This document shows, piece by piece, positions 1 through 64,000 of a DNA stretch of 64,000 nt. The first letter of the stretch is position 1; every line of letters begins with the position of its first letter. Below the pieces are notes generated by a model. The model saw only the letters and a list, made by a program, of their open reading frames with translations. It did no database searches and was not told where the DNA came from. Source of the stretch: Solirubrobacter ginsenosidimutans (GTDB taxonomy: Bacteria; Actinomycetota; Thermoleophilia; Solirubrobacterales; Solirubrobacteraceae); the NCBI RefSeq assembly GCF_027587205.1, contig NZ_JAPDOD010000008.1:124001-188000 (forward strand), read 5' to 3'. The position numbers were made by a program, and so were the translations under genes.

Positions 1-1
1 G

Positions 2-280
2 CCGGTCACGGTGGTCAGCGGCAACCTCGACTGCTGCCTGCTCGCCGGGGGCACCATCGATGGTCGCTATGTCTACTGGGACGAGAGCCCCGACACGGAC
101 CGCGCGACGCTCAACCGCGTCCCGATCACGGCCGTCGGAGGCAACGCTTGCGAGTACCTCGAGCCGATCAACGGCTTCCCGTGGAGCAGCTTCGCGATCG
201 ACCGCGGGAACCCGGTCTACGTCGACAGCTTCGGCGTCTTCGAGCTCGGGGCGGAGCACGCCCGCTGGCATCGCTGCTGA
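2..280 (+). CDS. C-terminal part of an unidentified, probably secreted protein
   Basis: The frame is open from the window edge to the TGA at 278-280, so only about the last 92 residues are present and the true start lies outside. Short aromatic/Gly/Asp stretches such as GRYVYWDES and AIDRGNPVYV look like strands of a beta-propeller or similar repeat protein, and there are three Cys residues. No diagnostic family motif is visible and I do not recognise the family. Codon use is GC-rich like the neighbours. A perfect palindrome starts 16 bases after the stop, and the next gene converges on it. Confidence 0.6.
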   Translation, partial: PVTVVSGNLDCCLLAGGTIDGRYVYWDESPDTDRATLNRVPITAVGGNACEYLEPINGFPWSSFAIDRGNPVYVDSFGVFELGAEHARWHRC

Positions 281-296
281 CGCGCCGCGAAACATT

Positions 297-333
297 AAGC
301 CCACCTAAGGGGTCAGACCCCTTAGGTGGGCTT
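297..333. repeat. Perfect 18-bp-arm palindrome with GGGGTCAGACCCC core
   Basis: Arms 297-314 and 316-333 are exactly complementary around a single central A at 315. The element lies between two convergent genes (stops at 280 and 358), where it could act as a bidirectional terminator. The GGGGTCAGACCCC core recurs at 9.5, 10.5 and 36.8 kb with different flanking arms, so it looks like one member of an intergenic repeat family. Confidence 0.9.
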
Positions 334-357
334 TAGGTTCGGTGCGGGGGGATGTGG

Positions 358-3300
358 CTACTGCAGGCGCACCGTGGCGGTGACGGTCTTCGCGCCCTTG
401 ACGCGCACCTTCACCGTCGCGGTCTTGCCGGCCCGGACGGCGTAGGCCTTCGTGCCGACGCTCGTCTTGCCTCGCAGCAGTTGGACCGTGCCGCGGCATA
501 CCGCACCCGCGTCACCGCTGCAGTTGACCCGCACGCCCACGGCGCGGCGGCTGCTCACCCGCAGCGTCTTGGCCGACTTGAGCTTCGCGCTCGCGCGCAG
601 CGTCTTGGCCGTGGCGGGGGACACGGGCACGGGCGCGGGCGCCGCGACCGGATCGGGCACGAGTGCCGTCTCCGGTGCCGGCGTCGGCGTCTGGACCGGG
701 TCCTCGACCGTCCCACCGACCTCGACCGGCACGCTCACGGAGCCACCCGGCGCCGCCAGCACACCGAGGTGGGTCAGCGTGCGCTTCATGAACTCGTTGC
801 GCGCCGACTCGTTGATGCCCTCGAAGCCGAACCCGGTGTAGAGCGTGTCATCGGTCGCGACGACGCCGCCCTCCTTGAACTCCTCCGTGCGCCGCTGCCA
901 GCCGTTGGTCGGGACGTCGGTGCCGGCGGGCGGCGGGCCGACCGTCCAGCCGCCGAGCGAGGCCTCGAAGTCGTTGGACTCGATGACCGTCGCGCCGTCG
1001 GTGAGCTTGAGGTCGTCGATCCAGACACCCAAGCCCAGCGTGCCCCAGTCGGTGATCACCGAGATGCGCAGGTCGACCTTCTTGCCCGCGTACGCGGACA
1101 GATCGACGTTCCAGTCCGTCCACCCACCGGACGAGCCGGTGAACGCGTTCCAGTCGCCGCTCGTGCCGTGTGGCTCGCACGTCGCCGACCAGTAGTGCTG
1201 CAGGAACGGATGCGGGGCGTCCGCGTCCGACGCGAGGCCCTCCGGGCAGGAATCGCCCGTCGAGGTCGTGGTCAGGCTGACATCGGCATCGCCCGCGCCG
1301 TCGGTGTCGGCCTCGGGCAGCGTCGTCCAGGCGTCGCTGTCCGGATTGGTGGTGACATCGCGCGCCTCGACGGTCACCCAGTCCCAGTTCTCCTCCACGT
1401 CCCCGCTGAACTTGAAGTTCAGCTTGGGCGCGGTCCGACCGGTCAGATCCAGCGTCTTGCCGAAGCGCTTGTACGCCTGGCTGTCGGCGCCGGCGGACAT
1501 GTACATCGTCCCGCTGTATGGGCTGAACGGCGCCGCGCCCGGGCGCAGCCAGTCGGCCACGCTGCGCGACGACGCGAACTGCGGGAACTGCGCCGGCGGG
1601 AGCACCGACGATGTCACGACGAACGTCGCCGAGTGATCCTGGTTCCCGGCGCCGGTCTCGTCGAACAGCCACGACATCCCCTCGTAGGGCCCGTGACCGC
1701 GCAACGCGAACGGGTGTCCCGCCTCGTCGTCGAACGTGTTGCCGGGCGAGGCGTAGATGTACGCACCGAGGTAGTACTGGAGGAAATCGTCGTTGTGGGC
1801 GATGCAGCCGTCGGCCGCCGACGGATCATCCGGGTTGAACTCGACCTGCGCGTTGCTGCACCACTTGCCACCCTCCGGCGGTTCCGGGAACCCGAAGTTG
1901 CGGAACTCGTTGCCCTCAGCCCACTGCTGCCCGGCGCTCTTGCCGGTGTAGAACAGCTTGCCGCCCTCGTTGAGGAAGTGGCGGACGTCGACCATCTCCT
2001 CGACCGCCAACCGCGCCGTGCCGGTGCCCGCGGGCTGACCCGGCCGGCGAGTCAGGTAGTCGTCGCCGGTGTACCAGACGACGGCGTCGTAGTGGCTCAA
2101 CACGCCCAGCCAATCCGGCGAGCGGTTGCCGCGCGTGTCGACGTCGTAGATGTCATACGCGACGCCGTTGGCCTCGAGCGCGTCCGTGTAGTAGGTCAGA
2201 TACGACGGACCGCTCGTGTCCGGGTATGCAGGGACGCCGGCCGTGTAGTTCTCGGCGCTGAGGATCAGGACCTTCGCGCCGGTCTCCGCGCGCGCCGTGT
2301 AGGTGAAGTGCGGGGAGGACTTGCGCCCGCCCTCGAACCACACCTCGACCTCGTCGCCCGGCGCGGTGCCGGTCACCACCCCCCGGAGACGGTGGTAGTA
2401 GAGCCCCGGCTCCTGGTCGAAGCGCTCGCCGCCCAGGAATCTCGAAGTCGCGACGGTCTTCACCGCGCCGTCGTTGATCCGGTAGCGCAGCTTGACGTCG
2501 CCCAGCGACTTGCGGGCCACGACCTGCACGTCCTGCGGATCACCATAGGAGTCGGCGAACGTCTCCACGTAGAAGTTCTCGACCGTGTTGCCGAGGTGCG
2601 AGATCGGGTTGGCCGGGTCATCGGCCGAGCGCGCGAGGTCGAGCACGAACTCCTTGTGGCGCAGGAACTCCGCCTGGATGTCGGCCTCGACGTCCTGGAA
2701 CTCGAAGCCCGAGACGTTCGGGATGTTCGGCTGCGAGCCCTCCGGCGTGTAGGCCAGGATGCCGTGCGCGTAGGCGTCGTCGGTCAGGTCGCCGTTGGTG
2801 ATGTAGAGCTCGGCCGACAGGTCGGGGTCGAAGCGGTTGCCCGTGATCTCCCACTCGCCGTCGGCGTTGTAGTGGCCGTCGGCGATCGCCGAGCGGTCGT
2901 CGTCACCCGCGTAGGCCTCGAAGAGCTCGTGATCCGGGACCGGCGTGTACTGCTGGAACCCGTTCGGCCACAGCAGCAGCTCGGCCGCGGTGTGGTCGTT
3001 CTTGTTGAAGACGAAGTCGACCATGTCCCAGAGCTTCTTGATCGCTTTGGTCTCGGGCTCGGAGTCCGGGGCGGGGCCGCGATAGGTCTCCGACAGGAGA
3101 TCGTTGCTGGAACCTTCGTTGTCGAAGCCCCAGTGCGTCGCGTGGTTGCGGTTGGGGTCGACGCCGTCGACGGGCTCGCCACGCACGCCGTTGCCATTGT
3201 TATCGGCCATGTTCTTGCGCCACAGGCGGTTGCCGGGCGTGAACGTGTACTCGTAGCCGTCCGGGTTGTTGACGCAGACGAACCACAGCTCGCGGGTGTT

Positions 3301-3933
3301 GACCAGTTCGGTGGCGATCGCGCCGTCCGGCGTGGCCTTGCCGTAGTTGGTGGTGAAGTAGTTCAGGGAGCGCTTGCACGTCTCGCCGGCGAGCCACTCG
3401 CGCGCGTGCTGCATCGCGTTGTAGAGCACGGCGGGGCGGGTGTTGTCGGTGCGCGCCTTGGCGTTCTGGGTGACCTTCAGGGCGACGATGTCGCGACCCA
3501 TGTGGGTCTTGCCGAGGATCACCTTCTTGACGATGCTCATACCCTCGAGCCGGTCATAGAGCTCGAGGTACTGCTCCTTGCCGTCACCCGCGACGCGGTC
3601 GTAGCGCCGCCACACGTTGTACGTCGCGTCGCTGCCCACCGGGACGTCCGCCGCTTGCGAGGTGACGGTGTTGGCCTTGCCCTGCAGCTTCGGCGCAAGC
3701 CCATCCTTCCCCAGCGCCGCCGCCTGCCGGGCGGTGCTGTAGACCTCGAGATAGCTCCCGTGATCGGCCTCGATCATGTCGTAGCCGGCCTTGACCAACC
3801 GCTGCTTGTTCTCCTGGGTCGGAGCGACCCGGTACGCGTTCAGCGGCTCGCGAGCCGCCGATGCGGCGGGCGCCGACACGCCCAGCGCGACGAGCACCGT
3901 CGCCAAGACGGCGCTGCTAGAGCGCAACTGCAT
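358..3933 (-). CDS. Large secreted zinc carboxypeptidase (peptidase family M14)
   Basis: 1191-residue exported protein predicted to remove C-terminal residues from peptides outside the cell. A signal peptide spans residues 1-26 (cut after APAASA). The M14 domain shows the zinc ligands H176 and E179 in QHAREW, the substrate-binding DPNRN at 259-263, the third zinc ligand H314 in KNDHTAAELL, and a YTPE segment that probably holds the catalytic Glu. Beyond it come a Rossmann-like module (KVLILSAENYTAG), MAM/immune-inhibitor-A-like strands (FEASLGGW), a Pro/Ala linker and a C-terminal Ig-like tail. The start at 3933 is chosen because GGAGG lies just upstream and the signal peptide begins there; an in-frame upstream codon at 4017 would bury the signal. 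It is far longer than classical M14 enzymes (about 400 residues) because of the accessory domains. Confidence 0.9.
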   Translation of the reverse strand: MQLRSSSAVLATVLVALGVSAPAASAAREPLNAYRVAPTQENKQRLVKAGYDMIEADHGSYLEVYSTARQAAALGKDGLAPKLQGKANTVTSQAADVPVGSDATYNVWRRYDRVAGDGKEQYLELYDRLEGMSIVKKVILGKTHMGRDIVALKVTQNAKARTDNTRPAVLYNAMQHAREWLAGETCKRSLNYFTTNYGKATPDGAIATELVNTRELWFVCVNNPDGYEYTFTPGNRLWRKNMADNNGNGVRGEPVDGVDPNRNHATHWGFDNEGSSNDLLSETYRGPAPDSEPETKAIKKLWDMVDFVFNKNDHTAAELLLWPNGFQQYTPVPDHELFEAYAGDDDRSAIADGHYNADGEWEITGNRFDPDLSAELYITNGDLTDDAYAHGILAYTPEGSQPNIPNVSGFEFQDVEADIQAEFLRHKEFVLDLARSADDPANPISHLGNTVENFYVETFADSYGDPQDVQVVARKSLGDVKLRYRINDGAVKTVATSRFLGGERFDQEPGLYYHRLRGVVTGTAPGDEVEVWFEGGRKSSPHFTYTARAETGAKVLILSAENYTAGVPAYPDTSGPSYLTYYTDALEANGVAYDIYDVDTRGNRSPDWLGVLSHYDAVVWYTGDDYLTRRPGQPAGTGTARLAVEEMVDVRHFLNEGGKLFYTGKSAGQQWAEGNEFRNFGFPEPPEGGKWCSNAQVEFNPDDPSAADGCIAHNDDFLQYYLGAYIYASPGNTFDDEAGHPFALRGHGPYEGMSWLFDETGAGNQDHSATFVVTSSVLPPAQFPQFASSRSVADWLRPGAAPFSPYSGTMYMSAGADSQAYKRFGKTLDLTGRTAPKLNFKFSGDVEENWDWVTVEARDVTTNPDSDAWTTLPEADTDGAGDADVSLTTTSTGDSCPEGLASDADAPHPFLQHYWSATCEPHGTSGDWNAFTGSSGGWTDWNVDLSAYAGKKVDLRISVITDWGTLGLGVWIDDLKLTDGATVIESNDFEASLGGWTVGPPPAGTDVPTNGWQRRTEEFKEGGVVATDDTLYTGFGFEGINESARNEFMKRTLTHLGVLAAPGGSVSVPVEVGGTVEDPVQTPTPAPETALVPDPVAAPAPVPVSPATAKTLRASAKLKSAKTLRVSSRRAVGVRVNCSGDAGAVCRGTVQLLRGKTSVGTKAYAVRAGKTATVKVRVKGAKTVTATVRLQ

Positions 3934-4039
3934 ACTTCCCTCCTCAAAATGAACCTTCGCAGAAAGCCCCCTGAGCCTTCCATGAGTGAATCGGGAATCT
4001 ATCGACCGGGTGTCCATCGCGCGCCGCTTGTCGCGCGGG

Positions 4040-4045
4040 TATAAA
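4040..4045 (+). promoter_or_regulatory. Candidate -10 box for leaderless VOC transcript
   Basis: TATAAA lies 7 nt before the ATG at 4053 and there is no Shine-Dalgarno sequence, consistent with transcription starting at or next to the start codon. The last base departs from the TANNNT consensus and no -35 is obvious. Confidence 0.45.
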
Positions 4046-4052
4046 CCGAGGC

Positions 4053-4532
4053 ATGCGCACGAGCGGGATCAACCACGTCAGCATCCACGCGGACGACCTC
4101 GACGAGTCGGTGCGGTTCTACGTCGCGCTCTTTGAAGCCGAGCTGCTCGACACGCCGAACTTCGGCCTGCAGGTGCAGTGGCTCGGGCTGGGGGACACCC
4201 AGCTGCACGTCTTCGTCCGCGACGCCAAACCCCAGAGCCATCACCACTTCGGGCTCACGGTGGAGGACCTGGAACCGGTCTACCGCAAGGCCGAGGAGCT
4301 GGGCGCGCTCGACCGCGACTCGCACGCCAACCACATCATCGAGCTGCCCGGCGACGTCGCGCAGACCTACATCCGCGACCCCGCGGGCAACCTGCTCGAG
4401 ATCGACACGCCGGGCGCGTCGCGGCTCCCGGACTGGCTGCGCGCGCAGATGATCCGGCTCGACAGCGTCTACCCGCAGGACGAGGTCAACCGCCGCGCCC
4501 GCCTCTACGTGAAGGACCCGACCGTCCATTAA
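4053..4532 (+). CDS. VOC (glyoxalase/bleomycin-resistance) superfamily protein
   Basis: 159-residue vicinal-oxygen-chelate protein with two beta-alpha-beta-beta-beta modules. Visible motifs are INHVSIHADDLDESVRFY at the N-terminus (H8 as a likely metal ligand), HHHFGLTVEDL at the start of the second module, and the closing RDPAGNLLEID, whose Glu is the usual last ligand. VOC proteins act as glyoxalases, dioxygenases or resistance proteins, and the substrate cannot be told here. It lies directly upstream of the acyl-CoA synthetase on the same strand. The start is set by the -10-like box 7 nt upstream. The family call is firm, the function open. Confidence 0.85.
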   Translation: MRTSGINHVSIHADDLDESVRFYVALFEAELLDTPNFGLQVQWLGLGDTQLHVFVRDAKPQSHHHFGLTVEDLEPVYRKAEELGALDRDSHANHIIELPGDVAQTYIRDPAGNLLEIDTPGASRLPDWLRAQMIRLDSVYPQDEVNRRARLYVKDPTVH

Positions 4533-4580
4533 CCGACACCCCTGGCTGTCGCTCTACGACGGGGACGCCCGCCGTCGCTC

Positions 4581-6092
4581 GTGCTGGACGCGCGCACCGG
4601 GCTGGAGTTGCTGCGCGGCGCTCCGGAGGACATCGCGCTGTGGTACTTCGAGACCGCCCTGACGTGGGGCGAGGTCGACCGGCTCTCGGACGCGTTCGCG
4701 GCCGGGCTCGCCTCGCTGGGCGTCGTACCGGGAGACCGGATCGCCGTCCAGCTCCAGAACATGCCGCAGTGGCTGCTCGCGCTCGTCGGCGCGTGGAAGG
4801 CGGGCGCCGCGGTCGTGCCGGTCAACCCGATGTACACGCCGCGCGAGCGCGCGGTCCTGCTCGACGACTCGGGCGCGCGGGTGCTGCTCGTGCTCGAAGG
4901 GCTCGAGGACGGTGCCCAGGTGGAGCACGTCATCACCACCTCGCCGCTGGACTACCTCGACGAGGTCCCGCGGCAGCTCGCCGGGGTGGAGCGAAACACC
5001 GGCGAGCTCGACCTGAACGCGCTGCTCGCACGGCACGACGGGCAGCGGCCGGACGCTCCCGCGCCGGCGCCCGCCGACGTCGCCCTTCTCACCTACACCT
5101 CGGGCACCACCGGTCCGCCGAAGGGCGCGATGAATACTCACGCCAACGTCGCATTCAACGCGCAGACCTATCGCGACTGGATCGGGCTGACGAGCGACGA
5201 CATCGCGCTCGCGATCGCACCGCTCTTCCACATCACCGGGCTCGTCGGCCACCTGGCCGTGGGGATGCTCACCCCGATGCCACTGGTGCTGGCCTACCGC
5301 TTCGACGCCGCCGAGACGCTCCGGCTGGCCGAGCGCCACGGCGCGACGTTCACGATCGCCGCGATCACGGCGTTCATCGCGCTGCTGCGCGAGGAACAGG
5401 GCGAGCTGCCGAAGCTGACGAAGGCGTACTCCGGCGGGGCGCCCATCGCGCCCGCGGTCGTGGAGGCCTTCGAGCGCCGCTTCGGCGCCTATATCCACAA
5501 CATCTACGGGCTCACCGAGACGACGTCGCCCTCGCACGCCGTGCCCTTCTCGCGGCGGGCGCCGGTGGACCCGTCGACCGGCGCGCTCTCGGTGGGCGTG
5601 CCGGTCTTCGACACCGTCTCGCGGATAGTGGGCGAGGACGGCGCGGAGCTGCCGGTGGGGGAGATCGGCGAGATCGTCACCCGCGGACCGCAGGTCGTCC
5701 CGGGGTATTGGCGTCTGGACGGCTTCGACGAGCTCGCGACCGGCGACGTCGGCTTCATGGACGCCGACGGCTGGTTCTACCTCGTCGACCGCAAGAAGGA
5801 CCAGATCAACGCCGCCGGCTACAAGGTCTGGCCGCGCGAGGTCGAGGACGTCCTCTACGAGCACCCGGACGTCGTCGAGGTCGCGGTCGTCGGCGTGCCC
5901 GACGAGTACCGCGGCGAGACGGTCAAGGCCTTCGTGTCGCTCGCGAGCGGGTCGACCGTGACCCCGGACGAGCTGATCGAGTTCGCCCGGGGCCGGCTGG
6001 CGGCGTTCAAGCGCCCGCGGCAGGTGGAGCTGGTCGACGAGCTGCCCAAGACGGCCACCGGCAAGATCCTCCGCCGCGCCCTGCGGCCCTGA
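4581..6092 (+). CDS. Acyl-CoA synthetase (AMP-dependent ligase, ANL superfamily)
   Basis: 503-residue enzyme that activates a carboxylic (fatty) acid through an acyl-AMP to acyl-CoA. The phosphate-binding loop is YTSGTTGPPKG near residue 173. The A5 motif is YGLTETTSP, the hinge-region TGDVGFMDADG follows near 387, and the C-terminal lysine motif TATGKILRR is near residue 491, so all catalytic elements are intact. The start used is GTG 4581. An N-terminal segment typical of this family (HPWLSLYDG) is encoded at 4537-4563 but in another frame, so one missing base around 4570 may have truncated the called gene. It follows the VOC gene by 48 bp and precedes a TetR regulator. Confidence 0.88.
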   Translation: MLDARTGLELLRGAPEDIALWYFETALTWGEVDRLSDAFAAGLASLGVVPGDRIAVQLQNMPQWLLALVGAWKAGAAVVPVNPMYTPRERAVLLDDSGARVLLVLEGLEDGAQVEHVITTSPLDYLDEVPRQLAGVERNTGELDLNALLARHDGQRPDAPAPAPADVALLTYTSGTTGPPKGAMNTHANVAFNAQTYRDWIGLTSDDIALAIAPLFHITGLVGHLAVGMLTPMPLVLAYRFDAAETLRLAERHGATFTIAAITAFIALLREEQGELPKLTKAYSGGAPIAPAVVEAFERRFGAYIHNIYGLTETTSPSHAVPFSRRAPVDPSTGALSVGVPVFDTVSRIVGEDGAELPVGEIGEIVTRGPQVVPGYWRLDGFDELATGDVGFMDADGWFYLVDRKKDQINAAGYKVWPREVEDVLYEHPDVVEVAVVGVPDEYRGETVKAFVSLASGSTVTPDELIEFARGRLAAFKRPRQVELVDELPKTATGKILRRALRP

Positions 6093-6115
6093 CGGGGTTG
6101 TCAAACTGCTTCCCG

Positions 6116-6760
6116 ATGGCCACGGCTCCCCACGAACGTCACCGTGACGCCGAGCGCACCCAGGCGGAGATCCTGGACGCGGCGACGCAGGAGTTCGCCG
6201 AGCACGGCTACTCAGGCGCGCGGGTGGACGTCATCGCCACCAAGACCCGCACGACCAAGCGGATGCTCTACTACTACTTCGAGAGCAAGGCGGGGCTCTA
6301 CACCGCGGTTCTGGAGCGCGCGTACGCGGGGATCCGCGAGTCCGAGCAGGAGCTCGACGTGGAGGAGCTGGACCCGGTCGCGGCGATCCGCCGGCTGGCC
6401 GAGCTGACCTTCGACCACCACGAGTCGCACCCCGACTACGTCCGGCTCGTGATGATCGAGAACATCCACCGGGCCGAGCACCTGGAGGAGTCGGAGTCGA
6501 TCGCGAACCTCAACATGCCCGCGATCGAGATCATCGGGCGCATCCTGGAGCGCGGTCGCGCCGAGGGCGTGTTCCATCGCAGCGCCGATGCGATCGACGT
6601 CCACATGCTGATCTCGAGCTTCTGCATCTTCCGCGTGGCCAACCGGCACACGTTCGGCGCGCTCTTCGGCCGCGACCTGATGGCGCCCGAGCAGCGCACG
6701 CACTACCGCACGATGCTCGGCGACATGATCGTCGACTACCTGCGCGCGAGCGAGGGCTGA
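6116..6760 (+). CDS. TetR/AcrR-family transcriptional regulator
   Basis: 214 residues. The N-terminal helix-turn-helix covers about residues 15-62 (ILDAATQEFAEHGYSGARV then TTKRMLYYYFESKAGLY), the standard TetR DNA-binding fold. The C-terminal ligand domain is helical (LVMIENIHRAEHLEES). The start is ATG 6116, with no good ribosome site; the gene begins 23 bp after the acyl-CoA synthetase stop, so translation in one transcript is likely and it probably regulates that gene. Its 3' end overlaps the convergent GGDEF/EAL gene by 25 bp. The inducer is unknown. Confidence 0.85.
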   Translation: MATAPHERHRDAERTQAEILDAATQEFAEHGYSGARVDVIATKTRTTKRMLYYYFESKAGLYTAVLERAYAGIRESEQELDVEELDPVAAIRRLAELTFDHHESHPDYVRLVMIENIHRAEHLEESESIANLNMPAIEIIGRILERGRAEGVFHRSADAIDVHMLISSFCIFRVANRHTFGALFGRDLMAPEQRTHYRTMLGDMIVDYLRASEG

Positions 6761-8913
6761 AGCAGCGGGGTGACGAGGTCGGCCGGCATCGGCCGGGCGA
6801 GATGGAAGCCCTGGACGAGCGCGCAGTCGTGCTTGGCCAGGAAGTCGAGCTGGTCGGCGTGTTCGACGCCTTCGGCGACGGCGACCAGCTCGAGCGCCTG
6901 AGCGAGCCGCACGATCGCGGTCACGATCGCCGCCGAGCGCCCGTCGCCGGGGACGTCGCGCAGGAAGGAGCGGTCGATCTTGAGCTCGTGGACCGGCAGG
7001 TCGCGCAGGCGGGCGAGCGAGGAGAAGTCCGCGCCGAAGTCGTCGATCGCCAACCGCAGCCCGGCGGCGGCCAGGCGGCCGAGCAGCGGGACCGTGTGCT
7101 CGGGATCGGCCATCGCCGCCGACTCGGTGATCTCGGCGATGAACTGGGTCGCGTCGGCGTCGGCCATGCGGGCGAGCAGCCGGTCGGCGAACCCGTCCGA
7201 GCGCAGCTGGCGGGGAGAGACGTTGAACGCGATGTCGGGTCGCAGCCCGCGGTCGCGCCAGCGCGCGGCCTGGGCGATCACCGCGTCGACGACCCAGTCG
7301 CCGATCGGCTCGATCAGCCCACTGTCCTCGGCGCCGGGGATGAACTCGCCGGGCGGGACCATCCCGCGGTCGGGGTCGTTCCAGCGCAGCAGCGCCTCGA
7401 CCGCCACGACCTCGCGGGTCGCCACGTTGAATACCGGCTGGTAGTGCAGTTCGAACTCCTCGCGGGCGAGCGCGCGGCGCAGGCGCGCCGTCAACGTCAG
7501 CTGGCCGGCGGCGGCCACCTGCTCGGAGGGCGTGGCGAAGCGGACCGTCCCACGGCCGTCGCGCTTGGCGTCATACAGCGCGGCGTCGGCGTGCTTGAGC
7601 ACGTCGGACATGTCGGCGCCGTCGTCGGGATGGATCGCGATCCCGATGCTGGCCGCGATCTCGAACTCGTGGCCTTGCAGCGTGAACGGCTGCTCGAGCG
7701 TCGCCATCAGCTCGTGGGCGACATGGTCGGCGATGGCGCGAGCGTCGCCGTCGAGATCGCTGAGCAGGAGCATGAACTCGTCGCCGCCGTGGCGGGCGAG
7801 CAGGTCGCTGCTGCGGGTGCGCGCGCCGAGGCGGGTGGCGACCTGGCGCAACAGCTCGTCCCCCGCGGCGTGGCCGAGGGTGTCGTTGACGAGCTTGAAG
7901 CGGTCGAGGTCGATGTACAGCACGGCGACGGAGCGGTCCTGCCGGCGGGCGCGGGCGAGCGCGAGCGCGAGGTGCTCCTCGAGCTTGGCGCGGTTGGCGA
8001 GACCGGTCAGCGCGTCGTGGTAGGCCATGTGGCTCACCCGAGCCTGGGCGGCGCGCTTCTCCGTGATGTCCTCGCCCGCGATCAGCATCCCGCGGCCGGA
8101 CCGGGTCCGCACGAGGCGCCCGCTCCACGTGACGTAGCGGCGCTCGCCTGCGCGGGTGACGAACGGCTTGGCGGGGTCGTCGTCGTGGTTCGGCGTGCCC
8201 GCGAGGCCGAGCCGGTAGTTCTCGCGCGCCGTCGCCCGGAAGTCGTCCGGAACGGCGATCTCGAACCAGTCCTGGCCGTGCAGCTCCTCCTCGCTGTAGC
8301 CGAGGACCTCGCACGTGCGGTTGTTGACCCGCTCGATCACGCCGTGCGCGTCCATGACGACGATCATCGTGCCGGCGACGTCGAGGTACTGCTGCGCGCG
8401 GAAGTGCTCGGCGGCGAGCTGGCTCGCGCGCCGCTCGCGCCCGTAGGCCTGCCAGATCCCCATCACCGCGGCGAAGGCGAGCGCGGCGAGCTGGAACGTC
8501 ATGTCGGCCGAGGACTGGCCGGTGAGCACCGCCGCGGCGGCGGCGAAGACGAGCACGAGCGAGCCGACGATCGCGGTCGAGACGACCGGGTAGGAGATCG
8601 CGGCGAAGATCAGCGGCAGGATGAAGCCGAGCATCAGCGGCGTGTTGGAGCGATCCTCGAGGACGACGCCCGAGGCGAGCGAGAACGCGACCATGAAGCT
8701 CCAGCCGAGGAAGAACGGCTCGCGCCAGCGTGAGGCGGCGATCCGCTGGCGCGGGATGGCGAACATGCCACAGCTCGCGACCGACCACGTGATGCAGACC
8801 GCGCCGAGCAGGAGCGGGTGGGCGCTGCGTTCCGACTGCAGGAGGTAGGCGACGATCGCGACCGCGGTCGCGATGGCCAGGACCCCGCCGATCACGACGT
8901 CGCGGGCCCGCAT
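6736..8913 (-). CDS. Membrane-bound PAS-GGDEF-EAL cyclic-di-GMP protein
   Basis: About 725 residues. Five to six hydrophobic segments occupy roughly the first 180 residues. A PAS domain follows (DVAGTMIVVMDAHGVIERVN to GEDITEKR), then a GGDEF domain with intact HGGDEF and an EAL domain with VEALLRW, EITES, DDFG, KIDRSF and AEGVE. Both diguanylate cyclase and phosphodiesterase activities are therefore possible on sequence. The start at 8913 is preferred because GAAGAG lies 6 nt upstream and the first membrane helix begins there; starts at 8952, 8964 and 9012 are also open. It overlaps the convergent TetR gene by 25 bp and is divergent from the gene at 9024. Confidence 0.9.
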   Translation of the reverse strand: MRARDVVIGGVLAIATAVAIVAYLLQSERSAHPLLLGAVCITWSVASCGMFAIPRQRIAASRWREPFFLGWSFMVAFSLASGVVLEDRSNTPLMLGFILPLIFAAISYPVVSTAIVGSLVLVFAAAAAVLTGQSSADMTFQLAALAFAAVMGIWQAYGRERRASQLAAEHFRAQQYLDVAGTMIVVMDAHGVIERVNNRTCEVLGYSEEELHGQDWFEIAVPDDFRATARENYRLGLAGTPNHDDDPAKPFVTRAGERRYVTWSGRLVRTRSGRGMLIAGEDITEKRAAQARVSHMAYHDALTGLANRAKLEEHLALALARARRQDRSVAVLYIDLDRFKLVNDTLGHAAGDELLRQVATRLGARTRSSDLLARHGGDEFMLLLSDLDGDARAIADHVAHELMATLEQPFTLQGHEFEIAASIGIAIHPDDGADMSDVLKHADAALYDAKRDGRGTVRFATPSEQVAAAGQLTLTARLRRALAREEFELHYQPVFNVATREVVAVEALLRWNDPDRGMVPPGEFIPGAEDSGLIEPIGDWVVDAVIAQAARWRDRGLRPDIAFNVSPRQLRSDGFADRLLARMADADATQFIAEITESAAMADPEHTVPLLGRLAAAGLRLAIDDFGADFSSLARLRDLPVHELKIDRSFLRDVPGDGRSAAIVTAIVRLAQALELVAVAEGVEHADQLDFLAKHDCALVQGFHLARPMPADLVTPLLQPSLARR

Positions 8914-9023
8914 CGCGATCTCTTCAGGGTCACTGAGTGCTCGCAGCCTCATCAGGTGGTTCATCGGCCTGATGAACCCCGGGTTGCAGCGGGCAGGAGA
9001 AACTCTGACCACGAGCGAATCTC

Positions 9024-9569
9024 GTGAGCGGCGTCATGTTGGACCTCCGCACGCTCGATCCCGCCCGCCAGTCAGCTGACCGGCGTGTCGCGCTGGTCGC
9101 GGGGCTCGTGGTCGTCGCGACGTGCACTCTGGCGTCGGTGGCGGCAGGAGGCGGCGGGTGGGCACTGGCGTGGGGAGGTACGGCAGCACTGGGAGGGTTG
9201 CCGTGGTTCTTCGCGTTCGGTGCCCGCTGGCGCCTGCTCGACGACGCACTCGCGGGTGTGCCGTTCGCCTGGCGCGGCGACCGCATGGGCGTGTGGGCGA
9301 CCGCCCCGCCCACCGGCGCCCTCGCGACCCTCGTCCTCGCCGCCACCCTCGGGTTCTCGCCCGCCCTCGCCCTCGTCTGCTGTGTGTGTGGCGCCGTCGC
9401 CCACACGGCGCTGATCGCCTGGTCCGAGGCGCGCTACGAGCGCGCGATCTTCCTCGACCTCACCGTGCTCGAGTTGCGCTTCGAACGCATCACCGACACC
9501 CGCGCGCTCGTGAGGGGGTCAGACCCCTCAACATTGAGATCGACGGCGCAGAGCCAAAAGAATTGTTGA
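9024..9569 (+). CDS. Small integral membrane protein with a repeat-derived C-terminus
   Basis: Up to 181 residues, with about four membrane helices (VALVAGLVVVATCTLASVAA, a following Gly/Ala/Trp-rich helix, a Pro-flanked ALATLVLAATLG and ALALVCCVCGAVAH) and a cytoplasmic tail. I do not recognise the family. GTG 9024 or ATG 9036 could start it; neither has a clear ribosome site. The last ~18 residues (from RGSDPSTL) are encoded by the GGGGTCAGACCCC palindrome and the spacer that follows, and the stop TGA is part of the second palindrome copy. The original 3' end was therefore probably replaced by insertion of the repeat. Confidence 0.6.
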   Translation: MSGVMLDLRTLDPARQSADRRVALVAGLVVVATCTLASVAAGGGGWALAWGGTAALGGLPWFFAFGARWRLLDDALAGVPFAWRGDRMGVWATAPPTGALATLVLAATLGFSPALALVCCVCGAVAHTALIAWSEARYERAIFLDLTVLELRFERITDTRALVRGSDPSTLRSTAQSQKNC

Positions 9570-9585
9570 GGGGTCTGACCCCTCA
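9511..9585. repeat. Composite inverted pair of GGGGTCWGACCCC palindromes
   Basis: Two palindromes (9511-9530 and 9567-9585) lie in opposite orientation with matching outer sequence (GACCCCTCAACA versus TGTTGAGGGGTC), so the whole element can fold into a larger hairpin around a spacer of about 30 bases. It supplies the 3' ends of both convergent genes, with stops at 9569 and 9583. The arrangement resembles a REP/BIME-type or miniature mobile element; no transposase is nearby. Confidence 0.85.
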
Positions 9586-10494
9586 GTAGAGGCCGAGGGC
9601 GAGGCCCGGGTCGGCGTACGCTCCGCGGACCGTGACTTCGAAGTGCAGGTGCGGCCCCGTCGCGAAGCCGGTCTGGCCGACGCGGCCGACCAGCGACCCG
9701 ACGCCGACTGAGGCGCCGACGGTCACCGCCGCCGCCGAGAGATGGGCGTAGCGGGTGTGGACGCCGTTGCCGTGGTCCAGGACGACGGTGAGGCCCCAGC
9801 CGTCGTCGTAGCCGGAGAAGATCACGCGGCCGGAAGCGGCGGCGGTGATCGAGGTACCGGTGGCGGCGGGGAAGTCCAGACCCGCGTGGAACTGGTTGCC
9901 GCGCGGGCCGTAGCGGTCGCCGAGGGGCGCGGCGATCGGCTTGCGCAGCGCGGGGGCGCGGACCGGCGGGCGTGAGAGGGCGGCGAGCGTCGCGGGGCCG
10001 GCGACGCCGTCGGCCGCTAGACCCGCGAAGGCCTGCAGGCGTTCGACGGCGCTCGTGGTGCGGGCGCCGAAGCCGCCGTCCACCGTCCCGCAGGGGAAGC
10101 CGTGGGTCTCGAGCGCGAACTGCAGCGCCGCGACGTCCCACCCGCGTAGGCCGGCGCGCAGCGGGCGCGAGCCGATGGGATGGCGGCCCTGGGCGCCGAG
10201 CGCGCGGCGGGTCTGCGGGCCGACGATGCCATCGGCGACGAGGCCCGCGCGGCGCTGGATCTGCCGCACGCCGGCGGTCGTTCCCGGCCCGCTCAGGCCG
10301 TCGATCGCCCCGGCATAAGCGCCATGCGCGCGCAACGCGACCTGCAGCGCCGCAACGCGCGAAGAGGCGGCCGAAGCGGTCGCGGGGACGAAAAGGCACG
10401 CCGCGACCGTCGCCGCCGACATCCATGTCCGAACCGACAACAACTTCCGGTGTGTTCGTGCCCTGACAGCCGAGTCCTCCCGATTTGGCCGCAC
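9583..10494 (-). CDS. Secreted peptidoglycan-binding M23 (LytM) endopeptidase
   Basis: Up to 303 residues. A signal sequence (AATVAACLFVPATASA) is followed by two peptidoglycan-binding type-1 repeats (QVALRAHGAYAGAIDG and ALQFALETHGFPCGTVDG), then an M23 domain at the C-terminus. The M23 zinc site is visible as HAGLDF (H and D), HTRYAHLS and PHLHFEV. It should cut peptide cross-links of the cell wall. GTG 10494 gives an unusually long leader; TTG 10443 or ATG 10422 would give a standard-length signal peptide, so the start is uncertain. The stop lies inside the repeat at 9567-9585. Confidence 0.85.
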   Translation of the reverse strand: MRPNREDSAVRARTHRKLLSVRTWMSAATVAACLFVPATASAASSRVAALQVALRAHGAYAGAIDGLSGPGTTAGVRQIQRRAGLVADGIVGPQTRRALGAQGRHPIGSRPLRAGLRGWDVAALQFALETHGFPCGTVDGGFGARTTSAVERLQAFAGLAADGVAGPATLAALSRPPVRAPALRKPIAAPLGDRYGPRGNQFHAGLDFPAATGTSITAAASGRVIFSGYDDGWGLTVVLDHGNGVHTRYAHLSAAAVTVGASVGVGSLVGRVGQTGFATGPHLHFEVTVRGAYADPGLALGLY

Positions 10495-10524
10495 CGACAG
10501 GTTCGGGCCGCATGCATACCACTG

Positions 10525-10606
10525 GTATACCGGGGTCTGACCCCTGTATACGTGTTGTATGCATGCGGGATACCGGGGTCTGACCCCGGTATACGCGTTG
10601 TATGCA
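10525..10606. repeat. Two tandem copies of a 38-bp unit with GGGGTCTGACCCC core, 43-bp period
   Basis: Units 10526-10563 and 10569-10606 differ at only a few positions. Each holds a palindrome (TATACCGGGGTC / GACCCC.GTATA) followed by GTTGTATGCA. They occupy the gap between the M23 gene start (10494) and the P450 stop (10625), both on the minus strand. Same core as the palindromes at 297, 9511 and 36811 but arranged as direct repeats. Function unknown; possibly a terminator for the long operon that ends with the P450. Confidence 0.9.
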
Positions 10607-10624
10607 AGGTGGGCGCTGACCCGC

Positions 10625-11884
10625 TTAGTGGCGGCGGGTGGCGACGACGCGGGTGCCGTGGCGGGGGGAGAAGGTGACGTTGCGGCGGGCGACGTGTTCG
10701 GCGCGGCGCGAGGCGGGGCGGAGGTCGAAGCGGCGGAGGATCGTGCCGAGGGCGACGCGCATCTCCATCTCGGCGAAGGCGGCGCCGAGGCAGCGGCGGA
10801 CGCCGCCGCCGTAGGGGATCCAGGTGTAGGTGGAGGGCGGTTTGTCGAGGAAGCGCTCGGGGCGGAACGCGTAGGGGTCGGGGTAGGCCTGCGGGCGGGT
10901 GTGGGCGAGCCAGATCGCCGGAGTCACGTCAGTGCCGGCCGACAAGTGGACGCCGTCGGCGTGCAGATCGGTGACGAGGCGGCGGCCCGCCAGCGGGACG
11001 ACCGGGCGCAGGCGCAGCGACTCGGTGATGACCGCGCGCAGGTACTCGTCGCCGCCGGCCTGAGCGCGCGCCAAGACGTCCGGGTTGCGGGTCAGCAGGT
11101 CCAAGGTCCACGCCAGCCCCGTCGCGGTGGTCTCGTGGCCCGCGAGCAGGAGGGTCATGAGCTGGTCGCGGACCTCGCGGTCGCTCATCTCCGAGCCGTC
11201 CTCGAACCGCGTCTGCACCAGCAGCGAGCAGATGTCTGAGCCCGGCGAGGCGCGCCGCGCCGCGATCTCGCGCAGCAGCCGCGCGTCGATCTCCTCCGCC
11301 CGCTCGCGCAACTGCTCCAGCGACTTGCTGCGCCCGAAGAGCACCGAGACCTGCAGCTGGCGCGAGATCGTCGCGCTCAGCAGGTCACGCAGGCTGTCGT
11401 GCAGCGGCCCGCGCTCGCTGACGCCGAAGACCGCGCGCAGGATCACCTCCAACGTGATCGCCTGCATGCTCGGGTGGACCGGGAACTTGGTGCCGACGGG
11501 CCACCCGTCGAGCTCGCGTTCGGTCGCCTCCAGGACCACCGCCTCGTACGCCCGCATCCGATCGCCGTGGAAGGGCGGCAGCATCACCTTGCGGCGCGAG
11601 AGGTGGTCGGCGCCCTCCAGCAACAGGAGCGACCGCGGCCCGACCAGCGGCCCGAGCGTCACCGTCCGGCCGGGCGGCAGGTTGTGCCCGCGCTCGGCGT
11701 AGAGCGCCCGGATCACCTCCGGCGAGGAGACCATGACCAGCGGCGTCCGGAAGCCCTGGAACATGACGCTGAACGTGTCGCCGTAGCGGCGCCGGCAGGA
11801 CTCCATGAACGCGATCGGCCGCGCCAGCCAGCGCGCGGTCTGGATCGCGGGCGCCTCGGTGGGTCCGGCGGGAAACGCGGTCAT
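10625..11884 (-). CDS. Cytochrome P450
   Basis: 419-residue soluble P450. The I-helix oxygen-binding motif is LAGHETTATG, the K-helix ExxR is ESLRLRP, and the heme-thiolate loop is PYGGGVRRCLG with the axial Cys; Tyr replaces the usual Phe at the first position of that loop. ATG 11884 has GAAGG a few bases upstream. It is the last gene of a minus-strand series running from the monooxygenase locus and lies 65 bp after the amidase. It needs separate ferredoxin/reductase partners, not encoded next to it. Substrate unknown; the position suggests hydroxylation linked to hydrocarbon or xenobiotic use. Confidence 0.9.
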   Translation of the reverse strand: MTAFPAGPTEAPAIQTARWLARPIAFMESCRRRYGDTFSVMFQGFRTPLVMVSSPEVIRALYAERGHNLPPGRTVTLGPLVGPRSLLLLEGADHLSRRKVMLPPFHGDRMRAYEAVVLEATERELDGWPVGTKFPVHPSMQAITLEVILRAVFGVSERGPLHDSLRDLLSATISRQLQVSVLFGRSKSLEQLRERAEEIDARLLREIAARRASPGSDICSLLVQTRFEDGSEMSDREVRDQLMTLLLAGHETTATGLAWTLDLLTRNPDVLARAQAGGDEYLRAVITESLRLRPVVPLAGRRLVTDLHADGVHLSAGTDVTPAIWLAHTRPQAYPDPYAFRPERFLDKPPSTYTWIPYGGGVRRCLGAAFAEMEMRVALGTILRRFDLRPASRRAEHVARRNVTFSPRHGTRVVATRRH

Positions 11885-11949
11885 AACCTTCGGTCCGTGG
11901 GTCCCTGGGGCATCCGTGTGGACCCTCGCTTGCGGGTTGCCAGGGTCGG

Positions 11950-13149
11950 TCACGAAGGCACCAAATACCCACCCAGCGCGTCCTCGAGCGCGCCCGCCAC
12001 CGCCAGCGCCACGTCGTCGCGCCACGGATGCGCGGCGACCTGCACGCCGATCGGCAGCCCGTCCGGCGACGCGCCGCAGCGGACCGTCGCCGCCGGCCAC
12101 CCGCTCAGGCTGTGCGGCGTCGTGTAGCTCATCGCCGCGGACATCTCGCCGTGCCGCGGCGCTGCGGTCGCGAACACGGGGGAGAGCAGGACGTCGAACC
12201 GTTCACCGAAGCGCAGCATCGCCTCACGGTACGCGTCCCACCGGCCCAGCAGGTCGTAGCTGATCGCCCCGGACCCATAGGAGGCCCAGATCTCGGTCGT
12301 GATCGCGTGTCCCGACGCCGGCGGCGCGGCCTCCTCGACGTGCGCGCCCACGTCCCGCAACGCGTCACCCGCAGCCGCCACGACCCGCGCGGTCGCCGCA
12401 TCCGGCGTCGTCACGCCGTCGTCGGGAAGCATCGCGATCCGCAGCTCGCTGAACTCGACCGCGGCGAACTCCCCGCGATCCTGGATGACCGACAGGATCA
12501 GCGCGAGATCGGCGACCGAGCGCACGAGCGGCCCCACCTGCGTGCGCGGATCGCGCAGCTCACCCACCGGCCCGAGATCGTCGATCAGCCCACGCACCGG
12601 CACCCGCCCCGCCGTCGGCTTCAACGACGCCAACCCGCAGAAGTGCGCCGGCACGCGGATGCTCCCGCCCGAGTCGGTGCCGATCCCGAACCCCGAGCAC
12701 CCGGCGGCGACCGCGGCCGCCTCGCCGCCACTGGACCCGCCCGGGGTCCGTGCGACGTCATAGGGGTTCGAGGTACGCCCGAACACCTCGTTGACCGTCT
12801 CGTCGCCACCGCCCCACGGCGGGCAGTTGGTCTTGCCGACGACCACGGCGCCCGCCACGCGCAACCGCGCGACGACCACCGCGTCGCTCGAGGCGATCAC
12901 CCCCACCCGCTCCGGCACCCCCGCGACGAGCGGCAAGCCGGCCACGCCAAGCGTGTCCTTGACGGTAAAGGGCACGCCACAGAGCGGCCCGTCCAGCGGG
13001 TCGACGAAATCCGCGACCGCGACCAGCGCGTTCAGGTCCGAACGCTCCGCGATCTGCGCCGCGCACGCCGCGAACACCTCGCCCGCCGACACCGCACGCG
13101 AGGCGATCAGCGCCGCAAGCTCCACCGCCGGCCTGTGGATCAGCTCCAC
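11950..13149 (-). CDS. Amidase-signature family hydrolase
   Basis: 399 residues, hydrolysing a carboxamide to acid plus ammonia. The catalytic Lys-cisSer-Ser triad is visible as VKDTLG (Lys), GGSSGGEAAAVAAG and GTDSGGSIRVPA. It is shorter than the usual 450-500 residues of the family but no signature motif is missing. GTG 13149 is the first possible start because an in-frame TAG lies just upstream. The start codon sits inside a perfect 9-bp-arm hairpin. It starts 25 bp after the chaperonin stop, so it may be read from the monooxygenase operon. Confidence 0.85.
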   Translation of the reverse strand: MELIHRPAVELAALIASRAVSAGEVFAACAAQIAERSDLNALVAVADFVDPLDGPLCGVPFTVKDTLGVAGLPLVAGVPERVGVIASSDAVVVARLRVAGAVVVGKTNCPPWGGGDETVNEVFGRTSNPYDVARTPGGSSGGEAAAVAAGCSGFGIGTDSGGSIRVPAHFCGLASLKPTAGRVPVRGLIDDLGPVGELRDPRTQVGPLVRSVADLALILSVIQDRGEFAAVEFSELRIAMLPDDGVTTPDAATARVVAAAGDALRDVGAHVEEAAPPASGHAITTEIWASYGSGAISYDLLGRWDAYREAMLRFGERFDVLLSPVFATAAPRHGEMSAAMSYTTPHSLSGWPAATVRCGASPDGLPIGVQVAAHPWRDDVALAVAGALEDALGGYLVPS

Positions 13150-13153
13150 AGGC
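13131..13153 (-). promoter_or_regulatory. Hairpin over the amidase start codon
   Basis: GCCTGTGGA (13131-13139) and TCCACAGGC (13145-13153) are exactly complementary around a 5-nt loop, and the GTG start (13147-13149) is in one arm. It could hide the start codon in the mRNA or weaken read-through from the chaperonin gene. It may also be an operator. Function is inference. Confidence 0.5.
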
Positions 13154-13174
13154 CGACGCTACATGAGCTACGCC

Positions 13175-14845
<1,671 letters not shown>

Positions 14846-15874
14846 TTATGCGGGAACGAGGATGCCTCGGCCCTGCAGGCGTCCGTTGTCCAGGTCGGCC
14901 ATCGCGTCATTGATGGCGTCGAGCGGGTATTGCGATGTGTGCAGCGTGACCTTGCCCTGCGCGGTCAGCGTCATCAGGTCCTGCAGGTCGATGTAGGTCC
15001 CGACGAGGTTGCCGATGAACGAGATCTCGCGCGAGATGATGTCGATGGTCGGCACGTTGATGTTCTCGCCGTAGCCGATGACGTAGTAGAAGCCGCCGTC
15101 CTGCACCATGGCGACGCCGTCCTCGATCGCGCCCTTCTCACCGACGAAGTCGATGATCGCGTCGGCGCCCATCCCGTCGGTCAGTTCCTGGATCATCTCG
15201 CGCTGCTTGCCGTCGACCTTGACCGTGTGGTCGGCGCCGGTCTGGCGCGCCAGCTCGAGCGCTTTCTCGGACGGGTCGATGACGATGATCTCGGTCGGCG
15301 TGTAGGCCTTCAGGCACTGGATGCCGATGTGGCCCAGCCCGCCGGCGCCGATCACGACCGTCTTGGTGCCGGCGCCCAGGATCGGGATCGCCTTCTTGAC
15401 CGCGTGGATGGCGGTCAGGCCGGCGTCGGCCAGCGCGGCGATGTCAGTGGGGTGCAGCGACGGGTCGAGCTTGATCACCGAGCGCGCGGACGTGTGCAGG
15501 AACTCCGCGAACCCGCCGTCACGCCCGATCCCCGGGAACTCGCCGTTGATGCAGTGCATGTCGTCGCCCTTGCGGCACGGGCGGCAGAGCCCGCACGAGA
15601 TGAAGGGGTGGACGATCACGGTGTCGCCGACCTCGACGTTTGACACGTCGGAGCCGATCTCGTGCACCCAGCCGGCGTTCTCGTGGCCGGGTACGTAGGG
15701 GAGCACGACGCCGGACTTCTCGGCCCACTGGCCTTCCTGGATGTGCAGGTCGGTCCGGCAGAGCCCCGCCGCGCCGATCTTCACGATCACGTCGTGCGGA
15801 CCGAGGATCTTCGGCTCGTCGATCTCCTCGACCTTCAAAGCCTCGTGGTACTTGTGCAACCGAGCGGCCTTCAT
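14846..15874 (-). CDS. adh: Zinc-dependent alcohol dehydrogenase (MDR family)
   Basis: 342 residues, oxidising an alcohol with NAD(P)+. The catalytic zinc site is C39 in GLCRTDLH plus GHE near 67; structural zinc Cys residues occur in CGLCRPCRKGDDMHC; the nucleotide fold is IGAGGLGHIG. ATG 15874 overlaps the DUF59 stop (ATGA) and has GGAGGGAG upstream. In propane/mim monooxygenase clusters the matching gene oxidises the alcohol made by the monooxygenase (1- or 2-propanol in the known cases). Substrate here is inferred. Confidence 0.92.
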   Translation of the reverse strand: MKAARLHKYHEALKVEEIDEPKILGPHDVIVKIGAAGLCRTDLHIQEGQWAEKSGVVLPYVPGHENAGWVHEIGSDVSNVEVGDTVIVHPFISCGLCRPCRKGDDMHCINGEFPGIGRDGGFAEFLHTSARSVIKLDPSLHPTDIAALADAGLTAIHAVKKAIPILGAGTKTVVIGAGGLGHIGIQCLKAYTPTEIIVIDPSEKALELARQTGADHTVKVDGKQREMIQELTDGMGADAIIDFVGEKGAIEDGVAMVQDGGFYYVIGYGENINVPTIDIISREISFIGNLVGTYIDLQDLMTLTAQGKVTLHTSQYPLDAINDAMADLDNGRLQGRGILVPA

Positions 15875-16533
15875 GCAGCGACTCCCTCCTCCGCGTAGCG
15901 GACCCGCAACAGATCGCGGCACATGCCGCCGTTCGTCTCCAGTGAGAGCGACGTCAGCGAGGCCATGCGCTTGAACCGAGGGATCTCGTCCGCGGTGACC
16001 GGCGTCCCGTCGCCCTTCACGAACGCGGGCGAAGCGTCGCCCGCGTCATAGCCGAGCTCGCGGCGCAACGCGCGGCAGCGCTCGGCGTCCGGCCCGGTCA
16101 AGTCGCCCAGCCGCGCCGCGGCGGGATCGGCGACCGAGTCCAGCAGCCGCCCCTGGCGCGCGACCAATGCCTTGCGCTGGAACAGCGCCCGCAGCGCGTC
16201 CAGCTCACCCCGGGTCTCGCCCGGGAAGGCCGAGGAGAAGCCGTCGCCGCGATCGATCGCGGCGTTGATCTCCTCGCCCGTGTAGTGATCCTCGAGCTCG
16301 ATCAGGACCTTCCCCAACCCGGGCAGGCGGTCGACCGCGGCCCGGGCGTCGGCGGCCATCAGGAACGCGAAGTTCGGCGCGCACTGCGGCGTCGGAAGCC
16401 GCAGGCGCACCGACACATCTCCCGCATTGGTCACGACCAGGGAGCCGACGAAGCCGAGCGTGGTGATCGGCTCGTCGAGCTCCGGGTCGTACACCGTCCC
16501 GAGCTGCTCGAGAACTCGGGAACGGAGCGTCAT
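15871..16533 (-). CDS. DUF59 (MIP18-like, iron-sulfur assembly type) protein of the monooxygenase cluster
   Basis: 220 residues. The N-terminal third is a DUF59 domain (VYDPELDEPITTLGFV and PTPQCAPNFAFL with one conserved Cys); the rest is helical and unassigned. A protein of this kind sits between the amidohydrolase and the alcohol dehydrogenase in mycobacterial mim/prm clusters. DUF59 proteins assist iron-sulfur or metal-centre assembly, so a role in loading the diiron hydroxylase or the reductase cluster is plausible but unproven. It overlaps both neighbours by 4 bp (ATGA), showing tight translational coupling. Confidence 0.85.
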   Translation of the reverse strand: MTLRSRVLEQLGTVYDPELDEPITTLGFVGSLVVTNAGDVSVRLRLPTPQCAPNFAFLMAADARAAVDRLPGLGKVLIELEDHYTGEEINAAIDRGDGFSSAFPGETRGELDALRALFQRKALVARQGRLLDSVADPAAARLGDLTGPDAERCRALRRELGYDAGDASPAFVKGDGTPVTADEIPRFKRMASLTSLSLETNGGMCRDLLRVRYAEEGVAA

Positions 16534-17579
16534 GCGACGCCCACTGCGCTTTCCTCGGTGGCCGGCTCCTCGGCCGGAACGTTGCCGCGCAGCTCCGCGG
16601 GGACCTCGACGTCGTATAGCTTGGCGCCGTTGAGCCCGAGGATCTTGCGCTTGCCGTCCTCATTGAGGCGCGGGAAGTCCGCGAAGGCCGGCTGGTCGGG
16701 CATCTCCCAGTCCAGGAGACCCTCGATCTGCCACTTCGGCTCCCAGATGCCGTAGTCGGAGCCGAACAGCATCTTGTCCTCGCCGACCCAGAACAGCAGC
16801 TCGCCCATGACCTTCGCGAAGAACTGCGGGCGGGCGTGCATCAGGCCGCCGACGACGACCGACAGGCCGGCGTAGACGTTGGGCTCCTGCGTCGCCATGA
16901 AGCAGAAGTCCTCGATCCGCGGGAGACCGACATGCTCGACGATGAAGTTGAGCTTGCCCTTGTAGTCGGTCGCCACGTGGTCGACGTCTGAGACGTCGAA
17001 CGCGTCCTTGTCCAGCGGCCAGATCGTCGGCCCCTTGTGGACGTGGATGTTCTTGATGCCGAGCTCGACGCACTTGTCGAAGAACGGCCGCGCGATGTCG
17101 TCGGAGAGCTTGTAGCCGCGCGAGCCCTGGTACCACTCGGCGGTATAGAGCTTGACGCCCTTGAGGTCGTACTTGGCGTTGTCGGCCTCGAGCTGGTCGA
17201 GCCCGGCCTGGCCTTCGCGCGGATCCCAGCGGCCGTTGACGATCAGCTTGTCCGGCCAGCGCTCCAGGAGCGCGGCGTTCTGCTCGATGTCATTGAAGCC
17301 GTTGGTGTACCACTCCTTCAGGTACGTCGACTGGAAGACGGCCTTGTCGATGCCACCGTCGACGATGACGTCCTTCTCGAAGTCCTCGACCGTGTACTTC
17401 TGGAACTTCTCGAGCGACCAGTGCGTCTCCGGCGGCCCGAGGCCCTGATACGCGTGGAAGCACTCGATCCAGCCCTTGGCGTACTGCTCGTGGCCTTTGA
17501 CCCAGTTCGCCGGGGACGCGTCCCAGAAGTGCAGGTGGCTGTCGAAGATGAAGTACTTCTTGCCGTCCTTCTCGTACAT
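16530..17579 (-). CDS. Amidohydrolase-2 family protein of the monooxygenase cluster
   Basis: 349 residues, TIM-barrel metal-dependent hydrolase. Metal-site motifs are FDSHLHFWD (HxH), HVHKGP, EHVGLP and LFGSDYG. The C-terminus is Glu/Pro/Ala-rich. In mimABCD-type clusters an amidohydrolase is always present after the coupling protein, and in mycobacteria it affects hydroxylase production, so it may be an accessory factor and not a catabolic enzyme. It starts 10 bp after the coupling-protein stop. Hydrolytic substrate unknown. Confidence 0.9.
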   Translation of the reverse strand: MYEKDGKKYFIFDSHLHFWDASPANWVKGHEQYAKGWIECFHAYQGLGPPETHWSLEKFQKYTVEDFEKDVIVDGGIDKAVFQSTYLKEWYTNGFNDIEQNAALLERWPDKLIVNGRWDPREGQAGLDQLEADNAKYDLKGVKLYTAEWYQGSRGYKLSDDIARPFFDKCVELGIKNIHVHKGPTIWPLDKDAFDVSDVDHVATDYKGKLNFIVEHVGLPRIEDFCFMATQEPNVYAGLSVVVGGLMHARPQFFAKVMGELLFWVGEDKMLFGSDYGIWEPKWQIEGLLDWEMPDQPAFADFPRLNEDGKRKILGLNGAKLYDVEVPAELRGNVPAEEPATEESAVGVA

Positions 17580-17589
17580 TCAGCTCCTC

Positions 17590-17934
17590 CTACTCGACGA
17601 CTTGGAGGTCGAAGTCGATGTACTCGGCAGCGTCCTCCGGATTGGCGAACATCACGACGCGATCGTCGAGGACAACCATACGCCCGTAGTGGGTGGACAT
17701 GATCTCTTCGAAGTCGTTGTTGCCGAAGTCCTCCCAGCCGAGCGCCTCCGCGATCTCCTCGTAGTCGAAGTCGATGCGGTTGACGCCGTCGACGCGGATC
17801 ATCGAGGGGAGCTCGGTGATCGTGACGTTCTCCTTGTCACGCATCACCTCGGCCACGACGTAGCCGACCTGATTGTTCATCAGCGTCACGCCCGCCTTGT
17901 TGGAGGACGTGGGATCGGAAGTGAAGTGGGTCAT
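17590..17934 (-). CDS. prmD: Monooxygenase coupling (effector) protein
   Basis: 114 residues, MmoB/DmpM type. Recognised from the small acidic fold with [17 protein letters not shown] and [23 protein letters not shown], typical of the cofactorless regulatory subunit that binds the hydroxylase and tunes oxygen activation. ATG 17934 overlaps the small-subunit stop by 4 bp. A longer upstream frame to 18108 has no family similarity and was left out. Confidence 0.92.
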
Positions 17935-19031
17935 GCCGTGGCTCCCTTCGGGGCCTTGAGGCCGATGTCCGCTGTCAGTTCCTCGAAGCGCTGGGCGGAG
18001 CGCTCGACAGAGTCCTCGAAGCGCACGACCTTCTCGGAGATCTGCGACCAGATCGGCTGCAGGTGGCGGCCGGCGTTGAGCGCCTTCGGCGTCCACTCGT
18101 CCAGCCAACCCTGCATCGTGGCCTTGTTGGCCGCGCCGTGCTCGGGGTCGTCGGCGAGCATCCGGAACAGCGCGCGCGAGCCGCGCTGCTCACGGGCGGC
18201 GTCGGACTCGCCGGCGCCCATGATCGTCGGCGTGACGAAGTCGCCCTGGAGGGCGGCGACCTGCATCACGAAGCCGGAGCGGAAGAGCTCGCCGACCAGC
18301 TGCTCGAACACGACGGTCGTGACGAAGAACGCCTCGGACCAGTCGCGGATGGCGGTCAGCTGCTCGACCAGTTCGCGCGTCGGCTGCCAGATCGGGTCCG
18401 ACTGCCAGACCTCCTTGTGCACCGAGCCCTCGAAGCCGTCGATCTCCTCGGAGAGCGCCAGGTTGTAGAGGATCAGGTCCTGCGCGAAGCGCAGCTTGTG
18501 CACGGCGCCGACGCAGATCGCGTTGTTGATCATGTTCGTCGGAGCATCACGCTGCGCCGGCGTGTAGACGTGCATGCCGATGCCCTGCTCCAGGTGCGCC
18601 CACGCGAACACGTGGCGCGCGAGGACCTTGACCCACGCGGGGTTCATGGCCTGGAACACGTGCGCCGTGCGCCCGTGCTCGATGTTCTGGGAGATCTGGC
18701 GGACGACGTTCGCGTTGTTGCGATAGATCGTCTGCTCCCATTCCTCGTTGGGGTCGAGGAACGCGTGCCAGTTGGTCGACTTCAGCGCCGACCATTCCTG
18801 CGGGTACCCCGCGTCGCCGTTGGCGAAGGAGTAGACCCAACCCTGCGTCAGGTGGCGCGCGGGATCGGGCTGGACGTCGATCGTGACGTCCTCGTAGACC
18901 GTCGCGCGGCGCTTGCGCGGCTCGAAGTAGTTGTAGCTGCGGCTCTGCCAGGAGGGGAACTCCTGCGCCCCTGCCTCGGCGTCCGTGAACACAGGCTTGG
19001 GGACGCTGCGTTCCTTGACCTCTGTCGCCAT
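17931..19031 (-). CDS. prmC: Binuclear-iron monooxygenase hydroxylase, small (beta) subunit
   Basis: 366 residues of the ferritin-like beta subunit, which lacks the diiron ligands and supports the alpha subunit. Characteristic stretches are [38 protein letters not shown] and [16 protein letters not shown]. The start is ATG 19031, because GAGGAG lies 5 nt upstream; an in-frame GTG at 19043 is less likely. The reductase stop (19040-19042) is inside the ribosome site, so the two genes are coupled. Confidence 0.93.
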
Positions 19032-19039
19032 GGGTCTCC

Positions 19040-20047
19040 TCACTCGTCCGCTGTGGTGGTGAATTTGTCGTAGTAGATGTGCGCCTCGGGCACGCCCTTG
19101 CGCTCCAGCAGCGCGATGGTCGCCTCGACCATCGGCGGCGGGCCGCAGACGTACGCGTCCACTTCCGTGACGTCGCCCTCGAGGCGCTCGACGACGTCGG
19201 TGATCAGGCCGCTCTCGCCCGCCCAGCCGTTGCTGTCCTCAGACAGCGCGGGGACGAAGCCACATGGGAGCGTCCCGAGTTCCTCGACCTGAAAGAGGTC
19301 GGCCTCGGTGCGCGCGCCGTAGTAGTACGCCGCCTCCCGCGGGCTCTCGATCTCCTGCATGTGCCGCAGGAGCGAGAGGATCGGCGCCATGCCGGCGCCG
19401 CCGCCGATGAACAACAGCCGCCGCGGCGAGCTGGGCCGCAGCGTGAAGACCCCGTAGGGCCCGGTCACGTCGATCTTGTCGCCCGGCTTGATCTCGCCGC
19501 TCTTGAGCTTCCCTGAGAACAGGCCGCCCTCGTAGTGCTTGATCATGAACTCGAGCGTGTCCGGGTTCGTGTTGGCCATCGAGAAGGAGCGATGGTGCTC
19601 CGTGCCCGGCACGTTGATGTCGACGTACTGCCCGGGCTTGAACTCGAGCGGCTCCTCGGGCTTGAGCTTCAGACCGAAGATGTCCGACGTGAGCGCCTCG
19701 ACCGACTCGACGACGGTGGAGACCGTCCGTGGCGGCGTGCCGCCGTGGATGATCTCCTCGTCGTAGTTGATCAGCTCGATCTCCATGTCGGAGTAGGGGT
19801 GGGCGCGGCAGAGCAGCGTCCACCCCTCAGCTTCCTCGAAGTCGGGCAGCGCGAACGTCGAATAGCGGTCGAGGTCGACCTCGCCGTCGAGGATGAAGGA
19901 CTTGCACGCCGAGCATTGCCCCTCCTTGCAGCCGTGCATGAGCATGATGCCCTGGCGGAAGGCCGCATTGAGGATCGTCTCGGACTCGTCGACCTCGATC
20001 TCGATGCCGACAGGCTCGAAGCGAACGGTGTGTGTCTTGTCACCCAC
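19040..20047 (-). CDS. prmB: Monooxygenase reductase, 2Fe-2S/FAD/NAD(P)H
   Basis: 335 residues. The N-terminal plant-type ferredoxin domain has C-x4-C-x2-C in HGCKEGQCSACK plus the fourth Cys in TLLCRAHP. The FAD site is HHRSFSMAN and the NAD(P)H site GGGAGMAPILSLL with YVCGPPPM. It passes electrons from NAD(P)H to the hydroxylase. GTG 20047 is the start, with AAGGAG about 12 nt upstream; spacing is long, so the start is moderately secure. Gene order hydroxylase-large, reductase, hydroxylase-small, coupling matches group 5 SDIMOs. Confidence 0.94.
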   Translation of the reverse strand: MGDKTHTVRFEPVGIEIEVDESETILNAAFRQGIMLMHGCKEGQCSACKSFILDGEVDLDRYSTFALPDFEEAEGWTLLCRAHPYSDMEIELINYDEEIIHGGTPPRTVSTVVESVEALTSDIFGLKLKPEEPLEFKPGQYVDINVPGTEHHRSFSMANTNPDTLEFMIKHYEGGLFSGKLKSGEIKPGDKIDVTGPYGVFTLRPSSPRRLLFIGGGAGMAPILSLLRHMQEIESPREAAYYYGARTEADLFQVEELGTLPCGFVPALSEDSNGWAGESGLITDVVERLEGDVTEVDAYVCGPPPMVEATIALLERKGVPEAHIYYDKFTTTADE

Positions 20048-20062
20048 GACGGCGCAGGCTCC

Positions 20063-21712
20063 TTACGCGCTCGCCGGCCGGCCGGCCGGGCCGCCGCGCT
20101 TGTACGCCGCCATGTGCGTCTCGCGCTCTTCGGGCGACATCTGGTTCAGCAGCACGTTCGGGCTGTTGAGCGTGATGCCCTTGACCTCGTCGAGCGTCCA
20201 CATCTTCTTCGGGTCCAGATTCAGATGCGGCTGCGGGATCAGCGTGTGGCCGTCGTCGCGGACGTAGCCGAGGTCGTCGCGCATGATCTCGGCGAGGTCA
20301 TGGCCGTGATGCAGGGTCTCCCACTCGCGGACACCGGAGAGCTTGCCCATCGACGGGGTCGGGCGACCCTCGTACTCGGGCCGGAACGCGACCGCGTCCG
20401 TCCAGTGGCAGGTCTCCGAGCAGTACGTGCGGACCTGGCCGTCGACCTCGTCCATGACCGTGTCCTCACGGATCAGGCACGGGACCATGCAGGTCCAGCA
20501 GCGGTGCGGATACTCGTAGTTGGCCTCGGCCTCGAACGCGATCGGCTTGTGGCCGTTCTTGACGGAGAGGTCGGAGTACTTCTCCCACCACTTGCCGTAC
20601 TTGTCGTACCAGCCCGGGTACTTGTACTCGAACCACTCGAAGTCCTTGTCGTCCATCGCGTCGATCCGCCAGTAGTTGGCGAACCAGCCGGTGGCGAAGA
20701 ACTGGGCGACCTCGTGGATGTAGCCCTTGTTCCAGATCCGGTTCCAGGACTCCTCGACCAGATCGTGCGGGATGGTCAGGCCGTACTTCTCCAGCGGGAC
20801 CAGGTACGACCGGTAGTAGTCGTCATAGATCCAGCGGCGCCAGGCCTCGGCGTAGGACTCGCGATCCTTGCGACGGTCCTTGGTGCCGTACTCGATGAAC
20901 GTGCCGATGGCGGCGTCCACGACGGCGTGGTTGTTCCACCAGGCGTAGCGCAGGTCGCGCTCGAGGAGCTGGCGGTTGCGCTCGTCGGCGAGCGCCATGA
21001 GGATGATCGAGTAGCCGTTTGAGATGTGGCGGCTCTCGTCGGACTGCACCGAGTGGAAGACCGTCGGCAGCAGGTAGTCGCCGTTGGCCGCGGCCTCGCC
21101 GGGCATGGCGACGAACAGGACGTTGGTGAACGCCGTCTCGGCCACGATCGTCAGGTAGACGTTGGCGGCGGTGATGGCGTCACCGGTGATGAAGCCCTCG
21201 CCGAACTGGCGGCCGATCGTGCCGGCGTAGCAGTTCGCGAACCCCTTCTCGGTCAGGTCGAAGCCGGCCGGATCGATGTAGTGGTTCATGTACAGGCGCT
21301 TCAGGTTCATCTGGATCGTCGAGTGGCGGACCTCGTCGATCATCTGAATCGCGAGGCCGTTGTGGACCTCGGGATTCGGAACCGCGTTGATCGCCAGCGG
21401 CATGGCGCGGGCAGCGGAGATCTCCGGGAACGGGATGATGCTCAGGAAGAGCTTCTGCCATTCCATCCAGCGCTGCTGGACCTGGCGGAACATGTTGCCG
21501 CGAATGGCGCCGTCCATCGCGCCGAACACGCGATTGTCCTTCTCCTCTTCCATCGGGAAGTAGGAGCGAAGGACCTGCTTCAGCGGGTCCTTCTTGGGCG
21601 CCTTCTCGAACGTGTAGTCGGTCGGATACTTGTCGACCGGCTCTACGAACGTGGGGTCCCAGGAGAGCTCTTGGATCTTCTGGTGTGCCTTCGTGATGCT
21701 CGCTCTACTCAC
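20063..21712 (-). CDS. prmA: Binuclear-iron monooxygenase hydroxylase, large (alpha) subunit
   Basis: 549 residues, the catalytic subunit. The diiron ligands are visible as two DExRH motifs ([11 protein letters not shown] and [11 protein letters not shown]), with upstream Glu residues in [10 protein letters not shown] and [11 protein letters not shown]. Length and gene order fit propane/mim-type (group 5) soluble diiron monooxygenases. Relatives oxidise propane, acetone or phenol; which applies here cannot be read from sequence. GTG 21712 is fixed by the near-perfect ribosome site at 21720-21728. It is the second gene after the IclR regulator in the same transcript. Confidence 0.95.
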
Positions 21713-21717
21713 GGCAT

Positions 21718-22554
21718 CTACCTCCTTTGGCGCATGCGACGTTTCACCGCAAGGTGCTCGGAACCGGACGCTAGGCCCGCGGTGCGAGTTGGATCAAGAA
21801 CTTCGCGACGATCCGCACATGATTGGAAACCCACGATGTCGCGAAGGGTCTCGGTCAGGGCTTCGCGTTCAGCGTCGAACGCACGGACGGACATCGAGAT
21901 GCCCACCGCGCCCAAGAACCGGCGCTGCTCGTCGAGCAGCGGAGCGGCAATGCAGCAGAAGTCGGGCGCGATCTCCTCGCGATCGACGGCGATCCCGTCC
22001 CTTCGCGCGCGGCGCAATTCGGTGCGCAGCACGTCCGGGTCGGTGATCGTGTCTTCGGTGAAGCGTTTGAGGCCCGCGCTCAGGTAGCGCTCCAGCGCGT
22101 CGGCCGGCGCACGCGCCAGGACGACCTTGCCGAGCGCGAGCGCGTGGGCGTTGTCGCGGATCTCCGGGCTCATGTTGGGGAGCTTCGGCATGCCCTGGAG
22201 CCCCCGCTCGAGGATGACCTTCAGCTGGTTGCCGCGCAGCACGGCCAGGTAGGCGCGCTTGTGGGTGCGGGCCAGCAGGTCGTCGACCACGCCCGAGAGG
22301 TTGTGGCGGTCAGACTCCTCGGCGACCGTCTCGCGGAAGCCGGGCGCCAGGTGGTACAGGCCGCCGGGCAGGCGCTCCGCGACGCCTTCGTCGCACAGGG
22401 ACGCGAGGAGGTTGTACGCGGTCGACACGCTCTTGCCGAGCTTCACGGCCACCTCGTCGGCGCGCACGCCGTCGGGTGCCCGGGCCAGTAGCCACGTGAC
22501 ACTCAGTGCGGCGCGTGCCGTACTTAGGCCACGGTGTGACCTCGTCGCCTGCAT
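21718..22554 (-). CDS. IclR-family transcriptional regulator of the monooxygenase operon
   Basis: 278 residues. The N-terminal winged helix ([19 protein letters not shown]) is followed by an IclR effector domain ([43 protein letters not shown]). ATG 22554 has GGGAGGAG upstream. The stop lies inside the ribosome site of the hydroxylase gene, so this regulator heads the operon it presumably controls. A palindrome at 22580-22604 just upstream is the likely operator. Mycobacterial mim clusters use a different (AcoR-like) activator. Confidence 0.88.
21720..21728 (-). promoter_or_regulatory. Strong ribosome-binding site for the hydroxylase large subunit
   Basis: AAAGGAGGT on the minus strand, 7 nt before the GTG at 21712. 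The last base pairs of the IclR gene, including its TAG stop at 21718-21720, lie in it. The regulator and the highly expressed hydroxylase are therefore coupled on one message. Confidence 0.85.
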
Positions 22555-22579
22555 CCTCGCGGTTCTCCTCCCACCGAGT

Positions 22580-22604
22580 TACTGGATCGAACTGACATCC
22601 AGTA
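22580..22604. promoter_or_regulatory. Candidate IclR operator, TACTGGAT-N9-ATCCAGTA
   Basis: Exact 8-bp arms (22580-22587 and 22597-22604) around a 9-nt centre, in the 63-bp gap between the GAF-regulator stop (22618) and the IclR start (22554). No U-run follows, so a terminator is less likely. Position and size suit autoregulation by the IclR protein. Confidence 0.6.
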
Positions 22605-22617
22605 CACCGCCTCGGCG

Positions 22618-24132
22618 TTACATCAGCGCTGCACGGCGCAGCTCGCCCACCCGCGCGGCGCAAAGGGAGCGCCTCGGGTCTCGAAACTCGAGCTGCGTAA
22701 GGAGCCGTTTCCAGGCTCCAAGGTCGTCCTCGCCGGTCGACGTGTGGACCCACGCCCACAGCGCCTCGGCATCATCGGCAGTCATCACGGCCTGGCGCAG
22801 CCAGGTGTCCAGCCGCTCGCGCTCGCGCTGCACGCCCGGGGCTTCGGACGCGGGGAGCAGCGGGCCGGGGTAGGCCTCGGCGGCCTCGCGGACGCGGCCG
22901 CCCGCGAGCAGCCCTTCGATCTGGCGGACGTCGGTGTCGACGTCGCAGGTGAGGCGGTAGCGGTCGGTGTCGATCCAGGGGCCGAGAAGCTTTCTCAGCC
23001 GGCTGACCTCGACGCGCACGCTCGAGACGCTGCCCCCGTCGCCGTGCAGGTCGGCGCACAGCGTGTCGGCGCTCATCCCGTTGGGGTGGGCGCACAGCAG
23101 CGCGAGGATCTCGGCCAGGCGGGGGCGCAGCTCGACCTTGCGGTCGTCGATCTCGAGCGTCGCGCGGTCGCGGCCGAGGAAGCCGAGCTTCGCCAGCGGG
23201 CGCGAGATGCTCGTGACGCGGCGCGACTCGACGGCGTGGACGACGAAGGCCTCCAGCGTGGGGGAGACCGGCTCGGCCACCGCCGACACACCGGACGGGA
23301 GGACGAGCGCGCCGCCGCCGGGCGGGATCGCGAGCCGGCCGAGGACGCCCCAGCCGGGCGGGACGGCGCCGATCGCGCGGCCGGACGGCGTCATCAGCGC
23401 GGAGCGGTCGGGCGCGACGCGGTTCCCGTAGCGGGCCTGCAGTCGCGCGTCGCGCTCCTGCAGGGCGAGCTGGAGGCTGGCCTCGACGGCGCGCGCGGTG
23501 GCGGTGGCGACGGCGAGGCTGTGCGGGTGCACGGTCCGCAGGTCGCCCGTGAGGTCGATCACGCCGATCACCGCGCCGGTGTCCGGGTCGTGGATCGGCG
23601 CGGCGGAGCAGGTCCAGCGCTGCACCGGGTCGCTGTAGTGCTCGGGGCCGAAGACCTGGACCGCGTGGTCGAGCGCGATCGCGGTGCCGATCGCGTTGGT
23701 GCCGGCGCCGCCCTCGCTCCACAGCGTGCCCTCGGCGAAGTTCATGTCGCCCGCCGCGCGCAGGCGCACCTGCGAGGAGCCCTCGATCGTCATCAGCATG
23801 CCGTTGGCATCCGAGACGACGATCAGATACCCGGCCTCGTCGGCGATCGCGGACAGGCACTCGCGGATCAGCGAGGAGGCCTGGCCGAGCGGGTGCTCCT
23901 GGAAGCGCTCGTGCGTCTCCGTCTCGTCGGCGACGATCGGCGCCTTGCGACTGCCCGTGGGATCGACCCCGGCGGACTGCGAACGGCGCCAGGAGTCCGT
24001 GATCGCCTCACGGACGAGCTCAGAAGCCTCCTCGTCGTCGGCCTGGAAGCGTTCCCAAGCGAAGCGCAATTCCTGCGCTCGCAGCGTGGGCGTCGTCTCT
24101 CCGTCGACGGCGAGCCACGAATTCGGACTCAC
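22618..24132 (-). CDS. GAF-domain sensor with C-terminal winged-helix/BTAD-like output (AcoR-like N-terminus)
   Basis: 504 residues. The N-terminal ~230 residues match the sensory half of AcoR-type activators (LGQASSLIREC, GTLWSEGGAGTNAIGTA, RWTCSAAPIHDPDTGAVIG). The second half carries no AAA+ motif (no GAFTGA, no Walker A) and no Fis helix; it has an OmpR/SARP-like winged helix (EILALLCAHPNGMSADTLC, RVEVSRLRKLLG) and a helical tail (RERERLDTWLRQA). GTG 24132 is chosen because TAGGGT lies 7 nt upstream; ATG 24162 would leave only 37 bp for a divergent promoter. Likely the activator of the monooxygenase or aldehyde dehydrogenase genes. Confidence 0.8.
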   Translation of the reverse strand: MSPNSWLAVDGETTPTLRAQELRFAWERFQADDEEASELVREAITDSWRRSQSAGVDPTGSRKAPIVADETETHERFQEHPLGQASSLIRECLSAIADEAGYLIVVSDANGMLMTIEGSSQVRLRAAGDMNFAEGTLWSEGGAGTNAIGTAIALDHAVQVFGPEHYSDPVQRWTCSAAPIHDPDTGAVIGVIDLTGDLRTVHPHSLAVATATARAVEASLQLALQERDARLQARYGNRVAPDRSALMTPSGRAIGAVPPGWGVLGRLAIPPGGGALVLPSGVSAVAEPVSPTLEAFVVHAVESRRVTSISRPLAKLGFLGRDRATLEIDDRKVELRPRLAEILALLCAHPNGMSADTLCADLHGDGGSVSSVRVEVSRLRKLLGPWIDTDRYRLTCDVDTDVRQIEGLLAGGRVREAAEAYPGPLLPASEAPGVQRERERLDTWLRQAVMTADDAEALWAWVHTSTGEDDLGAWKRLLTQLEFRDPRRSLCAARVGELRRAALM

Positions 24133-24139
24133 GACCCCA

Positions 24140-24145
24140 ACCCTA
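24140..24145 (-). promoter_or_regulatory. -10 box of the leaderless GAF-regulator transcript
   Basis: TAGGGT on the minus strand, exactly 7 nt before GTG 24132. No ribosome site at proper distance. Confidence 0.5.
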
Positions 24146-24186
24146 CTCGTAATTCGCAGCATCGTGGAGGTTGTTGACGCAGTCCT

Positions 24187-24192
24187 TACGGT
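24187..24192 (+). promoter_or_regulatory. -10 box of the leaderless aldehyde dehydrogenase transcript
   Basis: TACGGT, 7 nt before GTG 24200, facing away from the regulator's own -10 at 24140-24145. A shared 41-bp stretch between the two boxes is the likely control region. Confidence 0.5.
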
Positions 24193-24199
24193 TGTCGGA

Positions 24200-25660
24200 G
24201 TGAAGGCTTACAAGATGCTCATCGGCGGCGAATGGGTGGACGCGCGCTCAGGAGCCATTTTTGAGAGCATCAACCCGTACACCGCCGAGCCGTGGGCCAC
24301 GATTCCCCGTGCCGGCGCGGAAGACGTGGACGCGGCGGTCCGCGCCGCACGTGGCGCGTTCGAGTCATGGTCGCGCACCACAGCGGTCACTCGCGCGCGG
24401 CTCATGCGACGGCTCGCGGAGCTGATCGCGGAGAACGCGGAGCGCATCGCGGTCGTCGAAACGACCGACAACGGGAAGCTGATCCGCGAGATGGAGGGCC
24501 AGCTGCGCGGGCTCGCGGACTACTACCAGTACTACGCGGGCGCGGCGGACAAGGTGGGCGGCGAGACGCTGCCGGCCGACCGCGACAACTTCTTCGTCTA
24601 CACGCTGCGCGAGCCGCTCGGCGTCGTCGCGGCGATCACGCCGTGGAACTCACCCGTGCTGCTGATGAGCTGGAAGGCGGCGCCCGCGCTGGCGGCCGGC
24701 TGCACGCTGGTGGTCAAGCCCGCCGAACAGGCGCCGGCCTCCACCCTGGAGTTCGCGGCGCTGGTCGAAGAGGCGGGGTTCCCGCCCGGCGTCTTCAACG
24801 TCGTCACCGGCTACGGCGCCGAGGTGGGTGCGCCGCTGGTCGAGCATCCCGGCGTCGACAAGGTCGCCTTCACCGGCGGGACCGAGACCGGCAAGGCCGT
24901 GATGAAGGGCGCCGCGACGCACCTCGCGCGGGTGACGCTGGAGCTGGGCGGCAAGTCGCCGAACATCGTCTTCGAGGACGCCGATCTGGAGGCCGCTGCC
25001 AACGGTGTCGTCGCGGGGATCTTCGCCGCGACCGGCCAGACGTGCATGGCGGGCTCGCGGCTCTTCGTCCAGGAGTCGGTGCACGATGAGTTCGTCGAGC
25101 GACTCGCCGCGCGGGCGCGCGAGATCCGGCTCGGCGATCCGCTGGACCCGGCCACCGAGATGGGCCCGGTCGCGTTCGAGGGGCACCTCGAGAAGGTCTT
25201 AGGGGCGATCGGGTCGGCGAAGGCGGAGGGCGCCACGTTGGTCACCGGCGGCGGCCGGCTCGATTCGCCGGGGTACTTCGTCGAGCCCACGATCTTCGGC
25301 GACGTCACCAACGGCATGGACATCGCGCAAAACGAGATCTTCGGTCCCGTCCTGGCAGCGCTGAAGTTCGGGGGCGAGGAGGAGGTGATCCGGTTGGCCA
25401 ACGCCACGGAATTCGGCCTGGCCGCCGGCGTTTGGACGCGAGACGTGCAGCGCGCGCACCGGATGGCGCGCGCGCTGCGCGCCGGCACCGTCTGGATCAA
25501 CGCCTACCGCGCGGTCGGCCCGATGGCGCCGTTCGGCGGCTTCAAGTCGAGCGGGATGGGGCGCGAGAACGGCATCCAGGCGATCTCGGAGTACACCGAG
25601 CTCAAGACCGTCTGGATCGAGCTCACCGGCGCGACGCGGGATCCGTTCCAGCTGGGGTGA
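24200..25660 (+). CDS. NAD(P)-dependent aldehyde dehydrogenase
   Basis: 486 residues. Catalytic Glu is in ELGGKSPNIVF and catalytic Cys in GQTCMAGSRLFV; the cofactor region ITPWNSPVLLMSWK and the C-terminal PFGGFKSSGMGREN are intact. It should oxidise the aldehyde made by the alcohol dehydrogenase of the adjoining cluster to a carboxylic acid. GTG 24200 fits the -10 box and gives the usual family N-terminus; ATG 24215, with GAAGG 8 nt upstream, is the alternative. Divergent from the GAF regulator. Confidence 0.92.
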   Translation: MKAYKMLIGGEWVDARSGAIFESINPYTAEPWATIPRAGAEDVDAAVRAARGAFESWSRTTAVTRARLMRRLAELIAENAERIAVVETTDNGKLIREMEGQLRGLADYYQYYAGAADKVGGETLPADRDNFFVYTLREPLGVVAAITPWNSPVLLMSWKAAPALAAGCTLVVKPAEQAPASTLEFAALVEEAGFPPGVFNVVTGYGAEVGAPLVEHPGVDKVAFTGGTETGKAVMKGAATHLARVTLELGGKSPNIVFEDADLEAAANGVVAGIFAATGQTCMAGSRLFVQESVHDEFVERLAARAREIRLGDPLDPATEMGPVAFEGHLEKVLGAIGSAKAEGATLVTGGGRLDSPGYFVEPTIFGDVTNGMDIAQNEIFGPVLAALKFGGEEEVIRLANATEFGLAAGVWTRDVQRAHRMARALRAGTVWINAYRAVGPMAPFGGFKSSGMGRENGIQAISEYTELKTVWIELTGATRDPFQLG

Positions 25661-25669
25661 GAATCGGTG

Positions 25670-25675
25670 TAGTGT
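25670..25675 (+). promoter_or_regulatory. Candidate -10 box before an unusual start
   Basis: TAGTGT, 6 nt before an in-frame ATC at 25682 that would open a complete signal peptide. Position matches the leaderless pattern seen elsewhere in the window. No ATG/GTG/TTG lies at that point. Confidence 0.35.
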
Positions 25676-25720
25676 CGCGCCATCGACTCTCGAGCCCGCC
25701 GCCTGCGCTGGGCGCTGGCG

Positions 25721-27427
25721 GTGCTCGTAGGGGCGACGCTGGGTGGAGCGTCATCGGCTCGAGCCGATGTTCGCTTCGAGCGCCAGGACATCTCGCTCCC
25801 TGGCCGTCCGGGCAACGTCGAGCTCGGCGACCTCGACGGCGTGCACGGCAAGGACATCGTTGTCGCCCTGCCGTTGCGGGGCGGTGTGGGCGTGCTGCTC
25901 AACCGCGGCGACGGCACGTTCGACGCGCCGCAGGAATACAGCGGCGGCGGGGTGTGCGCCGGCGTCGCGATCGACGTCGCGCTGGGCGACCTGACCTTCG
26001 ACGGCAAGCTCGACGCGTACCTCGCGTGCCCGCCGTATGTCGTGCGGCTCACCGGTGACGGCAAGGGCGCGCTGGGCAACCCGCAGCCGTTCGGCGTCGG
26101 CCTCCCGGCGCCGTGGCCGGACATGATCGCGCTGGTCCGGCACCAGAACGGCAGCCCGGCGCCGCTGCTCGCCCTGATGCACCAGACGGCGACCGGCGCG
26201 CAGCTGTGCATCGACTACGACGTCACCGAGCCGGGGCTCGCGTGCAACGACACGCCGTCGGGTGCCCCGCTGGCCGTGGGCGACCTCAACGGGACCTCGG
26301 CCGGTGTGCCGCCGGACGAGATCGTGACCAGCGAGGGCGGCGACAAGCTCGGCATCTTCGGCTTCTCACCTCCGCCGCTCGTGCTGTCGGAGAGCACGCG
26401 CACGTTTTCCGGCGGCGTCGAGTCGGCGGCGATCGGCGACCTCGACGACGACGGCGACCTCGACGTGCTCGCCGCGCAGTACGTGAGCGCCTTGGGGGAG
26501 CGGGTGCCGTCGCTGAACGTGTTCACGTGGGGCGCCACCGGGCTCGCGGTGATCCCGCGGCCGCTGCCGTCGATCGCCGGCCTCGACTCCGTTGCGATCG
26601 CCGACGTCGACGGTGATGGCTGCAACGACGTGGTGGGCGCGGGCGGGTTCGGGCGGGGCATCATCCATCTCGCCGACGGCGCCGGCTGGTTCGACGGCGG
26701 CCGCGACCTGCCCCAGCTGGGATATCAGAGCCCCGCGACGGGCACGCGGGTGAGCCTGGCCGTCAGCGACCTGAGCGGGGACGGCCTGCCCGAGCTCGCG
26801 GTCGCCGACGTCCTGAACAACACCGTCATGGTCTTCGCCAACCGGTCCACGCCGGCCGGGGGCGCCTGCTTCGTTGCACCGACACCGACTCCGACACCGA
26901 CACCGACACCGACGGTCGTGCCGGTCGACCAGGTCGTCCCGGTCGTGACGAACACCGGCGCGGGTGTCGTGCCTCCCGCTCCCGCGCCGACGCCCGTACC
27001 GGTGGTCCCGCGCACCTGCGATGCGCCTGGGACGACGGCGTTCACCCACGGGACGTCCGGGGCCGACGTGCTCGTCGGCAGCGCCAGGCGCGACACCCTC
27101 AGCGGCAACGCCGGCGACGACTGCGTGTTCGGGCTCGGGGACGATGACCGGCTCAACGGCGGGAGCGGGAAGGACGTCCTCGTCGGTGGAAGCGGCGACG
27201 ACCGGATGAACGGCGGCATCGGCGACGACAAGCTCAACGCCGGCAACGGCAACGACACGCTCACACCCGCGGCCGGCAAGGACATCGCCAACGGCCAGGG
27301 CGGCAACGACCAGATCTACGCGGTCGACCGGACCAAGGACACGATCGACTGCGGTGCCGGCCGCGACAAGGTCACGGCCGACCGCGTCGACGTCCTCAAG
27401 AGCTGCGAGTTCGTCAAGCGCCGCTAG
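25721..27427 (+). CDS. Secreted FG-GAP (VCBS) repeat protein with RTX-like calcium-binding tail
   Basis: 568 residues from GTG 25721. Several FG-GAP-like repeats with Asp-rich loops (LGDLDGVHGKDIVVA, IGDLDDDGDLDVLAA, IADVDGDGCNDVVGA) form a probable beta-propeller. A Pro-Thr linker and RTX-type nonapeptides (GNAGDDCVFG, GGSGDDRMNG, GNGNDTLT) follow. Function is likely adhesion or extracellular binding. With GTG 25721 the signal peptide is cut short; the frame continues upstream to a TAG at 25670, and 25682-25720 encodes the missing Arg-rich and hydrophobic part (RRLRWALA). The true start may therefore be the non-standard ATC at 25682. The stop shares CTAG with the convergent gene. Confidence 0.8.
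   Translation: MLVGATLGGASSARADVRFERQDISLPGRPGNVELGDLDGVHGKDIVVALPLRGGVGVLLNRGDGTFDAPQEYSGGGVCAGVAIDVALGDLTFDGKLDAYLACPPYVVRLTGDGKGALGNPQPFGVGLPAPWPDMIALVRHQNGSPAPLLALMHQTATGAQLCIDYDVTEPGLACNDTPSGAPLAVGDLNGTSAGVPPDEIVTSEGGDKLGIFGFSPPPLVLSESTRTFSGGVESAAIGDLDDDGDLDVLAAQYVSALGERVPSLNVFTWGATGLAVIPRPLPSIAGLDSVAIADVDGDGCNDVVGAGGFGRGIIHLADGAGWFDGGRDLPQLGYQSPATGTRVSLAVSDLSGDGLPELAVADVLNNTVMVFANRSTPAGGACFVAPTPTPTPTPTPTVVPVDQVVPVVTNTGAGVVPPAPAPTPVPVVPRTCDAPGTTAFTHGTSGADVLVGSARRDTLSGNAGDDCVFGLGDDDRLNGGSGKDVLVGGSGDDRMNGGIGDDKLNAGNGNDTLTPAAGKDIANGQGGNDQIYAVDRTKDTIDCGAGRDKVTADRVDVLKSCEFVKRR
26881..26913 (+). repeat. GACACC hexanucleotide repeat encoding a Pro-Thr linker
   Basis: Five near-perfect GACMCC-type hexamers plus a part copy, in frame, giving the PTPTPT linker between the propeller and the RTX-like tail. 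Length changes would stay in frame. Confidence 0.8.
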
Positions 27428-28155
27428 TTCGGGAACACCGTCAGGGCGCGGCCGAAGAGCTCCGGGAGGTTCGTGGTGATCACGTCGCCCTCACGGCGCA
27501 GGAAGACGCGGGTGCCGTCGCGTAGGAGCGCGGCGACGGTGTGGTTGGCGCCGTCGCCATAGAGGCCGATGGTGCCGGCCGGCGGGGAGGCATCCGGGCC
27601 GTCGAGCGCGACGACCTTCGCCTCGACGGCGCCTTGGAGCAACTCGACCGGCGTCGGCGCCCAATCGGGCGGGAGGCTCGAGATCTGGTCGTCGGCCCCG
27701 ACGAGCTCGACCGCACGGTGGAGCCGGTCGACGTAGGCGCGCCCGCGTGGCGTGACCGCCACGATCACCCGCGCGCACCAATCCTCCAGCTCGGACCGCA
27801 TCGAGCGGCAGAAGCTGTCGTCGAGGTTGATCCGCCGCGTGGCGATGGCACAGACGTCGGGGTAGCCGCCGGTGTCGACGCGGATCGTGCCGCGCTTGCG
27901 AGGAAGGGTGCCGAGTTGGTTGCCCGCCGTGTAGTCGGGGGCGAGCCGGTCGGTGAATGCCCCGCACAGGGCGAGCGCGCGGTGACCCCCGAGCGTGCGA
28001 TAGAGCTTGTCCGCCTTCGGGCCGAAGGCGATGCCCTTCTGGGTCAGGCGAATCCCGTCGTTCGCGCCGTAGACCGGCAGGTAATCAGGCCAGTCGGCGT
28101 GCGCCGCGGGCGCGGCGAACGCGAGGGCGAGCAGGGCAAGAGTGAGGGCGCGCAT
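27424..28155 (-). CDS. Secreted hypothetical protein
   Basis: 243 residues, signal peptide 1-20 (LTLALLALAFAAPAAHA), then a globular domain with Cys residues (LCGAFTDRL, PDVCAIATRRI, DSFCRSM, DWCARVI) that could form disulfides. No family recognised; the C-terminal part has a substrate-like VALDGPDAS and a YGDGANHTVAALLRDG strand pair. ATG 28155 has no clear ribosome site. It converges on the FG-GAP gene, and the two share the stop bases CTAG (27424-27427). It follows the MFS transporter by 34 bp on the same strand. Confidence 0.7.
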   Translation of the reverse strand: MRALTLALLALAFAAPAAHADWPDYLPVYGANDGIRLTQKGIAFGPKADKLYRTLGGHRALALCGAFTDRLAPDYTAGNQLGTLPRKRGTIRVDTGGYPDVCAIATRRINLDDSFCRSMRSELEDWCARVIVAVTPRGRAYVDRLHRAVELVGADDQISSLPPDWAPTPVELLQGAVEAKVVALDGPDASPPAGTIGLYGDGANHTVAALLRDGTRVFLRREGDVITTNLPELFGRALTVFPN

Positions 28156-28189
28156 TTGCGCGCCATTGAAGCAGTGGGCGAACCCTCAG

Positions 28190-30372
<2,183 letters not shown>

Positions 30373-30374
30373 TC

Positions 30375-30414
30375 GAGACAGCAGCGTAGCGCTTAAGTGC
30401 GACGGTGCTGTCTC
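30375..30414. promoter_or_regulatory. TetR operator: GAGACAGCA-N22-TGCTGTCTC
   Basis: Exact 9-bp arms at 30375-30383 and 30406-30414. The -10 box TACGCT (minus strand, 30388-30383) lies at its inner edge and the regulator's start is 2 bp away. The gap contains only this site and the promoter. Confidence 0.75.
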
Positions 30415-30418
30415 ACTC

Positions 30419-31060
30419 TCATCTGAGGACGCGGTAGGTGATGTGGGTGACGCCGGCCGGGGACTCGACCACGCCGCGCTGCTCGAGCTTGCCGGGCGGC
30501 ACGTCCTGGAGCAGGCGGGTGCCGGAACCCAACAGGACCGGGGCGACGTGGACCGCGAGCTCGTCGAGCAGCCCGGCGCGAAGGTACTGCGAGACGGCGC
30601 TGCCGCCGCCGTGGACCTGGACGTCCTTGCCGCCGGCGGCCGCCATGGCCTGCTCGTAGGCGGATTCGATGCCGTCGGTGACGAAGGTGAACGTCGTGCC
30701 GGTCAGCTCCAGCGGCTCGCGGGCGTGGCTCGTGAGCACGAACACCGGCGTGTGGAAGGGCGGCTCGTCGCCCCACCAGCCGCGGCCGTTGCCGTCGTCC
30801 TCCCACGGCCCGGAGCCGCCGCTGTACATCTTGCGGCCCATGATCCCCGCGCCCACGCGGGCGCGCAGGGCATCGAAGTGATCGGAGTCGCTGTTCTTCT
30901 CGCCGCCGCTCTGGCCGTGCTCCTCGCGCCAGGACATCGCGGCGAACGCCCACTCATGCAGCTGCATCCCGCCGATGCCGAGCGGGTCGTTCATGCTCGG
31001 GTTCGGGCCCGCGACGAAGCCGTCGAGGGAGATGGAAAGATCCGCAATCAGTGTGCTCAT
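30419..31060 (-). CDS. Dihydrofolate-reductase-like (RibD C-terminal) family protein
   Basis: 213 residues. Recognised from STLIADLSISLDGFVAGPN at the start, IMGRKMYSGG in the middle and VQVHGGGSAVSQYLRAGLLDEL near 160, typical of the YyaP/YwjB-like DHFR group. It probably reduces a pyrimidine or pterin-like substrate with NADPH; true folate reduction is doubtful. ATG 31060 has AGAGG a few bases upstream. It ends 46 bp before the TetR start on the same strand and is divergent from the epimerase gene. Confidence 0.85.
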   Translation of the reverse strand: MSTLIADLSISLDGFVAGPNPSMNDPLGIGGMQLHEWAFAAMSWREEHGQSGGEKNSDSDHFDALRARVGAGIMGRKMYSGGSGPWEDDGNGRGWWGDEPPFHTPVFVLTSHAREPLELTGTTFTFVTDGIESAYEQAMAAAGGKDVQVHGGGSAVSQYLRAGLLDELAVHVAPVLLGSGTRLLQDVPPGKLEQRGVVESPAGVTHITYRVLR

Positions 31061-32127
31061 GCCTCTTCGACCGGGGTAGCGGGCAGGATTCATCGCAAGC
31101 ATGATCGATCTGGCTGCAGAGACCGAGCGACTCCTCGCCTTCGCCGAGGGCTCACGGCACCCCGAGGGCGGCTTCGCGTGGCTGCGCTCGGACGGGACGC
31201 CGGACCTCGACCGCCCGCGCGAGCTGTGGATCACGACGCGGATGACGCACGTCTTCGCGCTCGGGGAGCTGCTGGGCTGGCCGGGCGCCGCCGAGCTCGT
31301 CGCGCACGGGCTCGACTCGCTGCGCCACGACTTCCGCGACCCGGTGCACGGCGGGTGGTTCGCGCAGGTGGGCGGGTCGACCGACAAGCGCGCCTACGAG
31401 CACGTCTTCGTGGTGCTCGCGGCGGCCTCGGCGGGCGACGACGCGCTGCTCGGCGAGGCGCTCGAGGTGCTCGACACCCGCTTCTGGGACCAGTCCGCCG
31501 GCGCGCTGGTCGACGTGTGGAATCGCGACTGGACCGACCTGGAGGCCTACCGCGGCGCCAACGCGAACATGCACGGCGTCGAGGCGATGCTCGCGACCGG
31601 CGACCCGCTGTGGCGCGAGCGGGCGGTGCGGGTGACGCAGCGGCTGGTCGTCGACAACCACCCACGGCTGAACGAGCACTTCGACGAGCAGTGGCGCCCG
31701 CTGCCGGATTACAACGTGACCGAGCCCGCGCACCCGTTCCGGCCCTACGGCGCGACGATCGGGCACTGGTTCGAGTGGGCGCGGCTCGCGTTCACGCTCG
31801 ACCGCTCCCTCTTCGAGGCCGACGCACGCAGGCTGTTCATGGCCGGCGTCCAGGACGGGTGGGACGGCAGCGGGTTCGTCTACACCGTCGACTGGGACGG
31901 CCGCCCCGTCGTGGCCGACCGGCTGCACTGGGTGCTGTGCGAGGCGATCGGCGCCGCCGCGGTGCTGGGCGAGGATGCGCTGCAGGCCGAGTGGTGGGAC
32001 CTCGCGCAGGAGCGCTTCATCGATCCCGCCGACGGCTCATGGCAGCACGAGCTCGATCCCTCCAATCGCCCGTCGAGCACCGTCTGGGACGGCAAGCCGG
32101 ACGTCTACCACGCGCTGCAGGCGACGC

Positions 32128-36802
<4,675 letters not shown>

Positions 36803-36810
36803 CGCCGTTT

Positions 36811-36860
36811 CTAAAGAGGGTCTGACCCCATTTATGTAAAGGGGGTCAGACCCTCTTTAG
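36811..36860. repeat. 19-bp-stem inverted repeat containing GGGTCTGACCCC
   Basis: CTAAAGAGGGTCTGACCCC (36811-36829) and its exact complement (36842-36860) flank a 12-nt AT-rich loop. It lies between two minus-strand genes (GT39 stop 36882, protease start 36802), where it can terminate the GT39 message. Same core as the palindromes near 0.3, 9.5 and 10.5 kb. Confidence 0.9.
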
Positions 36861-36881
36861 GTTGGCGCTCACGGCTGCGCG

Positions 36882-39062
36882 TCAGCCCGCGGCCGCCAGC
36901 GCCGCGGACTGCCCCGCGCAGTCGTAGAGCGTCACGCCGTCGGCGTTGACGGACTTGCAGGCGGACTGCACGGCGGCCATCGCGGTGGTCGAGCCCGTCC
37001 GGCCGTCGTTGCGGAGCCCGCCGCCACCGGAGTCGTCGGCGAGCACCCAGCGGATCTTGCCCAGCTGGACCTCGGACGCGAGCCAAGCGGGAGTGACCGC
37101 GCTCTCGCGCCCGGAGAACCCGCCGATGCCGGCGACATCCGCGTCGGAGGCGATGATCGCGGCCGCCGCGGTGGACTGGCTCGAGACGGCGAGCGTGCCG
37201 CCGCCGTTGGCCTTGATGTACGCGAGCGCCGAAGTAAGCGACGCGGAATTGCCGCCGAACGCGCCACCGCCACCGCCGGGCCCACCGAATCCGCCACGGC
37301 CGCCGAACCCGTTGGCGCCGGGAGTGGTCCCGCCGGCGCCGGGGGCGATGCCGTTGGTGCCGGTGCCGCCCGGGGCCGTTCCGTTCGCGCCGGGCGCCGA
37401 GCCCGCGCCGCCTGGGGCCGTTCCGCTCGCGCCGGGGGCCGTGCCGGTCATGCCCGGGTCGATGCCGCCTGCGCCCGGGGGCGTGTTGGCGCCCGCCGGC
37501 GGCGTGAAGTTGCCCCCGCCGAAGCCGCCGCGGCCGCGGAAACCGCCGCCGCCCCCTCCCGGACCGCCGAAGCCGACGCCCGCCGTTGCCGGGCCACCCG
37601 CCGGGAAGGTTCCGTTGGTGGCGTGGCCGAGGGTCTGGATCGACCAGGTCGCCGGCGCGATCAGGAGCGCCGCGAGCGCGCCCGCGATGCCCGCGTTGCG
37701 CGTCCGGGCGTCGGGGCCGAACGCGACCGCGCCCGCCCCCAGCACACCCACCACGACGAGGACCGGCGGGACCCACGAAAGCGAGCCCGAATTGTCGCCG
37801 AGCACCTTCAGCTCCGTCAACACGGCGCCGGCGATCGCGAGCGGGCCCGCGATCCGCGCGAGCCGATCGCCCTGCGTGAAGCGCACGGCGCCCGCACCGA
37901 CCAGCGCCGCCGCGAACGGGGCGAGCTCACTCACGTAATAGGGGTGGAAGATGCCCTTGGCGCTGCTGAACGCGACCGCGGCGGTCAGCGCCACGCCGCC
38001 GACGGCCAGCACCCAGCCGGTGACCGGGTCACGGCGCGACAGGCGCGAGGAGACCACGAGCGCGACGCCCGCCACCAGCGCGAAGCCCAGGAGCCAGCCC
38101 GCCTGCCCGCCCAGCGCGCTGTTCAAAAGCCGCAACACACCGGGATCGCCCCCGAAGAGGCCGTTGCCGCCGCCGAACCCGCCGCCACCGCCACCCGGCC
38201 CGCCGCCACCGGCCATGCCCTGCGGCCCACCCGCCTGGCCGTCGAGCCGGCCGAGGCCGTTGTAATTGACGATCAGCGACCAGATCGAGTTGTCCGACGT
38301 GCCCGAGATCCAGGGCCGCGACGACGCCGGCGTCAGCGCGACCAGCAGCGGCCACGCCCCACCCGCCACGATCAGCGCGAGCCCGCCGCCGAGCAGCCCG
38401 CGCACCCGGTTGCGCGGCGCCGCCCACAGCCACGCGACCGCTAGCGCGGGCACGACCAGCAGCGCCGCGGCCATCTTCGTCTCAAAGCCGAACCCGACGA
38501 GCGCACCCGCGAGCACCATCCAGCGCACCCGGCCGTCCTCCAACGCCCGCACGACCGCCCACAGCGCGCCGACGACGCACAGGATCAGCAGCGCATCCGG
38601 GTTGTTGTGGCGCGAGACGGCGACCGCGATCGGCGTCAGCGCCAGCACCGCGCCCGCGATGAACCCACCCGCCCGGCCGAACCGCCGCGCGACGAGGTCG
38701 TAGACGAGCCACACCGACGCGACGCCCATCAGCGCCTGCGGCACGAGCATCGCCCACGAGTTGAACCCGAACACGCGCACGGACAGCGCCTGCACCCACA
38801 GCGCCATCGGCGGCTTGTCCACCGTCATCACGCCGCCGGCGTCCAAGGATCCGTACAGGAACGCGTGCCACGACCCGGCCATCGAGCGCACCGCGCCCGC
38901 GTAGTAGTCGTTCGCCCACCCGTTGCGCGACAGCGCCCACAGGTTCAAGGCACCCGCCAGCACCAGCAGCGCGGCGACTTCGGGGCGGGGGAGAGCTACG
39001 GCACGCCCGCGCACCCGCGGGCGGGCGGGGACGCGCAGGCCGTCATGGGTCGTGGCAGACAT
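36882..39062 (-). CDS. GT39-family membrane glycosyltransferase with a Gly/Pro-rich insert
   Basis: 726 residues with about 11 membrane helices. The lipid-linked-sugar transferase fold shows the GWANDYYAGAVRSM loop with the conserved acidic residue, DKPPMALWVQALS, and SRHNNPDALLILCVV. Two Gly-rich low-complexity stretches occur: a short one near 280-300, and a long periplasmic one (about 480-600) built of GTAPG/GGxGG repeats. The C-terminal ~115 residues form a small soluble domain (ALAYIKANGGGTLAVSSQ, WLASEVQLGKIRWVLADD) also seen in actinobacterial ArnT/YfhO-like transferases. ATG 39062 has GAGGG upstream. Acceptor unknown (cell envelope glycan or protein). Confidence 0.88.
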   Translation of the reverse strand: MSATTHDGLRVPARPRVRGRAVALPRPEVAALLVLAGALNLWALSRNGWANDYYAGAVRSMAGSWHAFLYGSLDAGGVMTVDKPPMALWVQALSVRVFGFNSWAMLVPQALMGVASVWLVYDLVARRFGRAGGFIAGAVLALTPIAVAVSRHNNPDALLILCVVGALWAVVRALEDGRVRWMVLAGALVGFGFETKMAAALLVVPALAVAWLWAAPRNRVRGLLGGGLALIVAGGAWPLLVALTPASSRPWISGTSDNSIWSLIVNYNGLGRLDGQAGGPQGMAGGGGPGGGGGGFGGGNGLFGGDPGVLRLLNSALGGQAGWLLGFALVAGVALVVSSRLSRRDPVTGWVLAVGGVALTAAVAFSSAKGIFHPYYVSELAPFAAALVGAGAVRFTQGDRLARIAGPLAIAGAVLTELKVLGDNSGSLSWVPPVLVVVGVLGAGAVAFGPDARTRNAGIAGALAALLIAPATWSIQTLGHATNGTFPAGGPATAGVGFGGPGGGGGGFRGRGGFGGGNFTPPAGANTPPGAGGIDPGMTGTAPGASGTAPGGAGSAPGANGTAPGGTGTNGIAPGAGGTTPGANGFGGRGGFGGPGGGGGAFGGNSASLTSALAYIKANGGGTLAVSSQSTAAAAIIASDADVAGIGGFSGRESAVTPAWLASEVQLGKIRWVLADDSGGGGLRNDGRTGSTTAMAAVQSACKSVNADGVTLYDCAGQSAALAAAG

Positions 39063-39126
39063 GCCTCAACCCTCGGCACGGCCCGTAAGAGAAGCCTCGG
39101 ACTTCCCTGAGAACTCCCTGGGAACC

Positions 39127-39147
39127 TAAAGGGGACAGTCCCCTTTA
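39127..39147. repeat. Palindrome TAAAGGGGAC-A-GTCCCCTTTA with T-run
   Basis: Exact 10-bp arms around A39137, followed on the plus strand by TTT. It is upstream of the GT39 gene. The core GGGGACAGTCCCC is a sister form of GGGGTCAGACCCC, with the middle bases exchanged. Confidence 0.8.
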
Positions 39148-39150
39148 TTT

Positions 39151-39276
39151 TCAGTCCTCGTCGGAGAAGGTCCGGTCGCGCAACACGCCCAGGTGGGGGA
39201 CGACGAACGCGGCGAGGGCGATGAGCAGCAGGATCACGGTCAGCGGGCGGCCGAAGAAGATGCCGCGACAAAGAAC
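39151..39276 (-). pseudogene. Possible remnant of a small membrane protein gene
   Basis: On the minus strand this stretch reads as a basic turn, one hydrophobic helix (LTVILLLIALAAFVVPH) and an acidic end (RDRTFSDED) before a stop at 39151-39153, with GC-rich third positions typical of coding DNA here. No ATG, GTG or TTG opens the frame. A TTG at 39271 is one base out of frame. Either the 5' end is broken by a one-base loss or the gene is decayed. The rest of the gap up to 39351 shows nothing else. Confidence 0.35.
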
Positions 39277-39351
39277 CCGGCGCCGATCGCGGCGCGCGAA
39301 CCGAGCCTCCCTCTCATCTTCAGACCACGTACCCAGGAACGGGGTCGCATC

Positions 39352-39357
39352 TATCCT
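39352..39357 (+). promoter_or_regulatory. -10 box for leaderless cyclophilin transcript
   Basis: TATCCT, 8 nt before GTG 39366, with no ribosome site between. Confidence 0.45.
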
Positions 39358-39365
39358 TGCCCGCC

Positions 39366-40067
39366 GTGTCCAGGTCCCTCACCGTCGCTGCCGCCTGCCT
39401 TGCCCTGCTTCTCACCGCGTGCGGTGGATCGGACAAACCGAAGGCCGCCCAGTCCACCGCCACGCCCGCGGAGGCCACCGCCACGGCGGCCGCCGCGCTC
39501 GACGAGAACCACTGCACGCCCGCGAAGAACCCGGGCGAGCAGAAGCGAGCCAAGCTCAAGAAGCCGACCGAGACCCTCGACGCCGCACATACCTACGTCG
39601 CCACGGTCGACACCAACTGCGGCGCGTTCGAGATCACCCTGGACGCCAAGCGCGCGCCCAAGACGGGCGGCTCCTTCAAGTATCTGGCCGACCAGGGCTT
39701 CTACGACGGCCTGCTGATCCACCGGATCGTCCCCGGGTTCGTCTTCCAGGGCGGTGACCCGCTGGGCACCGGCAACGGCGGCCCCGGCTACCAGGTCGTC
39801 GAAGCGCCGCCGAAGACGCTCAAGTACGTCAAGTACGTCGTCGCGATGGCCAAGGCCGCCAACGACCCGGTCGGCGCGTCCGGTTCCCAGTTCTTCGTGG
39901 TGACCGGCAAGGACGGCGAGCAGCTCACGCCCGACTACGCGCTCCTGGGCGAGGTCACCTCAGGCCAGGACGTGGCCGACAAGATCGGGGCGATCATCAC
40001 GGACCCGCGCTCGGACTTCCCGGACGCGCCCGTGCTGATCAACTCGATCAAGGTCGACGAGAGCTAG
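39366..40067 (+). CDS. Cyclophilin-type peptidyl-prolyl isomerase lipoprotein
   Basis: 233 residues. Lipoprotein signal with lipobox LLTAC near residue 20, an Ala/Thr linker, then a cyclophilin domain with IHRIVPGFVFQGGDP, the catalytic Arg in HRIVPGF, and GSQFFVVTG. It should help fold exported proteins at the outer face of the membrane. GTG 39366 is preferred to TTG 39357 because it follows the -10 box and starts the signal peptide. The stop shares CTAG with the convergent lipoprotein gene. Confidence 0.9.
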   Translation: MSRSLTVAAACLALLLTACGGSDKPKAAQSTATPAEATATAAAALDENHCTPAKNPGEQKRAKLKKPTETLDAAHTYVATVDTNCGAFEITLDAKRAPKTGGSFKYLADQGFYDGLLIHRIVPGFVFQGGDPLGTGNGGPGYQVVEAPPKTLKYVKYVVAMAKAANDPVGASGSQFFVVTGKDGEQLTPDYALLGEVTSGQDVADKIGAIITDPRSDFPDAPVLINSIKVDES

Positions 40068-40696
40068 CCGCCGAGGTTCCAGATCCCGCCGGCGGTGGTC
40101 GGCACGATCTCCAGCGCGAGCTGGAAGCGCGTCGGCGCCTCACCACCGCGCGGCGCCGGGAAGAGCAGGCAGCCGGACGTCTTGCGCCCGACGTCGAGGC
40201 GCAGCGTCTCGGCCTCGAAGCCGTTCGAGCACGCGGCGCGGGCACCGGCGTCGATCCCTACCGGCTTACCGTCGCCGTAGCTCAGCGCGGCCTGGCGCAG
40301 CGGCGCCTCGTAGACGGTGATGCCCGTGTTCTCGAGCTTCAGCTGCACGGCGACGTGGTCGCCGACGGTCTCGACCTTGGTCGGCGTGACCTGCAGGCGG
40401 ATGCCGATGTTGGTGCCGGTCAGGGTGATCGGCTCACCCAGCCGGGCCTCCGCCGGGCGCGGCGGCTGGTGGTACTCGGTCTCGATGTCGGTCTCCGCGT
40501 CGCCCGTGGGCTCGTTGTGGATCTCGACGTAATAGTCCTTGACGCCCTGCGAGTAGCCCGCGAGATCGGGGTCCTCGTGCCGGGCCGGCGCCGTGGGCGT
40601 CGGGGTCGCGGTGGGCGTCGTGTCCGCGGCCTTCTTGTCGCCGCCACAGCCCGCGAGCAGCACGGCGAGCGCGGCGACTACGAACAACGTCTTCAT
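40064..40696 (-). CDS. Lipoprotein with a DUF4352-like immunoglobulin fold
   Basis: 210 residues. Lipobox LLAGC at residues 13-17, a Thr/Pro linker (PTATPTPTAPARHED), then a beta-sandwich domain with ITLTGTNIGIRLQVTPTKVE, VAVQLKLENTGI and SGCLLFPAPRG, as in DUF4352-type extracellular domains. Function unknown. ATG 40696 has GAGG a few bases upstream. Stop bases CTAG (40064-40067) are shared with the cyclophilin gene. Confidence 0.75.
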   Translation of the reverse strand: MKTLFVVAALAVLLAGCGGDKKAADTTPTATPTPTAPARHEDPDLAGYSQGVKDYYVEIHNEPTGDAETDIETEYHQPPRPAEARLGEPITLTGTNIGIRLQVTPTKVETVGDHVAVQLKLENTGITVYEAPLRQAALSYGDGKPVGIDAGARAACSNGFEAETLRLDVGRKTSGCLLFPAPRGGEAPTRFQLALEIVPTTAGGIWNLGG

Positions 40697-40714
40697 GTGA
40701 CCTCGGAAATACCA

Positions 40715-40748
40715 CGAGGGCGCCGGCCGCGAACGGCCGGCGCCCTCG
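40715..40748 (-). terminator. 15-bp GC-rich hairpin with CGAA loop
   Basis: CGAGGGCGCCGGCCG (40715-40729) pairs exactly with 40734-40748 around CGAA. It lies 12 bases after the stop of the TIM-barrel gene (minus strand) and before the lipoprotein start. No U-run, as is usual for actinobacterial terminators. Confidence 0.8.
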
Positions 40749-40760
40749 GGATTGGAGCGC

Positions 40761-42608
40761 TTACGGAGTGGTGGTGCTCAGCGTGAAGGTGAGCGTCTTG
40801 CTGTAGCTGCCGGAGCGCAGCGTGTCCGTCGCGCCGATCGCCTGGCGGAAACCGACGGTGACGGTGTCCGCACCCGCGGTCGGACCGGCGTAGCTGAGGA
40901 TGTTCAGCGGCGTGTTGGCCACTTCGCTCAGCGACGCGTAGGCCGGGTTCGGGTTGGCGGTGTTGGCGGCGCGCACCTGCAGCGCCGACGGCAGCGCGAA
41001 CGTGCCGTTGACGAGGTGGCCCGTGGCGGTGCTGCTTGCGTCCGTGACCGAGAGGGTCGCGTCACCGGCGGTGCTGACGACCGACGCGGCGACGGCCGTG
41101 TCGTACGTCCGGGCGACGGCGGGCGTGAACGCGCCGAAGCTGGGCGAGCCGCCGAGCGTCAGGGAGAGCGAGGTCGGCACGGTGCCGCCCACGCCGCCCA
41201 CGGCGTTGGCGTTGCTTGAGCCCGTGAGCAGGATCGACTCCGTCGCGTCATCGGCGTTGGAGGTGATCCGCAGCAGGGCGACGGAGCGGTAGTTGGTCTT
41301 CGTCGGCTTGAAGCCGACCTTCACGGTGCAGGTGCCGCGCGGGACGGCCGGGGTCGCGTTCGGGTTACCGGCGGCGACCGTGGAGTTGGCGCAGGTGCTG
41401 CTGACGATCGCGAAGTCGCCGGCGTCGGAGCCGCCGGTCTGGTTGGCGATCGTGTTCGTGGTGATGACGAGCGGCGCCTGGCCCGTGTTGGTGATCTTCA
41501 CGTCGACGGCGTTCTCGGCGGCCGGGGTGCCGGCCGCGACCGTCGGGAAGTTCGTCGGAAGGCCGAGCACCGCCGGAGCGATGGACGGGCCGATCGGCGA
41601 GAGGTTGGTGAAGCTCGTGTCCGCGTCGGTCACGGTGCCACCGTCATGCTCGTGGTGGTAGTACTGGACCTTGCCCAGCGCGGCGGCGAAGATCGGGCGG
41701 AAGTCGAGCTCGCCGGTGCCCGTCGGACGCGGCGAACCGGTGCGCGTGTCCGTGGGGCTGTTCTGGGCGGCGATGTTGATGCCGTCCTTGATGTGCATCA
41801 TCTTCACGCGCGTCGGGTTGGCGTTGACCAGCGCCGCGGTCGCCTCGCCGGTGACGTCGCCGAACGCGTCCGAGGACCAGAAGACGTCGACCTCGGCCTG
41901 CACGTAGCGGGACTCGGTGCGGTCCATGAGGATCTGCCAGGCCGACTTCAGGACGCCGTTGTCGACGTACTTGGCGTCGAACTCGCCCGTGTGGTTATGG
42001 ATGTAGACGGGGCCGACACCCGCCTCGACGGCCTCCTTGCCCAGGCGGTTGAGCGCCTGCGCGGTGAGCAGCGTGTTGGAGTACGTGTTGATGCCCGGGG
42101 AGGCGACGCCGCCCGAGCCGATGTAGTCCATGCCGAGGATCTTCGACGCGGCGAGGCGCTCGGTCCACGCCGGGCCCACGTCGGTCACGGTGCCGTGCCA
42201 GCCGGCCGCGTGCAGGCCGTACTTGTCGAGCAGCGCGCGGTAGGCGACCAGGCCTGGAATGTCGTTCTGCGCCGGGAAACCGGAGTGCGCGAAGAGCTCG
42301 ATGTTGGTCCAGCCCTTGCGCTGGAAGAAGGCGAACAGGCCTTCGAGGCGCTCGAGGCGGCAGGTGGTGCTGGTGGACGTCAGGCACGCGGCAGAAACGC
42401 CGGTGACCGGGTTGGCGGCGCCAGTGTTGCCGCCGTTGTTCAAGTACGTCCCGTAGTTGAACATCTGCGTGCTCGCCTGACCGGCCGGAATGCCGTTGCC
42501 GGTCTTCGCGGGCCGCTGCGCCTGCGCAGACGCCGAGCTAGCGAGGACCGCAACACCAGTCGCGGCAACCACGGCGCACGTGCGAGCGCGCCGAGAGATT
42601 CCCTTCAA
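40761..42608 (-). CDS. Secreted xylose-isomerase-like TIM-barrel protein with HYDIN/choice-of-anchor-like beta domains
   Basis: 615 residues. Signal peptide 1-30 (CAVVAATGVAVLASSASAQA). A sugar-phosphate-isomerase-type barrel follows (GWTNIELFAHSGFP, VYIHNHTGEFD, YVQAEVDVFWSSDAFG, VKMMHIKDGINIA, YYHHEHDGG) with the usual metal-binding Glu/His/Asp positions kept. Two Ser/Thr/Ala-rich beta-sandwich domains occupy the C-terminal 280 residues. Exported versions of this barrel often belong to keto-sugar degradation loci. TTG 42608 is the start: AGGAGAAGG lies 4-8 nt upstream and the signal begins there. A promoter fits at 42670-42699. Confidence 0.82.
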   Translation of the reverse strand: MKGISRRARTCAVVAATGVAVLASSASAQAQRPAKTGNGIPAGQASTQMFNYGTYLNNGGNTGAANPVTGVSAACLTSTSTTCRLERLEGLFAFFQRKGWTNIELFAHSGFPAQNDIPGLVAYRALLDKYGLHAAGWHGTVTDVGPAWTERLAASKILGMDYIGSGGVASPGINTYSNTLLTAQALNRLGKEAVEAGVGPVYIHNHTGEFDAKYVDNGVLKSAWQILMDRTESRYVQAEVDVFWSSDAFGDVTGEATAALVNANPTRVKMMHIKDGINIAAQNSPTDTRTGSPRPTGTGELDFRPIFAAALGKVQYYHHEHDGGTVTDADTSFTNLSPIGPSIAPAVLGLPTNFPTVAAGTPAAENAVDVKITNTGQAPLVITTNTIANQTGGSDAGDFAIVSSTCANSTVAAGNPNATPAVPRGTCTVKVGFKPTKTNYRSVALLRITSNADDATESILLTGSSNANAVGGVGGTVPTSLSLTLGGSPSFGAFTPAVARTYDTAVAASVVSTAGDATLSVTDASSTATGHLVNGTFALPSALQVRAANTANPNPAYASLSEVANTPLNILSYAGPTAGADTVTVGFRQAIGATDTLRSGSYSKTLTFTLSTTTP

Positions 42609-42669
42609 TTCGCCTTCTCCTCTTTCTGACCTCGAACCGGAGTGTGAGGTCGATGACAACCCGATGAGA

Positions 42670-42699
42670 AGACTAGTCGAGCTTTAGATCAGAAGTCAA
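42670..42699 (-). promoter_or_regulatory. Sigma-70-type promoter of the secreted TIM-barrel gene
   Basis: TTGACT (42699-42694) and TAGTCT (42675-42670) on the minus strand, 18-nt spacer. Transcription would start near 42663, leaving a leader of about 55 nt with a ribosome site. The rest of the 164-bp gap, up to 42772, shows nothing else. Confidence 0.6.
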
Positions 42700-42772
42700 T
42701 GGTCTTTTGCGGCGCGACCCAGCAAAACGTCTAGGACGCTTTTGTCGAGCCTCGCAACCATTTGCTGCGGCG

Positions 42773-43711
42773 TCAGTGCAAAGTGGTCAGAGTCGACCAC
42801 GTGCGCCCGCCGTCCTTGGACCGGCGGATCTTGCCGCCGACCACGGCGGCGAGGATCTCGCCCTGCCGGCCGGCCGTGACTTCGCTGGGCAGGCCGCCGA
42901 TGTCGCCGCGGTCCTGCCAGGTGCGCCCGCCGTCGGTGCTGGCGCGGACCTTGCCGTTGCGGTCGACGCTGTAGAGCGCGTCCTTGCTCGGCCAGATCAG
43001 CCGCGCGCCGAAGGTCGTGTCGCGCGGGCGCCAGGACTGCCCGGCGTTCGTGGAGACGAAGGTGCCCTGCTCGGTCGAGACCGCCCACTGCTGCGGATCG
43101 CCGGGATTGACGACGACGTCGATGGGCGCCGCGGGCGGTGTCCGCTTCTCCCAGGTCGCGCCGCCGTCGCTGGAGACCTGGATGTCGGGCGACTCGGCGT
43201 TGACGCCGAGGATCAGCTTCCCGGCCATCTCGAGCTCGTGGTAGTCGGCCTCCGGCCCCTGGACGCGCTCCCAGGTGGCGCCGTGGTCCTTGGAGCGGAT
43301 CAGCCCCAGGTTCTCCGGGAGCTCACCGTCCTGGGGATGGCCGGAGGCGAGCAGGTCGTCGGGGCCTGCGAAGCGCACGACGAGGTTGCCGGAGACTCTG
43401 CCGCCCGGGAGCTGGCCGGTGAGGCGCTCGGCCTCCTTCGCGCCGGGAGCGAGGCGGAACAGCGCCGGCCCGGAGCCGACCATGATCGTCCCGTCGCCGG
43501 GGTCGACCGTGACCGAGTTGATCGCCGGGCTGGACCCGTCGCCGGCCGGCGGCGGCGCGGTGGCGGCGGGATCGGCGGTCGTGGGCGCTTCGGTCGGCGC
43601 CTCGGTGGGCGCGCTGGTCGGGCTCGCGGGCGGCGCCGGGTCACCGCCGCAGGCGGCGAAGGCCAACGTTGCCGCGAGCACGCACGCGCGCGCGAGGGGC
43701 TCAATCCGCAC
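42773..43711 (-). CDS. Asp-box (BNR/YCF48-like) beta-propeller lipoprotein
   Basis: 312 residues. Lipobox LAFAAC near residue 21, Thr/Pro/Glu linker, then five Asp-box motifs SxDxGxTW (SKDHGATW, SSDGGATW, STNAGQSW, STDGGRTW, SKDGGRTW), as in sialidase/YCF48-type propellers. No sialidase catalytic residues (RIP, Tyr nucleophile) were seen, so binding or assembly is more likely than hydrolysis. GTG 43711 overlaps the end of the ThuA gene by 11 bp, so the two lipoproteins are coupled. Confidence 0.82.
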   Translation of the reverse strand: MRIEPLARACVLAATLAFAACGGDPAPPASPTSAPTEAPTEAPTTADPAATAPPPAGDGSSPAINSVTVDPGDGTIMVGSGPALFRLAPGAKEAERLTGQLPGGRVSGNLVVRFAGPDDLLASGHPQDGELPENLGLIRSKDHGATWERVQGPEADYHELEMAGKLILGVNAESPDIQVSSDGGATWEKRTPPAAPIDVVVNPGDPQQWAVSTEQGTFVSTNAGQSWRPRDTTFGARLIWPSKDALYSVDRNGKVRASTDGGRTWQDRGDIGGLPSEVTAGRQGEILAAVVGGKIRRSKDGGRTWSTLTTLH

Positions 43712-44474
43712 AGTCGAACCTCGCGCGGCCGGCGGCCATCTCGAGCGCGCCGAGCAGGTGCGCCAAGAAGCGAGGCTCGGCGTAGGACTCCTTCGTATGA
43801 CCCATCGCGGTGTACACCGAGCGGCCGCCATCGTAGCGGTGACACCACGCGAGCGGACGCGTTTGGTCGAGCGCGGCGAGCACATGCGCGGCCGGCGCCG
43901 AGCGGAACTCGTACCACTCGTCCGTGCGCACCCACGGGTTCGGAAGCGTCCGGGTGGCGGCCGTTCCGGGGTCGAGGATCTCCACGCCGCGCGACGACAG
44001 GCCGGGGTCATGGCGCTTGAAGCGCGCACCCACGAGCCGCTCGTACCACGGCCAGTCCCCGCGCGTGTCGGAGGCCGCGTGGATCCCGAGATAGCCACCG
44101 CCTCGGCGGATGTATGACACAAAAGCGGACCGCTGTTTGCCACTCTTTATCGGGGTCCCGGTCGTCGAGAGGAACACCACCGCGTCGTAGCGCTCGAGGG
44201 AGCGGGTGGTGAACCTCCCCGCGTCGGCGGTCGTATCCACGGAGAAGGAGTGGCGGGCGGCGAGGCGCTTGATCGCGGCCACGCCGGAGGGGATGGAGTC
44301 GTGGCGGTAGCCCGTCGTCTTGGTGAACACGAGCACGCGGAAGGGCTTCGGCCCCGTCTGCGCCACGGGCTCGCTCCCGCACGCCGTGCAGATTGCAAGC
44401 ACTACCAGAAACAAAAGCGGTCTAGCGATTCGTTTTGCCTTCCAACAAACAGACTTGGTCTTGACACAGAGCAT
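43701..44474 (-). CDS. ThuA-domain lipoprotein
   Basis: 257 residues from ATG 44474. Lipobox in LAICTAC near residue 30, then a ThuA (class-I amidotransferase-like) domain: VLVFTKTTGYRHDSIPSG, YDAVVFLSTTG, RRGGGYLGIHAASDTRGDWPWYERLVGARF, WYEFRS and YDGGRSVYTAMGHT. ThuA proteins act on trehalose or keto-sugars, often as partners of Gfo/Idh dehydrogenases. A TTG at 44483 is an alternative start. Its start is only 12 bp from the plus-strand leader ORF of the ebo operon, so the two promoters must overlap. Confidence 0.85.
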   Translation of the reverse strand: MLCVKTKSVCWKAKRIARPLLFLVVLAICTACGSEPVAQTGPKPFRVLVFTKTTGYRHDSIPSGVAAIKRLAARHSFSVDTTADAGRFTTRSLERYDAVVFLSTTGTPIKSGKQRSAFVSYIRRGGGYLGIHAASDTRGDWPWYERLVGARFKRHDPGLSSRGVEILDPGTAATRTLPNPWVRTDEWYEFRSAPAAHVLAALDQTRPLAWCHRYDGGRSVYTAMGHTKESYAEPRFLAHLLGALEMAAGRARFDCAD

Positions 44475-44479
44475 AAAGT
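44474..44479 (+). promoter_or_regulatory. -10 box before the ebo leader ORF
   Basis: TAAAGT, 7 nt before ATG 44487. A TTGACA at 44461 is too near (7 nt) to be its -35. A second TACGCT is at 44511-44516. Confidence 0.4.
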
Positions 44480-44486
44480 GCAAGCG

Positions 44487-44546
44487 ATGAGGCGAGAAGA
44501 AGCACGACGCTACGCTCGTTCAGTGTCTAAGGGTCTGGTGGGATGA
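44487..44546 (+). CDS. Candidate 19-residue leaderless leader peptide of the ebo operon
   Basis: MRREEARRYARSVSKGLVG, highly basic, begins 7 nt after a TANNNT box and ends in a TGA that overlaps the ATG of the next gene (ATGA at 44543-44546). The next gene has only a weak ribosome site of its own, so a translated leader would explain how ribosomes reach it. It contains a Tyr and seven Arg codons but no run of one codon. Too short to judge by codon use. Confidence 0.35.
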   Translation: MRREEARRYARSVSKGLVG

Positions 44547-45706
44547 ACGAAGATCGCCGCGTTGGAGTGTGGCTCGTCGGCGGCCGCGGGTCGGTCGCGA
44601 CGACTGCGATGACGGGCGCCGCGGCGGTTGCCGCCGGCCTGGCCGAGCCGACCGGGCTCGTCACGATGCGCCCGCCGTTCACCGACGCGGGTCTCGTCGG
44701 ACTGGGCGATCTGATCTTCGGCGGGCACGACGTCGTGGAGACGCCGCTGGCGATCCGCGCCGCCCGCCTGGTTGACGACGGCGTGCTGCCCGTCGGCCTC
44801 CCGGGCGCGCTCGCCGGCGCGCTGGAGGCGGCGGAATCCGAGCAGCGCCCCGGCATCACCGGCCGCGAGGCGCGGATCGAGCCGCAGGCCTCGCTCGCCC
44901 GCATGGTCAGCGACCTCAACGCGTTCCGCACCCGCCACGATCTCGGGCGCGTCGTCGTCCTCAACGTGTCCTCGACCGAGGCGCCGGTGGAGCCGCACCC
45001 GGCCCACGAGAACCCGGCCGCGCTGATGGACGCGCTCGACCAGAACCTGGCCGTGCTCCCGCCCAGCGCGCTCTACGCGCTCGCGGCGATCGAGACCGGC
45101 TGCGCGTACGTCGACTTCACGCCGTCGGTCGGCGCGCGGCTGCCCGCCATCGAGGCGCTGGCCGAGGCGCACGAGGTGCCGCTGGCCGGCAGTGACGGCA
45201 AGACCGGCGAGACGTTCATGAAGTCCGCGCTGGCACCCGCCTTCGCCGCCCGCGCGCTGAAGGTCCGCTCGTGGTCGGGGATGAACCTGCTCGGCGGCGG
45301 CGACGGCGCGGCGCTGGCCGATCCCGCTCGCGCGCAGTCCAAACTGGACTCCAAGGGCCGGCTGCTGGAGGAGATCCTCGGCTACCCGGTCGAGGCGCCG
45401 ATCTACATCCAGGACGTCCGCGACATGGGCGAGTGGAAGACGGCCTGGGATCACGTCGTCTTCGAGGGCTTCCTCGGCATCCGGATGAAGCTGCAGTTCA
45501 CGTGGGAGGGCTGCGACTCGGCCCTGGCCGCTCCGCTGATCCTCGACCTGATCCGGCTCGCGGCGCTGGCGCTGGAGCGGGGCGAGTCCGGCGTGCTGAC
45601 CAACCTCGCGTTCTTCTTCAAGGACCCGGCCGGGACCCGTGAGCATCAGCTCCACCGCCAGTACGAGATGCTGGAGCGCTGGGTGCTCCAGAAGGTCGCC
45701 GCGTGA
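44543..45706 (+). CDS. Inositol-3-phosphate-synthase family protein heading the ebo operon
   Basis: 387 residues. Nucleotide-binding WLVGGRGSVATT at residues 10-21, VVLNVSSTEAP, GSDGKTGETFMKS, RSWSGMNLLGGGDG and DMGEWKTAWDHVVFEG match the MIPS fold (NAD-dependent cyclisation of glucose-6-phosphate to inositol phosphate). In cyanobacterial ebo operons the corresponding place is held by EboD, a different sugar-phosphate cyclase, so this looks like a functional substitute. Overlaps by 4 bp with the leader upstream and with eboC downstream (GTGA). Confidence 0.85.
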   Translation: MNEDRRVGVWLVGGRGSVATTAMTGAAAVAAGLAEPTGLVTMRPPFTDAGLVGLGDLIFGGHDVVETPLAIRAARLVDDGVLPVGLPGALAGALEAAESEQRPGITGREARIEPQASLARMVSDLNAFRTRHDLGRVVVLNVSSTEAPVEPHPAHENPAALMDALDQNLAVLPPSALYALAAIETGCAYVDFTPSVGARLPAIEALAEAHEVPLAGSDGKTGETFMKSALAPAFAARALKVRSWSGMNLLGGGDGAALADPARAQSKLDSKGRLLEEILGYPVEAPIYIQDVRDMGEWKTAWDHVVFEGFLGIRMKLQFTWEGCDSALAAPLILDLIRLAALALERGESGVLTNLAFFFKDPAGTREHQLHRQYEMLERWVLQKVAA

Positions 45707-46578
45707 GTCTTCCCGCGCCGGCGGATGTGGCGGAGCTGGTCCGCCTGCCGGCGGTGCTGAGTGTGCCGGGGGACGTGCTCGTCGGCGCCGCCGCCTCCGG
45801 GCAGGTGTGGAACCTGCCGCGGACGGCCGGGATGGTCGCCGCGTCCTCATGCCTATATCTGGCGGGGATGGCGCTCAACGACTACGCCGACCGCGAGGTC
45901 GACGCCGTCGAGCGGCCCGGCCGCCCGATCCCGTCGGGCCGCGTCTCGCCAGGGTTCGCGCTCGGCCTCGCCGGGGCGCTGACGGCCGGCGCCGTCGTGC
46001 TCTCGGTGGCCGCCGACGGCAAGCGCGCGCTCGCCGTCACGGCGCCGCTGGCCGCGGCCGTCTGGGGCTATGACCTCGTGCTGAAGTCGACACCGGTCGC
46101 CTCGGGCAGCATGTCCGCCTGCCGCGGGCTGGACGTGATGATGGGCGCGGGCGCGCGGGGTGCGGTGTCCGCGGCCCCGGCGGCGGCGGTCGTCGCCGCG
46201 CACATCGCGGTCGTCACCGAGGTCTCGCGCCGTGAGGTCACCGGCGGCGACGCCGCGGTGCCCAAGCGCGCGCTCGCCGCCACCGTGGGCGTGGCCGCCG
46301 CGGGCGCGTTGCTCAGCCGCCGCGCTCCGCGCTTCGGGCGCGCCGCCGCGCTGGGGCTCGTCGGCGCGTACGCCGCGGTCGTCGGTCGCGCGCACGCGGC
46401 CGCCGCGGCCGACCCGACTCCGGCGCTCATGCAGCGGGCCGTGGGTACGGGCATCATGGGCTTGATCCCGCTGGAGGCCGGGCTGCTGGCGGGGTCCGGC
46501 GCTGTCGTTCCGGCCGCGGGCGTCGCCACACTGTGGCCGATCGCCCGCCGGGCGGCCAAGAGGAGAGCAGTTACATGA
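45703..46578 (+). CDS. eboC: EboC/SCO3242-type UbiA prenyltransferase
   Basis: 291 residues, about eight membrane helices. The prenyl-diphosphate-binding Asp motif is MALNDYADREVDAVERPGRP; the second motif is degenerate (EVSRREVTGGDAAVPKR), as in the EboC/SCO3242 group. It probably attaches an isoprenoid to the (sugar- or cyclitol-derived) product of the operon, in the membrane. GTG 45703 overlaps the upstream stop. A 40-bp gap with a purine-rich ribosome site follows. Confidence 0.85.
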   Translation: MSLPAPADVAELVRLPAVLSVPGDVLVGAAASGQVWNLPRTAGMVAASSCLYLAGMALNDYADREVDAVERPGRPIPSGRVSPGFALGLAGALTAGAVVLSVAADGKRALAVTAPLAAAVWGYDLVLKSTPVASGSMSACRGLDVMMGAGARGAVSAAPAAAVVAAHIAVVTEVSRREVTGGDAAVPKRALAATVGVAAAGALLSRRAPRFGRAAALGLVGAYAAVVGRAHAAAAADPTPALMQRAVGTGIMGLIPLEAGLLAGSGAVVPAAGVATLWPIARRAAKRRAVT

Positions 46579-46618
46579 TCGGTGGCGCTGGTCCCGTCAC
46601 CGAGGGGGGAGGGCGGTT

Positions 46619-47473
46619 GTGAGTCTCCGGTACGGGTATGTGTCGAACGGGTTGTCGGATCATCGGCTCGAGCACGCGCTCGAGTTGCTGGCCGAGAACG
46701 GGTACTCCGGCGTCGCGCTGACGCTGGACCACATCCACTTCGACCCGCTGGCACCGCGCCTGCGCGCGCGGGCGGCGCGGTTGCGGACCGAGCTCGACGT
46801 GCTCGGGATGAACGCCGTGGTCGAGACGGGCGCGCGCTTCGTGCTCGACCCGCGGCGCAAGCACTTCCCGACGCTCGTCTCCGACGGCCGCCAGCGGCGG
46901 GTCGACCTGCTGTGCACCGCGGTCGACGTCGCGGCGGAGCTGGGTGCGCCGGTCGTGTCGATGTGGTCGGGCGCCGCGCCTGCCGGCGAGCCGCGCGAGC
47001 TGGCCTGGGACCTGCTGGTCGACGGGTGCGAGCGGGTGCTCACGCACGCGGAGAACCACGGGATCACGCTTGCGTTCGAGCCGGAGCCGGGGATGCTCGT
47101 CGAGACGCTGGCCGACTACGAATCGCTGGCGGAGCGCCTCGGCCACCCGCCGGCGCTGGGGCTGACGCTCGATATCGGGCACATCGTCTGCTTGGAGCCG
47201 ATGTCGGTGACCGAGTGCGTGCGCCGCGGCGCGGCCACGCTCGCCCACGTGCACATCGAGGACATGAAGCGCGGCGTCCACGAGCACCTCGAGTTCGGCG
47301 CGGGCGAGCTCGATCTCGGCGAGGCGCTGACGGTGCTCGGCGAGGTCGGCTACGAGGGCATGGTCGCCGTCGAGCTCTCGCGCCACTCGCACGCCGCGCA
47401 CGAGATGGTGCCGCGGGCGATGGCCGCCTTGCGTGCCGCCGAGCCGCGCCGCGTCATGGGCGAGGTCACGTGA
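46619..47473 (+). CDS. Sugar phosphate isomerase/epimerase (xylose-isomerase-like barrel) in the ebo operon
   Basis: 284 residues. TIM barrel with the metal-site series ENGYSGVALTLDHIHF, VVSMWSGA, LAFEPEPGMLVET, LTLDIGHIVCL, LAHVHIEDMKRG and VAVELSRHSH, so Glu, Asp, His and Glu ligands are all present. It may isomerise the cyclitol or sugar made by the first gene. GTG 46619 has GGGGGGAGGG upstream and ends in TGATG with the next gene. Confidence 0.85.
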   Translation: MSLRYGYVSNGLSDHRLEHALELLAENGYSGVALTLDHIHFDPLAPRLRARAARLRTELDVLGMNAVVETGARFVLDPRRKHFPTLVSDGRQRRVDLLCTAVDVAAELGAPVVSMWSGAAPAGEPRELAWDLLVDGCERVLTHAENHGITLAFEPEPGMLVETLADYESLAERLGHPPALGLTLDIGHIVCLEPMSVTECVRRGAATLAHVHIEDMKRGVHEHLEFGAGELDLGEALTVLGEVGYEGMVAVELSRHSHAAHEMVPRAMAALRAAEPRRVMGEVT

Positions 47474-48195
47474 TGACGCTCGCCGAGCTCTCCGCCGCCC
47501 TCGAGGCGCGGGCCAAGCCCGAAGGGCTCACCTGGCTGCGTGAGGCGAGCGCGAGCGTCGCCGCCGACCCGACCGCGATCCGCACCCGCTTCCCGATGGT
47601 CGGCCGCAAGGTCGGGCGCGAGCCGCTGGACGCGGGCGCCGATGCCTCGGACATCTTCGCGTGGACGATCGACGACGCCGCGCGCACGCTGCTGCTGCTC
47701 GCGCTCGGCGACGCGGCCGAGGGCGAACTGGCCGAGCTCTACCGCTTCGGCGACGCGGCCGAGCGGCGCGGGATCCTGCGCGCGCTGGAGTTCCTGGACC
47801 TCGGCGACCGCGCGCTGTACCTGACCGACGACGCGATCCGCACCAACGACACGCGGCTGATCGCCGCGGCGCTCGGTCCGTACGCCACCGAGCACCTGTC
47901 CGACGCGCAGTACGACCAGGCCGTCCTGAAGTGCGTCTTCGTCGGCGTCCCGATCACGCCGCTCGACGGCATCCCCGAGCGCGTCACGCCGGACGGCGCG
48001 CGGATGCTCGCCGCGTTCGTGCATGAGCGTGTCGCCGCCGGCCGGGACGTCCCCGCCGAGGTCTGGATCGTCATCGACAAGTATCCGCACGCCGACGAGA
48101 TCGCCGCGATCGAGGCCGAGCTCGAGAGCGAGTTCGACGATCGCCGCGCGGCCGCCGAGCGGGCTTTGAGTCACAGAACTGGAGAGCGAGCATGA
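47473..48195 (+). CDS. eboA: EboA-domain protein
   Basis: 240 residues, nearly all helical and rich in Ala/Glu/Asp. Recognised by operon position and by EboA-like stretches (TWLREASASVAADPTAIRTRFPMV, AWTIDDAARTLLLLALGD, DLGDRALYLTDDAIRTND, AVLKCVFVGVPI). EboA is required for the ebo function in other bacteria but its biochemistry is unknown. ATG 47473 overlaps the preceding stop by one base; its own stop overlaps eboB by 4 bp. Confidence 0.75.
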   Translation: MTLAELSAALEARAKPEGLTWLREASASVAADPTAIRTRFPMVGRKVGREPLDAGADASDIFAWTIDDAARTLLLLALGDAAEGELAELYRFGDAAERRGILRALEFLDLGDRALYLTDDAIRTNDTRLIAAALGPYATEHLSDAQYDQAVLKCVFVGVPITPLDGIPERVTPDGARMLAAFVHERVAAGRDVPAEVWIVIDKYPHADEIAAIEAELESEFDDRRAAAERALSHRTGERA

Positions 48196-49055
48196 GGATC
48201 TTCGACCCGCACGCGCACATGACGTCGCGCACCACCGACGACTACGAGGCGATGGCCGCGTCCGGCGTGAAGGTGCTCGTGGAGCCGGCGTTCTGGCTCG
48301 GCCAGCCGCGCACCTCCGTGGGCTCGTTCATCGACTACTTCAACTCGCTGCTGGGCTGGGAGCGCTTCCGCGCCGCGCAGTTCGGCATCCGTCATCACTG
48401 CACGATCGGCCTGAACCCGAAGGAGGCCAACGACGACCTCCTGCGCCGCGAGGTCATCGACATCCTCCCGCGCTTCCTGGCCAAGGACGGCGTCGTCGCC
48501 GTCGGCGAGGTCGGCTTCGATGCGATGACGCCCGCCGAGGACGAAGCGCTGACGCTGCAGCTCGCTTTGGCGGTCGAGCACGAGCTTCCGGTGCTGGTCC
48601 ACACGCCGCACCGCGACAAGGCGGCGGGCACGCGCAAGACGATCGAGCTCGTCGAGGCCTCCGGCATCGCGCCCGAGATGGTCGTCATCGACCACAACAA
48701 CGAGCTGACCGTCCATGACGTGCTGGCGTCGGGCTGCTGGGCGGGCTTCTCGATCTACCCAGGCACCAAGATGGACGAGCACCGCATGGTGCGCGTGCTC
48801 GAGGAGCACGGCCCGGAGCGGCTGATCGTCAACTCGGCCTGCGACTGGGGCGTGTCGGATCCGCTGAAGGTCCGCAAGACCGCCGACGCGATGAAGGCCG
48901 CCGGCTTCGACGACGACGTGATCGATCAGGTGGTCTGGCGCAACCCGGTGGAGTTCTTCGCGCAGAGCGGGCGGCTGATCCTCGACGATCTCGAGGAGGC
49001 GGACCTCACCGCGACGTTCGAGGGCTCGGGTGTCCTTCGCGGTGAGCGGGCGTGA
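48192..49055 (+). CDS. eboB: EboB, TatD-like metal-dependent hydrolase
   Basis: 287 residues. Metal-site motifs FDPHAHMTS (HxH), GEVGFDAMT (Glu), LVHTPHRDK (His), VIDHNNELT (His) and SACDWGVSDPL (Asp) are intact, so it should be a working phosphohydrolase/amidohydrolase-type barrel. In cyanobacteria the EboB family belongs to the operon needed for export of the scytonemin precursor. ATG 48192 overlaps eboA and its stop overlaps eboE. Confidence 0.88.
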   Translation: MRIFDPHAHMTSRTTDDYEAMAASGVKVLVEPAFWLGQPRTSVGSFIDYFNSLLGWERFRAAQFGIRHHCTIGLNPKEANDDLLRREVIDILPRFLAKDGVVAVGEVGFDAMTPAEDEALTLQLALAVEHELPVLVHTPHRDKAAGTRKTIELVEASGIAPEMVVIDHNNELTVHDVLASGCWAGFSIYPGTKMDEHRMVRVLEEHGPERLIVNSACDWGVSDPLKVRKTADAMKAAGFDDDVIDQVVWRNPVEFFAQSGRLILDDLEEADLTATFEGSGVLRGERA

Positions 49056-50188
49056 GGCTGCGGCACGCTGACGGCAGCCTCCTGCACCTCGCCTACTGCT
49101 CCAACGTCCATCCGGCGGACGACCTCGACGGGGTCGCCGCGCAGCTCGAGCGCTACACGGCGCGGGTGCGTGCGAAGCTCGACGTCCCGGTTCTGGGGAT
49201 CGGGTTGTGGGTGGCGGCGCCGGCGCTGGCCGACGCGGCTGCCGCTGACCGGCTCGCTTCGCAGCTGGCGCGGCTCTCGCTCGAGGTCGTGACCTTGAAC
49301 GGGTTCCCGTACAAGGCGTTCCACGCGCCGGTGGTCAAGCGCGACGTCTACTGGCCGCACTGGGCGCAGGAAGACCGGCGCCAGTACACGCTCGGGCTGG
49401 CCCGGCTGTTGGCCAAGCTGCTGCCGGACGATGTGGTCGAGGGCTCGATCTCGACGCTGCCGCTGGGGTGGCGCGAAGGCTGGGACGACGCGGCGCAGGA
49501 TGCCGCTTTGCGCGCGCTGGCGGACCTCGCGGTCGAGCTCGAAGAGATCGAGGCCGCGACCGGCAAGCGGATCCGGCTCGCGCTGGAGCCCGAGCCGGGG
49601 TGCACGGTCGAGACGATCGCCCAGGCCTGCGACGCGATCGGCGGGCTCGCGCCCGACTGGATCGGCGTGTGCCTGGATGCCTGCCACCTGGCGGTGCAGT
49701 TCGAGGATCCGGTCGAGGCCGTCGCGCTGATGGCCGCGAGCGACGTCGCGATCGTCAAGACCCAGGTCTCCTCCGCGCTGCGCGTGCCGTCGCCGGGGAC
49801 GGCCGAGGGCCGCGAGCTGCTCGCGCGCTTCAACGAGCCGAAGTTCCTGCACCAGGTCCGCGAGTGCGTGAACTCGCACGTCGAGGGCACGGACGATCTG
49901 CCCGAGGCTTTGGAGGGCGGTCTGCCCGGCGAGCGCGAGTGGCGCGTGCACTTCCACGTGCCGGTCAACAGCGCCGAGCACACGACCCAGGACGAGCTGA
50001 GCGCGACGCTCGCGGCGTTGGCCGGCGGCACGGCGCCGTTGACGCGACACTTCGAGGTCGAGACATACACGTGGAGCGTCATGCGCGATGCTCCGCAGGA
50101 CGACGAGGGGCTCGTCGCCGGGCTGGCCGGCGAGCTGGAATGGACGCGCGACCGCCTGGTCGCGCTCGGTGCGGAGGTTTTGGGATGA
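49052..50188 (+). CDS. eboE: EboE, metabolite-traffic TIM-barrel protein
   Basis: 378 residues. N-terminal LAYCSNVHPADDLDGV, NGFPYKAFHAPVVKRDVYWPHW, LEPEPGCTVETI, CLDACHLAVQFEDP and HFEVETYTWSV are the marks of the EboE branch of the xylose-isomerase-like fold. The metal site appears complete. Role in the pathway is unknown; named for its link to export of a natural-product precursor. GTG 49052 and the 3' end both overlap neighbours by 4 bp. Confidence 0.88.
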   Translation: MRLRHADGSLLHLAYCSNVHPADDLDGVAAQLERYTARVRAKLDVPVLGIGLWVAAPALADAAAADRLASQLARLSLEVVTLNGFPYKAFHAPVVKRDVYWPHWAQEDRRQYTLGLARLLAKLLPDDVVEGSISTLPLGWREGWDDAAQDAALRALADLAVELEEIEAATGKRIRLALEPEPGCTVETIAQACDAIGGLAPDWIGVCLDACHLAVQFEDPVEAVALMAASDVAIVKTQVSSALRVPSPGTAEGRELLARFNEPKFLHQVRECVNSHVEGTDDLPEALEGGLPGEREWRVHFHVPVNSAEHTTQDELSATLAALAGGTAPLTRHFEVETYTWSVMRDAPQDDEGLVAGLAGELEWTRDRLVALGAEVLG

Positions 50189-51573
50189 CGTTGGTCGTGA
50201 TCGACGCGGTGGGTCTGACGCCGCGGGCGCTGAAGCACATGCCGCGCGTGTCCAAGCTGGGCGCCGACGGCTTCCAGGCGACGCTGGACACGATCACCCC
50301 CGCGGTCACCTGCTCCGTCCAGGCGACGCTGCTGACGGGCCTGCAGCCGACCGATCACGGCATCGTCGGCAACGGCTGGTACTTCCGCGACCTCGGTGAG
50401 GTCTTCCTCTGGCGCCAGCACAACAAGCTCGTGCAGGGCGAGAAGGTGTGGGAGACCGCGCGCCGCTCCAAGCCCGGCTACCGGGCCGCGAACCTCTGCT
50501 GGTGGTACGCGATGGGCGCGACCACCGACCTGACGGTCACCCCGCGCCCGATCTACCACGCCGACGGTGCGAAGTCGCCGGATTGCTACACGTATCCGCC
50601 GCAGCTGCACGACAACCTCACCGGCCCGCTCGGCGAGTTCCCCCTGTTCCAGTACTGGGGCCCGACGGCGAACATCAAGTCCACCAAGTGGATCGCCGAC
50701 GCGGCCAAGATCGTGCTGGACAACGAGGCACTGGACCTGCTGCTGGTCTACCTGCCCCACCTGGACTATGACCATCAGCGCTTCGGGCCTGAGGGCACGG
50801 AGGCGCTGAAGGCCGCGCGCGAGCTCGACGAGGTCGCCGGCGACCTGATCGACCACGCACGCGCGCGCGGGGACCAGGTCGTCGTGCTGAGCGAGTACGG
50901 CATCACGCCCGCTCGCCGCCCGGTCGAGATCAACCGTGCGCTGCGCCGTGCGGGGCTGCTGAACGTGTACACGCAGGCGGGCATGGAGTACCTGGACCCG
51001 TGGACCTCACGCGCGTTCGCGGTCTCCGACCATCAGATCGCGCACGTCTACGTCCCGAACGCGGCCGACCTGCCCGCGGCGCGCGAGGCGATCGCCGCGC
51101 TGGATGGCGTGGGTGAGATCCTCGAAGGCGAGGCGCTCAGCACGGCGGGCCTGGCCCACGAGCGCTCCGGCGAGCTCGTCGTGCTCGCCGAGCGCGACGC
51201 CTGGTTCACCTACCACTACTGGCTCGACAACGCCCACGCCCCGGACTTCGGCCAGCAGGTCGAGATCCACCGCAAGCCGGGCTACGACCCCGCCGAGCTC
51301 TTCATGGACCCCGACGACGAGAAGGGCGCCAAGCTCCGTGCGGGCCTCGCGCTCGCGCGCAAGAAGACGGGCTTCCGCTACGTGATGAGCGTGGTCGGCC
51401 TCGACGCCTCCAAGTACGTCAAGGGCACCCACGGCCTGCTCCCGGACAACGACGAGGACGCGCCGGTGTTCCTGTGCAGCGACAAGTCCGTCGCGCGCGA
51501 CCGCATCGCTGCGACCGACGTGCGCGACGTGCTGCTGGAACTCAGCGGCGTTTCGGCGCCGACGAACGTCTGA
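50185..51573 (+). CDS. eboF: EboF, alkaline-phosphatase/nucleotide-pyrophosphatase superfamily protein
   Basis: 462 residues. Phosphodiesterase-type metal site: first Asp in VVIDAVGLTP, Thr/Ser nucleophile region TPAVTCSVQATLLTG, YLPHLDYDHQRFG, VVLSEYGITP (Glu where many relatives have Asp) and AVSDHQIAHVY. It likely removes or transfers a phosphate from the operon's product; no signal peptide, so cytoplasmic. ATG 50185 overlaps eboE. The operon ends here and a long hairpin follows. Confidence 0.88.
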   Translation: MTLVVIDAVGLTPRALKHMPRVSKLGADGFQATLDTITPAVTCSVQATLLTGLQPTDHGIVGNGWYFRDLGEVFLWRQHNKLVQGEKVWETARRSKPGYRAANLCWWYAMGATTDLTVTPRPIYHADGAKSPDCYTYPPQLHDNLTGPLGEFPLFQYWGPTANIKSTKWIADAAKIVLDNEALDLLLVYLPHLDYDHQRFGPEGTEALKAARELDEVAGDLIDHARARGDQVVVLSEYGITPARRPVEINRALRRAGLLNVYTQAGMEYLDPWTSRAFAVSDHQIAHVYVPNAADLPAAREAIAALDGVGEILEGEALSTAGLAHERSGELVVLAERDAWFTYHYWLDNAHAPDFGQQVEIHRKPGYDPAELFMDPDDEKGAKLRAGLALARKKTGFRYVMSVVGLDASKYVKGTHGLLPDNDEDAPVFLCSDKSVARDRIAATDVRDVLLELSGVSAPTNV

Positions 51574-51581
51574 CGAACCGA

Positions 51582-51631
51582 GGGGTGGCTTACGTTTCTC
51601 CCCTGTGAGAGGGAGAAACGTCAGCCACCCC
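51582..51631. terminator. 21-bp near-perfect hairpin closing the ebo operon
   Basis: Arms 51582-51602 and 51611-51631 match at 20 of 21 positions around an 8-nt loop, 8 bases after the eboF stop and between convergent genes. No T-run. Likely a bidirectional terminator for eboF and the ROK gene ending at 51690. The rest of the gap to 51689 shows nothing else. Confidence 0.8.
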
Positions 51632-51689
51632 CGTGCGCCGCTCCCGCCGGGGCACACCCGTGCCCCCGCTTGAGTGGCTGTCGTTGTGC

Positions 51690-52856
51690 CTAAGCCGCGA
51701 GGCCGGCCTGGATCGCGCGATCCACGGCCTCGGGTGCCAGCACGTGCTCGATCACCATGATCGCGGCGCCGATCGCGCCCGCACGGTCGCCCAGGCGCGA
51801 CGGCACGATCCGAAGATCGCCCGTGGCGAGGGGGAGGGAGCGCTGGAAGATGACCTCGCGCACACCCGCCAGCAGTTGCTGGTGGGCCTCGGAGATGTCG
51901 CCGCCGATGACGATCGCGCCCGGGTTGAAGAAGTTCACGCAGCCCGCGAGGACCTCGCCGAGGTAGCGGCCCGCGTCGCGGACGGCCTGGATCGCCTGCG
52001 GCTCACCCGCGCGGACCAGAGCGACGACCTCGCGTGAGGACTCCGCGTGCAGGCCCACGGCGGTGAGGTTGGCGGCGAGCGCGCGCCCACCCGCGACGGC
52101 CTCGAGGCAGCCGATGTTGCCGCAGCGGCATACGACGTCGTCGTGGCCCGCCAGGCGAACATGGCCTATATCGCCGGCCGCGCCCTGGGCGCCACGGTGA
52201 ATCCGGCGCCCGGCCACTATGCCGCAGCCGATACCGGTACCGATTTTGACGTAGAGCAGGTGCTCGATATCGCGCCAGTGGGTCCAGTGCTCGCCCAGCG
52301 CCATGATGTTCACGTCGTTGTCGACGAGCACCGGCGCTTCGTAGTACTTGGAGAACCAGTCGGGGATCGAGTAGCCGTCCCAACCGGGCATGATCGGCGG
52401 CGCGACGGGCTCGCCGCGCGAGAACGCGACCGGGCCGGGGACGCCGACGCCGATGCCGCGCACGTCGACGGCAGCACGCGAGATCTCGCCCAGCAGGGCT
52501 TCGAAGCTCTCGTGGACGTGCTCGAGGACGGCCTCGGGGCCGTCGGCGATGTCCATGTCGAAGGTCGTCTCGGCGAGCGGCGCGCCCGCGAGGTCGGACA
52601 CGACCAGGCGCGAATGCGTCGCACCGAGGTCGGCGACGAGCACCACCCCGGCACCTTGGTTGAACGCCAGGACGGTCGGGGGGCGCCCACCAGTGGAGGC
52701 ACTTCCACCCGCTTCGTAGACCAATTGGTGCGCGAGCAGCGCGTCGAGGCGCTGCGCCACCGTCGAGCGGGCGAGGCCCGTCCGGCGCACCAGGTCCGCG
52801 CGCGTAACGGCCTCCCCGTTACGGATCAGACGGAGCAGCGACCCCGCACCCGTCAT
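51690..52856 (-). CDS. ROK-family transcriptional regulator (copy 1)
   Basis: 388 residues. N-terminal winged helix (TRADLVRRTGLARSTVAQRL), then a sugar-kinase fold with the phosphate loop VLVADLGATHSRLV, ALGEHWTHWRD, VKIGTGIGCGIVAG and the zinc site VVCRCGNIGCLEA. The catalytic Asp in VDNDVN is kept, so sugar binding or even kinase activity is possible. ATG 52856 has GGAG 8 nt upstream. It is a close paralogue of the next gene and probably controls the ebo operon or the sugar importer. Confidence 0.9.
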   Translation of the reverse strand: MTGAGSLLRLIRNGEAVTRADLVRRTGLARSTVAQRLDALLAHQLVYEAGGSASTGGRPPTVLAFNQGAGVVLVADLGATHSRLVVSDLAGAPLAETTFDMDIADGPEAVLEHVHESFEALLGEISRAAVDVRGIGVGVPGPVAFSRGEPVAPPIMPGWDGYSIPDWFSKYYEAPVLVDNDVNIMALGEHWTHWRDIEHLLYVKIGTGIGCGIVAGRRIHRGAQGAAGDIGHVRLAGHDDVVCRCGNIGCLEAVAGGRALAANLTAVGLHAESSREVVALVRAGEPQAIQAVRDAGRYLGEVLAGCVNFFNPGAIVIGGDISEAHQQLLAGVREVIFQRSLPLATGDLRIVPSRLGDRAGAIGAAIMVIEHVLAPEAVDRAIQAGLAA

Positions 52857-52876
52857 CACATCGCTCCAATCGTCAC

Positions 52877-53001
52877 ACAAACCGCCATCGGCGGAAGTAA
52901 AGCAGAGCTAGCGGCGGGTTTGGTGCGCGTCATGGCCCAAAGTTCGATGGGCGGTCCGACAAACCGGCAGGGCTTTACCCCGATCACGTAATAACAAACC
53001 G
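52877..53001. repeat. Three direct copies of ACAAACCG between the two ROK genes
   Basis: Exact octamers at 52877-52884, 52959-52966 and 52994-53001, in the 146-bp gap upstream of ROK copy 1. Random recurrence of an AT-containing octamer three times in so short a GC-rich stretch is unlikely. May be binding half-sites. Confidence 0.5.
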
Positions 53002-53002
53002 C

Positions 53003-54232
53003 TCAATGCGACGGTTGGCGCCTGCGCGGCGCCCCGCCCATGTAGGCCTGGATGGCCCGATCGACGGTCTCTGGAGCGAGCACGTGCTCGATCACCATGA
53101 TCGCCGCGCCGATCACGCCCGCGCGGTCGCCGAGCTGCGAGCTGCCCATCCGCAGATCGCGCGTCGCCATCGGCAGCGACCGCCCGAACGACACCTCGCG
53201 CACGCCCGCGAGGAGCTGCTGATGTGCCTCGGCGAGGTCGCCGCCGAGGACGATCGCGCCCGGGTTGAAGAAGTTGATGCACTCCGCGAGCACCTCGCCG
53301 AGGCAGCGGCCGGCCTCGCGCACCGCCTGGATCGCCATCGGCTCACCCGCCCGCACGAGCGCGACCACGTCGCGCGAGGTCTTCGCCGGGAGGCCTGCGG
53401 CGCTCAGCCGCGCGGCCAGCGCCCGCCCGCCCGCGACCTCCTCGAGGCAGCCGATGTTGCCGCAGCGGCAGACGACGTCGTCGTAGCCGGCGAGCCGCAC
53501 GTGGCCGATGTCGCCCGCCGCGCCCTGGGCGCCGCGGTGGATGCGCCGCCCGGAGACGATCCCGCAGCCGATCCCGGTCCCGACCTTCACGTAGAGCAGG
53601 TGCTCCGTGTCGCGCCAGTGGGTCCAGTGCTCGCCCAGGGCCATGATGTTCACGTCGTTGTCGACGAGCACCGGCGCGTCGTAGTAGTGCGAGAACCAGC
53701 CCGGGATCGAGAAGCCGTCCCAGCCAGGCATCATCGGCGGCGCCACCGGCTCCCCACGTGAGAACGCGACCGGCGCGGGGATGCCGATCCCGATGCCGCG
53801 GACGTCGTCGCGCTCGCGCCCGATGTCCTCCAGCAACGCGCCGAAGCGCTCGTGCAGCCAGCCGAGCACCTCTTCGGGCGGGCGCGTGACGTCGGTGTCG
53901 AAGGCCTGCTCGCGCAGGGGCGCCCCCGCGAGGTCCGACACGGCCAGCCGCGAATGCGTCGCGCCGAGGTCGGCGACCAGGATCACGCCCGCGCTGCGAT
54001 TGAAGGCGAGCACCGTCGGCGGCCGCCCGCCGGTCGATACGCTGCCGCCCGCCTCGTAAACGAGCTGGTGTGCGAGCAGCGCCTCGACGCGCTGCGCGAC
54101 GGTCGACCTGGCAAGGCCGGTCCTGCGCGCAAGATCTGCGCGGGTCACCGCCTCGCCGTCGCGGATCAGGCTCAGGACCTGCCCGGCGCCGACCGGTGAC
54201 GTCGGGTCCTGACTCTCTCCCGCGGTAAGCAT
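53003..54232 (-). CDS. ROK-family transcriptional regulator (copy 2)
   Basis: 409 residues from ATG 54232. Same layout as copy 1 and identical over long blocks (helix-turn-helix, LVDNDVNIMALGEHWTHWRD, VVCRCGNIGCLE), with a slightly longer tail (AYMGGAPRRRQPSH). The start is uncertain: no ribosome site, and in-frame codons reach 54307, but the family N-terminus begins close to 54232. Divergent from the Gfo/Idh-ABC importer operon across a 135-bp region, so it is the best candidate for its regulator. Confidence 0.88.
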   Translation of the reverse strand: MLTAGESQDPTSPVGAGQVLSLIRDGEAVTRADLARRTGLARSTVAQRVEALLAHQLVYEAGGSVSTGGRPPTVLAFNRSAGVILVADLGATHSRLAVSDLAGAPLREQAFDTDVTRPPEEVLGWLHERFGALLEDIGRERDDVRGIGIGIPAPVAFSRGEPVAPPMMPGWDGFSIPGWFSHYYDAPVLVDNDVNIMALGEHWTHWRDTEHLLYVKVGTGIGCGIVSGRRIHRGAQGAAGDIGHVRLAGYDDVVCRCGNIGCLEEVAGGRALAARLSAAGLPAKTSRDVVALVRAGEPMAIQAVREAGRCLGEVLAECINFFNPGAIVLGGDLAEAHQQLLAGVREVSFGRSLPMATRDLRMGSSQLGDRAGVIGAAIMVIEHVLAPETVDRAIQAYMGGAPRRRQPSH

Positions 54233-54331
54233 GTAAGGAGTTAACCAGACTTCGCGGCCCAAAACGACTGAAGTGCTCACGATGACACGGGGATTGTCGC
54301 TCGACACGTCTAACTCACTGCAACCTTTTGC

Positions 54332-54360
54332 TTGACAGTTGGATAAAGCCCGGCTAGGTT
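54332..54360 (+). promoter_or_regulatory. Promoter of the Gfo/Idh-ABC importer operon, TTGACA-N17-TAGGTT
   Basis: Perfect -35 (54332-54337), 17-nt spacer and TAGGTT (54355-54360), then 7 nt to ATG 54368. This is the clearest promoter in the window and predicts a leaderless mRNA. Confidence 0.85.
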
Positions 54361-54367
54361 GGTCCGC

Positions 54368-55522
54368 ATGTCACGAGGTGTTCGTGTTGCCATCGCAGGG
54401 ACCGGGTTCATCGGTGCCGTTCATGCGCGCTCCGCCCGGCTTGCAGGCGCTCGCCTCGTCGGGGTTGCCGCGTCCACACCCGAGCGCGCGGCTCGCGCGG
54501 CGGGCGTCTTAGGAGCCGAGCGCGCCTTCGCGTCCGCGCAGGCGCTCGTGGAATCCCCGGACGTGGACGTCGTCCACATCTGCACGCCCAACAATCTGCA
54601 CGTCCCGCTCGCCGAGGCGGCGCTCGCGGCCGGCAAGCATGTGATCTGCGAGAAGCCGATCGCGCTCGACAGCTTCGGCGCGCAGCAGATCACCGATGCC
54701 GCGGCTGACGCGGACCGGATCGCGGCCGTGCCCTTCGTCTACCGGTACTACCCGACGGTGCGCGAGGCGCGCGAGCGCGTGCGCTCGGGTGTGTCGGGCC
54801 CCGCGCGGCTGATCCACGGCTCCTATCTGCAGGACTGGCTGCTGCGTCCCGAAGATGACAACTGGCGCGTGGAAGAGGACCTCGGCGGCGCCTCGCGCGC
54901 CTTCGCCGACATCGGCTCGCACTGGTGCGATCTCGCGGAGTTCGTCAGCGGCCAGCGGATCACCCGCCTGTGCGCCCAGACGCTGACCGCGCTCCCGGAG
55001 CGCATCAAGAACGAGTCGCACGCGGCCTTCCAGTCCGTCGACGGCGACGGCACGCCCCGCTCGGTCGGCACCGAGGACGCGGCCGTCGTCCAGTTCGAGA
55101 CCGACGGCGGCGCGGTCGGGTCCACGATCATCAGCCAGATCTCGGCGGGCCGCAAGAACCGGCTCTGGCTCGAGATCGACGCCTCCAACGAGGCCCTGGT
55201 CTTCTGCCAGGAGGAGCCCGAGTCGCTGTGGGTCGGCCGTCGTGAGAGCGCGACGCTGATCAAGCGCGACCCCGAGCACCTCTCGGCGGCGGCGCAGCGC
55301 TACGCCGTGCTGCCCGCCGGACATCCCCAAGGCTACGCTGACTGCTTCGACGCGTTCGTGGCGGAGGTCTACGACGCGGTGGCCGGCAACGAGCCGGCGG
55401 GTGGATTGCCGGTCTTCGCGGACGGCCTGCGGGCCTCGCGCATCACCGACGCCGTCCTCACGTCGGCGCGCGAGGAGCGATGGGTGGATGTCATGATCGA
55501 AGCTGCGGGGGTGACCGGATGA
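54368..55522 (+). CDS. Gfo/Idh/MocA-family NAD(P)-dependent sugar/cyclitol dehydrogenase
   Basis: 384 residues. N-terminal Rossmann motif VAIAGTGFIGAVHARSA, then VDVVHICTPNNLH and the catalytic EKPIALD (Lys). The substrate domain carries GGASRAFADIGSHWCDLAEF with the conserved Asp/His pair. It oxidises a sugar or cyclitol (myo-inositol dehydrogenase is a well-known member). First gene of an operon with a ribose-type importer (ATGA overlap with the ATPase). The start is fixed by the promoter; an upstream TTG at 54359 is part of the -10 region. Confidence 0.92.
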   Translation: MSRGVRVAIAGTGFIGAVHARSARLAGARLVGVAASTPERAARAAGVLGAERAFASAQALVESPDVDVVHICTPNNLHVPLAEAALAAGKHVICEKPIALDSFGAQQITDAAADADRIAAVPFVYRYYPTVREARERVRSGVSGPARLIHGSYLQDWLLRPEDDNWRVEEDLGGASRAFADIGSHWCDLAEFVSGQRITRLCAQTLTALPERIKNESHAAFQSVDGDGTPRSVGTEDAAVVQFETDGGAVGSTIISQISAGRKNRLWLEIDASNEALVFCQEEPESLWVGRRESATLIKRDPEHLSAAAQRYAVLPAGHPQGYADCFDAFVAEVYDAVAGNEPAGGLPVFADGLRASRITDAVLTSAREERWVDVMIEAAGVTG

Positions 55523-57045
55523 GTAACGACGCGCCTCTGCTCGAGGTCCGGGGGATCACGAAGCAGTATCCGGGGGTGCGCGCCCTCAAGGGCGTGGACT
55601 TCGACGTGCGCGCTGGGGAAGTGCACTGCCTGCTGGGGCCTAACGGCGCCGGCAAATCGACGTTGATCAAGTGCGTGTCGGGCGTGGTCGCCCCGACCGA
55701 GGGAGAGATCCTCGTCGAAGGTCAGCTGCTGCCCGTCGGCGAGCCGTCGGAGTCCATGGCCCGGGGGGTCGGGACGATCTATCAGGAACTCGACCTCGTC
55801 GAGGACCTGCGCGTCGCCGAGAGCATCTTCCTCGGGCACGAGCCGCGCCGCTTCGGCCTGATGGACCGGTCGAAGATGAAGGCCGAGACGCGCGCGCTGC
55901 TCGAGCGCCTCGGGCACGCCGACATCGGCGCCGACATGTTCGTGCGCTCGCTGCGCCCCGCGGCCCAGCAGATCGTCTCGATCGCCCGCGCGCTGTCGCG
56001 TGACGTCAAGTTGCTGATCATGGACGAGCCGTCCGCGATCCTCGACGACGGCGAGGTCGAGGTCCTCTTCGGCGTGGTCCGCAGGCTTGCGGCCGACGGC
56101 GTCGGCGTCATCTACATCTCGCACCGCCTGGACGAGATCAAGCGCATCGGCGACCGCGTCACGGTGCTCTCCGACGGGCGCACGGTGGCGACCGGCCTCC
56201 CGGCCGACACGCCCCGCGGCGAGCTCGTCGAGAAGATGGTCGGCCGCCGCGTCGACCAGCTCTATCCCGACCGCGCCAAGGGCTCTGACGATGTCGTCCT
56301 CGACGTGCGCGGCGTCTCCCACGCGCCGCGGGTCAAGGAGTGCTCGTTCGAGGTCCGCGCCGGCGAGGTCGTCGGGATCGGCGGCCTGGTGGGCGCCGGC
56401 CGGACCGAGCTGCTGCGGCTGGTCTACGGGCTCGATCGGCCCGACACCGGCGAGGTCTACCTCGACGGTAAGAAGCTTCCGTCAGGGCGTCCGGACGTCG
56501 CGATCGATCGCGGGATCGGCCTCGCGCCCGAGGATCGCAAGTCCCAGGGCCTGCTGCTCGGCTGGAGCCTGTCCAAGAACGTCAGCCTCTCCGACCTGCG
56601 CCGGTTCACGACCGGCGGCTGGATCAGCCTGAAGGCCGAGCGCGAGGCCACCGGCGAGAAGCTCCGCGAGCTCAATACGGTGCCGGACGATCCGGACCGG
56701 ATCACGCGTGAGCTCTCCGGCGGCAACCAGCAGAAGGTCGTGCTCGCGCGCTGGCTGCTGCGCGATTGCCGCGTGCTGCTGCTCGACGAGCCGACGCGCG
56801 GCGTCGACGTCGGCGCCAAGGCCGAGATCTACCGTCTGATCGCCGAGCTCTCGGCGCGGGGCATCGCCGTCGTGGTGGTCTCGTCGGAGATGGAAGAGCT
56901 GATGGGGCTGAGCACCCGCATCCTCATCATGCGCGAGGGCGAGCTCGTCGCCGAGCTCGCAGGGGAGAGCGCGACCGAGGTCGAGCTCCTGAGCCACGCC
57001 GTCGCCCCGACGGATACCGATGTTGTCTTGGAGGAGACCCGATGA
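55519..57045 (+). CDS. Sugar ABC transporter ATP-binding protein (RbsA-type, two domains)
   Basis: 508 residues. First ATPase domain: Walker A GPNGAGKST, degenerate signature LRPAAQQIVSIARALS, Walker B LLIMDEPSAIL. Second domain: weak Walker A GLVGAGRTELL, signature LSGGNQQKVVLARWL, Walker B LLLDEPTRGVD. This asymmetric pair is typical of RbsA/MglA/XylG. Overlaps the genes on both sides by 4 bp. Energises uptake of a monosaccharide or cyclitol. Confidence 0.95.
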   Translation: MSNDAPLLEVRGITKQYPGVRALKGVDFDVRAGEVHCLLGPNGAGKSTLIKCVSGVVAPTEGEILVEGQLLPVGEPSESMARGVGTIYQELDLVEDLRVAESIFLGHEPRRFGLMDRSKMKAETRALLERLGHADIGADMFVRSLRPAAQQIVSIARALSRDVKLLIMDEPSAILDDGEVEVLFGVVRRLAADGVGVIYISHRLDEIKRIGDRVTVLSDGRTVATGLPADTPRGELVEKMVGRRVDQLYPDRAKGSDDVVLDVRGVSHAPRVKECSFEVRAGEVVGIGGLVGAGRTELLRLVYGLDRPDTGEVYLDGKKLPSGRPDVAIDRGIGLAPEDRKSQGLLLGWSLSKNVSLSDLRRFTTGGWISLKAEREATGEKLRELNTVPDDPDRITRELSGGNQQKVVLARWLLRDCRVLLLDEPTRGVDVGAKAEIYRLIAELSARGIAVVVVSSEMEELMGLSTRILIMREGELVAELAGESATEVELLSHAVAPTDTDVVLEETR

Positions 57046-58016
57046 CCACCACCCCCGCGGCGCCGGCCGCGAATGCACCCGCGCCGGCGAGGTCCGGGCG
57101 CAAATTCAACTTCCAGGACTACGCCCTGGTCGCGGTGATCGCGATCCTGATCATCGTGGGCGGGATCCTCGAGGGGTCCTCGTTCGTCTCCAAGGACAAC
57201 TTCTTCAACGTCCTGCGCCAGGGCAGCATCGTCGGCGTCCTCGCGATCGGCATGACGTTCGTCATCGCCACCGCGGGCATCGACCTGTCGGTCGGCTCGA
57301 TGGTCGCCGCCTGCGGCGTCGCCGGCGGCCTGCTCGTGGACTCGGGCGACCTGATGTTCATCGTGGCCGCCTTGGCCTTCGGCATCGCCCTCGGCGCCAT
57401 CAACGGCGCGGCGATCTCCTACGGCAAGGTCGTGCCGTTCATCGCGACCCTGGCGATGCTGCTGATCGCCCGAGGGCTGGCGCTCTGGATGAGCGACAAG
57501 ACCCCCATCTCGCTGTTCAGTCTTGACTCTGTGCGTTGGTTCGGAACTGGGGAGATCCTGACCATCCCGTCGTCGCTCGTCGTGTTTCTCGTCGTGGCGG
57601 CGATCGGTTGGGTGCTTTTGAATCGCACCCCGTATGGCCGCTACGTCGTAGCGGTCGGTGGCAATCCGGAGGCAGCACGCATCGCCGGTGTGAAGGTCCA
57701 GCGGATCCTGTTCAGCGTGTACGTGCTGAGCGGGCTCTGCGCTGGTATTGCCGCGGTCCTGCTGTGCGGCCGGCTGGCGAGCGCCTCGCCCGTCTCCGGC
57801 AACCTGTACGAGCTCGACGCGATCGCCGCCGTGGTTATCGGCGGGACGAGCCTGGCCGGAGGTCGCGCGACGATCGTCGGCACGGTCCTCGGCGTCATCA
57901 CGTTCGCGCTCGTCTTCAACCTGCTCACGCTGATGAATCTCGCGGTTGAGATCCAGCAGGTGACCAAGGGCGGGATCATCCTCGCCGCGGTCCTCCTGCA
58001 GCGTCGTAGCAGCTGA
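57042..58016 (+). CDS. Sugar ABC transporter permease (RbsC-type)
   Basis: 324 residues, eight to ten membrane helices. Conserved GMTFVIATAGIDLSVGSM and GNPEAARIAGVKVQRI are the marks of RbsC/AraH permeases. An Ala/Pro-rich cytoplasmic N-terminus precedes the first helix. ATG 57042 has GGAGGAG upstream and overlaps the ATPase stop. Confidence 0.95.
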   Translation: MTTTPAAPAANAPAPARSGRKFNFQDYALVAVIAILIIVGGILEGSSFVSKDNFFNVLRQGSIVGVLAIGMTFVIATAGIDLSVGSMVAACGVAGGLLVDSGDLMFIVAALAFGIALGAINGAAISYGKVVPFIATLAMLLIARGLALWMSDKTPISLFSLDSVRWFGTGEILTIPSSLVVFLVVAAIGWVLLNRTPYGRYVVAVGGNPEAARIAGVKVQRILFSVYVLSGLCAGIAAVLLCGRLASASPVSGNLYELDAIAAVVIGGTSLAGGRATIVGTVLGVITFALVFNLLTLMNLAVEIQQVTKGGIILAAVLLQRRSS

Positions 58017-58058
58017 TCTACATCGTTCCTAGGTAGTCCAATGAGGAGGAGTGCCCAA

Positions 58059-59099
58059 ATGAAGTTCAAGCGTGTCGCGCCGGTGGTGTTCACCGGCATG
58101 GCCCTCATGGGCGTCGCCGCCTGTGGCGGTAGCGACAACAAGTCAGATACTGCGTCGACTCCGACGGCGACGGCTTCGGCCAGCACCGACGAGGCCGCGG
58201 TCCAGGGCGCGTCGGACGTCAAGGTCGCGTTCAGCGCCCCGGCGGCCGACCATGGTTGGCTCAAGGCGCTGTCCGACAACGCCAAGGCCAAGGCCAAGGA
58301 GCTCGGCATCGACATGAAGGTGTCCGACAGCGCGACGACGTCGGCCGAGCAGGCCGATCAGATCGAGACGCTGATCCAGGACAAGCCCGACGTGCTCGTC
58401 GTGCTCCCGAACGAGGGTGAGCCGCTCACGCCCGTCGCCCAGAAGGCGATGGACCAGGGCATCCAGGTCATCAACATCGACCGCGAGTTCTCGGCCGCTT
58501 CGGCGTACCACACGCTGATCGCGGGCGACAACTACGGCATCGGCGTGCAGGCCGGCAACTTCTTCGCCGACCAGCTGAAGTGCAAGGGCAACGTCGCCGA
58601 GATCCAGGGCATCGCCGGCATCTCCGTGACCGAGCAGCGCTCGCAGGGCTTCGCCGACCAGATCAAGAAGCGCTGCAACGGCGGCATCAAGATCGTCGCG
58701 CAGCAGCCGGCCGACTTCGCGCCGGACAAGGGCCTCACCGTCATGGAGAACATCCTCCAGAAGAACAAGGACATCCAGGCCGTCTACACGCACGACGACG
58801 ACATGGGTGAGGGCGTCGCGGCCGCCATCGAGAACGCCGGCCTCCAGGACAAGATCTGGATGACGGGCGCCGGCGGCTCCAAGGCCGTCATGAACAAGAT
58901 CAAGGAAGGCAGCGAGTGGAAGGCGACCTTCCTCTACAACCCGGCCATGTCCGCTGACGCGGTGTACCTCGCGTCGCTGCTGGGTCAGAAGAAGGGCCTC
59001 CCGGGCTTCGCCGCTCCGGACATCCCCTCCAAGATCATCCTCTCGGCCACCACGGTGACCAAGGACAACGTCGATCAGTACATGAGCCTCGGCTTCTAA
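58059..59099 (+). CDS. Sugar-binding lipoprotein (periplasmic-binding-protein type 1, RbsB-like)
   Basis: 346 residues. Lipobox GVAAC near residue 23, Thr/Ala linker, then a type-1 sugar-binding fold (VKVAFSAPAADHGWLKALSDN, INIDREFSA, AGDNYGIGVQAG, VYTHDDDMGEGVAAAIE). It captures the sugar for the importer encoded just upstream. ATG 58059 has GAGGAGGAG upstream; an in-frame ATG at 58041 lies before the ribosome site. A 42-bp gap with its own strong ribosome site allows higher expression than the permease. Confidence 0.95.
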   Translation: MKFKRVAPVVFTGMALMGVAACGGSDNKSDTASTPTATASASTDEAAVQGASDVKVAFSAPAADHGWLKALSDNAKAKAKELGIDMKVSDSATTSAEQADQIETLIQDKPDVLVVLPNEGEPLTPVAQKAMDQGIQVINIDREFSAASAYHTLIAGDNYGIGVQAGNFFADQLKCKGNVAEIQGIAGISVTEQRSQGFADQIKKRCNGGIKIVAQQPADFAPDKGLTVMENILQKNKDIQAVYTHDDDMGEGVAAAIENAGLQDKIWMTGAGGSKAVMNKIKEGSEWKATFLYNPAMSADAVYLASLLGQKKGLPGFAAPDIPSKIILSATTVTKDNVDQYMSLGF

Positions 59100-59104
59100 G
59101 CAGG

Positions 59105-59641
59105 TCAGTCCGGTTCTCCCGCCGGGGCGAGCTTCGCGCTCGTCTCGGCGGTGAATCCGTCGGCATCCGCCCGCAGACGCTCAAGCGTCGCCGTGACCGT
59201 GTCGAGCTCGGCACTCTCCAGCGGGTCGGTCCCGAAGCGCATCGCGTTCAGGACCTCGGTTGCCTCGCGCGCCGTCGCGCGCCCCGACGCGGTGATCGCC
59301 GCCAGCGTCGTCCTGCGGTCGCGCTCATGCGGCTCGCGGGTCACGAACCCGCTGCGCTCCAGCCCGTCGATGATGTTGGTCACCGACGTCCGGTGCACCT
59401 GCAGGCGGTCGCCCATCTTGCCCAGCGGCAGTGCACCGCGGCGGCTGTAGAAGAGCAGCATCAGCGCCTCGTAGCGCGGGAACGTCAAGTCGTAGGGCTT
59501 GAGCGTGTCGTTCAAGCGGGCGAGCAGGATCTGCTGCACGCGCATGATCGACGTGACGGCGGCCATCGAGGGCACGGGGTCATCGCCCCAGTGGCCGGCC
59601 CAGTTGCGGGCGGCTTCGCGAACGGGATCAAAATCGGGCAT
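59105..59641 (-). CDS. MarR-family transcriptional regulator
   Basis: 178 residues. Winged helix with RYEALMLLFYSRRGALPLG, DRLQVHRTSVTNIIDGLERSGFV and the wing REPHERDRRTTLAAITASGRA. The start is ATG 59641, without ribosome site. Converges on the binding-protein gene with a 5-bp gap and is divergent from the second Gfo/Idh operon, which it may control beside the LacI protein. Confidence 0.9.
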   Translation of the reverse strand: MPDFDPVREAARNWAGHWGDDPVPSMAAVTSIMRVQQILLARLNDTLKPYDLTFPRYEALMLLFYSRRGALPLGKMGDRLQVHRTSVTNIIDGLERSGFVTREPHERDRRTTLAAITASGRATAREATEVLNAMRFGTDPLESAELDTVTATLERLRADADGFTAETSAKLAPAGEPD

Positions 59642-59673
59642 CGTGTGAAGACGGCGTAGCCTCGCACAGCTGG

Positions 59674-59701
59674 TACGCTGACCCGTGGAAAACGCTTTCC
59701 A
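59674..59701 (+). promoter_or_regulatory. -10 box TACGCT and LacI-type operator TGGAAAACGCTTTCCA
   Basis: TACGCT (59674-59679) is followed by the 16-bp operator (59686-59701), which has the central CG and TGGAAA/TTTCCA arms typical of LacI/GalR proteins (one mismatch between halves). It lies over the expected transcription start and 13 bp before ATG 59715. A LacI gene is found 3' of the operon. Confidence 0.75.
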
Positions 59702-59714
59702 TGGGGGAGAGGTG

Positions 59715-60860
59715 ATGCGCCGCGTCGGCATCATTATGAATGGCGTGACCGGACGGATGGGGACGAACCAGCATCTCGTCCGCTCGGTGCTGGCCATTCG
59801 CGAGCAGGGCGGGCTCGACACCGGCGACGGAGAGCGCATCTGGCCCGAGCCGCTGCTCGTCGGGCGCTCCGAGGACAAACTGGCCGCGCTGGCCGGCGCC
59901 CACGGCCTCTCGGACTGGACCACCGATCTCTCCGCGGCGCTGGCCGATCCCGCCTACGAGATCTACTTCGACGCCCAGCTGACGGCGGCACGCCCTCCGG
60001 CCGTCGAGGCGGCGATCGCGGCCGGCAAGCACGTCTACTGCGAGAAGCCGGTCACGCCGGACGTCGCGAGCGCGCTGTCGCTCGCGCGGGCCGCGAGGGA
60101 GGCGGGCGTGAAGGTCGGCGTCGTGCAGGACAAGCTGTTCCTACCCGGTCTGGTCAAGCTCAGGCGCCTTGTCTCGTCGGGCTTCTTCGGGCGCATCATC
60201 GCCGCCCGCGGGGAGTTCGGCTACTGGGTCTATCCCGGGCCCGACCCCGCGCCGCAGCGGCCGTCGTGGAACTACCGCCGGCAGGACGGCGGGGGCATCA
60301 TCAGCGACATGTTCCCGCACTGGCGCTACGTGCTGGACAACGTCTTCGGGCCCGTGCGCTCGGTGTGCGCGGTCGGCGCGACGCACATCCCATCGCGCGT
60401 CGACGAGGCGGGTGCGTCGTACGAGGCGACCGCCGAGGATGCCGCCTACGCGATGTTCGCCTTCGACGGCGGCCTGATCGTGCAGCTGAACTCGTCCTGG
60501 TGCGTGCGCGTCAATCGCGACGAGCTGTTCGAGCTGCAGGTCGACGGGACGCTCGGCAGCGCGGTGGCGGGGCTGCGCGACTGCAAGGTGCAGCCGGCCG
60601 TGACGACGCCGCGGTCGGTCTGGAACCCGGACCTGCCCGATCCCGTCGCGCATCGCGCGGGGTGGACCGAGGTGCCGGAGGTGGCGCCGGTCGAGAACGG
60701 CTTCAAGCTGCAGTGGGAGGCGTTCCTGCGCCACGTGGTGCTCGACGCGCCGTTCCCGTGGGACATCCTCGAGGGCGCGAAGGGCGTGCAGCTCTACGAG
60801 CTGGGCGAGCAGTCCTGGCGCGAGCGGCGCTGGGTCGACGTGCCGGAGCTCTCGCTGTGA
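59715..60860 (+). CDS. Gfo/Idh/MocA-family dehydrogenase of the second sugar operon
   Basis: 381 residues. Rossmann start VGIIMNGVTGRMGTNQHLVRS is unusual in having NGVTGRMG rather than GxGxxG, IYFDAQLTAARP, catalytic EKPVTPD, and a substrate domain with GGGIISDMFPHWRYVLDNV. It likely oxidises a sugar or keto-sugar. ATG 59715 has GGGGGAGAGG just upstream; an upstream GTG at 59685 lies in the operator and is rejected. Coupled by GTGA to the next gene. Confidence 0.9.
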   Translation: MRRVGIIMNGVTGRMGTNQHLVRSVLAIREQGGLDTGDGERIWPEPLLVGRSEDKLAALAGAHGLSDWTTDLSAALADPAYEIYFDAQLTAARPPAVEAAIAAGKHVYCEKPVTPDVASALSLARAAREAGVKVGVVQDKLFLPGLVKLRRLVSSGFFGRIIAARGEFGYWVYPGPDPAPQRPSWNYRRQDGGGIISDMFPHWRYVLDNVFGPVRSVCAVGATHIPSRVDEAGASYEATAEDAAYAMFAFDGGLIVQLNSSWCVRVNRDELFELQVDGTLGSAVAGLRDCKVQPAVTTPRSVWNPDLPDPVAHRAGWTEVPEVAPVENGFKLQWEAFLRHVVLDAPFPWDILEGAKGVQLYELGEQSWRERRWVDVPELSL

Positions 60861-61981
60861 TCGCGCTGCCACGTCCCGGCGGGGTGCTGGAGCCCTATTC
60901 GCCGGTCACGCGCTCGCCGTTGCCGGTGGTGGCCTCCGAGCCGCGCTCGCGGGTCGGGTACGCCGCCGCCCACGTCGTCGCCGACCCGCTGGCGGGGGGA
61001 GATCCGACCGGCCCGGCGCGGCTGGACTGGGAAGCGACGCTGCGGTTTCGCCGGCACCTGTGGGCGCACGGGCTGCGCGTCGCGGAGGCGATGGACACGG
61101 CGCAGCGCGGGATGGGGCTCGACTGGGCCGCGACGCAGGAGCTGATCCGGCGCTCGGTGGCCGAGGCGCGCGCGGTGGGCGGAAAGCTCGCCTGCGGGGC
61201 GGGGACCGATCAGCTGACCGGGCCAGCCGCCTTGGACGACGTGCGGCGTGCCTACGCGGAGCAGGTCGAGTTCGTCGAGGGCCAAGGCGCGCCGGTGATC
61301 CTGATGGCGTCGCGGGCGCTGGCCGCGGCGGCGTCGCGGGCCGACGACTATCGCGCGGTCTACGGGGAGCTGCTGGACGGTGCTGCCTCGCCGGTGATCC
61401 TGCACTGGCTGGGCGAGATGTTCGATCCCGCGCTCGCCGGATACTGGGGTGAATCGCCGGACGACGTGGTCATCTCGATCATCGAGGCGCACGCCGACAA
61501 GGTCGACGGCATCAAGGTCTCGCTGCTGGACGCCGATCGCGAGGTCGCGTTGCGGGAGCGGCTGCCGGCGGGCGTGCGGATGTACACGGGCGACGACTTC
61601 AACTACCCGTCGCTGATCCGGTCCGGCAGCGACGCGCTGCTGGGGATCTTCGACGCGATCGCGCCCGCCGCCGCGGCGGCGCTGCACGCGCTCGACGACG
61701 GCGAGGAGGAGCGCTACGAGGCGCTGCTCGCGCCGACGGTCCCGCTCGCCCGCCACATCTTCGCCGCGCCCACCCCGTACTACAAGACCGGCCTGGTCTT
61801 CCTCGCGTTCCTGAACGGGCACCAGCGGCACTTCCGGATGGTGGGCGGGCTGGAGAGCGCTCGCTCCGTCCTGCACCTCGCCGAGCTCTTCGTGCTCGCC
61901 GACCAGGCGGGGCTGCTGCGCGATCCGGAGCTCGCGAACGCCCGGATGCGGCACGTGCTGGCGCTGGCGGGGGTGACTTGA
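60857..61981 (+). CDS. DUF993 protein (dihydrodipicolinate-synthase-like barrel)
   Basis: 374 residues. Barrel of the DUF993 branch (RRHLWAHGLRVAEAMDTAQRG, KLACGAGTDQL, ILHWLGEMFDPALAGYWG, DGIKVSLLDADREVALRERL, TGDDFNYPSLI, HFRMVGGLESARS). The Lys in GIKVS matches the Schiff-base position of DHDPS-like aldolases. Probably a retro-aldol or dehydratase step after the dehydrogenase. GTG 60857 overlaps the preceding stop, and TTGA links to the next gene. Confidence 0.85.
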   Translation: MIALPRPGGVLEPYSPVTRSPLPVVASEPRSRVGYAAAHVVADPLAGGDPTGPARLDWEATLRFRRHLWAHGLRVAEAMDTAQRGMGLDWAATQELIRRSVAEARAVGGKLACGAGTDQLTGPAALDDVRRAYAEQVEFVEGQGAPVILMASRALAAAASRADDYRAVYGELLDGAASPVILHWLGEMFDPALAGYWGESPDDVVISIIEAHADKVDGIKVSLLDADREVALRERLPAGVRMYTGDDFNYPSLIRSGSDALLGIFDAIAPAAAAALHALDDGEEERYEALLAPTVPLARHIFAAPTPYYKTGLVFLAFLNGHQRHFRMVGGLESARSVLHLAELFVLADQAGLLRDPELANARMRHVLALAGVT

Positions 61982-62769
61982 CCAGCCGGCTCTCCTTCAA
62001 CTCGATGACGGCCGATCGGTGCTCGTTGCCCGAGGTGACCGAGGCGTGTGCGGCGCACGGCATCGAATGGATCGGCCCGTGGCGGCACAAGGTGGCCGAG
62101 ATCGGGGTGGACGAGGCGGCGCGGCGGATCGCCGACGCCGGCCTGCGGGTGTCCTCGCTGTGCCGCGGCGGGTTCTTCGCGGCTGACGGGGCGGACGAGG
62201 ACAACCGGCGCGCGGTCGAGGAGGCCGCGGCGTTGGGCACGGATGCGCTCGTGCTCGTCTGCGGCCCGCCGGCGACGAAGGACCTCCCGCTCGCCCGCGC
62301 GGAGATCGAGCGCGGCATCGAGCGCCTGCTCCCGTTCGCCGCCGAGCATGGCGTGCGGCTGGGGATCGAGCCATTGCACCCGATGATGCTCGGCGAGCGC
62401 TCGGCGATCGTCACGCTGGGCGAGGCGCTGGACATCGCCGAGCGGATCGGCGATCCCGGCGTCGGCGTCGTGATCGACGTCTACCACACGTTCTGGGACC
62501 CGCGGCTGGCGCAGGAGATCGCACGCGCGGCGGGGCGGATCGTCGGCTACCACGTCAACGACTGGCTGCGCGAGACCTCGCACACGCTGCTCGAGCGGGG
62601 GATGATGGGCGACGGCATCATCGACCTGCACGGCTTCAGCGCGATGATCGAGGCCGCCGGCTACGGCGGGCCGATCGAGGTGGAGATCCTCAACCCGGCG
62701 ATCTGGGAGATGCCGCTGTCGGAGTTGGTGCCGTTGACCGTCGATCGCTTCGAGCGCTACGTGCTCTAG
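61978..62769 (+). CDS. Sugar phosphate isomerase/epimerase
   Basis: 263 residues of xylose-isomerase-like barrel with LGIEPLHPMM (Glu), VGVVIDVYHTFWDP (Asp, His), GYHVNDWLRE and IEVEILNP (Glu). Works with the preceding dehydrogenase and DUF993 protein in sugar breakdown. TTG 61978 overlaps the DUF993 stop (TTGA); no ATG or GTG fits. The 3' end overlaps the convergent LacI gene by 80 bp, most likely because the LacI frame runs on beyond its original stop. Confidence 0.85.
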   Translation: MTSRLSFNSMTADRCSLPEVTEACAAHGIEWIGPWRHKVAEIGVDEAARRIADAGLRVSSLCRGGFFAADGADEDNRRAVEEAAALGTDALVLVCGPPATKDLPLARAEIERGIERLLPFAAEHGVRLGIEPLHPMMLGERSAIVTLGEALDIAERIGDPGVGVVIDVYHTFWDPRLAQEIARAAGRIVGYHVNDWLRETSHTLLERGMMGDGIIDLHGFSAMIEAAGYGGPIEVEILNPAIWEMPLSELVPLTVDRFERYVL

Positions 62770-63730
62770 TCGTCGCGCGGGGCGCGAGCTGGTGCGGCAG
62801 GACGACGTCGCCCCCGTTGGGACCGCCGAGGACCGCGTGCGCGGCGCGCCTGCCCATCTCGTGCAGCGGAACGGTGACCGTGGTCAGGCCGACGAAGCGG
62901 GCGGGGCGGGTGTCGTCGATGCCGGTGATCGAGATCTCTCCGGGGACGTCGATGCCCGCCTCGCGAAAGCGCATCAGCACGCCGATCGCGGCCTCGTCGT
63001 TGGCGGCGACCACCGCGTCGGGGAGCTCGTCGCGCGCGAGCAGCGTCTCGGCCGCCCGCACGCCGTCCTCGTAGGCGAAGCCGCCCGGGATGCGGTCGCG
63101 GCCGCCGGCGCGGGTGAAACCGGCCCGGCGCAGGACGCTCGTGTGCAGGCCTTCGGGGCCATCGACGAACGTGATCCGCTCGTGGCCGAGATCGCGCACG
63201 TGCGCGGTGATGTCGTGGGCGGCGGCCTCGTTGTCGAAGAGGATCCGCGGCGCGTCGAAGTCGCGCTGCGCGAGCGCGACGACGACCGCGCCGCGATGAT
63301 GAGCCTCGGCGACGGCGTCGGCGAGCTCGTGGGCGCTCGGGTCGTTGTGGCGGCCGCTGCCCGCGAACACGATCCCGGCGGCGTGGTAGTCGCGCAACTG
63401 GCGGAGGTGGCTCAACTCCGCCTCCGTGCCCGCCTTGGCGCTGCACACCATCGTCATGTAGCCCATGCCGGCGCCCACTTCCTCGACGCCGCGGGCGATC
63501 TCGGCGAAGTACGGGTCGACGATGTCGGCCACGATGACGCCGATGATCCGGCTGCTGCGCGTGACGAGGGCGCGGGCGAGTGCGGACGGCGCGTACCCGA
63601 GCTCCTCCGCGGCCTTCATCACCCGCGTGCGGGTCGCTTCGGAGACCGGGTGGTCGGAGCCGTTGAGGACGCGCGAGCACGTGGCGATCGAGACGCCTGC
63701 GTGCCGGCTGATGTCGCTGAGCGACGCCAT
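62690..63730 (-). CDS. LacI-family transcriptional regulator
   Basis: 346 residues. N-terminal HTH with hinge helix (LSDISRHAGVSIATCSRVLNG and YAPSALARALVT), then a sugar-binding core (IIGVIVADIVDPYFAEIA, DAVVAANDEAAIGVL, ISITGIDDTRPARF). The normal family end LPHQLAPRATT is followed by 25 extra Arg/Ser/Pro residues encoded by antisense of the isomerase gene, suggesting a lost stop (TAG is present one frame over at 62767). The start is ATG 63730 with TAACGT 9 nt upstream. Likely binds the operator at 59686. Confidence 0.9.
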   Translation of the reverse strand: MASLSDISRHAGVSIATCSRVLNGSDHPVSEATRTRVMKAAEELGYAPSALARALVTRSSRIIGVIVADIVDPYFAEIARGVEEVGAGMGYMTMVCSAKAGTEAELSHLRQLRDYHAAGIVFAGSGRHNDPSAHELADAVAEAHHRGAVVVALAQRDFDAPRILFDNEAAAHDITAHVRDLGHERITFVDGPEGLHTSVLRRAGFTRAGGRDRIPGGFAYEDGVRAAETLLARDELPDAVVAANDEAAIGVLMRFREAGIDVPGEISITGIDDTRPARFVGLTTVTVPLHEMGRRAAHAVLGGPNGGDVVLPHQLAPRATTRARSARSDRRSTAPTPTAASPRSPG

Positions 63731-63738
63731 CGAGCCGG

Positions 63739-63745
63739 TACGTTA
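63739..63745. promoter_or_regulatory. Overlapping divergent -10 boxes TACGTT / TAACGT
   Basis: TACGTTA on the plus strand reads TAACGTA on the minus strand, so one 7-bp element supplies a -10 7 nt before ATG 63752 (plus) and another 9 nt before ATG 63730 (minus). The whole divergent gap is 21 bp. Confidence 0.55.
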
Positions 63746-63751
63746 CGCCCC

Positions 63752-64000
63752 ATGCCCACCCTGACTGCAGGCCGCATCCGACACGGCGTCGTCTACTCGC
63801 TCAAGCACGCTCCCGGCTCCGAGGAGGAGGCCGACTTCCTGCGCGCGAACGCGGCGCTGGAGTCGATCCCCGGCGTCGAGGCCTTCGAGCTGCTGCGCGA
63901 GGTCAGCCCGAAGAACGACTACCGCTTCGCGCTGGTGATGGAGTTCGCGGACCGCGCCGCCTATGAGGCGTACAACAACCATCCCGAGCACGTGAGCTTC
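63752..64000 (+). CDS. Dabb (stress-responsive A/B barrel) domain protein, 3' end beyond the window
   Basis: The first 83 residues are present: RHGVVYSLKHAPGSEEEADFL, ALESIPGVEAFELLREVS and FALVMEFADRAAYEAYNNHPEH match the dimeric alpha/beta-barrel Dabb fold. The usual length is about 100 residues, so little is missing. Starts 7 nt after TACGTT with no ribosome site. It may be a ligand-binding or detoxifying protein. Divergent from the LacI gene. Confidence 0.85.
   Translation, partial: MPTLTAGRIRHGVVYSLKHAPGSEEEADFLRANAALESIPGVEAFELLREVSPKNDYRFALVMEFADRAAYEAYNNHPEHVSF

What the first reader, a model, noticed from the sequence alone, without database searches (positions are those of the whole stretch)
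44487..51631. An ebo-type operon headed by an inositol-phosphate-synthase-like protein
Seven genes, mostly overlapping by 1-4 bp, encode an MIPS-family protein, EboC, a sugar isomerase, EboA, EboB, EboE and EboF, closed by a long hairpin. In cyanobacteria and others the ebo operon carries EboD, another sugar-phosphate cyclase. Here the cyclase place seems taken by a MIPS-like enzyme, which predicts a cyclitol-phosphate that is prenylated by the UbiA protein and then dephosphorylated. The product is unknown in actinobacteria.
Basis: partly seen in the sequence, partly recalled or inferred. Interest (0 to 1): 0.72.

Follow-up and report, generated by a model that had tools for sequence, protein, structure and literature searches.

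The report
Inositol-synthase version of ebo operon
A seven-gene operon found in many actinobacteria, with relatives in salt-loving archaea, looks like the known but poorly understood 'ebo' pathway with its ring-forming enzyme swapped for an inositol-phosphate synthase, which suggests that it builds an unknown fat-soluble ring molecule tied to chemistry outside the cell.

Summary
Window 44543-51573 (+) encodes MIPS-like, UbiA prenyltransferase, TIM-barrel isomerase (T), EboA-domain, TatD/EboB, EboE and EboF proteins; five of six junctions overlap by 1 or 4 bp. All seven genes occur in this order in 64 of 80 loci found through MIPS. In an EboE-seeded sample of 296 actinobacterial genomes, 13 of 15 EboE loci carry MIPS and none EboD. 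Seven EboD clusters from three other phyla lack MIPS and T. It is not the housekeeping inositol synthase: all 24 related genomes tested hold a separate Ino1. Related MIPS clusters occur in Gemmatirosa and, without EboA/EboE, on three haloarchaeal plasmids.

Secreted ThuA/glucose-dehydrogenase-type proteins and Gfo/Idh/MocA enzymes are enriched directly upstream. T-EboA fusions (15 of 87 loci) were already noted in print in 2016.

Best reading: MIPS plus T replace EboD and feed a prenylated-cyclitol lipid serving extracellular chemistry. Anatomy shown; product and function inferred. New variant of a known kind.

The parts
44543..45706 (+). MIPS-like cyclase (M), archaeal-type, in the EboD role
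   Evidence: PF07994/PF01658; best solved relative A. fulgidus mIPS 1u1i 217 bits, next 7nwr 151.6, Mtb-type Ino1 1gr0 38.5, five-membered-cyclitol-phosphate synthase 6k96 43.7; K267, K271, K299, K360 in 103 of 103 sequences
45703..46578 (+). UbiA-superfamily prenyltransferase, SCO3242 family / EboC-like (C)
   Evidence: NF045897 326 bits over cut-off, EboC NF035940 139 under cut-off; N59 D60 D63 D67 each in at least 95% of 89
46619..47473 (+). xylose-isomerase-like TIM barrel (T), partner of MIPS
   Evidence: PF01261 124 bits; E154, D185, E252 each in at least 95% of 89, position 212 is H here and Q in most; one reading frame with EboA in 15 of 87 loci
47473..48195 (+). EboA-domain protein (A), helical solenoid by model
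   Evidence: NF035938 147 bits over cut-off; AlphaFold2 pLDDT 96.7, all helical; HEAT/armadillo-like rows only, none significant in Foldseek
48192..49055 (+). EboB, TatD-like metal hydrolase (B)
   Evidence: PF01026 49.5 bits; highest mean pairwise identity of the seven, 0.74 over 80 loci
49052..50188 (+). EboE, TIM-barrel protein (E)
50185..51573 (+). EboF, alkaline-phosphatase-fold protein with degenerate metal site (F)
   Evidence: PF01663 212 bits; V9, Q198, E237, Y238 in place of NPP metal ligands
51574..51640 (+). long hairpin between convergent genes, possible transcription end
   Evidence: -41.8 kcal/mol, z -6.57; no T run
43704..44483 (-). context: divergent ThuA-domain protein, N terminus lipoprotein-like by eye
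   Evidence: PF06283 210.8 bits; ThuA hit in 34 of 88 operon loci
42776..43711 (-). context: BNR/sortilin-like beta-propeller, N terminus lipoprotein-like by eye
   Evidence: PF02012, PF15902
51693..54307 (-). context: two ROK-family regulators (51693-52880, 53006-54307)
   Evidence: PF00480; ROK hit in 38 of 88 loci
54359..55519 (+). context: Gfo/Idh/MocA oxidoreductase
   Evidence: PF01408/PF22725; levoglucosan and inositol dehydrogenase models under their cut-offs; hit in 37 of 88 loci
55480..59096 (+). context: sugar-type ABC importer (ATPase 55480-57042, permease about 57042-58013, binding protein 58041-59096)
   Evidence: PF00005 for the ATPase; permease frame open; binding protein by homology to relatives' cluster; permease and binding protein of the window were not run against Pfam
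59685..62766 (+). context: second Gfo/Idh/MocA, DUF993, TIM-barrel isomerase

Best explanation
This is a MIPS-headed variant of the ebo operon. Where the other bacteria examined use the sugar-phosphate cyclase EboD, actinobacteria use a MIPS with intact catalytic lysines together with a dedicated TIM-barrel isomerase (T). Most likely MIPS closes glucose 6-phosphate to an inositol phosphate, T (held on the EboA scaffold) and EboE isomerise or dehydrate a derived keto-cyclitol, EboB hydrolyses an intermediate, and the UbiA enzyme attaches a C15-C20 prenyl chain. The lipid product then acts at the membrane as a carrier or cofactor for chemistry outside the cell (export of a monomer, or a secreted dehydrogenase). 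EboF binds or processes a phosphate-bearing intermediate without the canonical two-metal phosphatase site. Shown: gene set, order, linkage, swap, separate Ino1, conserved MIPS lysines, EboF ligand loss, T-EboA fusion. Inferred: substrate, order of steps, prenyl length, product, role.
For: Order kept in 64 of 80 MIPS-seeded loci. EboE-seeded sample: MIPS in 13 of 15 loci (12 of 14 without the centre genome, itself found through MIPS), EboD in none. In 7 of 7 EboD clusters examined outside actinobacteria no MIPS and no T is hit (loci); Gemmatirosa has MIPS and T and no EboD. Separate Ino1 in 24 of 24 genomes. Distances of M and E co-vary, r 0.90 over 80 loci, 0 of 999 permutations as high. T-EboA in one frame in 15 of 87 loci. 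Polyprenyl synthase relatives hit in 25 of 88 loci; downstream of EboF on the same strand in 13 of the 15 loci of that gene cluster, median 42 bp (PF00348 for L021). Immediate upstream genes: Gfo/Idh/MocA 17, GSDH 14, ThuA 13, NHL 3 of 67, against at most 1 each of 65 distal genes. ScyE-family proteins directly upstream in L131 (256 bits) and L004 (290 bits), cut-off 80. Haloarchaeal plasmids L157, L159, L160 repeat MIPS+EboF+TatD+UbiA+T-like, with ThuA beside one and a PQQ sugar dehydrogenase beside another.
Against: No product is known. The MIPS product keeps its phosphate whereas sugar-phosphate-cyclase products lose it, so the two routes do not converge trivially. The EboC relatives assayed farnesylate quinoline-type aromatics; cyclitols are not among the acceptors mentioned in the passages seen (PMC9235831). 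That paper also shows ebo genes in Saccharomonospora (an actinobacterium) and lists EboD for the cluster in general; its figure is not held, so an EboD-type actinobacterial cluster is not excluded. In 23 of 88 loci none of ThuA, Gfo, ROK, ABC ATPase, binding protein or GSDH was hit (30 of the 88 are shorter than 20 kb), so the extracellular role may not be general. Six of 80 loci carry MIPS without other ebo genes, and L133 carries ebo genes without MIPS.
Confidence: 0.6

Rival explanations
1. The ring is aromatised: MIPS, a Gfo/Idh/MocA dehydrogenase and the TIM-barrel enzymes turn the cyclitol into a polyphenol (IolE-like dehydrations), and the UbiA enzyme C-prenylates it to a new quinone-like redox lipid that serves secreted or membrane dehydrogenases.
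For: UbiA enzymes usually prenylate aromatics (recalled); EboC (UbiA-297) farnesylates 8-HQA (PMC9235831, passages). T matches IolO and IolE models weakly, far under their cut-offs, and EboE matches IolI. GSDH, ThuA and PQQ sugar dehydrogenase neighbours.
Against: No dedicated aromatising or oxygenase gene is constant in the operon; Gfo/Idh/MocA was hit in only 37 of 88 loci.
Confidence: 0.2
2. A 'metabolite traffic' module without a fixed cargo: it helps export monomers made by neighbouring biosynthetic clusters, as ebo does for the scytonemin monomer in Nostoc.
For: [quoted passage not shown] ScyE-family genes and a multicopper oxidase near the operon on two Streptomyces plasmids; the operon in L128 lies among monooxygenase, methyltransferase, purB and glutamine synthetase genes, and a lone EboE lies in a type II polyketide cluster with similar genes; in S. 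coelicolor SCO3237, SCO3242 and SCO3243 are counted in the CDA cluster.
Against: ScyE in only 3 of 88 loci; importers, ROK and ThuA are far commoner neighbours, which do not look like export clusters.
Confidence: 0.25
3. The operon belongs to a sugar or cyclitol breakdown cluster: importer, ROK, Gfo/Idh/MocA, ThuA and isomerases take up and oxidise a glycoside, and MIPS/UbiA are side branches.
For: Same kinds of neighbour in the window and in many relatives; 3-keto-disaccharide hydrolase in 10 of 67 immediate upstream genes; ThuA or PQQ dehydrogenase near two haloarchaeal clusters; Lentzea L057 has MIPS in such a setting without ebo genes.
Against: In 23 of 88 loci these neighbours were not hit (some loci are short); a membrane prenyltransferase and an anabolic MIPS fit breakdown poorly.
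Confidence: 0.15
4. Ordinary inositol supply for phosphatidylinositol or mycothiol, with unrelated neighbours.
For: Annotated as inositol-3-phosphate synthase in public records.
Against: Separate Ino1 in 24 of 24 genomes; operon MIPS scores 39 of 638 bits on the mycothiol INO1 model; tight linkage and co-variation with EboE.
Confidence: 0.04

Closest known systems
ebo operon eboABCDEF (cyanobacteria, Bacteroidetes, eustigmatophyte plastids; PMC5133447, PMC6282210)
   Same: EboA domain, TatD-type EboB, UbiA-type EboC, EboE and EboF, clustered and in one direction. The 2016 paper already noted actinobacterial proteins with a xylose-isomerase-like part fused to EboA (data not shown; passage), which is the T-EboA fusion seen here
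   Different: No EboD; a MIPS and an extra TIM-barrel isomerase instead; order M-C-T-A-B-E-F; UbiA belongs to the SCO3242 family
SCO3237-SCO3243 of Streptomyces coelicolor, counted in print in the CDA cluster
   Same: Tags seen in print: phosphodiesterase SCO3237, transferase SCO3242, myo-inositol phosphate synthase SCO3243; NCBIfam names the UbiA family after SCO3242; seven tags fit seven genes
   Different: Sequence not fetched here; that these tags are this operon, and what the middle four are, is inferred
Archaeoglobus fulgidus mIPS (1u1i) and classical MIPS
   Same: Match over 9-381 of 387 residues, 217 bits, four lysines aligned (their catalytic role is recalled)
   Different: Sits in an ebo operon; substrate not tested
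Five-membered-cyclitol-phosphate synthase (6k96; Ari2 of aristeromycin, name recalled)
   Same: MIPS homologue recruited to secondary metabolism (recalled)
   Different: Only 43.7 bits
UbiA-297 (EboC of Maribacter)
   Same: UbiA enzyme encoded in an ebo cluster; homologues reported from Saccharomonospora
   Different: The paper describes the cluster with EboD; in vitro acceptors are quinolines (PMC9235831, passages). Which cyclase the Saccharomonospora clusters have could not be read

Membership tests
ebo operon | EboE | tested here: met
   NF035939 389.8 bits, cut-off 250
ebo operon | EboA | tested here: met
   Domain model NF035938 147.1 over 50; stricter family model NF035937 90.3 under 320
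ebo operon | EboC (UbiA) | tested here: inconclusive
   NF035940 139.3 under 250; sister model NF045897 326.1 over 260
ebo operon | EboB and EboF superfamilies | tested here: met
   PF01026 and PF01663 over gathering score; no ebo-specific model matched them
ebo operon | EboD sugar-phosphate cyclase | tested here: not met
   No tblastn hit of 7 EboDs to L001-L080 or to the other actinobacterial operon loci held then. Nine PF01761 matches of relatives, of 32 found, were classified: eight score 136-221 on NF004852 (cut-off 333), one is a glycerol-1-phosphate dehydrogenase; three EboDs score 531-571. Two of the eight (L108 Lentzea 221, L109 S. acidiscabies 202) match that model best and are unresolved cyclases. 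The window's own genome could not be searched. So it is filed as a variant, not as a canonical ebo operon
ebo operon | genes clustered and co-directional | tested here: met
MIPS (Ino1) enzymes | catalytic lysines | tested here: met
   K267, K271, K299, K360 in 103 of 103, aligned to A. fulgidus 1u1i; the role of these lysines is recalled
mycothiol INO1 (TIGR03450) | equivalog score | tested here: not met
   39 of 638 bits
NPP/alkaline-phosphatase hydrolases (EboF) | two-metal site | tested here: not met
   Profile alignment to 2gsn: D to V9, H to Q198, D to E237, H to Y238; T42, D194, H416 kept; which NPP residues bind metal is recalled
UbiA prenyltransferases | PF01040 and Asp-rich motif | tested here: met
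   55.9 bits over 34.2; N59 D60 D63 D67
scytonemin-type export with ScyE | ScyE-family propeller beside ebo | tested here: inconclusive
   Hit in 3 of 88 relatives; in the window the neighbour matches BNR/sortilin models, ScyE model not run on it

The most novel reading that the evidence does not exclude
The ebo pathway is a trans-domain system (actinobacteria, Gemmatimonadota, haloarchaea) for a new membrane redox lipid or carrier built on an inositol-derived six-carbon ring. EboD and MIPS+T are interchangeable entries, so EboD too would make a C6 ring from glucose 6-phosphate rather than a C7 ring from sedoheptulose 7-phosphate, and EboF is a lipid- or phosphate-binding pseudoenzyme. The lipid powers secreted beta-propeller oxidoreductases (ScyE, GSDH), and scytonemin export is one instance.
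Probability: 0.22. Interest if true: 0.88.

Novelty: new variant of a known kind. Interest (0 to 1): 0.6.

Why it matters
The product of ebo has been unknown since the operon was named in 2016, although its mutants block scytonemin export. A natural swap of the ring-forming enzyme constrains the chemistry: MIPS has a known reaction, so the variant predicts a six-carbon ring from glucose 6-phosphate and can be tested in vitro. It makes genetically tractable actinomycetes usable (probably S. coelicolor SCO3237-SCO3243, hitherto counted with the CDA cluster), and the haloarchaeal relatives suggest that the core is older or more mobile than thought. The lost metal site of EboF argues against the usual reading of EboF as a plain phosphohydrolase.

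Tried and rejected
Ordinary inositol synthase: rejected. EboD hidden elsewhere: not found, but tested in part only. 17 of 24 genomes have one PF01761 match; of those single copies only G001's was classified. Of 32 matches in all, nine were classified; two (L108, L109) match the model that EboDs match, at 221 and 202 bits under its cut-off of 333, and stay unresolved; neither lies in the operon. tblastn of EboD alone did not separate AroB from EboD (30-37% identity to all it hit).

Literature: no description of a MIPS-type ebo operon was found with searches (one licence-limited library); search 19 on cyclitol-phosphate synthases gave no link to ebo. I first took the T-EboA fusion for new; on re-checking, PMC5133447 already mentions it for actinobacteria, and I lowered the interest from 0.62 to 0.6 for that. 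Seen of papers: PMC5133447 passages and section 12; PMC6282210 passages and section 7; PMC9235831, PMC3610822, PMC8981147 and PMC2000904 passages; other papers only as listings.

Of 16 plasmid records outside actinobacteria with EboE I looked at 8, one per genus. Five of the 24 genomes were chosen from MIPS-only loci. The 80 loci are those with all seven genes found; L143 was dropped by hand. Gene calls in flanks are a simple codon-bias picker and miss or misplace some genes; 21 of 88 loci had no same-strand upstream gene within 700 bp and are not in the 67. Neighbour hits use BLAST and may include other members of broad families such as ABC ATPases. The control lists only its top 25 families; unlisted ones occur at most once. 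L003 and L005 have about 6 kb between EboB and EboE, L002, L012, L024 and L053 lack members among the hits; not followed.

Full report
What is there. The seven genes claimed are present at 44543-51573 (+), with five of six junctions overlapping by 1 or 4 bp. Profiles identify EboE and the EboA domain over curated cut-offs; the UbiA protein belongs to NCBI's 'SCO3242 family prenyltransferase' and scores below the EboC cut-off; EboB and EboF are placed by superfamily only. A hairpin (-41.8 kcal/mol, z -6.57) follows, without a T run, between convergent genes.

How general it is. A MIPS-seeded scan of bacterial and archaeal species genomes kept 80 loci (best 80 of 553 confirmed). In 64 of 80 all seven genes are hit in the same order (54 exactly so, 10 with a gap over 400 bp or an extra copy); of the rest, 4 end at a contig end after UbiA, 6 have MIPS only, and 6 lack one or more members or have them displaced. 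To avoid that seed, EboE was sought in 296 genomes of the phylum: 14 have it (13 over cut-off), so it is patchy. Of the 15 EboE loci, 13 carry MIPS in the same operon (12 of 14 without the centre genome, which was itself found through MIPS), one (L133) lacks it, one (L145) is broken, and none has EboD. Named Streptomyces plasmids show the same operon with NCBI annotation.

The swap. Outside actinobacteria, 16 plasmid records matched EboE; eight were examined, one per genus. Seven (Ketogulonicigenium, Salipiger, Roseivivax, Azospirillum, Mycetohabitans, Deinococcus, Aureibacter; three phyla) have a '3-dehydroquinate synthase' in the cluster, and neither the MIPS nor T of the window hits any of them; three of these synthases score 531-571 bits on NF004852. 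The eighth, Gemmatirosa, has MIPS (43% identical) overlapping T (49%) with UbiA, EboF, EboB and a divergent EboE; EboA and EboD are not hit. MIPS and T thus go together. T and EboA form one reading frame in 15 of 87 loci, the only recurrent fusion among the six junctions; such hybrids were noted in actinobacteria in 2016 (PMC5133447, passage). This suggests that EboA holds T.

Not the housekeeping enzyme. The operon MIPS is nearest to the archaeal enzyme of A. fulgidus (217 bits) and far from the Ino1 of entry 1gr0 (38.5 bits). Ino1 itself lies elsewhere in 24 of 24 genomes: over cut-off in 22, at 541.7 of 638 bits in Solirubrobacter deserti, in two pieces in one. The six MIPS-only copies nest inside the operon clade in two places, so they look like spin-offs. 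Distances of MIPS and EboE correlate at 0.90 over 80 loci.

Archaea. Three haloarchaeal plasmids (Halobaculum, Halocatena, Natronococcus) hold MIPS (43-48% identical to the window's), EboF-like (38-39%), TatD (42-47%), UbiA (34-47% over the aligned part) and two T-like isomerases each (29-33%); EboA, EboD and EboE are not hit at E 1e-4. ThuA and an ABC importer lie near the cluster in Halocatena, a PQQ-dependent sugar dehydrogenase and an importer near that in Natronococcus, neither near that in Halobaculum. A fourth haloarchaeal MIPS (Halomarina) is in another context.

EboF. In a profile alignment to the NPP 2gsn the nucleophile Thr and two ligands remain, but four ligands are replaced. E237 and Y238 are in 97 of 97 sequences, V9 in 95 of 95 aligned, Q198 in 95 of 97 (Leu in two haloarchaea), including seven EboD-type clusters. 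A canonical two-zinc phosphatase is therefore unlikely; another chemistry or a binding role remains open.

Neighbours. Across 88 operon loci, relatives of the window's neighbours or of a representative were hit as follows: ThuA 34, Gfo/Idh/MocA 37, ROK 38, ABC ATPase 45, GSDH 44, polyprenyl synthase 25, ScyE 3 (30 loci are under 20 kb). The gene immediately upstream on the same strand (67 loci) is Gfo/Idh/MocA in 17, carries GSDH in 14, ThuA in 13, 3-keto-disaccharide hydrolase in 10, ROK in 8, NHL in 3. Among 65 distal genes ROK occurs in 4, and Gfo/Idh/MocA, GSDH, ThuA and 3-keto-disaccharide hydrolase in at most one each. In the window the same kinds of gene flank the operon. Against this, 23 of 88 loci show none of ThuA, Gfo, ROK, ABC ATPase, binding protein or GSDH, and one operon and one lone EboE lie in clusters of secondary-metabolism type.

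Mechanism. Shown: composition, order, swap, independence from Ino1, intact MIPS lysines, EboF ligand loss, fusion, neighbourhood. Inferred: glucose 6-phosphate to inositol phosphate by MIPS; keto-cyclitol isomerisation or dehydration by T and EboE (fold of ketose epimerases; IolI as the best profile match); prenylation by UbiA with a chain from a linked polyprenyl synthase in some species; a membrane lipid serving extracellular chemistry, as scytonemin export suggests (PMC6282210).

Verdict. A real and broad variant of the ebo operon, not described in the papers that could be searched apart from its T-EboA fusion, which turns an open question (what does ebo make?) into a defined biochemical test. 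The product stays unknown.

Noticed in passing
L161:8638-17950 and L162:8797-17498: Roseomonas and Hymenobacter plasmids carry another MIPS cluster: MIPS, Gfo/Idh/MocA, YcaO-like, sugar-phosphate isomerase, PIG-L deacetylase (plus MBL fold and glycosyltransferase 4 in Roseomonas), laid out somewhat like mycothiol genes (recalled); product unknown.
   Followed up: no
L034, L036, L022 around 10000: Micromonospora species hold an extra MIPS copy in what looks by eye like a nonribosomal-peptide-type cluster; the copies nest inside the operon MIPS clade.
   Followed up: partly
L148:11989-13167: A lone EboE gene without other ebo genes in 25 kb sits inside a type II polyketide cluster on a Streptomyces plasmid.
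   Followed up: no
L131:3207-14666, L147:5963-17603: ScyD/ScyE-family gene directly upstream of the MIPS operon, with a response regulator and a multicopper oxidase downstream: looks like a scytonemin-style extracellular oxidation system in Streptomyces.
   Followed up: partly
L057:3338-17901: Lentzea flava: MIPS with genes that look by eye like an importer, Gfo/Idh/MocA, isomerase and ThuA-type proteins, but no ebo genes.
   Followed up: no
L153:2051-5069 and L155:1043-4103: In Mycetohabitans and Aureibacter a hypothetical protein and a ferritin-like protein precede the EboD-type ebo cluster in the same order.
   Followed up: no
window 60860-61978: DUF993 protein (570.9 bits) of unknown function beside a second Gfo/Idh/MocA gene and a TIM-barrel isomerase.
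   Followed up: no
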